Assembly (NCBI GenBank): GCA_947172415.1
Contig: OX359190.1
Coordinates: 3,038,001 to 3,102,000, forward strand
Source of the DNA: Chondrosia reniformis
Lineage: Eukaryota; Porifera; Demospongiae; Chondrillida; Chondrillidae
Direction of reading: 5' to 3'
DNA length: 64,000 nt
Shown here: positions 1 to 64,000 of the stretch, in pieces
Numbering within the stretch: position 1 is the stretch's first letter
How the letters are laid out: each line of letters opens with the position of its first letter
Notes under the pieces: generated by a model
The model's database searches: none
Told to the model about the DNA's origin: nothing
Seen by the model: the letters and a program-made list of their open reading frames with translations, nothing else
Position numbers and translations under genes: made by a program

Positions 1-431
1 TCTTGTAACTTTGAAACGCTTTCTGAATTTTGTTGTTTGAGCTTGATGCTCTCTTCTTGTAACTTTGAAATGCTTTCTGAACTTTGTTGTTTGAGTTTGA
101 CGTTCTCCTCTTGTAACTTTGAAATGCTTTCTGTACTTTGTTGTTTGAGCTTGATGTTCTCCTCTTGTAACTTTGTAACACTTTCAGAACTTTGCTGTTT
201 GAGCTTGATGTTCTCCTCTTGTAAATCTGCAACTCTTTCTGAGCTTTGTTGTTTGAGCTTGATGTTCTCCTCTTGTAACTTTGAAACGCTTTCAGAATTT
301 TGCTGTTTGAGCTTGATGTTCTCTTCTTGTAGCTTTGAAATGCTTTCTGAACTTTTTTGTTTGAGCTTGATGTTCTTCTCTTGTAACTCTGCAACTCTTT
401 CGGAACTCTGCTCTTGGTGTTCAAGTGTACT
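1..431 (-). repeat. Gene 1 exon 5 (partial): 54-bp coding repeat, 7 full copies plus one cut by the edge
   Basis: In-frame repeat of an 18-residue coiled-coil module of the form SSESISKLQEENIKLKQQ. An 18-residue period equals one heptad plus one hendecad and is compatible with a continuous coiled coil. The exon opens after a TAG acceptor at 432-433 with S-T-L-E-H-Q-E-Q. Homologous exons in genes 2 and 4 carry one copy and gene 3 carries about four. Confidence 0.8.
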
Positions 432-3400
432 CTACATTACATTACATGAATGTAGATGTATATATTGTCAATCAGTTACTCTGTCAGTACAGTGGAATCT
501 CGCTTAACAATCACACAACCTCAACACATTTTTTTGGTCCCGAGTAATTCTTGTATCTCGTGCTGTACTTTAGGTGTTCAGAAAAGCGACCACCTCGTAA
601 TTCACTTTTACGACCGATATTATTAAAATAACCGGCAAATAACCTCGGTATAATGACCAGGCACTGAATTCAATATGCTTCACACATATGCTTTACAACA
701 TTAAAAGGTCAACTTCGGGTGTATGCACCAGATCATAAGGTGTTCAATACATGTGTAACAGGTGTATATACATGAATATGAAAAGAAATATTCACTGGAA
801 GATATTACGCCAAACCAGCCAAGTGATCGAAGTCTGATCTTGGCTGGGGGACCGAAGTCCTATTAAAATGGCAGCCAGTGGTCGCCTCCCAGTCATCCAA
901 GATGAAAAAAATCATCAAAGAACCACAGACAGCTGTTTCTCCCTCATTTGGGCTCATCAGTGTAGTACACTTCAATGATGGTGACTGTCTTCACTTATTA
1001 ATCAACCACAAGTGAAACACTTGTGGTTGATTAATAAGCGAAGATGGAGACTGCAGTCTAAGTGAGACTGAGCGCGCACAATGAAAAAAGGGGAGTTAAT
1101 TGCACTGAGCTGTGCAAAGGCTATGATGATAAGAAAGAATATTATATTTACTGCATATGTACCTATTTAGTGTATATATATATAATCCAACAGTATATAT
1201 AGCAGAGGAATTTAAACATATACGTATGTATATGAGATGTTTTATATATTCATAACTTGCAGAGTATGCATTCTATTTTCCTAAGTTGAGAGGTTGAACT
1301 CGTTAAACTTAATAATATACTGTAAACTGCATCTTTTACAAGGTTCCATAGATATCCAGATATGGCTAAATAATGTGAAATGTCAGTGCACTATCGGTTC
1401 TCTAATCCAAAGATGGTTCAACACTACAGACATCCAAATATGGATATAACTAGCTACTGATGTTGTGTGCAGGCAGTATTAGTGTTAATATATCCAGCCA
1501 GCAGAGGTGTGGGAGGTGCTACAGTATAGGATACCGTACCTTCAACTGAGTGTTTCTCTCCATCAGTTCTTGGATCTTTAGTTCGTACTCTCTTTCGGAT
1601 CGCTTCAATCTCTCTAATTGATCAATCAATGTCTGTTTCTCCTTCAATTCCTTCTCCTGCCAACAAGACAAAGAAAAAAACTATTAACTGAAACAATTAT
1701 AATTCTATAATTTCATTCAAAACCTACCTTGAAACTGCTATATTCATCCTTTAAGTTAGTGAGTTCATCCTTCAAGCCAGCGTCTTTCTTGTCTTGCTCC
1801 TTCAAGCTAGTGTCTTTCTTGTCTTGCTCCTTTAAGCTAGTGTCTTTCTTGTCTTGGTCCTTCAAGCTAGTGTCTTTCTTGTCTTGCTCCTTTAAGCTAG
1901 TGTCTTTCTTGTCTTGCTCCTTCAAGCTAGTGTCTTTCTTGTCTTGGTCCTTCAAGTTAGTGTCTTTCTTGTCTTGCTCCTTTAAACTAGTGCCTTCCCC
2001 CTAACCAATAAGAAGTTTATACATACATTGTATTGTCGAGTTTTTGTAAGAATTAATATATAGTGCTCTACTTAAAGTGTTAAGTGTTAACCTGGATGGT
2101 CTAAAACCATTTTTCGACAAAATGCATGTATACTTTAAACATAAAATCATTGTTATTTATAGCTAAATATCTATATATTCAGTGCCACATTGTCATACAA
2201 TGAATAATTGTGTTACCATAGAAACAAATCATAAAAAGACTATGTACTTAAAACATTAGGCATGTATGTTGTCAACTCTTTTCCAATAAAAAACTAGCAG
2301 AGATACTGTAATTTTAATCTGATATTTTATTGCAAATGTAAAATTTAATAAAAACTATATTCTGTAAGGAGCTTTAAACAAGTATTTCGAGTTTAAAAAC
2401 TCGTGGGGCTGCCGCCCCCCGAATTAACTCGAACTACTTGGCCGTATCGTTGGCATTTAATATATATATTCGTAATACTAACGATTGAGGACGCTTAAGT
2501 GTCCTGAACATTATAAATAGCGACAGAAAAGCTTCGTTAACTAAAGCTTCCTGAACGCCGCCATTTGCAAAACGATGTATTGATGTATAAATTAAGTATT
2601 ATAAAGTATTATAATAGTTGCGTATATATAAACCTGTTTTAAATATATATCGACGTATAAATAAAGTGATAGTTGCGTATCAACCCGTATTATATATATA
2701 TATATATCTTTCCGTAACATGAAGCCATACAACGTAATCGGCAAATGAAAACAATATAAGGGGCTGCCTGTGCCCCTAAAAACTAATCAGAAACAGTCTC
2801 AAAGGAAATATCTAATTCTAAGTCTTAACGGTCAATGCTTTTGTACCTTAATTTCTTAACATTTATTGGCAATTCTGTTTGGCAATTAATTCAAAATACA
2901 ATCTGATATAAACCCTTAAAATCTTAAATAGCGGCTATTCAGAATTTGCAGCTGTTCCTTGTATACAAGTGTATACAGTTTTATATTGAAAGGGTACAAA
3001 TTTGTACACTTTGTACAAGAAACAGCTGATCGAAAATGACCTAAATTCTGAATAGCTTTTATGTAAGATTTTTATACCAAATTATGTTAACAAGGAAAAC
3101 TAACTAAACTAACATTACTATGCTGCCAATATGCACGTATATACAAAGCTCAAGAAATTATCATTTTACAAAAATGTATGCATACGACAATAACTTTACA
3201 AATTTGCAGTTAATAATTTAGCAACCAAAACAGCAGGTACATACATACTCAAAGAATTATAAAACAACTAATAGATAATGCTTTGAACGCTATCCTCTAC
3301 TTTCTAAAATGCAAAGAGCAAGAAGATTTAACAGTCTTCATAATGATAATTAACACGTGAGAACATTCCCAGGACACACTCGTACAAGAACATTAATTAA

Positions 3401-5018
3401 AACTTAGAGCAAACCAGCCTTGTTAACACAGATTCACGCTTAGTATATTATAAGTGCACAGGTAAGTTTATATATACGAAGCCACAGAAGTTTGGAATCA
3501 CAAAGTGCACACGAAGCGTCCAATGATTACTATAAATAGACTTGTAATTATATTGTCATGTTACTAACTAACCTCAACTATATAGTACTGTACAGCTGTT
3601 GTCTGCCTTTCTCCTTTTACTTCTCCCCCAAAAGTGAAGAAGGTTTTTTCATTCAAGGAAGCTGTACAAGCTCTGTCATAAGATGTTACTTCACTAATTT
3701 GTGCCCATTTCTTCTCGTAAATGAAGATTCCACTTGGACCTACTAGGAGAGGTTGCATGCTCAGTGATAAAAGTGAACTGCTACTTGGTGCATTCTCAAG
3801 CCTTTCCCACTCCTGCAATGGCTTCCATGAGGTGAGAGAGGCCATAAAATCCTTCTTATTCATTCTCCAAAAAAATCCTTCCCCATAGTAGTAGATGTAA
3901 ATGTATTCACCACACATCACCATTTGGTGTAGTGATAAAGGTCGAGGAAGTTTAAGATTAGACTGGATCCACTCTCTCTTCTTAATATCGAGGAATTCAA
4001 TTGTGTCTACGGTGCCATTTCCTCCTCCTACTCCTCCAGACACAATTACAAAATCTTCAATTGCAAGTACACCTGGATGGAATCGGGCAGTGTGCATTGG
4101 AGGATACAGCTCTTGCCACTCGTTGCCTGTCCATGTCATTACCTCGTTAGTAAGATGGTAACTAGCGTAACCTCCTATTAGAGTTAACTGCTCTTCTACT
4201 ATGGCTGCTCCACTCGAAGCATGTGAAGGAGGTAGTTTTGACCATTCCTTCTCTAAGGTATTGTACACCTGTACAATATTATGAAGGGAACCCACTGATC
4301 GTCCCCCGCAGATATATATTTTGTTATTGTGTGGAATTGCTTTAGCAGAGTATGTTCCAAATTGCATTTCTTGCAAATGAATTGACTTGAGGAAGTGACC
4401 TCCTCCAGCTGTCAGGAGATCACTACGAAAAACCTAATTAAAAAAAAAGAAAGAAATATTTACTGATTGAAGCCTACAATGGTAACTTGGTATAAATTAG
4501 CACACATGGTTTTTTTGGTATATAGCAGTTTATTTCAAGAAACATTAATATGAGTTGCAATTTGTTTGTCTCAAATCCAACTTAACAGATTGAATCACTT
4601 TTATTGTCTATTTAAGGTAATTGTGCATTCCTCCAAACATTTATCCATGTACAGGATAGTACATAATAAGTTGTATTTAAAAAGAACGACTATTTAAGTA
4701 TGGACCCAACTGCAACGCTTATTATCTTAGCTACGCAGCATTCTAAATATAGAATCCGGGCAAGGGTCTCTAAAAATGTGACTGTTTTAGAACTCGCAGG
4801 ACAGTAAAACGTTTTTCGGATACTTATACTTCTTAACCAATTTACAAGAGAAAAGCGGAGCTCGTAATAGAAAATGGCTTTCATTTAAAGAGGAATACTT
4901 TATTTAATTTATACACGTTAACTAATATTTTATACACAAATTTGCGGATGGTACGAATATAACGCCCACCTATTCAGGATTAGCAAGACAAGAATACACT
5001 CACTATATCTTTGTCCAT
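1..5018 (-). CDS. Kelch/coiled-coil gene 1 (Death-domain family), 3' end outside the window
   Basis: Multi-exon gene read on the minus strand. Exons, judged from GT-AG borders and agreement with three paralogs: 5004-5018 (codons M-D-K-D-I), 3573-4433 (Kelch, 287 codons), 1728-2000 (10-residue repeats, 91 codons), 1540-1656 (coiled coil, 39 codons), and 1-431 (18-residue coiled-coil repeats, continuing off the edge). All visible introns are phase 0. The Kelch propeller should bind a partner protein or ligand, and the charged coiled-coil stalk should oligomerise. The C-terminal Death domain seen in the paralogs would lie left of base 1. Unlike genes 2-4 it shows no T/K-E-V-A-D-S-S-S-K exon and no E-R-I-A-E-L exons between 432 and 1539. 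The start rests on the ATG of the short first exon, preceded in frame by a stop. Function is inferred from domains only. Confidence 0.82.
432..1539. other. Gene 1 intron 4
   Basis: 1.1 kb without recognisable coding exons. It holds a possible pogo/Tigger-like remnant near 489-670 (it starts CAGTGGAATCTCGC; no matching opposite end was found) and a strong hairpin at 989-1043. Confidence 0.5.
989..1043. repeat. 26-bp-arm hairpin
   Basis: Arms 989-1014 and 1018-1043 are inverted copies with one mismatch, separated by AAA. The core is TATTAATCAACCACAAGTG. Weaker similarity continues outside the arms. It could be a tiny MITE or a structured RNA; nothing identifies which. Confidence 0.7.
1540..1656 (-). 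CDS. Gene 1 exon 4: 39-codon coiled coil
   Basis: Begins E-K-E-L-K-E-K-Q-T-L-I-D-Q and ends N-T-Q-L-K, with hydrophobic heptad spacing. It is exactly 117 nt in all four genes, unlike its repeat-bearing neighbours. Confidence 0.8.
1728..2000 (-). repeat. Gene 1 exon 3: 30-bp coding minisatellite, about 7 copies
   Basis: In-frame tandem repeat of the decapeptide SLKEQDKKDT (variants KDQ, DKKDA), followed by a short conserved tail L-T-N-L-K-D-E-Y-S-S-F-K. The product is highly charged, as expected of a single helix or coiled-coil stalk. Repeat number differs in each paralog (7, 2, 13, 4). Confidence 0.85.
2379..2790. repeat. Repeat element with palindromic head (copy 1), in gene 1 intron 2
   Basis: The head at 2379-2440 is an inverted repeat (CAAGTATTTCGAGTT / AACTCGAACTACTTG) around a GGGGCTGCCGCCCC core. 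The tail near 2720-2790 (AAGCCATACA...GAAAACAATATA...GCCCC.AAAAAC) recurs in the same order at 39230-39290. Head and tail are conserved while the middle diverges, suggesting an old short interspersed element. Confidence 0.5.
3573..4433 (-). CDS. Gene 1 exon 2: Kelch propeller
   Basis: One 861-nt phase-0 exon. Repeated Kelch signatures are visible: KIYICGG followed by a VQVYN...W pair, LTLIGG...W, FVIVSGG...FLD..W, YIYIYYYG...W, a degenerate blade at LLVGPSGIFIY..W, and FFTFGG near the end, so about six blades. The exon starts after TAATTAG (4434-4435) and ends at GAG before GTTAGT. The open frame running past 3573 is intron. Confidence 0.85.
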
Positions 5019-5530
5019 CTCCTCAGAAAAACCGCAATAGAAGAAAACGAGCAACCTAGACTTCTGTCACTAGTACTGCTAATCCGACAACTGCGATGGT
5101 ACTGCAGCAACGCTTATTAAATAGCTGGCGAGAATTCAGCGGATAGCGTACTAAAATGGTCAACTTCCGGTAAGGTAAAGTAGGGGATTTCCGGACAAGA
5201 TGGGTTTTCTTGACAGAGCATAGCTTTTCGCCTATGCGCAATAGAACAGCTTCTTATTTGTTCCCAGTTAGCACAGGAGCTAAGCTAACGAGGGACCAAG
5301 TAAGAAGTTGCTCCTTCTCGTATTGGCAAAATACGACGCCGTGTCCCTTCCTCATTTTGTGCGGAAAAGCGGCACGCTCTGCCACAATCAACAACGCACG
5401 AACATGAAACTGGTAGGTCCTTCCTTTGGCTGTAAGTTCATCCTCCCTAGTGTGCCAAAGGAGAAGAAGTGAAGCGATAGAGGAAATTGGTTGCGGAAGT
5501 CAATGTTTGTCCGGAAACTCCCTCCTTCAC
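5019..5530 (-). promoter_or_regulatory. Gene 1 upstream region with ETS-like sites
   Basis: A roughly 500-bp segment conserved upstream of genes 1, 2 and 4, richer in CpG than its surroundings. It contains ACTTCCGG at 5163-5170 (about 145 bp before the ATG) and TTTCCGGA at 5188-5195. ETS-family factors are known to bind CCGGAA cores; their use here is inference. Small open frames on both strands are not conserved as proteins between copies. Confidence 0.5.
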
Positions 5531-6454
5531 CTTATTTTACTAATTAGATACCCTACATGGATTGTTGTTTTTATAGCGAGTTATTATTATGTGGAGCTGT
5601 ATATATATATTTCATTGGACCTTTGGACAAAGATACTCTAAAAGTACGTACCTCCTTGGAATTTTCTATCTCTGTCAATTAGAGAAGTCAGTGATGATAC
5701 TTTAAGATTTGTTTTAAAGTAACGCTACTTGACCATGGTTGACTAATTGAATTTTTTGTGTCTTCAATTTATAAATTATAATAATTTAGAACCTGTGTCC
5801 TTGTTTTTGTTTTTGCTTTATGTATTTCATGTCAGGTCCCCCATTTATGGGCTGAAGGGGTAACCTTAGTAATAACAATAACAATGTCTCCAAATGATGT
5901 CACTAACAAAGAGATCAAGAAAAGTGGACAACCCAGAGCTCATAAATAAAATACAGTTCCTAAAACCCTTGATGCATTCTCTAGTAATAATCTGATCACT
6001 GCAGGTGATGTATTATAGTGAAGTGAGGATATTCTATTGACTTTTTTAATGTCACATAACTGCTTCACTTCACTAAGCCATCATACACACATACACTATA
6101 TAGACTCAACCTCCCCTGTCCCATACACTCTTAATATGTATATACATCATTATTAATACCAATTGTCTACATGCATACACATATCTTTCTATACTCATAT
6201 TAACTATAATGTGAATTAGAATCTGGATTAACTCTTCTAGCTATATACATATATATAAGAATCAGATCAGATCTTGAAATCCCCTAGGGGACTATTGTAT
6301 TGTATATACCTCTTGTGGAGGTCACTTTGGTTGAGGACAATACGTAATGAGAATTGCATGGCGCGAAGGTTTGAGTTACTAAAGAATTTGTACCCAGTAT
6401 ATATTAAAGTTATGGAATGTTATTAATATGTCCTGCCACCAGTCACTTTACAGC
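5531..6454. repeat. Spacer segment duplicated at 52400-52547 plus 60913-61710
   Basis: Nearly identical to the two flanks of the 8.37-kb transposon near gene 4. The AATTTT at 5660-5665 is the empty version of that transposon's target site. From about 6000 the segment enters the family of repeated spacer units. No gene seen. Confidence 0.75.
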
Positions 6455-6828
6455 GGTCACATTAGAGAGGTGAACACTTTAGAGAGGTGGTCACACTAGA
6501 GAGGTGGTCACATTAGAGAGGTGGTCAAAGTAGAGAGGTGGTCACACTAGAGAGGTGGTCACATTAGAGAGGTGGTCACATTAGAGAGGTGGTCACATTA
6601 GAGAGGTGGTCACATTAGAGAGGTGGTCACACTAGAGAGGTGGTCACATTAGAGAGGTGGTCACACTAGAGAGGTGGTCACATTAGAGAGGTGGTCACAT
6701 TAGAGAGGTGGTCACACTAGAGAAGTGGTCACATTAGAGAGGTGGTCATAGTAGAGAGGTGATCGCATTAGAAAGGTGGTCACACTAGAGAGGTGGTCAC
6801 ATTAGAAAGGTGGTCACATTTGAGTGGT
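6455..6828. repeat. 17-bp minisatellite array 1 (about 22 units)
   Basis: Tandem GAGGTGGTCACATTAGA-type units. The main variant is CACACTAGA in place of CACATTAGA. The array is flanked on the left by CACTTTACAG and on the right by GGTTATAACATTAAAGAG, the same flanks as most other arrays here. Confidence 0.95.
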
Positions 6829-8339
6829 TATAACATTAAAGAGTTAAAGGTTCACATGCATGATCATAGTTACTAAGTGAATGTGTAAGATATTAAAGAA
6901 CAAGGTAATTTCAAACCCTTCATGTAGACTACACACTTATTTAAATAAGTGAAGAAAATGTATTTTAATGTAATGACATTTCTGTTAGGTACTGAGGGAG
7001 GAGATGTTGTTTGAATAACAACAGTGCAAAGATACATTCACCTCACAACAGACAATAAAGTATAAAAGAATGGAATGTGAGTGATTACACAATAACAAAT
7101 GGAAGATTGCACATTTAAATGAATTTCTTCTTCATGAATCGAATATTTGAGGCTAATGGATATAGTGATACAACAAAATCTAGTTATTCTTTATTCCAGG
7201 AATGGCAAATTTAGGTAAATAAATCTTTAGGTTTTAAAGAGATTTTCTTTACTTTTCACAGAAGCCTTTTATGGAGATCATGCATACTTACAACATAGAT
7301 CTTAACTGCGTTATATGTAGTTTGCAGTAGATAGTTTGTAGTTATAATTAAATCCTATAATTGTCCATGGTTGCATAGTATGTTCCAATGACACTGCGGA
7401 GACATTATGTACTCTAAAATAAATGAGCATTCCAATCACTTCCTGTTAAATACATATCAACTTAGGTAGGCTCTCCAATGAGTGTACCATTGTTATACAC
7501 ATTCAACTACACTCTTTTTATTAGACAGTACCAAGTATGGTGTATTTTCGAATTCCTCTTGTGAAAGGTCACTTTGACTGGTGACAATATTCTACTGATT
7601 TATAACTAGTGAGACATAGGACTGAAGGATTCTAACTGACACACCCTCAGCCCCACCCCTCTTCCTCAGTCAGCTTTTTTGGGTATCACTCGACTGAGGT
7701 CAGTAAGGAGAGTACCTTTATATGTAAATTTTGGGGATTTGAGTTGATGGACACACCCCTAGGCCTTTCTCCAAGTATTAAACCAACAATTAGAACATAT
7801 GTATATACCTTACATAGGTAGGCTCTCCAATGAATGTATATACCATTGTTATATACACACATTTAACTACACTCTTTTCTATTAGACACTAGCAAGTTTG
7901 GTGTATTCACTTCTTGTGAAAGTCACTTTGACTGATGACAATATTCTACTGATTTATAACTAGTGAGACATGACTGAAGCGCATCGATCCCTACTTCTAG
8001 TATATCCATGATGCGCCCAAACATAGAAGTGATGTGTATAGTTAAGTTTCAGTATGCCACTTCTGCAATGTTAGCCTTACCATATGATCACTTTCTTGTT
8101 TCGTTACTTTTTCTAGATGTGATAGGTACTGGTGCAGGGACTGCCATCCCTACTTCTCATTTCATTTTTTAAATGTTTTTATTTACTTGTATATATATAT
8201 ATTAGCTTTAAAATATATTTGCTTATCATCACAGCCTTTACACAGGTCAAGTGCAATTAACTATTTCAGCTAATACTGTTTCTCACGATCGTCCAATCCA
8301 CATTTATAACTTGAATTTAGATTTAAGAGTTGTTTATTT

Positions 8340-8412
8340 TATCATTCTCTCAACTTCTTCTACAAGTTAATCTGCCTCTGATTTACAGTCGCGATCCACA
8401 AGAGCATGGAAT
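8340..8412 (-). pseudogene. Relic of a Death-domain exon
   Basis: About 73 bp align with the 3' end of the Death-domain exons of genes 2-4. Read on the minus strand they match the A-L-V-D-R-D-C...E-A-D-..-L-V-E-E-V region, with an in-frame stop in place of the residue after E-A-D. The rest of the gene is absent. It indicates a further ancestral copy between genes 1 and 2. Confidence 0.7.
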
Positions 8413-8443
8413 ATAATTAGCAATAGTCTACTAAAAATCTACA

Positions 8444-11400
8444 CATCTTTCCATACTTATATTACTGTATTGTCACAATTGGAATCTGGATTAACTTAAC
8501 TATATACGTATAAGAATCAGGGTGGAATAAATCCAGATTCAAAACTAGGTCTTGTTGTACAATTACACTTTGGCTAATTCTTATAGTCTGCTGATAACGA
8601 AACCACAAGCATTTTAGCTTGTGTGCATATTTATTAGCAGATTGGCCACACTTAACTCCTCTTTTATGCTCAAATATACCTCTTCTCAACCAGTGAGTGA
8701 GTAACTATACAGTTTGGCTATATATGGTTCTTGTGGAGGTCACTTTGGTTGCGGGCAATACTTAATGAGAATTGCATGATGTAAAGGTTGGAGTTACTGA
8801 AGAATTTCTCCTCTGTATAATGAAGTTATGAAATATCATTCCTGTATCCAATCACTACTAAATTTACAGTAATAAGCAACCTGTGATACTGACATGTTTA
8901 CTAAAGAACTTGTACCTAGTATATTCACAAAGTTATGGACTGTTATTAATATGTCCTGCCACCAGTCACTTTACAGTGATAAGCTACCTGTGGTTAAAAC
9001 TGACAGGATTTACCAAAGAATTTGACCTACATTGTGACATTTACATTTTCATGTTGGTAAGTTTCATTCTAGCCATCTAAGTAGTAACAAGAAAATTTAG
9101 TGGGGAGCTAGGGTTAACATGACCTGAGACATGAATAAGAGAGAGAGACAGAGAGCTGTAGATTGGCCTTCTCATTCTTATTAAGTGCAGTACACAATGA
9201 CACCCTGACTCTTTTCCAATTTAACTTAGCATCCCCCTTGCAAATTTCTAGATCTGCTCCTGTAACACCCTTTTAAGGTATGCTCACTCGTTTATATTGT
9301 TTGTGCTTCTACTCCAAGTATTTTAAGGATATTATGCTCCCTTGTGAGTATATAGTCAAACATTTGTCATATTGTGTTTGCTTGGAATTCAAAGTCCATT
9401 TAAGTTGTAGATATTCAATTTATATATCATTATTATAATTTATATTACAGTCTCACATGCACACTATTTATTATTATAATCATAAATTTAAGTGAATATT
9501 CTGATGACATATATACTTCATCAGAAATCAAAGCTGCATGAGAATTCTAAAGAACCAAGATTATATGAGGTGTTAAGTGGATATTCTACTGTATTAAACA
9601 GGCAGTTATACTAATGAGGTGGTCACACTAGAGAGGTTATAACATTAAAGAGTTAGAGGTCCACATGCGCGGTCATATATAGTTACTAAGTGAATGTGAA
9701 AGATATTAAAGAACAAGGTAATTTCAAACCCTTCAAGTACACACTTATTTAAATAAGTGAAGAAATTGTATTTTAACAATTCACCTCCCAACAGACAATT
9801 AAGTGCAAAAGAATGGAATGTGAGTGATTACACAATAACAAATGGAAGATTGTAGTCAAAAACAAGAATGAAGGTGGACTATTATATATATACCTCTCCT
9901 TTCACAACGGACAAGACAAAAATATAAAAGAATGGAATGTGAGTGATTACACAATTACAAATGGAAGAGTGCACATATAAATGAAATTCTTCTTCATGAA
10001 TCGAATGTTTGAGGCTAATGGATATAGAGATATACATTGAGATCTACATGTAGTCATTCTGCATTCCAGGAATGGGAAATGATCTTCTTTTACATACTTT
10101 TGGTAGATGGTGGTAGATCTAAGATGTTATAATTATGCTTGATCTCCACAAAGGGCTTCTGTGAAAAGTATGTAAAAGAAAATCTCTTTAACCATAATGT
10201 CTGTTCTGATGAAACGAAGAACAGTAATATATTATCATTGATATTGGTGTAAGGGTAAATGAATTTATATATAGTGATCATGGGGACACGCACTATATAG
10301 GTGACCACACTAGAGAGGTGGTCACATTAGAGAGGTGGTCACATTAGAGAGGTGGTCACATTAGAGAGGTGGTCACATTAGAGAGGTGGTCACATTAGAG
10401 AGGTGGTCACATTATAGAGGTAGTCACATTAGAGAGGTGGTCACATTAGAGAGGTGGTCACATTAGAAAGGTGGTCACATTGTTCTATTATCAATAATTT
10501 ATGTTGCTGTTGCTCAATAATATATACCTCTGGATTAAATCATGATCGCAACAAACAACCCTTATCACTTCATATTCTATGTATGCATGCATGGTCATAG
10601 TTACTAGAGAATGTTTAAGATTCTAATGAACAAGGTGATTTCAAACCTTTATGTACACACTATTTAAACAAGTAAAGAAAATACATTTAATAGTTACAGT
10701 TCTGTAAGGTACTGAGGGAGGAGGTGTTGTTTGAATAACAACTGTACTAGTGCAAAGTTACTTTAACCTCACAACGGACATGCAAGATAAAGAATGGAAT
10801 GTGCGACTGATGACAATATTCTACTGATTTATAACTAGTGATATATGACTGAAGGATTCTAACTGACACACCCTCAACCCCACCCCTCTTCTCTGTTCTG
10901 TTTTGTTGGAGATCACTCCACTGGGGGAACCTTTAAATGTAAATTGTGAGAGGTTTTGAGTGGATGGACACATCCCTTCCAAAAGGACACACCCCTAGGC
11001 CGAACTTGACTCCATCATCTGTATTAGCATGCAGATCTATTTATATACGTCCATGCAAACACTACGTATATCTATATAGAAATAATATAGAAATACTTAT
11101 AATGAACATGCAGTCTCAAGATAGTGGTACTTGCATGCATAAGCATACATGATAATGTACCACTAGTGTCTGTTCTGACAAAATGCAGAACAGTATTATA
11201 TTATCATTGATCTTAGTTTAAGATATATGGATTTATATATAGTGATCATGAGTCACCAGTACCAACATACGTATATCAGTTTATTTCAGGTCCTGCATGT
11301 GTTTGTGTGGAAAATTTACCCTTTTTTGTGGAAGATTGGCATGTATATATATTTTACCCCTTTTGACCATTATTGGATCTGTAAAATATATATTAGCTCA

Positions 11401-12540
11401 AAAATATATTTGCTTATCATCATACCCTTTTCACAGGTCATGTGTACTTTAACTTCTTACTTCATATATTAGCTAATACTGTCTGACCATTTCTCATCAT
11501 CAGCCAATCCATCTACTTACATAAAACTTGAATATTTAGAATGTTTATTATTGAACACTCACGTGGTTAAAAGAGATAGATGGGAGAATTATATTTGCAG
11601 GTTTATTCTGCAACTTCTACATGAATATAGATCTACAAATATACTGCAATCATTGCAAAATCTGCACAAATGAATGAAAAATAAAAATATAACAATTTAC
11701 ATAACATTTTATTTATATTCTAACTTACAAATTAATATAAACGAGTTACACTCTATATACGTATGTTTAAGCTAACATAGGAATGGGGTATGCATGTAAC
11801 ATTACTTCATCAGAAATTAAAGATAGATTATAGTGGTCACATTAAAGGGATGTTTAGTTCTTGATAAAGAGCCCACCTTAGCTCTCTTGGAATGTCATTC
11901 ATATTTCCATCCGCCAACTGTCACTTTTCAGTGATTAGCAACCTGTGACACTGACATGATTTATTAAAGAATTTATACTCAGTCTATACACAATGTTTTG
12001 GAATGTCATTAATTTATCCAACCACCAGTCACTTTAGCAAATTGCAACCTGTTAAACTGACAAGATTTATTACTGGATATATACACTAAGCTGTGGCATG
12101 TTTATATCACTAGGCAATAATGCACGAGGAGTATCTGTGACTTGGTGACTGAATAGTTTGCAATAATTGAATTTTGACTAGTTGCAATCATGCCTAACAT
12201 TACTGAAAGGTTTAAGAAAGCATGAAGTGAACTTATGCAATCTAAAATGCAGTATATACGTACATTGTGCCAAGTGGAATCGTAAATATGTATCAAATTT
12301 ATAAACAAAAATGTATTGGTGACTTTGTATATATAAGTAGCTCTCTCTTGTACCTCTGTGTCAGAACAGCCTATATATTTTACATGTGCAACCACCCTCC
12401 TACTCTTTTAATTACACAACCAGCTGCTACCCTACTATACCTGCAACTCTAACACCTAAACACGCCCTCATACACTTGACACCCCTTCTACACATGGACA
12501 CACCCTCCTACAGAGTGTGTCTATATAATATGGTTTGTGT
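8444..12540. repeat. Spacer repeat unit b (about 4.1 kb)
   Basis: Blocks run in the order also seen in units c-f. They are the CTTGTGGAGGTCACTTTGGTT block (8725), the TTCTTATTAAGTGCAGTACACA block (9175), the palindrome block (9745), a 17-bp array (10301-10481), the CACACCCTCAACCCCACCCC block (10865), the CTGTATTAGCATGCAGATCT block (11020), the GCAATCATTGCAAAATCTGCAC block (11650), the AGTCACTTTAGCAA...TGACTTGGTG block (12025-12150), and a short CACCCTCCTACA remnant (12470-12510). No gene seen. Confidence 0.65.
10301..10481. repeat. 17-bp minisatellite array 2 (about 11 units)
   Basis: Same GAGGTGGTCACATTAGA unit. It follows a TATATAGTGATCATGG flank rather than the usual CACTTTACAG flank. Confidence 0.9.
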
Positions 12541-14800
12541 AATGTGTGAGTGATGTATATATAGAGTGAAGTGAGGATATTCTATTGACTTTTTAATGTT
12601 GTATCAATTCACTACACCATCATTCTCACACACACTATATATATAGATTCAACCTCCTCTCTCCCATACACTCTTAATATACAGACATCTCTATCAATAT
12701 TAATAGCAATGGTCTATCTACTGAATGTACCATGCATACACATATCTTTTTATACTCATATTAACTATATATATTGTGAATTGGAATCTGAATTTACTCC
12801 TCTAGCTATATATAAGAACCAAGCATTGAAATCCCCTAGGGGACTATTGTATTGTATATACCTCTTGTGAAGGTCACTTTGGTAGAGGACAATACTTAAT
12901 GAGAATTGTATGGCACCAAGGTTTGAGTTAGTGAAGAATGTGTCCTCAGTATGCAAAGTTATGAAATATCATTCCTGTACCCAATCACCAATAAATTTAC
13001 AGTAATAAGCAACATGTGATACTGACATGATTACTAAAGAATTTGTGCCCAGTATATTTACAAAGTTATGGAATGTTATTAATATGTCCTGCCGCCAGTC
13101 ACTTTACAGTGATAAGCTACCTGTGGTTAATACTGACATGATTTACCAAAGAATTTGACCCACATTGTGACATTTACATTTTCATGTTGGTAAGTTTCAT
13201 TCTAGCCATCTAAGTAGTAACAAGAAAATTTAGAGGAGAGCTAGGGTAAACATGACCTGAGGCATTAATGAGAGATGCCATTTTAGTAATAACAAGAAAA
13301 TTTAGAGGTAGTAGGGTGAACATGACCACAGACTAGGATGTACGTAGATTGTCCCTCTCATTCTTATTAAGTGCAGTACACAATAACACCTGGACTCTTT
13401 CTCTATTGGACTCCTATTTAACTTAGCATCCCCCTTATAAATTTCTAGATCTGCCCCTGTAACATCCTTTTAAGGTATGCTCACTACTTATTGTTTGTGC
13501 TTCTACCCATGTATTTTAAAGATATTTTGCTCCTTTGTTAGTATATAGTCAAACGCTTGTCATACTGTGTTTGCTTGGTATTCAAAATCCATTTAAGCTG
13601 TAGATATTCAATTTATATTATTATTATATTACAGTCTCACATGTACACTATCTATTATTATAATCATAAATTAAATAATAGAATATAATAATATAATCAT
13701 AAAAAACATGACAGTGCAAAGTTACATTCACTTCCCAACAGGTAATAAAGTATAAAAGAATGGAATGTGAGTGATTACACAATAACAAATGGAAGATTAC
13801 ACATTTAAATGAAATTCTTCTTCATGAGTCGAATGTTTGAGGCTAATGGATATAGAGATACATTGAAATTTAGTTATTCTGCACTCCAGGAAAGGAAATG
13901 AACTACCTTTAGGGTTTAGTTATTCTGCATTAAGACAATATTCTACTGATTTATAACTAGTGAGACATGACTGAATGATTCTAACTGACACAACCTCAAC
14001 CCCACCCCTCTTCCTCACTCAGCTTTTGTTGGGATCACTTGACTGGGGGCAGTAACGAGAGATCCTTTTAAACGTACATTTTGCAGATTTGAGTGGATGG
14101 ACACATCCCTAGGCCTTCTCCAAGGAAGTCAACCAGCAATTAGAACATATATACCTCAAAGAGAGTAATGCGATTATGAGAATGTTTGAACTTGACGCCA
14201 TCATCTGTATTAGTATGCAGATCTATTTATTTACGTCCATGCAAACACTATATCTATATAGAAATACGTATAATGGACATGCAGCCTCATGCATACATGA
14301 TATATAATATACCACCTTAACCCTAATGTCTGTTCTGACAAAATGGAGAACAGTAATATATTATTTTACTTTCATTCATTTATCCAACCACCAGTCACTT
14401 TAGCAACCTTTCAAACTGACAAGTTTTATGAAAGAATTTTTCCTGGATATATACACTAAGCTATGGTATGTATCACGAGACAATTATGCATGAGGAGTAT
14501 TTTTGACTTGGTGGGTGAACAGTTTCCATAATTGAATTGACTATATATAGTTGGAGTCATGCCTAATATCACACGTACTGAAAGGTACATGAAGTGAATC
14601 AATTTATGCAATCTCAATTATACATATTGTGCCAAGTGGAATTGTAAGTGTATCAAAATTATATACAAAAGAATGTATTTGTAATGAATTTGTTTCTGTA
14701 GTGTTCTTGTCTTTTCTACTTGTTAGCTAAAAGACTTTCTATAAGTAGCTCTCTCTTGTACCTCTGTGTCAGAAGGGATGAGATTAACAAATATTAAATT
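12541..14800. repeat. Spacer repeat unit c, abutting the 3' end of gene 2
   Basis: Has the GTGAAGTGAGGATATTC and CCCCTAGGGG blocks (12560-13270) and the TTAAGTGCAGTACACA block (13360). It then has CACACCC, GCATGCAGATCT and TGACTTGGTG blocks ending at about 14780, just before the gene 2 stop. The 17-bp array found in most units is missing here. No gene seen. Confidence 0.6.
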
Positions 14801-14890
14801 AAACACTTTAAATACTCAAATTGAAAGTACACAACTATCACACTACATACGTAACTAACTTGTATACATATGTTTTTTACTTGTAGTCAT

Positions 14891-15191
14891 TCATTTCATC
14901 ATTCTCTTAACTTCTTCCACAAGTTTGTCTGCCTCTGGTCTACAGTCTCGATCAACAAGAGCATTGTGCAAGGATTTCAAGGTCCTTGGTAGCTCGCCAG
15001 ATCCTTTAGCATGCTTCAACCACTCTGCCAACATCTCATAACATTTTTCCTTGTCATTTTTCTTTGCTCCAACTATCTCAATTTTGTTTAGTTCAAATTC
15101 AAGGTAAGTTGCTATTCCCTTCCACTTCTGAGGCACTTCATCAATAATTGTTCTTTGCACTACAGCCATGTGCCTAGTTTTCAGTTCAGTT
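14891..15191 (-). CDS. Gene 2 last exon: Death domain
   Basis: About 95 residues with the Death-fold pattern: W-K-G-I-A-T-Y-L, a polar turn, C-Y-E-M-L-A-E-W-L, then L-P-R-T-L-K-S-L-H-N-A-L and the C-terminal helix K-L-V-E-E-V-K-R. Entered from a phase-2 intron after TTTTTCACAG. The domain is expected to pair with other Death domains. Confidence 0.85.
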
Positions 15192-18100
15192 CTGTGAAAA
15201 AGATATCTTTACTCAAAGCCATCAAAATATCAGCATATAGTGGTGCATGAATTGTATAGAACTTTTTTATGTTATAGTTCACCTCATTAATTCGTCTTTG
15301 TTTTGCTTTTCTAAAATGGGAAAGGAATTGAATAAGTATAATCTGAACTTTTTTGCAAAATAGCAGTACAAAATCTAACCTTCCAACACATCTAAGGATT
15401 TTTTCATTTCTTCTAACATGGCACCAAATCCTTCAACCTTTCCCAACATGTTACTCCTCAACTCTTCAGCTTGCTTTTCGGTTTTAGCTTTTTCTTCTTC
15501 CAAAGCATTCCTTCTCTCTTCAGTTTCTTTCAAGGAACCTTCAAGAAAGCTCTACACAAGTAGAATATGGGATAGTTTCCTAAATATTAACAAAAATCAT
15601 TTTGAAAGTGAGACCATTTCTTGTCCCATAATGATCAATATTCATAGACTTAAAGATATATGTTAGTATATCCAATTATAGAAGATTAGTGAATTAAAAT
15701 ACCTTCTCTTCTCTCAGTTTGATGTTCTCCTCTTGTAACTCTGTAACTCTCTCTGTACTTTGCTGTTGCTGCTGAAGTCTAGTCTACATTGCAGTACATA
15801 GATATATTGTCAATCAGTTACTAGTTGTGAATGTATCTGACATATATATACATGCATCTGACATACATACGTATATACAAAGTGCGATATATTTAAGGTT
15901 AACATTCATACATAGAATATTCACTGAGCTCATTAATACACTTACTGTATCACTACTACTTATCTCTATATACATACGTACATGAATAAATGAATTCTAT
16001 ATGATTAAACAATGGATTACCTTCAAATCAGAATTGCCTTCTTCCAGAAGAGAATTGGTTTTCTTTAAGTCATTGATACGTTCTTCCAGGTGCACTTTAG
16101 AAACTTCTATTTTCTCTACATTCGTTTGGGCATCTTTCAGTTCTCTGTTCAGTTTAGCCATCTTCTCCTACATCAATATAAGAGGATTGATCAAATAACA
16201 TATTCATTACATTTCATGAGTGACACTCACAGTAGACTGGCTGTTGGACTCCTTCAAATCAGTATTACGTTCTTTCAGGTGTAGATTGTCTTTTTGAGTG
16301 TCTCTCAGTTCTCTGGTCAGTTCAGCTATCCTCTCCTACAATATTAATTTATTCAATATGCAAATAAAATAACATATGTACAGTATACAGTATTGATTAC
16401 ATGTTAAGAGTGACACTTACAGTAGTCTGGCTGTTTAAACTCGAATTTGTTTTCTTCAATTCTGAAATGGATTCCTTTAAGTCAGTGTTGGACTCCTTCA
16501 AATCAGTATTACGTTCTTTCAAGTGTTGATTGTCTTTCTGAGTGTCTCTCAGTTCTCTGGCCACTTCAGCTATCCTCTCCTACAGTATTAAGAGCCTGTA
16601 AGTAAAATAACACATTATAAATCCTCTCCAGTGTCTTCATACCTCAAGACGTTCAATGTTTTTCTGTTGTGTCTCTGTTCCTTTGCTGCTCGAATCAGCT
16701 ACTTCCGTCTGTATATACACACAACAGAGCATATATCAATGGAAGTGAGATGTGTTACATTTTGCAAACAGTATGATGTAGCATTTTGTAAAAGGCTTTA
16801 AGCAAATACTCTTGTTGAAGGGAATTAAACTTTACAGTAAATTCAATTTGCCCATAGAAAGTACATTTAATAAGGTGGACACATTAAGCAACAGATCTTA
16901 AGATTCTGAATTATCCGTATATGATAAATTAGTGGTAATATACAAATATATCTACATACATACACGAGACATGGTAACTTCCTGTGATCAAAAGTCAAGA
17001 GGTGAAACTCAATAAATTTGTAAATAATCTGTAATGTCAGTGCACTGGGCTCTCTAGTCCACAATGTACTTTCACCAGTCAGGATGAGACTTCAATTGAA
17101 CTTTCTATATATTTAACAATGTGTCTGTATGCCCCATATGTACTGTATACGTACTTTGGATGGTTCATCTTTTGACATCTGAAGTCAAAAGACGAACCAT
17201 CAAAAGATAAGTTGGAAGTAGTTACAGAAGTAATCCTTGGTGTTAACTAGTAGCTAGTAACTAGTGATGTTGTGTGCAGGCAGTGTTAATACATCCAGCC
17301 AGGTTAAATCAGCAGAGGTGTGGGAGGTGCTACAGTAGGATTCCGTACTTTCAACTGAGTGTTTCTCTCCATCAGTTCTTGGACCTTTAGTTCATACTCT
17401 CTTTCAGATTGCTTCAATCTCTCTACTTGATCAATCAATGTTTGCTTCTCCTTCAATTCCTTCTCCTGTAACAAGAAAAAACTATTAAATGAAACATGCA
17501 ATTATAATTCTATAATTATATTCAAAACCTACCTTGAAACTGCTATATTCATCCTTTAAGTTAGCGAGTTCATCCTTCAAGCTAGCGTCTTTCTTGTCTT
17601 GCTCTTTCAAGCTAGCGTCTTTCTTGTCTTGCTCCTTCAAGCTAGTGTCTTCCACCTATCCAATAAGTTTGTGTAAGAGTTGGTAAATAGTGCTCTACTT
17701 AAAAGTGTTACATGTTAACCTGGATGGTCTAATACTATTTTTGACAAACTAAGTGAAATCTACTTGACTTCAAACAAAAGCATTGCTATATATAGCAAAT
17801 ATCTATTATATATTAAGTGCCACATTGTCATAATAAAGTGTTTGTAATTTAGCAACCAAACTGTACGTATATACACATGCATGTACTCAAACAATGAAAA
17901 GCATTTGCAAAATTATTAAATAACTATACGTATAATGGATAATACTTTGAATCCTCTATATCTATACTTTCTCAAATGCAAAGCACAGGAAAGCTAACCA
18001 GTCTTTGTTAGTGGAAATTAATGACTTGTGAGAGTTTGTTGGACATATTCGTATGACAACCTTAACTTTGAGCAAACAAGTCTTGTAAACACAGACATAC

Positions 18101-19651
18101 ACGTGTAGTTTGTTTGTGAATCAATGCATGCAAAACACCCAATGAATGTTAATAAATAGACTTGTAATAATGTAATAAGTGTAACGCTTTGTTACTAACC
18201 TCAACTATATCATACTGTACAGCACTTGTCTGATATTCTCCTTTTCCTTTTCCCCCAAAAGTGAGAAAGGTTTTTTCATTCAAGGAAGCTGCACAAGCAT
18301 GATCATAAGATGTTACTTCACTAATTTGTGTCCATTTCTTCTCATAAGTGAAGATTCCACTTGGACCTACTAGGAGAGGTTGCATGCTCAGTGATAAAAG
18401 TGAACTGCTGCTTGGGGCATCCTCTAGCCTTTCCCACTCCTGCGCTACTGGCTTCAATGAGGTGAGTGAAGCCATAAAATCCTTCTTATTCATTCTCCAA
18501 AATCCATGGTCCGAGTGGTAAATGTAAATGTATTCACCACACAACGCCATGTGGTGTAGTGATAATGGTTGAGGAAGTTTAAGATTTGACTGGATCCACA
18601 TTTTATTCTTAATATCGAGGCATTCAATTGTGTCTATATTTGTGTTGACATATCCTCCAGACACAATTACCAAATTTTCAATTGCAAGTACACCTGAATA
18701 GAATCGGGCAGTGTGCATTGGAGGATACAGCTCTTGCCACTCTTTGCCTGTCCATGTCATTAGCTTGTTAGAAAGAATGTGGTAACTAGTGTAACCTCCT
18801 ATTAGAGTTAACTGCTCTTCTACTATGGCTACTCCACTCTGAGAATGTGAAGGTGGTAGTTTTGACCATTCCTTCTTTAAAGTATTGTACACCTGTACAA
18901 TGTACTGAAGGGAACCCTCTGATGATCCCCCACAGACATATATTTTGTTTTTGTGTGGAATTGCTTTAGCATAACATGTTCCAAATTGCATTTCCTGCAA
19001 TTGAATTGACTGGAGGAAGTGACCTCCTCCAGATGTCAGGAGGTCACTACGAAATACCTAATTAAAAACAAGAAAGAAATATTTACTGATGGAAGCCTAC
19101 AATGGTAACTTGGTACAAATTAGCACACATGTATTTTCGGTATACAGCAGTTTATTTCAAGAAACATTAATTTGAGTTGCAGTTCAAATTATGCATGTCT
19201 GTCTCAAGTCCAACTTAACAGATTCTGAATAAATGAATCACTTTTATTGTCTATTTAAGGTGATTGTGCATTCTTCCAGACATTTATCCATGTACAGGAT
19301 AGTACATAATAAGTTGTATTTAAAAAGAATGACTATTTAAGTATGGACCCAACTGCAACATATATTATCTTAGCTACGCAGCATTCTAAATATAGAATTT
19401 GGGCAAGGGTCTCTGAAAATGTGACTGTTTTAGAACTCGCAGGACAGTAAAACGTTTTTCGGATACTTATACTTCTTAACCAGGCAATTCACAAGAGAAA
19501 AGCGGAGCTCTTACTCGAAAATGGCTTTTCATTTTAAGAGGAATATTTTATTTAATTAATACCCGTTAACTTATAGACGGTACACGAATATATAACGCCC
19601 ACTTATTCAGGATTAGCAAGACAAGAATACACTCACTATATCTTTGTCCAT
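14891..19651 (-). CDS. Kelch/coiled-coil/Death-domain protein, gene 2 (complete)
   Basis: Twelve exons give an uninterrupted 723-codon frame: 19637-19651, 18200-19057 (Kelch), 17533-17655 (two decapeptide repeats), 17349-17465, 16643-16708, 16421-16579, 16231-16335, 16021-16167, 15703-15783, 15380-15551, 15283-15310 and 14891-15191 (Death domain, TGA stop). All introns are phase 0 except the last two (phases 1 and 2). Three consecutive exons open with the same E-R-I-A-E-L / E-K-M-A-K-L coiled-coil motif. Likely an oligomeric cytosolic adaptor, with a Kelch head for recognition and a Death domain for homotypic signalling. That is inference from domains; no signal peptide or membrane segment is visible. 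Confidence 0.87.
17159..17201. repeat. Hairpin element in gene 2 intron 4
   Basis: Arms GATGGTTCATCTTTTGAC (17159-17176) and its inverse (17184-17201, one mismatch). The same element lies at the same intron position in gene 4 (49296-49360), so it predates that duplication. Confidence 0.75.
17533..17655 (-). repeat. Gene 2 exon 3: 30-bp coding minisatellite, 2 copies
   Basis: Shortest of the four homologous exons: V-E-D-T, two SLKEQDKKDA units, then the conserved L-K-D-E-L-A-N-L-K-D-E-Y-S-S-F-K tail. Confidence 0.85.
18200..19057 (-). CDS. Gene 2 exon 2: Kelch propeller
   Basis: A 286-codon phase-0 exon. The GG doublets of Kelch blades appear in KIYVCGG, LTLIGG, LVIVSGG and FLTFGG, each followed by a spaced aromatic/W pair. 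Donor GTTAGT follows GAG. Confidence 0.87.
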
Positions 19652-20200
19652 CTCCTCAGAAATTCCGCAATTGAAGAAAACGAGCAACCTAGACTTGTAT
19701 CACTAGTACTGCTACTCCGACAACTGCGATGGTACTGCAGCAACGCTTATTAAATAGCTGGCGAGAATTCAGCGGATAGCGTACTAAAATGGCCAACTTC
19801 CGGTAAGGTAAAGTAAAGGATTTCCGGACAAGATGGGTTTTCTTGACACAGCGTCGCTCTCGGAGTCGCTTTTCGCCTATACGCAATAGAACAGCTTCTT
19901 ATGTGTTCCCAGTTAGCATAGGAGCCAAGTTAACGAGGGACCAAGTGAGAAGCTGCTCCTTCTCGTATTGGCAAAATACGGCGCCGTGTCCCTCCCTTAA
20001 CATTTTGTGCGGAAAAGCGGCACGCTCTGCCACAATCAACAACGCACGAACTTGAAACTTGGTAATCTGGTAGGTCCTTCCTTTGGCTATCATTTCATCC
20101 TCCCTTGGTTGCCAAAGGAGCAGAAGTGAAGCGATAGAGGAAATTCGTTGCGCAAGTCAATGTTTGTTCGGAAACTCCCTCCCTTATACCTTCTTTAGAT
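19652..20200 (-). promoter_or_regulatory. Gene 2 upstream conserved region
   Basis: Homologous to the upstream regions of genes 1 and 4. ACTTCCGG lies at 19796-19803, about 145 bp before the ATG, and TTTCCGGA at 19821-19828. Promoter role is inferred from conservation and position. Confidence 0.5.
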
Positions 20201-20436
20201 ACCCTACATGGATTGCTGCATCACACACACATATACATTATATAGACTCAACCTCCTCTCCCATACACTCTTAATATACAAACATCTCTATCAATATTAA
20301 TATCAGTGAGCTGTCTACTGAATGTACCATCTTGATTATCAGCTTGTCTGATGAAGTGAATCACCACTGATTAAGAATGTACACTGATTATTTGTTGTAG
20401 TTAGTTTAAGAGGGAGATGGGAGAGGCATTGCTGTG

Positions 20437-20509
20437 GCAGTTGTAGCTCAGTGGCAGAGCAACTGGAGGTCATAACCAGCTGTCCTGGGTTCAATTCCCA
20501 GCAATTGCT
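20437..20509 (+). tRNA. tRNA-like sequence (pseudo-tRNA or SINE head)
   Basis: The 73-nt span has a 7-bp acceptor stem (GCAGTTG with CAATTGC), a D arm GCTC/GAGC with an A-box-like TAGCTCAGTGGCAGA, and a perfect T arm CTGGG-TTCAATT-CCCAG with a B-box-like GGGTTCAATTCC. The anticodon arm pairs only as CTGG/CCAG with a 9-nt loop AGGTCATAA and lacks U33 in a normal register. A functional tRNA is therefore doubtful and a pseudo-tRNA or tRNA-derived SINE more likely. It interrupts spacer unit d. Confidence 0.55.
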
Positions 20510-21123
20510 TCTTTCGTGTTTTTCCCTCTTTTATGATGTTTCATTGATTATTACTTGTGGTTTGATTATCACATCGATTATTCATGCATATACATATCTT
20601 TCTATTATTATTACTCATATTAACCATATTGTGAATTGGAATCTGGATTAACTCTTATAGCTATAAAACCAAACAGTAGATCTTGAAATCCCCTAGGGGT
20701 CTATTGTATTGTATATACCTCTTTGCGGAGGTCACTTTGGTTGAGGACAATACTTAATGAAAATTGTGCATGATGCAATTATTCGAGTTACTGAAGAATT
20801 TGTCCTCAGTCATGAAAAGTTATGAAATGTCATTCCTGTACCCAATCACCACTAAATTTACAGTAATAAGCAACATGTGATACTCACATGATTACTAAAG
20901 AATTTGTACCCAATACATAATTAAAGTTATGGAATGTTATTAATATGTCCTGCCGCCAGTCACTTTACAGTGATAAGCTACCTGTGATTAATACTGACAT
21001 GATTTACCAAAGAATTTGACCCACATTGTGATATTTACATTTTCATGTTGGTAAGTTTCATTCTTGCCATCTAAGTAATAACAAGAAAATTTAGGAGCTA
21101 GGGTAAACACTTTACAGTGGTAG

Positions 21124-21403
21124 CATTATAGAGGTGGTCACATTAGAGAGGTGGTCACATTAGAGAGGTGGTCACATTAGAGAGGTAGTCACATTAGAGA
21201 GGTGGTCACATTAGAGAGGTGGTCACATTAGAAAGATGGTCACATTAGAGAGGTGGTCACATTAGAGAGGTGGTCACATTAGAGAGGTGGTCACATTAGA
21301 GAGGTGGTCACATTAGAGAGGTGGTCACATTAGAGAGGTGGTCACATTAGAGAGGTGGTCACATTAGAGAGGTGGTCACATTAGAGAGGTGGTCACATTT
21401 GAG
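21124..21403. repeat. 17-bp minisatellite array 3 (about 16 units)
   Basis: The most homogeneous array in the window; nearly every unit is GTCACATTAGAGAGGTG, which suggests recent expansion or homogenisation. Confidence 0.95.
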
Positions 21404-24000
21404 AGGTTATACATTAAAGAGATAGAGGTCCACATGCAAAGTGAATGTGTAAGATATTGAAGAACAATAAACCCTACATGTACACACCTATTTAAATAAG
21501 TGAAGAAATTGTATTTTAATGTAGTGACATTTCTGTAAGGAACAGAGGGAGGAGATGTTGTTTGAATAACAACAGTGCAAAGATACATTCACCTTCCAAC
21601 AGACTGAGACAAAATATAAAATATAAAAGAATGGAATGTGAGTGATTACACAATAACAAATGACATGAATCAAACATTTGAGGCTAATGGATATAGAGAT
21701 ACATTGAGATCTATATAGTTATCTGCATTCCAGGAATGGAAAATTTAAGAAAATGAACTAACTACCTTTAGGTTTTAAAGAGATTTTCTTTTACATTTAC
21801 TTTTCATAGAAGCGGAAAGGATGCATAGTTATAACATCTTAGATCTACCACCAACCAGATTTCTGTTCTGATGAAGAACAGTATTATATATATTATTATT
21901 GATCTTAGTATAAGATCTATGACATTATATACGCATATATATATATAATGATCACGGGTTACCAGTATATACCAACAAAATACTATCAGTTTATTTCAGG
22001 TGTTGCATGTGCTTCTGTGGAAGATTGGCATGTATATATATTTTATCTTTTTTGACCGTATTGGATCATGAATGTCAATGTATATACGTATATTAGCACG
22101 AAAATCATCAAAGCCTTTATACAGGTCATGTGCAATTACAATAACTATTGCTAATACTGTCTGACCTTTTCTATGATTAGCCAATCCATCTATATATAAC
22201 TTGAATTTAGAATGTTTATTATAAGAGATGGATGGGAGAACCATATTTGCATGGGAGAACCATATTTGCATGTTTATTCTGCAAGTGCTACGTGTATATA
22301 GATCTTCAAATAAACTGCAATCATTGCAAAATCTGCACAAATGAAAATAAACAATATAACAATTTACATAACATTTATTTATATTCTAATGCAGACAATT
22401 TACAAATTTATACAAAAGAGTTACACTCTATATACATATAGTTTAAGCTAACATAGAAATGCGGTATGCATGTAAAATTACTTCATTAGAAATTAAAGAT
22501 GGGCAACAATATGACATTTTATAAAGTGAATAATTATAGTGGTCACATTAAAGAGATGTTTAGTTCTTGATAAAAAGAACTTGAGCATCTTAGCTCTTAT
22601 GGAATGTCATACATATTTCCATCCGCCAACTGTTACTTTTCAGTTATTAGCAACCTAACTGTGACACTGACAAGATTTACTAAAGAATTTGTACACAGTA
22701 TACACAAAGTTACAGAATATCATTAATTTATCCAACCACCAGTCACTATAGCAACCTGTTGAACTGACAAGATTTACTAAAGAATTTGTCCTGGATATAT
22801 ACACTAAGCTGTGGTATGTATCACTAGACAATTATACATGAGGAATATTTTTGACTTGGTGGCTGAATAGTTTGAATTTTGACTATATAGTTGGAGTCAT
22901 GCCTAATATTAGATTCCTTATTGAAAGGTATAAAGAAAGCATGAAGTGAACTTATGCAATCTAAACTATAATATACAGTATATATACAGTATATAATGTG
23001 CCATGCAAGTGGAAATGTACATAAGTACGTATCAAAATTATAAACAAAAAATGTATTAGTGATGAATTTGTTTCTGTACTAGTACTGTTTTTGCCTTTTC
23101 TATTTGTTTTATAGCTAAAAGACTTTCTATAAGTATATAGCTCTCTCTACTATATATACCTGGATACTAACTCTTACACCTGGACAGCAACTCTTACACA
23201 TGGACACACCCCTTCTAGCCTGGACACACCCCTCCATTGTCTTCACTTAAGGTTATATGAATGAATGGAACTCCAACATTTAAGTTTTCATCGTATATAT
23301 ATACGTATAACCACAAAAACTGGCACACACCTATATGTACATTGGGCTCAAGATATACGTATATAGATGTGTCTATACTATATGGTTTGTGAAACTATGA
23401 TGTGTGAGTGATGTATATGGTAAAGTGAGGATATTCTATTGACTTTTTAAATGTTGTATCACTTCACTACACCATCATACTCACACACACTATATAGACT
23501 CAACCTCCTCTCTCCCATACACTCTTAATATGCACAGACATCGTTATTAATAGCAATGGTCTGTCTACCATGCATATACATATCTTTTTATACTCATATT
23601 AACTAAATATATTGTGAAATGGAATCTGGATTAACTCTTCTAGCTACCTAGATTGTCCCTAGGGGACTATTGTATTGTATATACCTCTTGTGGAGGTCAC
23701 TTTGGTTGAGGACAATACTTAATGAAAATTGCATGATTCAAAGGTTTGAGTTACTGAAGAATTTGTCCTCAGTATACAAAGTTATGAAATGTCATTCCTG
23801 TACCCAATCACCACTAAATTTACAGTAATAAGCAACATGTGATACAGACATGATTACTAAAGAATTTGTACCCAGTATATAATTAAAGTTATGGAATGTT
23901 ATTAATATGTCCTGCCACTAGTCACTTTACAGTGATAAGCTACCTGTGATTAATACTGATAGGATTTACCAACACATTTTTACACTTTTACACTTTACAT

Positions 24001-24170
24001 GGTCACATTAGAGAGGTGGTCACACTAGAGAGGTGGTCACATTAGAGAGGTGGTCACACTAGAGAGGTGGTCACATTAGAGAGGTGGTCACACTAGAGAG
24101 GTGGTCACATTAGAGAGGTGGTCACACTAGAGCGGTGGTCACACTAGAGAGGTGGTCACATTAGAGAGGT
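24001..24170. repeat. 17-bp minisatellite array 4 (10 units)
   Basis: CACATTAGA and CACACTAGA variants alternate almost strictly, suggesting a 34-bp higher-order unit. Confidence 0.9.
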
Positions 24171-26811
24171 TATAACATTAAAGAGTTAGAGATCCACATA
24201 CACGGTCATATATAGTTACTAAGTGAATGTGTAAGATATTAAAGAACAAGGTAATTTCAAACCCTTCATGTACACACTTATTTTAATAAGTGAAGAAATT
24301 GTATTTTAATGTCGTGATATTTCTGTATGGTACAGAGGGAGGAGATGTTTTTTGAATAACAACGTTAACAGTGCAAAGATACATTCACATCACAACAGAC
24401 AATAAAGTGCAAAAGAATGGAATGTGAGTGATTACACAATAACAAATGGAAGATTGTAGTCAAAAAACAAGAATGAAGGTGGACTATTATATATACCTCT
24501 CCTTTCACATAATAGTACAGCCACACATGGCCAATTACGTAAGTAGCATTACAATAAAACTCTTCCCAATGAATGTTTGAGGCAAATGGATAGAGATACA
24601 TTGAGACATTTTGTTTTCCATGAATGACAAATTTAAGAACAATCAGCTTCCTTTAATTTACATCCTTTTGGTAGATGATTGTAGATCTAAGATGTTATAA
24701 TTATGCTTGATCTCCACAAAGGGCTTCTGTGAAAAGTAGGCAAAAGAAAATCTCTTTAACCATAATGTCTGTTCTGATGAAACGAAGAACAGTATTATAT
24801 TATCATTGATCTTGGTGTAAGATCTATGATATTATATATATAGTGATCATGGTGACCACACTAGAGAGGTGGTCACATTAGAGAGGTGGCCACATTAGAA
24901 AGGTGGTCACATACTCTATGCATGCATGCATGGTCATAGTTACTAGAGAATGTATAAGATTCTAATGAACAAGGTAATTTCAAACTTTATGTACACACTA
25001 CGTATTTTAACAAGTAAAGAAAATACATTTTAATAGTTACAGTTCTGTAAGGTACTGAGGGAGGAGGTGTTGTTTGAATAATAACAGTGCAAAGTTGCAT
25101 TAACCTCACAGTGGACATGCAAGACAATTAAAGAATGTAATGTGTGACTGATGACAATATTCTACTGATTTTTAACTATTGAGACATGATTGAAGGATTC
25201 TAACTGACACACCCTCAGCCCCACCCCTCTTCTCTGTTCTGTTTTGTTGGAGATTGCTCCACTGGGGAACCATTAAATGTAAATTGTGAGAGGTTTTGAG
25301 TGGATGTACACACCTCTTCCAAAAGGACACACCCCTAGGCCAAACTTGACTCCATCATCTGTATTAGCATGCAGATCTATTTATATACGTCCATGCAAAC
25401 ACTATATCTATATAGACATAATATAGAAATACTTATAATGAACATGCAGTCTCAAGATAGTGGTACTTGCATATGCATACATGATTATGTACCACCTTAA
25501 CCCTAATGTCTGTTTTGACAAAATGAAGAACAGTATTATATTATCATTGATCTTAGTGTAAGATCTATGAATTTATATATATGTATAGTGATCATGGGTT
25601 ACCAGTATATACCAACATACGTATATCGGTTTATTTCAGGGCCTGCATGTGCTTCTGTGTGGAAGATTGGCATGTACATATATATATTTAACCTTTTTGA
25701 CCATTATTGGATCTGTATAATATATATTAGCTCAAATATATCATCATACCCTTTGCACAGGTCATGTGTACTTAACTTCTTACTTCATATATTAGTTAAT
25801 ACTGTCTGACCATTTCTCATCATCAGCCAATCCACATTTATAACTTGAATTTAGAATGCTTATTATTAAACACTCACATGATTAGAAGAGATGGATGGGA
25901 GAACCAATTTTGCATGTTTATTCTGTAACTGCTACATGTGCGTATACAGATCTACAAATACACTGCAATCATTGCAAAATCTGCACAAATGAAAAATAAC
26001 AATATTAATATTATAACAATTTACGTAACATTTTATTTAAATTCTAACTTACAAATTAATATAAATGAGTTACACTCTATATACATATGTTTAAGCTAAC
26101 ACAAAAATGGGGTATGCATGTAAAATTACTTCATCAGAAATTAAAGATTATAGTGGTCACATTAAATTTCTTAAGAAAAAGAGCTTGCCCATCTTAGCTC
26201 TTTTGGAATGTTATTTATATTTTCATCCACCAACTGTCACTTTTTGGTGATTAGCAGCCTGTGACACTGACATGATTTATTAAAGAATTTATACTAAGTC
26301 TATACACAATGTTTTGGAATTTCATTAATTTATACAACCACCAATCACTTTAGCAACCTGTTAAACTAACAAGATTTATTAAAGAATTTGTCCTGGCTAT
26401 ATACACTAAGCTGTGGCATGTATCACTAGGCAATAATGCATTAGGAGTGACTGAATAGTTTGCAATAATTTGAATTTTGACTAGTTGGAATCATGCCTAA
26501 TATTAGATTCCTGATTGAAAGGTATATATAAAGAAAGCATGAAGTGACTTATGCAATCTAAAATGCAGTATATACATTGTGCCAAGTGGAAACGTAAGTA
26601 CGTATCAAAATTATAAGCAAAAAATATATTTGTGATGGATTTGTTTTTGTAGTGTTTTTGTCTTTTCTACTTGTTAACTAACAGCTTTTCTATAAGTAGC
26701 TCTCTCTTGTACCTCTGTGTCAGAACAGCCTATATAGTTTACATGTACAACCACCCTCCTACTCTTTTAATTACACAACCATCTGCTACCCTACTATACC
26801 TGCAACTCTTA

Positions 26812-27130
26812 CACCTGGACACACCCTCATACACTGGACATACCCTCCTACACATGGACACACCCTCATACACCTGGACACACTCCTTCTAGCCTGGACA
26901 CACCCTCCTACACATGGACACACCCTCCTACACATGGACACACCCTCCTACACATGGACACACCCTCCTACACATGGACACACCCTCCTACACCTGGACA
27001 CACCCTCCTACAGATAGACACACTCCTTCTAGCCTGGACACACCCTCCTACACATGGACACACCCTCCTACACATGGACACACCCTCCTACACATGGACA
27101 CACCCTTCTACACCTGGACACACCCCTCCA
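26812..27130. repeat. 18-bp minisatellite (about 17 units)
   Basis: Tandem ACACCCTCCTACACATGG units with variants (CACCTGG, TTCTAGCCTGG). It is translatable in several frames, but this reflects the repeat length. Short remnants occur at 12470-12510, 23160-23235 and 43620-43720 in the matching position of other units. Confidence 0.92.
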
Positions 27131-27324
27131 TTGGCTTCACTATAGGTATATGAATGAATGGAAAAACAGAAAGGAGATTTCTTCTCCAACATTAACATTT
27201 TCATGGTATATAACCACAAAAACTGGCACACACATATATGTACATTGGACCAAAGATATACGTATATAGATGTGTCTATACTCTATGGTTTGTGTAACTA
27301 TGAATGTGTGAGTGTTGTATATAT

Positions 27325-30200
27325 ATATATAGTGAAGTGAGGATATTCTATTGACTTTTTAATGTTGTATCACTTCACTACACCATCATACTAGCACACA
27401 CTATATAGATTCAACCTCCTCTCTCCCATGCACTCTTAATATGTACAGACATCTCCATCAATATTAATAGCAATAGGCTGTCTACTGAATGTACCATACA
27501 TATACATATCTTTCTATACTCATATTAACTATATGTATATTGTGAATTGGAATCTGGATTTACTCCTCTAGCTATATATAAGAACCAAGCATTGAAATCC
27601 CCTGGGGGACTATTGTATTGTATATACCTCTTGTGGAGGTCACTTTGGTAGAGGACAATACTTAATGAGAATTGCATGGCGCCAAGGTTTGAGTTACTGA
27701 AGAATGTGTCCTCAGTATGCAAAGTTATGAAATATCATTCCTGTACCCAATCACCAATAAATTTACAGAAATAAGCAACCTGTGATACTGACATGTTTAC
27801 TAAAGAATTTGTACCCAGTATATTCACAAAGTTATGGAATGTTATTAATATGTCCTGCCACCAGTCACTTTACAGTGATAAGCTACGTACCTGTGGTTAA
27901 TACTGACAGGATTTACCAAAGAATTTGACATACATTGTGACATTTACATTTTCATGTTGGTAAGTTTCATTCTAGCCATCTAAGTAGTAACAAGAAAATT
28001 TAGAGGAGAGCTAGGGTTAACATGACCTGGAACATGAATAAGAGAGAGAGACAGAGAGCTGTAGATTGGCCTTCTCATTCTTATTAAGTGCAGTACACAA
28101 TGACACCCTGACTCCTTTTCCAATTTAACTTAGCATCCCCTTTGCAAATTTCTAGAACTGCTCCTGTAACACCCTTTTAAGGTATGCTCACTAGTTTATA
28201 TATTATTGTTTGTGCTTCTACCCTTTGTATTTTAAGGATATTATGCTCCCTTGTTAGTATATAGTCAAACATTTGTCATATTGTGTTTGCTTGGAATTTA
28301 AAGTCCATTTAAGCTGTAGATATTCAATTTATTATTATAATTATTATACAGTCTCATTATTATAATCATAAATTGAAGTGAATATTCAGATAACATATCA
28401 GAAATTAAAGTTGCATGGGAATTCTAAAGAACCAAGAATATGAGGTGTTAAGTGGATACTGTATTAGACAGACAGTTATATTAATGAGGTGGTCACACTA
28501 GAGAGGTGGTCACATTAGAGAGGTGGTCACATTAGAGAGGTGGTCACACTAGAGAGGTTGTTACATTAGAGAGGTGGTTGTATTAGAGAGGTGATCACAT
28601 TATAGAGGTGGCCACATTAGAGAGGTGCTCACACCAGAGTATTTACCACATTAGAGAGGTGGTCACGCTAGAGAGGTGGCCGCATTAGAGAGGTGATCAC
28701 ATTAGAAAGGCGTCACATTAGAAAGGCGTCACATTAGAAAGGTGGTCACATTAGAGAGGTGGTCACAATAGAGAGGTGATCACACTAGAGAGTTGGTCAA
28801 ATTAGAGAGGTGGTCACACTAGAAAGGTGGTCACATTAGAAAGGTGATTACATTAGAGAGGTGGTTACGCTAGAGAGGTGGCCGCATTAGAGAGGTGATC
28901 ATATAAGAAAGGCGGTCACATTAGAGAGGTGATCGCACTAGAGAGGTGGTCACATTAGAGAGGTGGCCACATTAGTGAGGTGGCCACATTAGAGTGGTTT
29001 TCACATTAGAGAGGTGATTAGAGAGGTGGTCACACTAGAGAGGAGGTCACATTAGAGAGGTGGTCACATTAGAAAGGTGGTCACATTAGAGAGGTGGTCA
29101 CATTAGAAAGGTGGTCACATTAGAGAGGTGGTCACATTAGAGAGATGGTCGCATATACATGCATGCACGGCTATAGTTACATATACATTTTAATAGTTAC
29201 AGTTTTGTAAGGTACTGAGGGAGGATATGTTGTTTGACAACAGTACTAGTGCAAAGTTACGTACTTTAACTTCCCAATGGACATGGAAGACAGAAATGGA
29301 ATTTGTGATCTATATCCATAACCTCGTGACTGATGACAATATGCTAACTAGTTGGACATGACTGAAGGATTCTACTGACACACCCTCAGCCCCACCCCTC
29401 TTCTCTGTTCTGTTTTGTTGGAAATCACTCAATTAAGGGCAGAGAGAGAATTGTAAAGTGTGAGAGGTCTTGAGTGGATGGACACACCCCTTCCAAAAGG
29501 ACATACCCCTAGGCCTTTCTCCAAGGAAATCTAAGTATTAGACCAACAATTTGAAATAATAATAATAATATACCTTTGAGAGAGTAATGTGATTGAGAGC
29601 TCCTGATTATGAGACTGTTTGAACTGGACTCCATCATCTGTAGTAGTAGATCTAGTTATATACACGTCCATGCAAACACTATCTATATTAAGTCATACAT
29701 ATAATGAACATGCATAGTGGGACTTGTATATATATATGCATGATGTCTGTTCTGATAAAATGAAGAACAGTAATATATTGTTTTACTTTATCCAATTTTT
29801 AACCACCAGTCACTTTAGCAACCTGTGACACTGACTTGATATTTGTCCTGGATATATACACTAAGCTGTGCATCACTAGACAACTATGCATGAGGAGTAT
29901 TTTTGACTTGGTGGCTGAATAAAGTTTCCATAATTTGCAATTTAATTGACTAGTTGGAATCATGCCTAATATTATATTCATTACAGAAAGGTGTAAAAGC
30001 ATCAAGTGAACTAATCTCAAATATATACGTACATATTTATTTTGTAGAATTGTAAGTGGGCATCAGAAATGTATATAAAAGAATGTATTTGTAATGAATT
30101 TGTTTCTGTAGTGTTATTGTTTCTTCTACTTGTTAGCTAAAAGACTTTCTATAACTAGCTCTCTCTTGTACCTAAGTGATGAAATTAGCAAATATTAAAT
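27325..30200. repeat. Spacer repeat unit f, abutting the 3' end of gene 3
   Basis: Contains the GTGAAGTGAGGATATTC and CCCCTGGGGG blocks (27330-28030), the TTAAGTGCAGTACACA block (28085), the longest 17-bp array (28485-29154), the CACACCCTCAGCCCC block (29380) and the TGACTTGGTGGC block (29800-30180). No gene seen. Confidence 0.6.
28485..29154. repeat. 17-bp minisatellite array 5 (about 39 units, degenerate)
   Basis: The longest and most diverged array, with units such as GTGATCACATTAGAGAG and GTGGCCGCATTAGAGAG and several length changes, as expected of an older array. Confidence 0.9.
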
Positions 30201-30279
30201 CAGACACATGCTTTTTAGATAAATTGAGGGTACAAAAACCATAACTAACCTGTATATATAAGTTTTTACTGATAGTCGT

Positions 30280-30583
30280 TCATTTCATCATTCTCTTAAC
30301 TTCTTCCACAAGTTTGTCTGCCTCTGGACTACAGTCGCGATCAACAAGAGCATCATACAAGGTGTTCAAGGTCCTTGGTAGATTACCAGATCCTTTAGTA
30401 CGCTTCAACCACTCTGCCAACATCTCATAACATTTTTCTTGGTCATTTTTCTTTGCTTCAATTTTGCCAATTTTGTTTTGTCCAAATTTAAGGTAAGTTG
30501 CTATCTCCTTCCACTTCTGAGGCACTTCATCAATAATTGCTTTTTGTACTACAACCATGTGCCTATTAGGTTCCAGTTTAGTT
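30280..30583 (-). CDS. Gene 3 last exon: Death domain
   Basis: Has W-K-E-I-A-T-Y-L, C-Y-E-M-L-A-E-W-L, L-P-R-T-L-N-T-L and the final V-E-E-V-K-R-M-M-K with TGA stop, closely matching gene 2. Confidence 0.85.
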
Positions 30584-33500
30584 CTGTGAAAACAATGATA
30601 TCCTAACACAAGGCACTATATACATAGTACTCAAGGTAGGTAAAATTTCACTAGAAAGAAATATCATTCTCCTCTAATAATTGTTTTAAACTATAGCTTA
30701 CCTCATTAGTTCATCTTTGCTTTGCCTTTCTAAAAATCAGATATTAATTGGAATTTATAACAGTTACTCAATTTACAACTTAAAACCTCTTGCAAAATAG
30801 CATTACAAAAGCTAACCTTCCAACACATCTAATGATCTCTTCATTTCTTCTAGAACAGAACCAAATCCTTCAACCTTTCCCAACATGTTACTCCTCAATT
30901 CTTCAGCTTGTTTTTCAGTTTTAGACTTCTCTTCTGTCAAAACTTTTAAGGAAGCTTCAAGAGAGCTCTACACAAGTAAACTTGAAAATATACATACAGT
31001 ATACACATACATACGTATGTATGTAAAATACACTATACATACTGTATTTTAAAAATGAATGAGTCGTACTAGTCAACAGCCAATACACTTTAATGCAACC
31101 TTGTGAATGTGAGATTTGAAAGACTTGTTTTGTCACATCCTGCACTGACTTAACTAGCATACTGATTTCTGACAAATGAGTATAACAGTTATATACTTAC
31201 GATAAAGGCCTGAGTGGCTAGGAAGATCCATGTCAAAGTTCGTGGAAACACTAGCCGAAAGTCACAACGATTTGTTCAAACGTTTCGGCTTCCTACGGAG
31301 GCCTTCGTCAGTGAATAATTAACAATTAAGGCAATGATGTATAAATACACGCTTGCAAGTAAACGTTGATGTGGTCACGTGAGGTACAGTGTTCATAAAG
31401 CAGTGAGTGGTGGGTAAAAAGGAAAAAAGAAAAGAAAACGGAAGTAATAGTAAAGAAGTACGCAAATAACGAAATGACAAACACAGAGCCTAGTCCTGGA
31501 GTGCTGCATAGAGTGCCTCTGTCTTGAGGCCACCTATCTCTCTTTCAGAGGCAAGATCTACCAGCAGGTGCATGGCACAGCCATGGGGTCACCAGTGTCA
31601 GTAGTGGTCGCCAACTTGGTGATGGAGGACATCGAACAGAAGGCACTGTCAACTTTCCATACTCCTCCACATTTCTGGAGACGGTACTTTGATGACACTT
31701 GTACTGTTCTCCCTGGAGACTTGGTTAACTCCTTTCACAGCCACCTCAACAGCATTGACAGCAACATTCAGTTCACGGTGGAGAAGGAGTCAGACGGGTA
31801 ACTCTCTTTCTTGGACATCCTCTTGATAAGGGAGGAGGGAGGCTCCATCAGCACCTCTGTTTACCGCAAGCCCACCCACACAGACCAATATTTGAATTTT
31901 GAATCTCATCATCCAGCGGCACACAAGAGAGCTGTCGTCAAGACACTGTTGCACAGGCCTGAAGCCCTCTCCTCGTCAGGAGTGAGCCAGGCTGAGGAGG
32001 AGAAGCACGTGACCTAGGCCCTCCAAAGGAACGGATATCCCACTAGCTTCATCCGAAGACACACTGTCCCACCCAAGTCCAGCCAAGTACCGGACAGCAG
32101 TGGATTGTGTGCAACGTTGACCCTCCTCTACCTCGGTGGTTTGTCAGAGTCCCTCCGCAGGGTACTGAGCCCGCTAGCCACCCAAGTCACTTTCAGTCCT
32201 TTTAGGACCTTGCGGTAAGAGTTGGTTCACCCCAAGGGACCCGGTCCCAATCAACTGCAGGAAGGGTGTGGTCTATAGCATCCCTAGCGCTGAGTGTCCC
32301 CGTGCATACAGCGGACAGACTGGGAGATCCTTGGACCATCGGTTGCAGGAACACTGTCGTGCTCTGAAGAAAGGGGATGTGGCTGCCTCAGCAGTTGCCA
32401 AAAACGCCTTCTCCTGCAACCACAAGGTGGACCTGTCCAAGGCATCAGTCATTGATGCACACCCCCACACTCAGACACGGTGCATGCTGGAGTCCTGGCA
32501 CATACAGCACCATCCTGCCTGCCTTAGCAGAGGGAAAGGCACCATGCCAGAACTCTATGCAGCACTCCAGGACTAGGCTCTGTGTTTGTCATTTCGTTAT
32601 TTGCGTACTTCTTTACTATTACTTCCGTTTTCTTTTCTTTTTTCCTTTTTACCCACCACTCACTTCTTTATGAACACTGTACCTCACGTGACCACATCAA
32701 CGTTTACTTGCAAGCGTGTATTTATACATCATTGCCTTAAGTGTTAATTATTCACTGATGAAGGCCTCCGTAGGAAGCCGAAACGTTTGAACAAATCGTT
32801 GTGACTTTCGGCTAGTGTTTCCACGAACTTTGACATGGATCTTCCTAGCCACTCAGGCCTTTATCGTAAGTATATAACTGTTATACTCAAAGAAATTGTT
32901 GTGACTTTCGGCTAGTGTTTCCGCGAACTTTGACACAGTTATATACTTGTGGTAATTTGTGACATATAGAGTGTAACCCGGAAAATCTGCCCCTGCTTAA
33001 TACACCAAACCACCTAATCCGCCTGAGTTTGTATAGAATGAATTCATTTGCATACTAAAAGTATCTACAAGAAATGTTAAAATATTAGAGACCATCTTTA
33101 AGATTTCTTTCGTACAATTAAAATCTTAACAAAAGCTGTGTGGATAACACCTTTACATGTGCAATTGAGGCGAGAAAATAATAGCGCTAGCATATCACTG
33201 ATTTCTCTTGGGAACACTTTAGATATGCATCCCTTTTTACAGGTGCTTAAGCATGCATATATATGTATATATAAATATATGCCTCAAGGTGTTTCTCATG
33301 TAGAGTAGGACATATAGGGGACTTTTAATTAGAAGTTTAGTATTAGCTATATCCAGAATGGAATTTAAAGCATTTCTTGTCTAAGGTCTGTAAGAACCAA
33401 TTATCACCCCGAGTACAGTAATAGTGAAATATTGCATTACCTTATCTTCTCTGAGTTTGGTGTTCTCCTCTTGTAACTCTGCAGTTTTGTCTATAACCTG

Positions 33501-36500
33501 TAGTTTGAGCTTGATCTTCTCCTCTTGTAATTTTGCAATTCTTTCTGTACTTTGTTGTTTGAGCATTATTTTTTCCTCTTGTAACTCTGCAACTCTTTCT
33601 GAACTTTGTTCTTTGAGCTTGATGATCTCCTCTTGTAACTCTGAAACTCTTTCTGAACTTTTCTGTTGCTGCTGAAGTTTACTCTACATTAATAAAATGT
33701 ACATACATATATTGTGTTGTCAGTCAGCTACTATATAGTTGGTATGCATGCATATGATATAATAATTATTAACTGTCTATGTAAAAAGGGCATTTCATAC
33801 TGAAGAATGTTTAGTACAGCATATGGGAAAGGAAATATAAAAAGTCATGGTAAAATAGGCAGAAATGTGGCTTTCTCTTCATGTCTTTGCATAAATATTC
33901 CTCATCTTTCTTGCATGATATTGCCATATTTTTTGAACTTCTTTGATCTTATAAAGACTGTTTTGTTGTACACGGAAAATCCTAAATGATGCTATTTGTT
34001 TACGTGTTTGCAGCTGTTCTGTTCCAAAGTATTAGAACTTCTTATCAGCGACAATGACAATTACGTTAGCATTATATAGAACTATGGAAGAACTATGGAA
34101 ACCCCTTCATAATAACCATAGCACAATTTCAATGAATATGTGAAAACGCCCTTTTTGCATAAACTGTCACCTAATTGTACAAACTAAAGAACTATATATA
34201 TCTGACTACAAATATAAAAAATTCATATACATATATGTACACTTGTATAATACACAATCCACATATATATATATACGTACTTAAACTATGTATAATATAT
34301 AAAAAATAAAAAAGTGAATTCAATTTCAACATAATGGATTATATTACCTTTAGCTCAGAATTGAAATCTGTTAAATCATTGATATGTTTTTCAAGGTATA
34401 ATTTGGAAACTTGTAGTTTGTCTACATTATTTTGAGTGTTATTCTGAGTGTTTTCTAGTTCTCTTGTAAGATCAGCCATTTTCTCCTACAACATATTGCA
34501 AGAGATTGATGTTGTAATTAAAGAAAACCAATCCAGCCTTCGTTGCCTTCATGCATACGTACCTCAAGGTGTACAATGTGTTTTTGTTGTGTCATCCCTT
34601 TACTGCTTGAATCAGCCACTTCTTTCTGTATATATAGATATAATAGAGTATATATACTGTGTCTATATGAAGGTGAAGTTTGTTTATAAAAACATTTTAC
34701 GCAACAAGTAATTCTAGTTTAAAAAACTCATGCATGGGGCTATACTGCTCACGCCTTGGGCCCTTTATTAAACATATACGTACCTTCCATATATAAATTG
34801 CTACAACTATATAGTATCCACTAAATTATATGGAATGGTGGAAGAAGGGAAATAAAGCTTAATTAATTAAATTTCCCGGATGCTGCCATTTAAAAATTAA
34901 TTGTTTTATATGTAATAATTGTGTTTGAGCCTATTTATATTAGTAAATGAAGGGGGTAAAATGAAGTTTAGAATTTTATAATTAAAATTTTTATACTTTA
35001 CATTTCCTTAAACATATTATATATCATAGGCGTCGGAGCTGGGGCGTCTGGGGTGGTTTTGGCCGCCCCACTTTTGCTTCACCTCTCTTCTTTTTTTTAA
35101 ACAAAAGCTTATAGCTTGTCAATGTGTCAAAGATATAGATAGCCAACAATAGTACAACTTATTTTTATCATGCTAATAGTGAGGCCTCTCCACTTTGTAA
35201 GTGCTTCCGACGCCTATGTATATTGCTTATTCACACTTATATATGCTATATATATACAACACCAAAAAGGTCAACATGTTCATGTGTGTTTACCAAATCG
35301 TAAGGTTTTGAATGTATGTGTAACAGGTGTACGTAAATAATGTATATACAAAGTGACAATTTACAAAGTTAAGTATTAAATTTGTTGGTTTAATTAAGAG
35401 TATAATCCAACAGATTATATAGCATAGGAATGAGAGAGGTTTTAAAATGCAGAGCATTTTATATTCCTAAATTGAGAGGTTAAACTCAACTTAAAGGTTT
35501 CCTTTATATATTACAGATATACGTATATATTATCCAGATATGGATATAACTATATAGCTATAGTGATGTTGCATGCAGGCAGTGTTAATACATCCAGCCA
35601 GGTTAAATCAGCAGAGGTGTGGGAGGTGTTACAGTAGGATACCGTACCTTCAACTGAGTGATTCTCTCCATCAGTTCTTGGATCTTTAGCTCATACTCTT
35701 TTTCAGATTGCTTCAATCTCTCTACTTGATCAATCAAGGTCTGCTTCTCCTTCAATTCCTTCTCCTGCAACATGACAAAAAGTATTAACTGAAACAATTA
35801 TAATTTTACTTTTTAATATATTCAAAACGTACCTTGAAACTCCTATATTCTTCCTTCAAGCTAGTATGCTCATCCTTCCTAAAGCTAGAACTTCTCTTGT
35901 GATGCCTCAACCTATATAATGTGTCTTTCTTGTCTTGCTCCTTCAAGCTAGTGTCTTTCTTGTTTTGCTCCTTCAAGCTAGTGTCTTTCTTGTCTTGGTC
36001 CTTCAAGCTAGTGTCTTTCTTGTCTTGGTCCTTCAAGCTAGTGTCTTTCTTGTCGTACTCCTTCAAGCTAGTGTCTTTCTTGTCTTGATCCTTCAAGCTA
36101 GTGTCTTTCTTGTCTTGTTCCTTCAAGCTAGTGTCTTTCTTGTCTTGGTCCTTCAAGCTAGTATCTTTCTTGTCTTGCTCCTTCAAGCTAGTGTCTTTCT
36201 TGTCTTGCTCCTTCAAGCTAGTGTCTTTCTTTTCTTGCTCCTTCAAGCTAGTGTCTGTCTTGTCTTGCTCTTTCAAGCTAATGTCTTTCTTGTCTTGCTC
36301 CTTCAAGCTAGTGCCTTCCCCCTAGCCAATATGAAGTATATATATAGATTCTTTTTGTAATGGTGTTCTAATAAAAGTGTTAAGTGTTAACCTAGATGGT
36401 CTAAAACTATTTTCTTAACATTTATTGGCAAATCTATTTTGCTTTATTAATTTTTATGTATTAAATTCAACAGGGAAAACTCGCATACTTGACACCGTTC

Positions 36501-39500
36501 TCCTCTTAATAAAATTTAAAGCAACATAACCATCTGCCTAATTAAGATCTATAGAGAGGTTTCGATTGTCATGTTTTCTAGCAATATGTGGACACCATAG
36601 GCTGTCTGCCATCTTGAGTGGCAAAAGGATTCGTGCATTGTGTGGCAGCAAAGAAGATTTTGTTGTGTGGAAAGAGGATGAATTGATTGTTTTGTGCATT
36701 AACAAAGATGAAGCGTTTCTCAGAAATGCCACTGAAAAAAACACTTACTTCTATTAGCGGGTTATTTTGTGAATGCTTGACTATATATACTTGCTGTGAT
36801 ACAGCTATTTACTAATTGCTGTGATACAACTATTACAATATACTAAAGGTTAATTGGGCTGTTTTTCTGGACAAAAAACCCCTGACCAGGTGAGGCAAGA
36901 CTGTCCCACTCAAATTGGGACCGTTGTACTGTCTACTTTATATATGAGACTGCTTCTAAATATGGCTGAAATAAGTAAAACATTATTCTAAAGAAATTCT
37001 ACCCATTAAGGGATATACTGTGCAAAAAAGACAGCTGTATACAGTTTCATCAGACTATACATAGTGGTTAGAGTCTTTAGATAAAATATACAATGTATGA
37101 CAATCTAAAATCATGATTACATCTATATTTCATTTAGTTAGGATCAATTACATGCTGAAAGTTTTTCAAAACAAATCTGCATGTAATGTAATGAAACATA
37201 GTTGAAACATAAAAGTATATATACGTATGTACGTACATGCATATTTCGGAAAATATGTACTATAACTTAACTTGTAACGTTAACTCTTGTCAATCAGAGC
37301 AGGATATAAGATGGTTTGGGTATTTGATTAATTGCTTGAAGACCTAGACTTACTAGTCATTACTAGTGGAAACAAGCTAATACTTACATTTGGGAGAGCA
37401 TTTATTGGACACATTCATATGACCAGGGTTCTCCCCAGAAGATTTTTGGAAGGCATTGGGGCTAATTAATTTTCCCATAAATGTTTAATGAAAGTGCCAA
37501 TATTTTGTACATCACTATTTTATTGATAATTGCACAATTACACATTGAATTACATAACGTTCACGGCCTTTGTGGCTATTCTTATAACAAAATAGTACGT
37601 ACGGGTACGGATCGACTATGGCTTACATAGGGTTCAAAGCACGGCTTTGAAAACTGGCTACCTGGGAGTTACATATGTTTCAAAGTACGGCTTAAAAACG
37701 GGCATGGGTACGGGCGTAGTACTGCCAGTTTTTATATAAAGGTATACCGTATTATATATAGACCAAGATGAAGGCATAGTGGCCAGCTAAACTGAAAGTG
37801 TCTAGGGAGAACACTGATGACAACCTTAATTTTGAGCAAACAAATCTTGTTAACACAGACACATGGTTTGTGTACAATAAGTACACAAGTAGAAAATAAA
37901 ACCTTCCAATGTATATATATATTTGGAATCATATATAAAGTGCACGCAAAGCACTCAATGAATGTTAACTTAAAATAGTGAATGTAATGTATATAATGAA
38001 TAAATATAAGTATACTAACCTCAACTACAATATTGTACTGCACAGCACTTGTCTGATATTCTCCTTCTCCTTTTCCTCCAAAAGTGAGAAAGGTTTTTTC
38101 ATTCAAGGAAGCTGAACAAGCATTGCCAAAAGATGTTACTTCACTTATTCGTGTCCATTTCGTATCATAAGTGAAGATTCCACTTGGACCTACTAGGACA
38201 GGTTGCATGCTCAGTGACAGAAGTGAACTGCTTTTTGGTGCATTCTCGAGCCTTTCCCACTCCTGTGCTACTGGCTTCAATGAGGTGAGAGAAGCCATAA
38301 AATCCATCTTATTCATTCTGTAAAAATATACATTAAAGTAGATGTAAATGTAATCACCACACAATGCCATTTGGTGGAGGGCTAATGGTCGAGGAAGTTT
38401 AAGATTTGACTGGATCCACTTTTTATTCTTAATATCAAGGAATTCCAATGTGTCTACACTTCTGCTGCTTCTTTCTGCTCCTTTTCCTCCAGACACAATC
38501 ACAAAGTGTTCAATTGCAAGTACACCTGGATAGTATCGGGCAGTGTGCATTGGAGGATACAGTTCTAGCCACACTTTGCCTGTCCATGTCAGTAGTTTTC
38601 TTGTAAGAGTGCCACGAATGTCCCTACCTCCTATTAGAGTTAGTTGCTTATCTATGATGGCAACTGCACTCAATGTATGTGATAACAGAGGTAGCTTTGA
38701 CCATTTTTTCTTTAGAATATTGTACTCCTGTACAATTTGTTGAGACACCCTTTCTTTACATGCTCCCCCGCAGACATATACTTTGTTACCGTGAGTAAGC
38801 GCTTTAGCAAAGCCTGTTCCAATTAGCATTTCCGGTAATTTTGTTGACTTGAGGAAAAGACCTCTTCCAGCTTTCAGGAGGTCACTGCAAAATACCTAAG
38901 TAGAGATAAGGAACAAAATAAACAAGTATTTCGAGTTTAAAAACTCGTGGGGTGCCAGACGCCCCATGCAAACTCGAACTACTTGCTGGTTCTTATTAGA
39001 TATCCGGTAACTGTTTCCAATTGTCCCTTGTATGCCATCAATTTTTCAAGGCCATACCTCGTAGAAACGTTTTGCGCAAGCTTTACATTATATAGTATTA
39101 GTAAAGTGCTTTCTACGTAAATCCTTTTTGTTCATTCAATGTTTGACACTAAGAAAAGGAAGCTAATTTTAAGCTAGAAAACTCCGCCATTTTGGTGACA
39201 GTTATAAATATACTAGGTAACAAATAGGAAGCCATACATTTCTGAAAACAATATAGGTGAGTCTATGTTGCCCCAAAAACTTGTGGGGCTGCCACCCCCA
39301 TGCACGATCGAATTGAATATACCTGTATGTAGTATTTTAAGTATTACATAATATACTAATCATTTACATAAGAGAAGACAAGCATGCATGAACTGTTAGG
39401 AAATTGGGCATAAATTATCAAGATATTCAAAACTCTGAAACATAAGCTGCTGCATGGACATGAGTCGATTTTATTTTTACAAGTAATTCTGCAAATTAAA

Positions 39501-40915
39501 AAAACTCCCATTATTTGGCTTCTTTGTTGGCTTACATGTAATATATAGTTATACAATATCACTTTTTTATTGTTATACATACAATGGTTGTGGAATATAA
39601 TTTGCCTTGGTTACCCCAGCAATGGCATGTATGTATAACAAATTTCACCCTTTAAGCTTCTATATATATAGTTTCTGAAACACTGGAGAATAGTGGAATT
39701 TACATAATACAATATCATATGAACCCATAGATATTTTGACCACTCTAACATTATTTAAAAAATCGATCAGATGAGTGTAACAATCGATAACAAGAATATA
39801 TATAAAACCATTTTTACTGATTGATAACTCTATATATACAAATTAGCACATATGGATATGTAAGTTTTCAGTAGTAGTTTATTCAAGAAAGATTTGAGCT
39901 ACAGTCTGTAAATCATGCATGCAGATCTGATTTTCCAAACCAATTTAACAAGTTGATTACTTTCAGCTTCGTCTGTCTAGTAAAGCTGAATTTTCCTTTA
40001 ACATGTACATTGCAACATATATAGGATACTTATTAAGTTGCTTTTTATATTAATCAATCTATTACTCAAACAAACAAATAATGAGCAGGCTCCCCTTTGT
40101 ACAGACACATACATGCTTATAGATTAGCTACGCTTAATTAATGGGAGTAGCAAAATACCAGTAAGGAATATATGATCGATCCTGTGCCTTTTACAGTGCC
40201 TAAAACTTATAATTATCATCCCATTTCCATATGTGGCCTAATTCTTGGTCTCCTGCCTCACGCTTTATCGGTACACTACTTTAATTAGTCTTTTTCAGAT
40301 AGCCTTCCAATCACCTATTCTGTCTCCTTTGTACCACATTAAAAATTGACTCCTGCCTTAGTCTTCCTCTTGCTTCTTCATTGCACACCTATACCTTGTT
40401 CAACCGTACATGTTCCTCCCATTAACCTTAGATATTTCATCTCCACTGCTTGTACCCTTTGTATGCGGTATTGCTGTTTATGTTTGTCAATTAAATTACA
40501 GTCCAGTTTGATCTATATAATTAATATAACTTTAGCACGCGCAATTATTTCTCTAACTTATACTCTAACCAAAACACTATTTTCTTGCAAGTGAACTATT
40601 CTAAATAAATAAATTCGGATTAGGGTCTCTCTGAAAGCTAGCCAAAAACTGCTTTAGAACTCGCAAGCAGTACAGTAAACAATTATATTTGTAACTTAAC
40701 ATTTGCACGTCTCTGCTAAACGTTTCGAGTTGCCAGGCAATTCTCAATGAGGTTCTTGCCAAAAAATGCGGTTTCGAATTCGTTTTAAGAGGAATACTTT
40801 TGATATTTTGCTGGATTTACGCGTTAACTTATAGACATTACACGAATTTGGATGGTATATTTATGTTTTAAGTAAGCCCACTTACTCAAAATTAACTCAC
40901 TTTATCGTTGGCCAT
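30280..40915 (-). CDS. Kelch/coiled-coil/Death-domain protein, gene 3 (complete)
   Basis: Ten exons give an open 807-codon frame: 40901-40915 (M-A-N-D-K), 38020-38895 (Kelch, 292 codons), 35833-36321 (13 decapeptide repeats, 163 codons), 35648-35764, 34563-34625, 34348-34485, 33441-33683 (four 18-residue coiled-coil modules), 30817-30967, 30702-30729 and 30280-30583 (Death domain). Intron phases match gene 2. It has the longest charged stalk of the family. Its introns have collected mobile DNA: a Penelope-like element (31199-32934), an hAT-like MITE (37424-37816), a MITE at 35025-35218 and a palindromic element (38923-39305). The 5' flank differs from the other genes except for ACTTCCGG. Likely a signalling adaptor, by domain content only. 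Confidence 0.85.
31178..31514 (+). repeat. Left arm of a 337-bp inverted repeat (Penelope-like end)
   Basis: Inverse of 32552-32888, the same length and nearly identical. It includes 21 bp of host sequence outside the element (31178-31198). Confidence 0.85.
31199..32934 (+). mobile_element. Penelope-like retroelement, truncated and degenerate, in gene 3 intron 7
   Basis: Contains a reverse-transcriptase piece (about 31553-32220: GTAMGSPVS, R-Y-F-D-D, S-V-Y-R-K-P-T-H-T) and a GIY-YIG endonuclease piece (about 32230-32576: V-Y-S-I-P...Y-S-G-Q-T-G-R-S-L...R-L-Q-E-H). These are the two parts that define Penelope-like elements. Large inverted copies of one end lie at 31178-31514 and 32552-32888, and a further short end fragment lies at 32889-32934. 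A 14-bp direct repeat, ACAGTTATATACTT (31185-31198 and 32935-32948), looks like a target duplication. The N-terminal part of the reverse transcriptase is absent and the remainder carries several breaks, so it is a fossil. Confidence 0.85.
32552..32888 (-). repeat. Right arm of the 337-bp inverted repeat
   Basis: Overlaps the end of the endonuclease reading frame and runs through the GAAACGTTTGAACAAATCG end motif into an inverted copy of the host flank. Confidence 0.85.
33441..33683 (-). CDS. Gene 3 exon 7: 18-residue coiled-coil repeats, about 4 copies
   Basis: 81 codons of S-S-E-R-V-A-E-L-Q-E-E type modules, homologous to the single-module exons of genes 2 (15703-15783) and 4 (48055-48135) and the long exon of gene 1. 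Confidence 0.82.
35025..35218. mobile_element. MITE with CATAGGCGTCGGA ends, in gene 3 intron 4
   Basis: 194 bp bounded by CATAGGCGTCGGAGC and the inverse GTGCTTCCGACGCCTATG, in an AT-rich TATAT context. There is no coding capacity. The ends recall widespread short DNA-transposon derivatives, but I cannot assign a superfamily. Confidence 0.6.
35833..36321 (-). repeat. Gene 3 exon 3: 30-bp coding minisatellite, about 13 copies
   Basis: The longest SLKEQDKKDT array in the family. The frame is kept throughout, with substitutions such as E-Y-D and E-Q-N. Instead of the usual tail it ends in L-Y-R-L-R-H-H-K-R-S-S-S-F-R-K-D-E before the conserved E-Y-R-S-F-K. Confidence 0.88.
36322..38019. other. 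Gene 3 intron 2
   Basis: 1.7 kb. It contains the hAT-like MITE at 37424-37816 and a 63-codon plus-strand open frame (36566-36757) with no recognisable motif and no paralogous counterpart, which I do not call a gene. Confidence 0.5.
37424..37816. mobile_element. hAT-like non-autonomous element (393 bp)
   Basis: Ends are CAGGGTTCTCCCCAGA and the inverse of TCTAGGGAGAACACTG. It is flanked by the 5-bp direct repeat ATGAC (37419-37423 and 37817-37821). Gene 2 has the empty site, CGTATGACAACC, at the homologous place near 18050. CAG-GTTCTCCC ends suit hAT elements; a 5-bp duplication would fit the hAT5 group, which is inference. Confidence 0.7.
38020..38895 (-). CDS. Gene 3 exon 2: Kelch propeller
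   Basis: Starts V-F-C-S-D-L-L-K after CTTAG. Blades at KVYVCGG, LTLIGG, FVIVSGG and FLTFGG. The open frame happens to run on below 38020 into the intron, but the GTTAGT donor after GAG matches the paralogs, so the longer frame is not used. Confidence 0.85.
38923..39305. repeat. Repeat element with palindromic head (copy 2), in gene 3 intron 1
   Basis: Head 38923-38985 is the inverted repeat CAAGTATTTCGAGTT / AACTCGAACTACTTG around GGGGTGCCAGACGCCCC. The tail near 39230-39290 resembles copy 1 at 2379-2790. Confidence 0.5.
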
Positions 40916-41035
40916 CTCTTCAGAAAATCCAAAATGGAAGGAGTAAGGAAACAAATAACCGAAGTAAATTTTAGTTGTATTGATTTGCTAGCGCTTATAT
41001 AGCTGGATCTTACGGTTACACTTCCGGTATTTGGC
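40916..41035 (-). promoter_or_regulatory. Gene 3 upstream region
   Basis: Keeps only short similarity to the other upstream regions, notably ACTTCCGG at 41020-41027, about 105 bp before the ATG. Confidence 0.4.
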
Positions 41036-41039
41036 GGGT

Positions 41040-41273
41040 AATATTTAGCGAAATGTCCGACTTTTAGCATTCGGCGAGTTTTATATTTGGCGGATTGCCT
41101 CGTAACTATGACGCAAGCGTTGGCTTAAGTTTAAATGGACGACGGTACCGTTACGTGTTCGAAATCGATAGCTGCATTGGCGGCTATTATGCTTACGGAA
41201 AATTTGGCGAGCTTCAAACTACTCGCCAAATCGCCAAATTTAAGTCCTCGCCAAATTTTCCCGCTATACGGTA
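41040..41273. mobile_element. Probable MITE rich in TTTGGCGAG / CTCGCCAAA motifs
   Basis: A CpG-richer patch with repeated, mutually inverted TTTGGCGAG motifs, ending in GCTATACGGTA. The sharp composition change and the CCGTATAGCGGGAAAATTTGGCG-type end resemble short MITE ends. The left border is unclear and a 79-codon open frame inside has no recognisable motif. Confidence 0.4.
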
Positions 41274-41785
41274 TAGGCCCTATAATTGCACCTATACTCT
41301 AAAAGCACTAAACGCACTCCTTCATTTTCTGTAGGGTGAAAAGTTTGACTGTTTGCATATGGTCAAGATGGAATTTTCATAATAGTGAGAGATATATTAT
41401 ACAGAATGTTGCCAGATGTATAAGCCAGATAGTCTACCATCTTCTTGACGCCTCTGACTTGGAGGAGGTGCTAGGAAGGTGAAAGGAGTTTTGGAACATC
41501 TCAGATCCATACCCCAGGAACCCAAAGTTGAGAACCTTGAGACAGTCTAAAAGTTCTTAGCTGTTATTAGTCTAATGCATATAAATACTGGGACAAATAT
41601 ACAGTACCTTTTACTTTATGTACTGACCTACAATAACAGCTACTTGTTCATTGTTTCAATCTGTTTCCCTTCAAATTAACAGGTTGTACAATTAGGTTAC
41701 ATGATTTTCCTAAGAGACATATGAATTAATTACTTACACAGAATTTGACCAAGATCTATTGAAACCTGGCAACTCAGTTTGCACT
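41274..41785. other. Spacer without recognised feature
   Basis: No conserved reading frame, repeat array or structural RNA seen; not obviously shared with the other spacers. Confidence 0.5.
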
Positions 41786-43930
41786 CCATCATCTGTATTA
41801 GCATGCAGATCTATATATATATATACGTCCATGCAAACACTATATCTATTAGAAATGATATAAAAACCATGCAGCATCATGATAGTGGTACTTGCATATA
41901 TATGCATATATACATGATAATATACCACCTTAACCCTAATATTTGTTCTGACAAAATGAAGAACAATGATATTTGATCTTGGTGTGATATTATATATAGT
42001 GATCATGGGTTTCCAGGAACAACATATATCAGTTTATTTCAGGTCCTGCATGTGCTTGTGTGTAAGATTGGCATGTATATATATTTACCCTTTTTTGGCC
42101 ATTATTGGATCTGCATCATCATGGAAGTCAATGTATATGTATTAGCTCAAAAAATTGCTTATCACCACAGCCTTTACAAAGGTCATGTGCAATTAACTAT
42201 TTCAGTCAAAACTGTCTGTCACCATTTCTCATGATTTCTGATGATGCTGATGTGTGACACAGTATACACTCTAAAAGTACTTGTCCTGCTGATGTCTCTA
42301 AATGATGTCACTAACAATGAGATCAAGAAGAGTGGACAACTCAGAGCTCTTAATTAAAATACAGTTACTACAACCCTTGATGCATTCTCTAGTAATAATC
42401 TGATCAGATGATGTATATAGTGAAGGATATTGACTTTTTAATGTTACATCACTGCTTAACTTCACTACACCATCATACACACATACACTATATACTCTCT
42501 CCCATGCACTAAATATGTACAGACATCTCTATATATTTATAGCAATGGCCTGTCTACTGAATGTACCATGCATATGCATCTTCCTATACTATATATATTG
42601 TGAATTGGAATTCCTCAAGCTTTAGATCTTGAATTCCCCCAGGGGACTATTGTATTGTATATACCTCTTGTGGAGGTCACTTTGGTTGTGGACAATACTT
42701 AATGAGAAATGCAAGATGCAATGATTCGAGTTACTGAATTTGTCCTCAGTATACGAAGTTATGAAATGTCATTCCTGTACCCAATCACCACTAAATTTAC
42801 AGTAATAAGCATGCGCAATATGTGACATGATTACTAAAGAATTTGTACCCAGTATATTCACAAAGTTATGGAATGTTATTATTATGTCCTGCCACCAGTC
42901 ACTTTACAGTGATAAGCTACCTGTAGTTAATACTGAAAGGATTTACCAAAGAATTTGACCTACATTGTGATATTTACATTTTCATGTTGGTAAGTTTCAT
43001 TCTAGCCATCTAAGTAATAACAAGAAAATTTAGAGGAGAGCTAGGGTAAACATGACCTGAGACATGAATGAGAGATGCCATTTTAGTAGAGAGGTGGTCA
43101 CATTAGAGAGGTGGTCACACTAGAGAGGTGGTCACACTAGAGGGGTGATCATGTTAGAGAGGTGGTCACATTAGAGAGGTGGTCACACTAGAGAGGTGGT
43201 CACATTAGAGAGGTGGTCACATTAGAGAGGTGGTCACATTAGAGAGGTGGTCACATTAGAGAGGTGGTCATATTAAAGATGTGGTCACATGAGGTTGTCA
43301 CATTAGAGAGGTGGTCACACTAGAGAGGTGATCACATTAAAGAGGTGGTCACATTAGAGAGGTGGTCATGTACGGTCATATATAGTTACTGTGTAAGATA
43401 TTAAAGAACAAGGTAATTTCAAACCCTTCATGTACACACTTATTTAAAGAAAATGTATTTTAACATTTCTATTTGAATAACAATAGTGCAAAGTTACATT
43501 CACTTCCCAACAGACAATAAAGTATAAAAGAATGGTATGTGAGTGGTTGTACTGCAATGGAAGCAAGACTGTAGTCCAATAACAATGAACCCCTTTATTT
43601 ACACCTGTAAACTACCCTAACCCGGACACACCCTCATGCACATGGACACGCCCTCCTTTACCTTTACATAGACACACCCCTTCTAGCATTGACACACCCT
43701 CCTACACAAGGACACATCCCTAATACAGCTAGTTTATTGTCTTCACTATAGGTTATGGATGAATGGAGAGACAGAAAACAGAAAGTAGATTTCTTATCCA
43801 ACATTTAGTTTTCATGGTATATAACCACAAACATTGGCACACATACGTATGTACATTGGACTCAAAATGTGTGGATATATATATAATTGTAGATGTGTCT
43901 ATACTATATGGTGTGTGTGCCCATGAATGT
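41786..43930. repeat. Spacer repeat unit g (rearranged)
   Basis: Here the GCATGCAGATCT...TTTATTTCAGG block (41786-42235) comes first. It is followed by the AAATGATGTCACTAACAATGAG and CCCCAGGGGACTATTG blocks (42300-43080), a 17-bp array (43087-43371) and a CACCCTC remnant (43620-43720). No gene seen. Confidence 0.55.
43087..43371. repeat. 17-bp minisatellite array 6 (about 16 units)
   Basis: Same unit as the other arrays, with one shortened unit near 43290. Confidence 0.9.
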
Positions 43931-46320
43931 GAGTGATGTATAATGAAGTGAGGATCTGGATATTCTATTGACATAGACTCAACCTCCTCTCTAGCTCCCA
44001 TGCATTCTTAATATGTACAGGTATCTCTATCAATATTAATAGCAGTGGGATGTCTATTGAATGACATTGTACCATGCATGAAAAATCTAATACACCATTT
44101 TCCTACATGCTGTGCCTATAAAACCTGGATAGAGCTTTGGATGAAGATACAGGGAGTCTTTTCTGTGAAATTCTTCTTTTCCTCTCTTTCATCTTCTTCT
44201 CTACTGGGTCAGACAGCTGTTTCTGGGAATTCCACCCTTCATCCAGTGATATCCTGGGAGTCTTTGTCTTTATCTTTATCTTGATATTATGCCCCTTGTT
44301 AGTATATAGTCAAACAGTTGTCACACTGTGTTTGCTTGGAATTCAAAGACCATTTAAGCTGTACTATTATTATAATTATTATTATTAATATTTATATTAC
44401 AGTCTCACATGCACAATATCTATTATTATATTCAGATGACATATATACTTCATCAGAAATCAAAGCTGCATGAGAATTCTAAAGAACCAAGAATATGAGG
44501 TGTTAAGTGGATATTCTACTGTATTAGACAGACAATTATACTAATGAGGTGGTCACATTATAGAAGTGGTCACATTATAGAGGTGACCACATTATAGAAG
44601 TGGTCACATTATAGAGGTGACCACATTAGAGAGGTGGTCACACTAGAGAGGTGACCACATTAGAGAGGTGGTCACGCAAGAGAGGTGGTTGCATTAGAGA
44701 AGTGGTCAAAAGGTGGTCACATTAGCGAGATGGTCACATATTCTATGCATGAATGTATAAGATTCTAATGAACAAGGTGATTTCAAACCTTTATGTACAC
44801 ACTATTTAAGCAAGCGAAGAAAATAAATTTCAATAGTTACAGTTTTGTAAGGTACTGAGGGAGGAGGTGTTGTTTGAATAACAACTGTACTAGTGCAAAG
44901 TTGCATTAACCTCACAACGGACATGCAAGATAAAAATATTAAAGAATGGAATGTGTGACTGGTGACAATATTCTACTGATTTATAACTAGTGAGACATGA
45001 TTGAAGGACTCTAACTGACAGACCCTCAGCCCCACCCCTCTTCCTTGGTCAGCTTTTGTTGGGGATCACTCGACTGGGGGCAGTAAGGAGAGATCCTTTT
45101 AAATGTAAATTTTGGGGATTTGTGTGGATGGACACACCCCTAGGCCTTCTCCAAGGAAATCTATGTATTAAACCAACAATGAGAACATATACGTATATAC
45201 TTACCTTTGAGAGAGTAATGTGATTGAGAGCTCCTGATTATGAGACTGTTTGAACTGGACTCCATCGTCTGTAATAAAGATCTAGTTATATATATACGTC
45301 TATACAAACACTATCTATATAGATATAAGTAATAGAATTAAAGAAATATAATGAACATTCAGCCTCATGAAAATAGTACTTGCTTATGCATACATGCATG
45401 ATAATATACCACCTTAACCCTAATGTCTGTTCTCAAAATGAATGTATATTGTTTTACTTTCAACCTTTTAAACTGACAAGATTTACAAAATAATTTGTAC
45501 TCAGTACAATACACAAAGTTATGGAATGATAATGTCCTACCACCGGTCACTACTTAACACTGAGAGGATTTACCAAAGAATTTGTCCCACATTAATTTAC
45601 ATTTTGTTTGTAAGTTTCCTTCTAGCCATCTCTTAAGTAACAAGAAACTTCAGAGGTATATACGTAGCTGGGTAAATAGGATCAAGTGCAATTAACTCAC
45701 TTACTTCATATATTAGCAAATACTGTCCAATCATTTCTCATGATCAGTCAATGAAAAATCTAAGATACCATTTTCCTACGTGCTATGCCTATTCTGTAAA
45801 AGAGCCTATAGGGGAAATAAACCTGAATGTCAGTCAACACTGAGAGGATTTACTATAGAATTTGTCTTAGTACACAAATTAAAGTTATGGAATTTCATTA
45901 ATTTATCTAGTCACCAGTCACTTTAGTAACCTGTTAAACTGACAAGATTTATGAAAGAATTTGTACTGGATATATACACTAAGCTGTGGTATGTATCACT
46001 AGACAATATTGCATGAGAAATATTTTATGACTTGGTGGGTGAACAGTTTCCATAATTGAATTGACTATATACGTGGAATCATGCCTAATATCACACGTAC
46101 TGAAAGGTATAAAGAAAGTATATAGTGAATTAACTTATGCAATCTCAATTACATGTATATACGTACATATTGTGCGAAGTGGAATTGTAAGTTATTGTAA
46201 GAATGTATTTGTGATGGATTTGTTTCTGTAATGTTCTTGTCTTTTCTACTTGTTAGTTAAAAGACTTTCTATAAGTAGCTCTCTCTTGTACCTCTGTGTC
46301 AGAAGGGATGAGATTAACAA
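43931..46320. repeat. Spacer repeat unit h, abutting the 3' end of gene 4
   Basis: A partial GAAGTGAGGATCTGG block, then a stretch at 44050-44285 not seen in the other units, a 17-bp array (44545-44740), the CCCCACCCCTCTTCC block (45030) and the TGACTTGGTGGG block (45900-46310). No gene seen. Confidence 0.55.
44545..44740. repeat. 17-bp minisatellite array 7 (about 11 units)
   Basis: Mixed GTGGTCACATTATAGAG and GTGACCACATTAGAGAG units. Confidence 0.85.
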
Positions 46321-46445
46321 ATATTAAAACAGACACTTTTAATACTCAAATTGAAAGTACGCAACTATCACACCAAAACTAATCTGCTTTTACTTGTACA
46401 CAAACCATAACTAACCTGTATACATATGTTTATACTTGTAGTCGT

Positions 46446-46752
46446 TCATTTCATCATTCTCTTAACTTCTTCCACAAGTTTTTCTGCCTCTGGTCTACAG
46501 TCACGATCGACAAGAGCATTGTGCAAGGATTTCAAGGTCCTTGGTAGCTCGCCAGATCCTTTAGCATGCTTCAACCACTCTGCCAACATCTTACGACACT
46601 GCTCCTTGTTATTTTGTCGATGCTCAGCTTCAACTGTATCAATTTTGTTTAGTTCAAATTCAAGATAAGTTGCTATTCCCTTCCACTTCTGAGGCACTTC
46701 ATCGATAATTGTTCTTTGTACTACAGCCATGTGCCTAGTTTTCATTTCAGTT
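46446..46752 (-). CDS. Gene 4 last exon: Death domain (out of frame with the upstream exons)
   Basis: Intact open frame with W-K-G-I-A-T-Y-L, M-L-A-E-W-L and V-E-E-V-K-R-M-M-K. It is two codons longer than gene 2 in the loop (E-A-E-H-R-Q-N-N). Its splice acceptor is intact. Confidence 0.75.
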
Positions 46753-49700
46753 CTGTGAAAAGAATATCTATACTCAAAAGCCATCAAAATAGTGGTTTAC
46801 AATATAAAGAAATCTCGCCATTTTCATAGTGGTGCATGAATTGTATAGAATATTTCATGCTAGCTCACCTCATTAATTCATCTTTGTTTTGCTTTTCTAA
46901 AATGGGAATGGAATTAAACTAAACCTTTTTAGCAAAATAGCACTACAAAATCTAACCTTCTAACACGTCTAAGGATTTCTTCATTTCTTCTAACATGGCA
47001 CCAAATCCTTCAACCTTTCCCAACATGTTACTCCTCAACTCTTCAGCTTGCTTTTCGGTTTTATTTTTTCTTCCTCCAAAGCTTTCCTTCTCTCTTCAGA
47101 TTCTTTTAAGGAACCTTCAAGAAAGCTCTACACAAGTAGAATATGGGATAGTTCTTAAGTATTAAGAAATCATTTTATAATGAAGTTAATAAATAGACTG
47201 TATACAATATAAGATTTTTGAAAATGAGACCATTTCTTGTCCCATAATGATCAATAAACATACGGATGGCTAGCACTATTTAGACATATTGATAAATCTC
47301 AGTATATCCAATCATAGGAAGGTCACTAACTCTAGATCTACATAGAGTTGCTTCATCAAATCATACTCTGGTTTAACTAGATAATGCAGATCTAGTGATT
47401 CTGTATAGGAGTGAGTAACTTTGTACGTATAGAGTAACACGAGGTGATTTGGGACATAATTAAGTTTACCAACTTTATGCATTTCTAACTCCTACTTTAT
47501 ATTAATGTGAAATTTTCCCTCGGGTACCACTTAGTATATATACGTGACCCCTATTATGTAACTCTGGCTTATGGCCTTTTCCTTAAGAAAAAAGCACCTT
47601 CTAAAACTAGGTTTTAGTTTATTAAATTGGTATATAGTTGCATTATAACTATCACTTGGTACAGAATTGATTTTAAGCCATGTACTTATTATACATGGCA
47701 TAAGTAAAATGCTATCCTTATTTACAAAATTAGAAATATGCTTGCAGGTGTAGATGAACTTGGATATATTTCTAATACAAGTCTCTCAGAAAATTGCTTT
47801 ACACACTCTATATCATTAAACTTCACGATTACACCATGAAAAATCTAAAACACCATTTTCCTACATATGCCTACTCTGTAAAACAGCCTATAGGGAACTA
47901 AACTGGAATTTGTATATATATAACTTGAGAAAAGCAATTTTCTAATTACAATAGATCAGTTGTCCCAAGCCACATTATGACGTAGTTGAGAGGAACATGT
48001 TAAAAGTAAGTACCCATAATCACTCCCAAGTATAGTAATAGTGAAATACAATACCTTCTCTTTTATAAGGTTGATGTTCTCCTCTTGTAACTCTGCAACT
48101 CTTTCCGTACTTTGCTGTTGCTGCTGAAGTCTAGTCTGCATTGCAGTACATAGATGTATTGTCAATCAGTTACTAGTTGTGAATATATCTGACATATGTA
48201 ATGCATGTACACACATATACAAAGTGCTATATTTATGCAATAACACATTCACATGCATACAGTATATATTCATACTTATCACTGTCAAATAGTTCTAAGT
48301 GTTTAAACAATGAATTACCTTCAATTCAGAGTTGCCTTCTTCCAGAAGAGAATTGGTTTTCTTTAAGTCATTGATACGTTCTTCCTGGTGTACTTTAGAA
48401 ACTTCTAGTTTGTCTACATTCCTTTGAGTATCTTTCAGTTCTCTGGTCAGTTCAGCTATCCTCTCCTACAGTATTAAGAGATTTTATATTAAATAAAATA
48501 TGTACAGTACAGTATTGATTACATGTCAAGAGTGACGCTTACAGTAGTTTGGCTGTTTAAATCCGAATTTGTTTTCTTTAATTCTGAAATGGATTCCTTT
48601 AATTCAATGTTGGATTCCTTTAATTCACTTTTGGATTCCTTTAATTCAGTAATAAGTTCTCTCAGTTGTAGGTTGTCTTTCTGAGTGTCTCCCAATTCTC
48701 TGGTCAGTTCAGCTATCCTCCCCTACAGTATTAAGAGCCTGTAAGTAAAATAACACATTTATAAATCCTCTCCAGTGTCTTCATACCTCAAGACGTCCAA
48801 TGTATTTCTGTTGTGTCTCTGTTCCTTTGCTACTCGAATCAGCTACTTCCGTCTGTATATACACACAACAGAGCATATATCAATGGAAGTGAGATATAGC
48901 ATTTTGTAAAAGGCTTTAAGCAAATTTCAAATACTAGAAGAGAATTAAACTTTAGCAGCATAGAAAGTACATTAAAAAGTTGACACATTAAGCACCAGAT
49001 CTTAAGATTCTGAATATATATATGGTAAATTAGGCATTCCCAACAGACTATATATATAACAGTGATAATATACGTACAAACATATGTTCATACATGAGAC
49101 ATGTTAACTTGCTGTAGATTCCTATGATCCAAAGTCAAGAGGTGGAACTCATTAAATTTGTAAATAAAGTATAATGTCAGTGCACTATTGGCTCTCTACT
49201 CCACAATAATGTACTTTCACCAGTCAGTCAGTGAGGATGAGACTTCTATCTATTAAATAATGCATCTGTATGTCCCATATATACTGTATCTTTTGGATGG
49301 TTCATCTTTTGACCTCTAAAGTCAACAAAATATTTACCAAAAGTCAAAAGATGAACCATCAAACGATAAGTTGGAAGTAGTTACAGAAGTAATCCTTACT
49401 CTATGAGGTGTAAACTGATGGATAACTAGTGTTGTTGTGTGTAGGCAGTGTTAATACATTCAGCCAGGTTAAATCAGCAGAGGTGTGGGAGGTGTTACAG
49501 TAGCTAGGATACCGTACCTTCAACTGAGTGTTTCTCTCCATCAGTTCTTGGATCTTTAGTTCGTACTCTCTTTCAGATTGCTTCAGTTTCTCTATTTGAT
49601 CAATCAATGTCTGCTTCTCCTTCATTCCCTTCTCCTGCAACAAGACAAAATTATTAACTGAAACAATTTCAATTCTACTTGTTATATATTCAAAACCTAC

Positions 49701-51937
49701 CTTGAAACTGCTATATTCATCCTTTAAGTTAGTGAGTTCATCCTTCAAGCTAGTGTCTTTCTTGTCTTGCTCCTTCAAGCTAGTGTCTTTCTTGTCTTGC
49801 TCCTTCAAGCTAGCGTCTTTCTTGTCTTGCTCCTTCAAGCTAGCGTCTTTCTTGTTTTGCTCCTTCAAGCTAGTACCTTCCACCTATCCAATAAGAAGTA
49901 CATTTTTGTAAGAGTTGGTATATAGTGCTCTACTTAAAGTGTTAAGTGTTAACCTGGAACTATTTTTGACAAACTAAGTTAAATCTACTTAATTTCAAAC
50001 AAAAATCGTGGCTTAATTATTACTAAATATCTATAAAAGTGCCACCTTGTCACACAATGTATAATAAAGTGTTAGTAATTTAGCAACCAAACTGTACTCA
50101 AACAATGAAAATTGAAAAAAGCATTTTCAGTTCAAGAATTATTAAACAACTATGTATAATGGATAATACCTGGAATTCTATCCTCTATATCTCAAATGCA
50201 AAGAGCAGGAAAACTAAAGTCTTTGTTCGTGGAAAATAATGACTCGTGAGAGTTTGTTGGACACATTCGTATTACAACCTTAACTTAGAGCAAACAAGTC
50301 TTGTAAACACTAGTGTGTGTAGTGTGTACAAGTTAGGAAATCCATCAAGCCTTAATTCCAATGTTTATATTTATGAATTAATGCACCCAATTAATATTAA
50401 TAGACTTGTAATAATGTAATTAGTGTAACACTTTGTTACTAACTTCAACTATATCAAACTGTACAGCACTTGTCTGATGTTTCCCTTTTCCTTTTCCCCC
50501 AAATATGAGAAAGGTTTTTTCATTTAAGGAAGCTGTACAAGCATGGTCATAAGATGTTACTTCACTAATTTGTGTCCATTTCTTCTCGTAAGTGAAGATT
50601 CCACTTGGACCTACTAGGAGAGGTTGCTTGCTCAGTGATAAAAGTGAACTGTAGTTTGGTGCTTTCTCGAGCCTTTCCCACTCCTGCACTACTGGCTTCA
50701 ATGAGGTGAGAGAAGCCATAAAATCCTTCTTATTCATTCTCCAAAATCCATTGGTCGAGTGGTAAATGTAAATGTATTCACCACATAAAGCCGTGTGGTG
50801 TAGTGATACTGGTCGAGGAAGTTTAAGATTTGACTGGATCCACTTTCTATTCTTAATATCGAGGAATTCAATTGTGTCTACATCTGCGTTGCCATTTCCT
50901 CCTCCTACTCCCCCAGACACAATTACAAAGTCTTCAATTGCAAGTACACCTGGATAGAATCGGGCAGTGTGCATTGGAGGATACAGCTCTTGCCACTCTT
51001 TGCCTGTCCATGTCATTAGCTTGTTAGTAAGATGGTGACTAGTGTCCCAACCTCCTATTAGAGTTAACTGCTCTTCTACTATGGCTGCTCCACTCGAAGT
51101 ATGTAAAGGAGGTAGTTTTGACCATTCCTTCTTTAAAGCATTGTACACCTGTACAATCTGTTCAAGGGACCTATCTTCACATGCTCCCCCGCAGACATAT
51201 ATTTTGTTATTGTGTGGAATTGCTTTAGCAAAGGATGTTCCAAATTGCATTTCCTGCAATTGAATTAACTTAAGGAGATGACCTCCTTCGGCTTTCAGGA
51301 GGTCACTACGAAATACCTAATTAAAAACAAGAGAGGAATATTTACTGATCATGATTGAAGCCTTCAAGGGTAACTTGGTAAAAAATAGCACACATCGATT
51401 TTTGATATACAGCAGTTTATTTCAAGAAACATTAATTTGAGTTGCAGTCCAAATCATGCATGTCTGTTTGTCTCAAGTTCAACTTAACAGATTCTGAATA
51501 AATGTAACACTTTTATTGTCTATTTAAGGTGATTATGCATTCTTCCAAACATTCTTCCTTGTACAAGATAATACATACTTAGGTTGTATTTAAAAAGAAT
51601 GACTATCTAAGTATGGACCCAACTGCAACGCATATTATCTTAGCTACACAGCATTCTAAATATTGAATCCGGGCAAGGGTCTCTGAAAACGTGACTGTTT
51701 TAGAACTCACAGGACAGTAAAACGTTTTTCGGATACTTATAATTCTTTACCAGGCAATTTACAAGAGGAAAGCGGAGCTCTTACTAGAAAATGGCTTTTT
51801 ATTTTAAGAGGAATATTTTATTTTATTTAATTAATACCCGCTAACTTATAGACGGTACACGAATTTTCGGATGATATATAACGCCCACTTATTCAGGATT
51901 AGCAAGACAAGAATACACTCACTATATCTTTGTCCAT
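46446..51937 (-). CDS. Kelch/coiled-coil/Death-domain gene 4, frameshifted before the Death domain
   Basis: Eleven exons collinear with gene 2: 51923-51937, 50444-51316 (Kelch, 291 codons), 49701-49883 (four decapeptide repeats), 49518-49634, 48787-48852, 48543-48722, 48319-48465, 48055-48135, 46957-47127, 46869-46896 and 46446-46752. Exon 46957-47127 is 171 nt where gene 2 has 172. A base is missing at the T-run 47064-47069 (minus-strand GAAAAAATAAAACC against GAAAAAGCTAAAACC), which leads to TGA at 47035-47037. As written the protein would be about 584 residues and lack the Death domain, although the Death exon downstream is well preserved. The loss lies beside a homopolymer, so a sequencing error is possible. 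Otherwise this copy is a young pseudogene or a decoy form. Confidence 0.8.
49296..49360. repeat. Hairpin element in gene 4 intron 4
   Basis: Arms 49296-49313 and 49343-49360 (GATGGTTCATCTTTTGAC and its perfect inverse), with a 29-nt loop. Counterpart of 17159-17201. Confidence 0.8.
49701..49883 (-). repeat. Gene 4 exon 3: 30-bp coding minisatellite, 4 copies
   Basis: V-E-G-T, then four SLKEQDKKD(A/T) units (the first with N for D), then the conserved L-K-D-E-L-T-N-L-K-D-E-Y tail. Confidence 0.85.
50444..51316 (-). CDS. Gene 4 exon 2: Kelch propeller
   Basis: 291-codon phase-0 exon with blades at KIYVCGG, LTLIGG, FVIVSGG and FLIFGG. It ends GAA before the GTTAGT donor, where the paralogs have GAG. 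Confidence 0.85.
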
Positions 51938-52400
51938 CTCTTCAGAAAATCCGCAATGGAAGAAAACGAGCAACCTAGACTTGTGTCACCAGTACTGCTA
52001 CTCCGACAAATGCGATGGTACTGCAGCAACGCTTATTAAATAGCTGGCGATTCTCTTTGAATTCAGCGCACAAAAACAGCCAACTTCCGGTAAGGTAAAG
52101 TAGAGGATTTCCGGACAGGATGGGTTTTCTGGACAGAGCGTCGCTTTTGGCCTGTACGTGATAGAACAGTGAAAAGCTGCTCCTTCTCGTATTGGCAAAG
52201 TAACATTTTGTGCGGAAAATCGGCAAGCTCTGCCACAATCAACAACGTACGAACTTCAAACGTGGTAATCTGGTAGGTCCTTCCTTTGGCTGTCAGTTCA
52301 TCCTCCCTTGGCTGCCAAAGGAGCAGAAGTGAAGCGATAGAGGAAATTCGTTGCGCAAGTCAATGTTTATCCGGAAACTCCCTTCCTTACCTTATTTTAC
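51938..52400 (-). promoter_or_regulatory. Gene 4 upstream conserved region
   Basis: Homologous to the regions before genes 1 and 2, with a deletion near 52170. ACTTCCGG at 52083-52090 and TTTCCGGA at 52108-52115. The 8.37-kb transposon starts about 150 bp further upstream. Confidence 0.5.
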
Positions 52401-52547
52401 AAATTAGATACCCTACATGGATTGTTGTTTTTATATATAGCGAGTTATTATTATGTGGAGCTGTTTTATATATATTCCGTTGGACCTTTGGACAAAGATA
52501 CTCTAAAAGTACGTACTTGCCCTGCTGATGATCCTCCTTGGAATTTT

Positions 52548-53400
52548 CGGTAGATGGCACATGTACAGAGTACTGAAATGATTACGCAATAAACTATATA
52601 ACATATATACTATATAATATAATATAATATAATATAATATAATATAATATATATACTATATAATATTTATAGTATATTATATAGTATATATGACAGCATG
52701 GAGCAGATCAGCAGGACAGCAGACCAGCAGGACAGCAGACCAGTAGGACAGTAGGACAGCAGGACAGCAGACCAGTAGGACAGCAGGACAGCAGACCAGT
52801 AGGACAGCAGGACAGCAGACCAGTAGGACAGCAGGACAGCAGACCAGTAGGACAGTAGGACAGCAGACCAGCAGGACAGCAGGACAGCAGGACAGCAGAC
52901 CAGTAGGACAGCAGGACAGTAGGACAGTAGGACAGCAGGACAGCAGACCAGTAGGACAGCAGGACAGCAGACCAGTAGGACAGCAGGACAGCAGGACAGC
53001 AGACCAGTAGGACAGCGGGACAGCAGACCAGTAGGACAGCAGACCAGTAGGACAGCAGGACAGCAGGACAGTAGGACAGCAGGACAGCAGACCAGTAGGA
53101 CAGCAGGACAGCAGACCAGTAGGACAGCAGGACAGCAGGACAGCAGACCAGTAGGACAGTGGGACAGCAGACCAGTAGGACAGCCAGGACAGCAGGACAG
53201 CAGACCAGTAGGACAATGCTATACCAGAAAGCAGTGATATTAGCGTAAGTAGATGCAGATATATATATACATATATTATATTGTATATAATCATTACGGT
53301 ATAATTACATAATTAGTACTCTGTACATGTACATGCATGTGCCATCTCCCAGCAAGTTATCATGAAATGGCCCTCTTTTTTAATTAAAATGATACAATAC
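52548..53400 (+). repeat. Left terminal inverted repeat of the transposon (about 853 bp)
   Basis: Tip, AT-rich TATATAAT tract, a minisatellite of GGACAGCAGACCAGTA units (about 52705-53215), then an inner segment ending GATACAATAC. An inverted copy of the tip motif (AGTACTCTGTACATG...TGTGCCATCT) lies at about 53314-53348, so the array is itself bracketed by the tip sequence. Confidence 0.88.
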
Positions 53401-53474
53401 TTAATCAAAAATTGGAATAGTGATAATAAAGTAATCTAGCTTACATGCATGTATACGCAGTATAATTCCAGTAA

Positions 53475-56400
53475 TTATAAAAGTACTTTACTAAAGTCCT
53501 TTAATGTATGCATGGAGTAGTTGATTAACTTCTTTATCTCGCTGGGGCTTCTTTTAGGCATCAATATGCCAATACCGATTGTGTCTGCAATATCTTTAGC
53601 AGCCTGTGTCTCTGATATTGCCATCTCCACGTCCACTTCATCTGATCCTGTAAACTTTTCTAAAATTGCTGCCATAACCACAACCTCAAAATCCGTCCAT
53701 GGACCAACCCTGGGTGTTTCACCTACCTCTTCCATGAAGAACTGCACCTTCTTGCCTTTGAGGTCATGCTCCTGATGAACATATTTAATCCTTCTCCTCT
53801 TTGCTGCTGGCTTTGTTGCTTTCCCATATTCGTTTTGGCAGTCCTTGCACTTGCAGGTTGTATTGCATGGTTTGGCAGCCTTGTAGCAGGGACATCTAGT
53901 GGCATACTGTTTTCCAGATATGCAAGCCTTGCTGGTGCCACCTTTATTACGGCCACATGTACAGGACAGGGGCTTTAAGGGTTGCAGAGGTGTACTTGGT
54001 GCAGTGATGTCTACTTCCTCCTCCAGCTGATCAATACTGTAAGAATGCATGACTGCATCATAATGTCCACCACCATACTGTGTCAAGGCTAAGTAAATTG
54101 GCTCTTCTGTAGCAGCTGTTGCATAGCTTGGCATAATTGTAGTCAATGGAAAGTTTGCTGCTGATGTAAATAGAACAATGGGAATCCGCAAGGCATTGGC
54201 CAAAGCTGTTACCACCAGATCCCCCATCTCACCACAGTAATTTCCCCTCTCAAGAAACCGAGGAGCCTCTGTAATAATTTCCTCAGAGGTGAGGAAACTC
54301 TGATATTCTGCAGAATTTGGCCCTGTCCATTCATATACCATTGCCTGACGTAGTTGTTTTATGAATTGATCTTCAGCTTCTGCAGCAGTGTTGCAACCAG
54401 TGGTGTACCTTTGAACAAGATTTATAGCATGGGCATTGCCAAACTCTGCCAACTGTCTCAACGAAAAAGCTACAGAGTGGAAAAGACAGTCTCCATCTCC
54501 ATCCACGAATTTCCTCTTCATTTGCCATGAGGTCAGGGTGTTGTTCAATCGCTCTTGATGTTCTTGGTACTCTGTGTCAGAATTGGAGAAGGTGTCCGGC
54601 ATAACCATAAAAATATTATCTGCATGCCTTTGCAGAAGTGGTATCAAGCGAATATCAAGTTGAGCCATGTTACTCTTTTTCTTCAATTCCATATGTACTT
54701 TAATCCAGAGGATGGCCTTCATTAGACTTGTCCTGACTGTAAAGATGTCCACTGATCCGCTGGATACTTCAGTGTCTTCATCAATGTCCCTCAATTCATA
54801 ATCAGATTCTTCACATTCTCCAGTTATGCTAGGTAAATCAACCTGTACATAGTTTTAGGAACTTGTTAATCACTCGGCATGTACATTATACGTATTAAAC
54901 TTGCCTGGAAGTGTTGTAGTATTTCACTATAGGTAGATTTAGTAATATCCAGGTTTACACCAGAAGACTGATCATGATCTTGACAAAGGACAGATGGGAC
55001 AGATTGTGATGTATGAAAGAGTAGCCCAAAATGTTCATCTGTTAGTGGCTCTTCCACACGAGAATCACTGGCCACCTCTTCAATGATGCGTACTCTTCCC
55101 TTTTCAGAATGAGCATGCTGTCTCTCATTGTGTTGAAAAAAACAGGTAGTCAGCAAAGCATAAGCTAATTCTACACCATACCTGCATAGACATAAATTAC
55201 ATTGGTCATTTGTATCTATATGTGTACTATATAATTAGAAATGTTTGTTTTATAAACATTCTATATATACCTCGATGTCTTCATGATTGCATTAATATTG
55301 CGGTGTAAGTTTTCATTCCTATTTGTCCCTCTTCCCGGCTTGATACCTGTAAATATGTGTGTATTACAGGTTACAAATTATCATAATAATGTAATTGTAA
55401 TTAATTAAATATTACGCATGAACTACTTTTACTTTATAGAATAACTATTTATTGCACACCTGATAAGCATCCCTTCTCCATGTGCACTTGTATATTTGTT
55501 ATCTCTTTCAATGCAGCCTTTGAAAGGACTTTAACACCTTTGCTGGAAACTTTGTTTTCCCATCTGACCCGGAAATCCTGAAGCTGTTTCACTAAGATGT
55601 CTGCCATAACCATGTAAGTATGTTATCATAACTTCTATATATATACATGTGTATATTTAACCTACCTGGAGATGGAGTAGCAAGGTGTCTCACAGCACCC
55701 CTGTCAGCAGGATGTCTAAAAACCATCCTAAGTTCTTCCATACATGCTGAGTGAAGTTCGTGACGTTTAGGGATCTTCTCTCCAACACGTTTTACTGCAT
55801 GGAAAATGTCAAGGAGTACTGTCAGCCCAGGTCCAAAGACACTTTGCAACTTTGCTCTCCATGCACAGCAGTTATCAATGTAAAATTCTTTTACATTAAC
55901 ACCCTGAGCAATCAACCGATCACTAAGACCAACTAGCAGTGCTTCCACAGTGGAAAACATCACGTTTGGCGTAAGTCTCCAGGTTACAATCTGTCCTTGG
56001 TCATTTAGTACACAAAAGAGTGCATTGTACTGATTGATCCACTTTCTGTCTGCATCCCTAGAGATTCCAATATTCCCTGAGTAAAGAAAATTCAGTGACT
56101 TTTGGTGTACAGTATAGTACTTACAAATCAGTTGTCATTTTCACTTACTGACTGATGCAAAGGTATGATCGCAACAGAGCCAACCATCTGTTTTTGACAC
56201 AGTAGTCTTCTTCATCTCAGTAACATATAAATGTTCATGTTTCCAGAATCCGGTCAAGAATATATTTGAGATGGAATGTCTTGATGGAGTCAACTCTGTA
56301 CCAAACAGGTCTTCAAATTGATTTACAGTAAGAAAAGGCATTTCTGGAGCATTAAGATAAGTGTGTATCTTATGATACATATTCTTAAATCGAAAGTACA

Positions 56401-56992
56401 TCTTGTATCTATTATTCTCCAGTGTGTTGGCAATAGCACTTATGCTAATACCAGCAAGAACCAGTGACTGAACTAGTTCAAGCAAGTTGTGAGTAAAGCC
56501 AGTTCTGTGCCATAGAGCAAAAGGTATAACCTCCTGTAGAGGAACTTGACTCAATATGTTTGGATGATAGCCAAGAACTTCATGTCCTTTCGGACATCTG
56601 TAAACTCTAGATATTACAATAATGGGGCCATCCACGCCATGTATTTTCCTTGGTGTAGATTGTGGGTTACTCCCATCTTGCCATCTAGCTGGTCTCAATG
56701 TCATCTGCAAATCAATTAAGTTGCTGGTGCACTTAGGACAAGTGTAATCTGAGGGATACTGCTCAACTGGTGACCACAGTATACAAGGTGGCATTACAAA
56801 TGTTATGGGGCAGCTGTAAGGCTGACCATCTGATGGCAATACATTGATAGAGGTAGATAGATACTGAGAATTACCACCAAATTCTTCTAAAAGATTTCTA
56901 ATCCTTCTACACCATTCCTTTGGAAAAACCACGCTTTCAGTTGTAAGAAGTAGATGACCAATGACAAACAAAAGGTAAACTGATTTCTTCAT
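53475..56992 (-). CDS. Transposase: zinc ribbon + DDE + OTU protease + CXC cluster, 1038 residues
   Basis: Six exons in one open frame: 56149-56992, 55666-56076, 55460-55600, 55271-55346, 54905-55181 and 53475-54842. The fifth intron begins GC (GCAAGT); the others are GT-AG. Residues 85-137 form a CPKC...CPKGH zinc-ribbon-like motif. A DDE/RNase-H-like core is suggested by D275 (C-C-D-H-T), D349 (Y-I-D-N-C-C-A-W) and E477 (G-T-N-R-N-E-N-L-H). An OTU cysteine protease follows with D-G-D-G-D-C (Cys702) and G-G-G-H-Y-D (His843). A cysteine cluster, C-T-C-G...C-P-C...C-K-C-K-D-C (about 877-919), resembles CXC/Tesmin DNA-binding modules. The hydrophobic first 20 residues (MKKSVYLLFVIGHLLL) are odd for a nuclear protein, so the true start could lie in an unseen upstream exon. 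The catalytic residues are assigned by eye. Confidence 0.82.
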
Positions 56993-57985
56993 CTTTCACT
57001 ATCTTGAAGTTTTTTCTAGTATTAATTTTGTTATTATATACATATTTTAAATGTGTGATTATGAATGTTTTGATGTGTCCTTTTTAACACAATTCCTTGT
57101 AAATAGGTGGCTATTATATTCTGAATAGCCTGACTGTTACTGTGGATGTGTCCTTTTTAACACAATATAGGTGGCTATATTCTGAATAGCCTGACTGTTA
57201 CTGTGGATGTGTCCCTTTTAACACTTTGTTTGGTGAACATTATATGTGCCATCTGCCAACATTATAAGTCTATACACTTTTTAGAGCATGCCTACAAACC
57301 TATTCCATCATGCTAGTTTGAGTCAAAGTTCTTTTATGAATTCTGTACTGGTTTGTTGGATTAGGTATGAATGGTATAGATCTTCCTTGACTGAATGAAT
57401 CCTGTATATATATATACGATGTACTTAAAATAAATTATTATAATAAAATAAAATTTGCCCTATATCTTTCACCATATATTATATACACATTATACGTATG
57501 TTGGGATTTTATGTACATTTAATTTGGTGCATGCTGGAATATAGATTATACTTCCACAATCCAATGCAAATTACATGTTACAATATATTAAAGATGATTT
57601 GGACCATCCTTACCCAATCTTACAACCCAGTATATGCAAGTTCTTTGATGAACTTCAACTGCATAATGCATGGTAAGACAGGGTTTCATGGCCATAAAAT
57701 TCAGCAGTACATAAGGTGTAATACATGATGTAACATTTACATACAACCGTACATTACAATGTAGGGTTCTATACATTCTTGATTATATAACTGGGACCAC
57801 TGTTAGCCAATTGCAATGGCTAAGAGGCTCCCCAAATAATACTTATTGAATTGAATTGATAATTGTGCTAATAACATATCAAAGTGTTGAAACCTTGGCA
57901 ACTGTCAGTTTTCTCTATAAAAGCAACCTACAGTGGAATTAGCCTCATTTGCTAAGGTTGTAGGATACTGTATAAACTGACTAGA
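56993..57985. promoter_or_regulatory. Divergent intergenic region of the transposon
   Basis: Separates the two divergent genes and should hold both promoters. It contains three tandem copies starting at 57072, 57145 and 57206 of a GATGTGTCC-TTTTAACAC unit, about 60-73 bp apart, with GGTGGCTAT.ATTCTGAATAGCC between. No other gene is supported. Confidence 0.5.
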
Positions 57986-59870
57986 ATGGCTTCCTTTACC
58001 CCATCATCGAAGAGAAAAAAGATGCAGTTTCCTGGTCAAACGTACCTATCAAAGGAGGCAGCTACCAAGTTTTCTAAAACAGCTAATGATATTCCCTTTC
58101 CTTGGAAGGAGGTGATGCCAGTGGAAATCTATAATTGGCTAGAAACACTAGCCAAGGCACACAATACAAAGGAGGAATTTATATTTATTGGGATGTTAGC
58201 TGCCACAGCAGCTATAATGGGCCCATTAGCTCATGTCAAGGTCAGAGAAACTTACCAGGAACCAATGAGCCTATTCCTCATTTGTATTGCTGATCCTGGC
58301 TCTGGAAAGTCCCAAGGATTTAGCCTGTCTGTTCGGCAGCCACTCTGCAACCTGGTGCTGGAAGAGAAGCGAGAAATGATAGTAGATGACTACACCAGAC
58401 AAGGCTTATTTAAGCACTTAGCTAACCGCAATGGCCATGCTCTAGTTGCACAGGAGGAAATGACAGCCTTCTTTGATCTACTACAGAGGAGGCAGATGGA
58501 AGGACAAGGAGAACGTCAATTGTATTGCCGCTTCTATGATGGAGGAGACTGGATTAAGAGTACAGGTGAGTATATTTGCTACTAGAGGAAAATAATAAGT
58601 ATACTTTTCTAAGACTTGCAAACATGTATATTCACAGGCTCACAGAAAGCAGTTGCAAATAGAGAAAGGGTGCCAAATTCTTGCGTTTGTATGTGTGGAT
58701 TCCTACAGCCAGCTCCTTTTGTACAAAAGATTTATCCAACACTGTACAGTTGTCATGATGGCTTTGTGGATCGTCTCTTGCTCTGTACACCGAAACCTCA
58801 TTTACTGCAAGAAGCAGAGGTTGAAGAATGGGCTGCAAAGCTGCAGACTTCAGTCCTAAAGACCTTGGGGCCAGTCTATGAAATCATAGAGAGATGGCAC
58901 TTCAGTGAGCAGCTGTATGAATTGAGCAAGGAGGCCAGAGCTGTATACATTGAATTTGCCGATGAACTCACCAAAGCCATGAATAGCAAGTGGGATGACA
59001 CTGAAGGGCCTTCCTCACAAATCGGAAACGTATCAAAAGATAGACGGGTAATGATTAGGTAAGTATATAGACAGTTTAGAAAGAATGCATTTTTATAGTA
59101 TGTAATATACTCACCTCAATTCAATCCAATTCTAGATTGTCAGGCATACTGCATGTCTTATACCTGGCATTGGATGCAGCATTGAATTCTAGATTGTCGG
59201 ATGACACCTCCGGTCACAGCAACATAATATCAGAAGAAACAGCTCAAATGGCCCTGAGTTTGACTAATTATTTTCAAGCACAAAGAGCAGTTTATGAGCA
59301 AGTGAGTTGTGATTAGTCAATATTATAAACTTGCATTTTTAAACTGCATTACACACATACATCCATGTTTATACTCTTCTATGTATTCTATCTGTATAGG
59401 CTATGGTACAGTGTATTGACAAAGATGAAACAGACCCACAGCCTGCAAAGCGTGAATTGACAATCGAAAAAGTCATTACACACATTCTAACTCGACCAGG
59501 GCCGCTTACAACTCCTCGGGACTGTTATAAAACAGTTACCTTTTCTGAAAGGACCTTTGCCTCACAAAAGGTCAAGGGTCTTTTCAGTCAACTACAAACT
59601 GAGGGCCTGGGACATTTCCACCAGCAGGGAAAAGAAATATGTTATTTCAAACCTTTACCTACAGAAGTAAACAAAAGAAAAATTACAGAGAAGCTGGCAA
59701 GTCCAAATATATCCCATGAAGAAGCATGGGACAAGTATGTGTCTACTTACTTAAAGATTGATGAGGCACAGATCACCCAGTCTCAAATGACAAGGTTTTT
59801 ACGCTGTGCTCCTAAAAAAGATGAGCTGAAAAACTATTTTCCTCAACATTCCGCTTTGTTTGAGGATTAG
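57986..59870 (+). CDS. DUF3987-like P-loop protein of the transposon, 545 residues
   Basis: Four exons in one open frame: 57986-58565, 58638-59058, 59136-59301 and 59400-59870 (TAG stop), all GT-AG. A Walker A motif, A-D-P-G-S-G-K-S, lies at residues 102-109 after a hydrophobic strand. A Walker-B-like L-V-A-Q-E-E-M lies near 153-159 and a conserved-looking C-H-D-G-F-V-D-R-L-L-L after it. The order (N-terminal helical region, A-P-G-S-G-K-S-like P loop, acidic D/E-E, G-F-x-x-R-x-L) matches my recollection of DUF3987 proteins, usually found in phages, plasmids and Bacteroidetes and often tied to primase/helicase functions. The C-terminal region (about 400-480) looks winged-helix-like. Role in transposition is inferred from linkage. 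Confidence 0.75.
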
Positions 59871-60027
59871 CTACTCTCCTGCACATCTACAAGACTGTGC
59901 TGCTACAAGCTGAACATATAGAACTTATAACCAATTATTTTAATTAATTTTATTATTGTAACCATTTTAATTATTGTATCATTTTAATTAAAAAAGATGG
60001 CCATTTCATAATAACTTGCTGGGAGAC

Positions 60028-60912
60028 GTATTGTATCATTTTAATTAAAAAAGATGGCCATTTTATGATAACTTGCTGGGAGACGGCACATGCATGTACA
60101 TGTACAGAGTACTGATTATGTAATTATACCGTAATGATATACAATATGTATATATCTGCATCTACTTACGCTAATATCACTGCTTTCTGGTATAGCATTG
60201 TCCTACTGGTCTGCTGTCCTGCTGTCCTGCTGTTCTACTGGTCTGCTGTCCTACTGTCCTACTGGTCTGCTGTCCTGCTGTCCTACTGGTCTGCTGTCCT
60301 GCTGTCCTACTGGTCTGCTGTCCTACTGGTCTGCTGCCCTGCTGTCCTGCTGTCCTACTGGTCTGCTGTCCTGCTGTCCTGCTGTCCTGCTGTCCTACTG
60401 GTCTGCTGTCCTGCTGTCCTACTGGTCTGCTGTCCTACTGGTCTGCTGTCCTGCTGTCCTGCTGTCCTACTGTCCTGCTGTCCTACTGGTCTGCTGTCCT
60501 GCTGTCCTGCTGTCCTGCTGTCCTGCTGTCCTACTGGTCTGCTGTCCTACTGGTCTGCTGTCCTGCTGTCCTGCTGTCCTACTGGTCTGCTGTCCTGCTG
60601 TCCTGCTGTCCTACTGGTCTGCTGTCCTACTGTCCTACTGGTCTGCTGTCCTGCTGTCCTGCTGTCCTACTGGTCTGCTGTCCTACTGTCCTACTGTCCT
60701 ACTGTCCTACTGTCCTGCTGTCCTACTGGTCTGCTGCCCTGCTGTCCTGCTGTCCTGCTGATCTGCTCCATGCTGTCATATATACTATATAATATACTAT
60801 ATAATATAATATTATATAGTACATATACTATATTATATTATATTATATAGTATATATGTTTTATAGTATATTGCGTAATCATTTCAGTACTCTGTACATG
60901 TGCCATCTGCCG
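60028..60912 (-). repeat. Right terminal inverted repeat of the transposon (about 885 bp)
   Basis: Inverse of the left repeat with a longer minisatellite (about 60200-60760). A 55-bp piece containing AGATGGCCATTT and TAACTTGCTGGGAGAC is duplicated just inside (59974-60086). The long Leu/Ser/Cys-rich open frames here are products of the repeat, not genes. Confidence 0.88.
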
Positions 60913-63434
60913 AATTTTCTACCTCTGTCAATTAGAGAAGTCAGTGATGATACTTTTAGATTTGTTTTAAAGTAACACTACTTGACCATGGTTGACTAAT
61001 TGAATTTTTTGTGTCTTCAATTTATAAATTATAATAATTTAGAACCTGTGTCCTTGTTTTTGTTTTTGCTTTATGTATTTCATGTCAGGTCCCCCATTTA
61101 TACCAGCCTTGGGCTGAAGGGGTAACCTTAGTAATAACAATAACAATGTCTCCAAATGATGTCACTAACAAAGAGATCAAGAAAAGTGGACAACCCAGAG
61201 CTCTTAAATAAAATACAGTTCCTAAAACCCTTGATGCATTCTCTAGTAATAATCTGATCACTGCAGGTGATGTATTATGGTGAAGTGAGGATATTCTATT
61301 GACTTTTTTAATGTCACATAACTGCTTCACTTCACTAAGCCATCATACTCACATACACTATATAGACTCAACCTCCCCTGTCCCATACACTCTTAATATG
61401 TATATACATCATTATTAATACCAATTGTCTACATGCATACACATATCTTTCTATACTCATATTAACTATATTGTGAATTAGAATCTGGATTAACTCTTCT
61501 AGCTATATACATATATATAAGAATCAGATCAGATCTTGAAATCCCCTAGGGGACTATTGTATTGTATATACCTCTTGTGGAGGTCACTTTGGTTGAGGAC
61601 AATACGTAATGAGAATTGCATGGCGCAAAGGTTTGAGTTAGATTTGTACCCAGTATATATTAAAGTTATGGAATGTTATTAATATGTCCTGCCACCAGTC
61701 ACTTTACAGTGGTCACATTAGAGAGGTGATCACTTTAGAGAGGTGGTCACACTAGAGAGGTGGTCACATTAGAGAGGTGGTCATAGTAGAGAGGTGGTCA
61801 CACTAGAGAGGTGGTCACACTAGAGAGGTGGTCACATTAGAGAGGTGGTCACATTAGAGAGGTGGTCACATTAGAGAGGTGGTCACATTAGAGAGGTGGT
61901 CACACTAGAGAGGTGGTCACATTAGAGAGGTGGTCACACTAGAGAGGTGGTCACATTAGAGAGGTGGTCACATTAGAGAGGTGGTCACACTAGAGAAGTG
62001 GTCACATTAGAGAGGTGGTCATAGTAGAGAGGTGATCGCATTAGAAAGGTGGTCACACTAGAGAGGTGGTCACATTAGAAAGGTGGTCACATTTGAGTGG
62101 TTATAACATTAAAGAGTTAAAGATTCACATGCATGATCATAGTTACTAAGTGAAGTGTAAGATATTAAAGAACAAGGTAATTTCAAACCCTTCATGTAGA
62201 CTACACACTTATTTAAATAAGTGAAGAAAATGTATTTTAATGTAGTGACATTTCTGTTAGGTACTGAGGGAGGAGATGTTGTTTGAATAACAACAGTGCA
62301 AAGATACATTCACCTCACAACAGACAATAAAGTATAAAAGAATGGAATGTGAGTGATTACACAATAACAAATGGAAGATTGCACATTTAAATGAATTTCT
62401 TCTTCATGAATCGAATGTTTGAGGCTAATGGATATAGTGATACAACAAAATCTAGTTATTCTGCATTCCAGGAATGGCAAATTTAGGTAAATAAATCTTT
62501 AGGTTTTAAAGAGATTTTCTTTACTTTTAACAAAGCCCTTTATGGAGATCATGCATACTTACAACATTATAGATCTTAACTGCGTTATATGTAGTTTGCA
62601 GTAGATAGTTTGTAGTTATAATTAAATCCTATAATTGTCCATGGTTGCATAGTATGTTCCAATGACACTGCGGAGACATTATGTACTCTAAAATAAATGA
62701 GCATTCCAATCACTTCCTGTTAAATACATATCAACTTAGGTAGGCTCTCCAATGAATGTACCATTGTTATATACACACATTTAACTACACTCTTTTCTAT
62801 TAGACACTAGCAAGTTTGGTGTATTCACTTCTTGTGAAAGTCATTTTGACTGATGACAATATTCTACTGATTTATAACTAGTGAGACATGACTGAAGGAT
62901 TCCAATTGACACACCCTCAGCCCCAGTCAGGAGATCACTTGACTGGGGTACAGAGAGAACATTTAAATGTTGTGAGTGGACTCAGCTTCACACCTCTTTC
63001 CAGATGGACACACCCCTAGCTTCCAAAAAGGACACACACCTACGGGCCTTTCTCCAAGGAAATCTAAGTAGTTAACCAATATTGAGAAGAGAGTAATTTG
63101 ATTGAGAGCTCAATTAAGATTATGAGACTGTTTGAACTTCATCATCTGTAGTAGCAGATCTATACATACGTCTATGCAAACTATCTATAAATGAACAGCC
63201 TCATGATAGTGATACCGGTAATATACCACCTTAACCCTAATGTCTGTTATGACGGAATGAAGAACACAGTAATATATTATCATTTTATATGCGTATGATA
63301 TGTATGGTATCTAGTGATCATGGGTCACCAGTACCAACATATTATCGGTTTATTTCAGGTCCTGCATGTGCTTCTGTGGAAGATCAGCATGTATATCTTT
63401 TTTGACCATTATTGGATCATGGAAGTCAATGTAT
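60913..63434. repeat. Spacer repeat unit i, near-identical to 5660-7560
   Basis: Continues the segment interrupted by the transposon and matches the spacer right of gene 1 almost base for base to about 62720 (one 11-bp difference near 61100). It then switches to the version found at 7815-7975, followed by the CACACCCTCAGCCCC (62915) and GTCTGTTATGACGG (63240) blocks. No gene seen. Confidence 0.75.
61711..62094. repeat. 17-bp minisatellite array 8 (about 22 units)
   Basis: Order of CACATTAGA, CACACTAGA and CATAGTAGA variants largely parallels array 1 (6455-6828), confirming common descent of the two segments. Confidence 0.92.
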
Positions 63435-64000
63435 CAGAGAGTACGGTAGTACTCTCTAAGTAGGGATGGCCCGAAAAAAAAATGGATGCCGTATTCAATG
63501 TATTACGGGTTAACACCTTATAAGTAGGCAGCGAATGCGTTTTTACCTCTTTTAAACTCATAATGTGTCTTTTTTGTACGATTTCAATTGAGGGAAGCTG
63601 TTTTCAAGAGCGCATAAAGGCTCCAAGTTTGTAAAACGGTTTCAGGCATACTTCCGGTTTTCCTCATTTTCTTCTTATTCTTCTTCTTCTTATTCTTCTT
63701 CCTTTTATTTCACGCTAGTGCATAAACGCGCTTGTAGATAAATACATTTTAGGGGCATATCGTCTAAAAGTTTTAGCAAAATAGGCACCTTTCTGTCTTC
63801 AAACGATTTGTGCAAAGACGGTTTTCTGTGGCGCGTGAGCAAATTGGAACCTTTTTGTCGCCATTTTCTAATTAGAAGTTCTTGGTCATCTCCTGATTGC
63901 CTTCGACTACGACGTTATATTTCGAGTTTTCGCCAAAAAAATTACAAAACTAATTTTAATAAGTATATAACATTACAAAAAAAGAAGGAATACAAGTAAA
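63435..64000. other. Foreign segment breaking into the spacer repeat, continues past the window
   Basis: The spacer sequence, continuous in its paralogs (GGAAGTCAATGTATATGTATTAGC at 42124), stops at 63434. A sequence richer in CG begins with the palindrome AGAGAGTAC-GGTA-GTACTCTCT (63436-63457). It includes a TTCTTATTCTTCTTC tract (63670-63705). No reading frame is recognised. It may be the start of a mobile element. Confidence 0.45.

Follow-up and report, generated by a model that had tools for sequence, protein, structure and literature searches.

An apparently intact transposon of the sponge Chondrosia reniformis combining a putative DDE-OTU-CXC transposase with a DUF3987 ATPase gene

Closest described systems

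Mutator-like elements (MULEs) commonly have terminal inverted repeats (TIRs) of hundreds of bp, which are missing in some groups, and produce target duplications of 8-11 bp; several of them also carry extra ORFs (PMC6446971). Their zinc fingers are described as being of several kinds, e.g. SWIM or CCHC, with none in some groups, and the elements tend to pick up host gene fragments (PMC6446971). Rehavkus is placed among the MULEs, and is described with a minisatellite adjoining the TIR, a 9-bp duplication, TIRs of 26-400 bp, and a PHD finger (PMC6446971). Ginger1 of invertebrates has a DDE transposase with a Gypsy-integrase-like catalytic domain and a C-terminal OTU (or Ulp1) domain; the cited part of the Ginger paper describes no second ATPase gene for it, and suggests that ubiquitin removal might aid transposition or repair (PMC2836005). 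Zisupton (KDZ) elements give 8-bp duplications, as hAT elements usually do, and the CMCT group (EnSpm, Plavaka, Transib) has a C(2)C motif between the second D and the E, with a 2-5 bp duplication (PMC12730594). DUF3987 proteins, known from plasmids and phages, have been read as predicted helicases, and the domain is also found in primase-helicases (PMC5862659).

The element described here lies in the window, i.e. the whole 64-kb stretch of C. reniformis DNA that was analysed. It has matching inverted ends, an exact target duplication, two predicted spliced frames, and OTU, CXC, and DUF3987 domains with key motif residues present (Table 1). Like the MULEs and their prokaryotic relatives, the IS256 elements, it has a duplication of 8 bp, which falls in the 8-11 bp range, together with long TIRs (hundreds of bp) and a second ORF; at motif level, gene 1 also has similarly spaced D-D-H-TNxxE residues. 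Unlike the MULEs, it gave no Pfam MULE or Transposase_mut match, OTU and CXC are fused to the putative transposase, and the second gene is a DUF3987 gene. Rehavkus shares the minisatellite, which is found in both repeats of the element; however, the duplication is 8 bp instead of 9 bp, the TIRs are 852-884 bp long, and no PHD match was reported by Pfam. Rehavkus was rejected as a family name because of the duplication length and the missing PHD match. The DUF3987 replication proteins of plasmids and phages, such as BAY50683.1 of a Scytonema plasmid, share the ATPase domain of gene 2.

Table 1. Positions of the features of the element in the window.
Feature	Position	Strand	Description
Left target duplication copy, GAATTTTC	52541-52548	.	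exact match to 60912-60919
Left TIR	52549-53400	+	43-bp tip, AT-rich stretch, ~24-bp minisatellite (52709-53215, periods 24 and 56 by TRF), inner flank with inverted part-copy of tip
Gene 1 (predicted)	53475-56992	-	six exons (56992-56149, 56076-55666, 55600-55460, 55346-55271, 55181-54905, 54842-53475), joined open frame, 1038 aa
CXC cysteine cluster	53823-53966	-	gene 1 residues 876-923, nine cysteines, Tesmin/MSL2-type
OTU cysteine protease domain	54060-54500	-	gene 1 residues 698-844; DGDGDC (C702), GGGHYD (H843)
Putative DDE core	55312-56170	-	D275 (codon 56170-56168, exon 1), D349 (55876-55874, exon 2), H374 (55801-55799, exon 2), TN..E477 (55314-55312, exon 4)
Central intergenic region	56993-57985	.	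between the divergent genes; ~61-bp direct repeats within 57072-57224
Gene 2 (predicted)	57986-59870	+	four exons (57986-58565, 58638-59058, 59136-59301, 59400-59870), three GT-AG introns, 545 aa, DUF3987 P-loop ATPase
Walker A loop ADPGSGKS	58289-58312	+	gene 2 residues 102-109
Right TIR	60028-60911	-	minisatellite at 60211-60767, periods 24 and 32
Right target duplication copy, GAATTTTC	60912-60919	.	exact match to 52541-52548

Ends and gene models of the element

The span of the element was set at 52549-60911 because the identical 8-bp direct repeats sit directly outside both tips. A sequence-only reading had placed the same element at 52548-60912, which is 1 nt off at each end. The duplicated word occurs 6 times in the window, both flanking copies counted. 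Over the first 43 bp, the two tips differ only at position 3 (GGTAGATGG / GGCAGATGG), and the next mismatch is at position 44. A 38-bp core of the tip has exactly 2 matches in the window, one on each strand (mean of 0.00 in shuffled sequences, n=100). The TIRs, 852 bp (left) and 884 bp (right), consist mostly of minisatellite; they aligned by BLAST at 86.7% over 905 columns, with the alignment beginning 3 bp outside the ends. Both long repeats contain an inverted part-copy of the tip near their inner end, 16 bp of which are exact.

Both genes were rebuilt from the DNA as full spliced frames without internal stops. Of the predicted introns of gene 1, four are GT-AG and one (54904-54843) is GC-AG; an additional 5' exon may exist. 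Two uninterrupted stretches of this gene, 459 and 284 codons long without a stop, exceed 180 codons, the longest such stretch obtained by chance in 300 first-order Markov sequences based on 53401-60027. The matching ends, the exact duplication, and the two open frames thus bear out the sequence-only reading of an apparently intact transposon. Because of the inverted part-copy, each long repeat resembles a small element, and this would favour a dead or composite copy, in which the frames stayed open by chance and each inverted repeat is a non-autonomous element of its own, the two flanking host genes. Such an origin is very improbable: the inner flanks have no matching duplication by eye, both joined frames are stop-free, and a composite pair around host genes was rejected because the exact target duplication encloses the whole element. 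The locus is probably a cut-and-paste DNA transposon that is autonomous or was so until recently, and its transposase would be a divergent one of the Mutator/IS256 type.

Putative transposase with OTU and CXC domains

Profile analysis of gene 1 residues 1-583 against NCBIfam gave a sole match, the IS256 transposase (E 0.004, residues 334-413), which covers the second D and the H after it, and scores 16.2 bits vs a cut-off of 150. A reference alignment of nine IS256 proteins has 20 invariant columns, of which 6 (D161, D227, H250, T329, N330, and E333) are matched in gene 1 by D275, D349, H374, T473, N474, and E477, the other 14 being unscored; among these, at least the invariant G231, Q245, and C247 are replaced, by A353, L369, and D371. 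The spaced D-D-H-TNxxE pattern, a post hoc pattern defined from the alignment already viewed, is present in all nine IS256 proteins; shuffling gene 1 residues 236-540 produced it 145 times in 20000. By hhalign, residues 331-438 of the whole protein aligned to IS256 columns 215-308 with a probability of 1.8%. The cut piece 236-540 scored 25.3 (probability 3.5%), vs 23.25 for the best of 200 shuffles and 19.6 for the reversed piece; gene 2 and the remaining regions of gene 1 scored 14.5-21.5. A HMMER profile built from the nine IS256 sequences placed shuffled copies, not gene 1, in its best 8 places. No transposase family, MULE and Transposase_mut included, was reported by Pfam for the whole protein up to E 1, nor any for its pieces up to E 10, a range in which the HMMER filters drop most matches above ~0.1. 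The N-terminal piece gave nonsignificant matches to zf-HIT (E 0.8) and zf_C2H2_10 (E 0.99), and no significant zinc finger of SWIM or CCHC type.

Support for the putative DDE core, and for interpreting the first half of gene 1 as a DDE transposase of Mutator/IS256 type that has diverged strongly, is confined to the motif level. The DDE label of the sequence-only reading agrees with the motif pattern and the weak IS256 profile match, and lacks a Pfam transposase match. Its statement that the arrangement matches no named superfamily holds for the Pfam transposase families, but the motif pattern, the 8-bp duplication, and the long TIRs point to Mutator/IS256. Membership in Mutator is not claimed here because no Mutator profile matched, despite the 8-bp duplication, the long TIRs, and the second gene.

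The transposase might also come from another superfamily with 8-bp duplications (hAT, P, or Zisupton/KDZ), and its IS256 likeness would then be convergence or chance. The C/D(2)H motif is common to several transposase superfamilies, the IS256 match is weak, and the duplication lengths of Zisupton and hAT would fit. However, the gene 1 pieces gave no match to a KDZ, hAT, or P-element profile up to E 10, within the HMMER filters; the TNxxE motif and the D-to-H spacing match IS256, and TIRs of such length are common in Mutator-like elements (PMC6446971). These differences make another superfamily quite unlikely.

KDZ proteins bear cysteine clusters. In gene 1, the CXC cluster is of a different type and no KDZ or CxC profile matched; KDZ (Zisupton) was rejected since PF18758, a family known to the search tools, is absent from the Pfam matches; the control genomes gave no match to it either. 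The CMCT group, including Plavaka and EnSpm, was rejected because there is no CxxC between D349 and E477 and the duplication is 8 bp. Ginger1 was rejected because Pfam reported no integrase profile for gene 1, although OTU is present.

The OTU profile (PF02338) matched the cut piece over its cut-off of 23.3 bits (7.7e-6, 26.9 bits), and reached 23.0 bits, under the cut-off, on the whole protein. The catalytic Cys and His of the OTU proteases are both present. Two CXC profiles matched below their cut-offs, PF16682 MSL2-CXC (0.0013, 19.3 vs 26.7 bits) and PF03638 TCR (0.023, 15.4 vs 23.5 bits). The cysteine pattern CxCx6Cx3CxCx2CxN is complete, and was found in none of 20000 shuffles. OTU and CXC therefore share one protein with the putative transposase, as had been proposed; the OTU-transposase fusion is known in kind from Ginger1 (PMC2836005). 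Single-sequence AlphaFold gave unusable models for a gene 1 translation running through exon 1, intron 1, and exon 2 (pLDDT 34.6) and for the OTU part (pLDDT 38.8).

The DUF3987 gene and its possible role

By its profile match, the predicted gene 2 product is clearly a DUF3987 P-loop ATPase and helicase-like. It matched PF13148 at 1.3e-33 (117.1 bits, curated cut-off 27) and phrog_2373 DNA helicase at 3.6e-20, and an acidic pair is located at the presumed Walker B position. In Pfam, OTU (cut piece) and DUF3987 exceeded their cut-offs, and a DUF3987 ATPase gene lies inside the same ends as the putative transposase gene. The description of gene 2 as primase/helicase-like stands for the helicase-like ATPase and not for the primase part, as Pfam reported no primase domain.

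One copy of the element is known, and no further copy was found in the window. The exact 24-bp tip had 0 matches in IMG/VR. Peptide patterns from gene 1 residues 1-512 gave no match in IMG/VR and 7 matches in prokaryote genome contigs, none of which was confirmed. Gene 2 patterns gave 1 unconfirmed match in IMG/VR; those from a two-row alignment of gene 2 and BAY50683.1 gave 97 matches in IMG/VR and 62 in prokaryote contigs, none confirmed. Two degenerate motif patterns had 0 and 1 match in IMG/VR, and the single match was a chance one by tblastn. Neither gene 1 residues 1-583 nor gene 2 had a tblastn match in phages up to E 1, and a PDB sequence search up to E 1 returned nothing for either protein. 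Little weight is put on this absence of relatives, because the collections searched do not hold eukaryote genomes as such.

The combination of a transposase-OTU-CXC protein and a DUF3987 gene is unusual, not wholly unprecedented. Literature searches found no eukaryotic cut-and-paste transposon that carries a DUF3987 gene. A family or superfamily with the same gene pair may already stand in Repbase or some published paper; this is possible, and on balance we lean against it. No paper combining three of the transposase, OTU, CXC domain, and DUF3987 was found in searches that lay outside Repbase and most subscription journals, and the papers found that name DUF3987 together with a transposon are prokaryotic by their titles and abstracts.

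From the domain content, we infer a possible mode of action. The gene 1 protein would attach to the long-TIR tips and cleave them via an RNase H-like D-D-E core, and integration would produce the 8-bp duplication. The fused OTU domain may deubiquitinate the transposase itself, or host proteins of repair or silencing present where excision takes place, and the CXC cluster may contribute DNA binding. The DUF3987 ATPase could be an accessory helicase or DNA remodeller, which might open the long inverted, minisatellite-filled ends, or aid replication-coupled copy gain. Gene 2 may instead be a captured passenger without a role in movement, gene 1 being sufficient, which would fit the gene-capturing habit of Mutator-like elements (PMC6446971) and the single visible copy. 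This is rather doubtful, given that gene 2 is open over four exons, retains the Walker A loop and the acidic pair, and points away from gene 1 across a central ~1 kb. A more far-reaching proposal is that the element represents a new eukaryotic DNA transposon superfamily, distantly akin to IS256/Mutator, with a plasmid/phage-type DUF3987 helicase as the obligate partner of the transposase-OTU-CXC protein and a helicase-aided or partly replicative movement; we consider it unlikely at present.

Should the two genes prove to be conserved as a pair, the element would be a cut-and-paste transposon with its own helicase-like ATPase and a deubiquitinase domain on the transposase, and a plasmid/phage gene family would be recorded within a eukaryotic mobile element. 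It would then allow direct tests of whether ubiquitin removal aids transposition or repair, and of whether DDE elements in eukaryotes can enlist replication enzymes.

Gene 2 and BAY50683.1 share 25% identity in a two-sequence alignment. Unlike gene 2, which bears introns and has the P-loop GSGKS, the Scytonema protein has a variant P-loop (GDMKS) and ~360 residues before the domain. This N-terminal part may be primase-like; Pfam at E 0.01 reported DUF3987 only.

Ends and long inverted repeats of the element

The apparent two-gene DNA transposon is flanked directly at both ends by an exact 8-bp direct repeat, GAATTTTC, which occurs six times in the 64-kb window, the two flanking copies included. 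The element ends start with GGTAGATGGCACATGTACAGAGTACTG and GGCAGATGGCACATGTACAGAGTACTG, and their first 43 bp (the tip) are identical except at position 3. A 38-bp core of the tip has exactly two copies in the window, one on each strand, compared with an average of 0.00 in 100 shuffles. No second copy of the element was found elsewhere within the 64-kb window. The sequence-only reading had reported an apparently intact transposon here; this observation holds up and was well described, with each of its limits (52548-60912) off by one base.

Coordinates of the element and of neighbouring features (positions within the window)
Feature	Position	Strand	Length
Element	52549-60911		
Direct repeat copies	52541-52548; 60912-60919		8 bp
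Left terminal inverted repeat (TIR)	52549-53400		852 bp
Right TIR	60028-60911		884 bp
Partial tip copies	53315-53330; 60098-60113		16 bp
57-bp unit, two copies	59972-60085		
57-bp unit, one copy	53345-53404		
Gene 1	53475-56992	minus	1038 codons
Gene 2	57986-59870	plus	545 codons
Kelch-repeat frames	3567-4433; 18152-19057; 37735-38895; 50423-51316	minus	
17-bp minisatellite arrays	6455-6843; 10306-10481; 21124-21407; 24000-24185; 24857-24912; 28486-29154; 43087-43368; 44546-44739; 61709-62116		
Fragment with weak GIY-YIG match	32178-32573	plus	

The left and right TIRs agree at 86.7% over 905 alignment columns, in an alignment that begins 3 bp beyond the element ends. A minisatellite with a unit of about 24 bp forms the bulk of each TIR. 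Without the arrays, the outer portions match in 139 columns, mismatch in 7, and have gaps in 13; for the inner portions, the counts are 176, 5, and 16, respectively. Each TIR resembles a small (non-autonomous) element, because an inverted, exact partial copy of the tip (ACATGTACAGAGTACT) lies close to its inner end. No matching duplication around one TIR alone was seen by eye. The right TIR carries two copies of a 57-bp unit at its inner edge, and the left TIR carries one (95% over 60 bp).

Two divergent predicted genes

Gene 1 is predicted to have six exons (of its introns, four are GT-AG and the other GC-AG), and gene 2 four exons with GT-AG introns. The genes diverge from a centre of about 1 kb, which contains direct repeats of about 61 bp. 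Two stretches of gene 1 stay open for 459 and 284 codons; the longest such stretch was 180 codons among 300 sequences simulated from a first-order Markov model of 53401-60027. Both structures are predictions, and gene 1 may have a further exon at its 5' end.

Gene 2 matches DUF3987 (E 1.3e-33, 117.1 bits, cut-off 27), and the PHROGs 'DNA helicase' (3.6e-20) and 'DNA primase' (7e-9). Its Walker A is ADPGSGKS (residues 102-109). The better of two plasmid records matched by tblastn was the cyanobacterial BAY50683.1 (Scytonema; E 4e-3), which itself matches the DUF3987 profile at 2.9e-34. This relative has a variant P-loop (GDMKS), and DE at the presumed Walker B position, where gene 2 has EE. The C-terminal 164 residues of gene 2 gave no Pfam match up to E 10. 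According to the available part of PMC5862659, DUF3987 is predicted to be a helicase because it stands in for known helicases beside primases in mobile elements.

In gene 1, OTU scored 23.0 bits on the whole protein, slightly below the cut-off of 23.3, and 26.9 bits (E 7.7e-6) on a cut piece searched separately. The OTU hallmark motifs DGDGDC (C702) and GGGHYD (H843) are present. The CXC matches (MSL2-CXC, E 0.0013; TCR, E 0.023) do not reach their cut-offs; the Tesmin-type spacing CxCx6Cx3CxCx2CxN is found in gene 1 and in 0 of 20000 shuffles.

Evidence for a putative DDE transposase in gene 1

Searched against Pfam, the gene 1 protein matched no transposase family, neither as a whole (to E 1) nor in pieces (to E 10, subject to the filters of HMMER). 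For the first two pieces, this search reported nothing but two zinc fingers (E 0.8 and 0.99) and DUF7418 (E 0.15). Against NCBIfam, residues 1-583 gave one match, an IS256 transposase at residues 334-413 (E 0.004; 16.2 bits, cut-off 150). An alignment of nine plasmid IS256 proteins with 20 invariant columns served as the yardstick. Six of these columns (D161, D227, H250, T329, N330, and E333) have plausible counterparts in gene 1 (D275, D349, H374, T473, N474, and E477). The spacings in gene 1 and IS256 are 74 versus 66 (D-D), 25 versus 23 (D-H), and 128 versus 106 residues (D-E). Among the remaining 14 columns, which were unscored, at least the invariant G231, Q245, and C247 are lost (A353, L369, and D371). 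A spaced motif pattern, written post hoc, is present in gene 1, in 9/9 IS256 proteins, and in 145 of 20000 shuffles. By hhalign, residues 331-438 of the whole protein were placed on the corresponding IS256 stretch (probability 1.8%); a cut piece reached 25.3, where none of 200 shuffles exceeded 23.25, with a stated probability of just 3.5%. With a HMMER profile from the nine IS256 sequences, shuffled copies took the best eight places, and gene 1 was not among them. Neither of two AlphaFold models was usable. Motif and weak profile evidence, agreeing in position, suggest that gene 1 is a DDE transposase.

The proposed DDE-OTU-CXC protein with a DUF3987-like ATPase is partly supported. Pfam confirmed DUF3987 and, on the cut piece, OTU; CXC stayed below its cut-offs, and no transposase family matched. 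In the most likely mechanism, the DDE core of gene 1 would cut and join DNA at the element tips, and its CXC would contribute DNA contact. The OTU would deubiquitinate the transposase, or else proteins that act in repair or silencing. Gene 2 would be a helper powered by ATP; by family, a helicase is most likely. It seems unlikely that transposase-OTU-CXC and helicase form an obligate pair defining a new superfamily.

Relationship to known elements and genomic neighbourhood

The available part of PMC6446971 describes MULEs with 8-11 bp duplications, TIRs commonly of hundreds of bp, and additional ORFs in several. It names IS256 as their distant prokaryotic relative, and groups with them Rehavkus, which has a PHD finger, a 9-bp duplication, and a minisatellite preceding the 3' TIR. 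The present element is built like a MULE and probably works like one. MULE membership is not claimed, because the profile test failed, although the structure agrees and the catalytic motifs agree weakly. Ginger1 also carries an OTU domain C-terminal to its DDE transposase, as in the putative arrangement of gene 1; some Helitrons also have OTU, and a role of ubiquitin pathways in transposition has been suggested (PMC2836005, available part). Ginger1 was rejected as the identity because no integrase profile matched. KDZ and CMCT (as defined in the available part of PMC12730594) were rejected by profile or motif. The literature search, which did not cover Repbase and does not establish novelty, returned no paper that mentions three of transposase, OTU, CXC domain, and DUF3987, and no such element by title or abstract opening. 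The four papers pairing DUF3987 with a transposon were all prokaryotic, as judged in the same way.

The transposon adjoins a local gene family of four similar Kelch-repeat open frames (Pfam). Tandem-repeat frames with a coiled-coil look, by eye, lie close to some of them. A 17-bp minisatellite (GTGGTCACATTAGAGAG) forms separate arrays across the window. The GIY-YIG nuclease match (E 0.0064) is below the cut-off; this fragment may derive from a retroelement, Penelope-like or of another kind.
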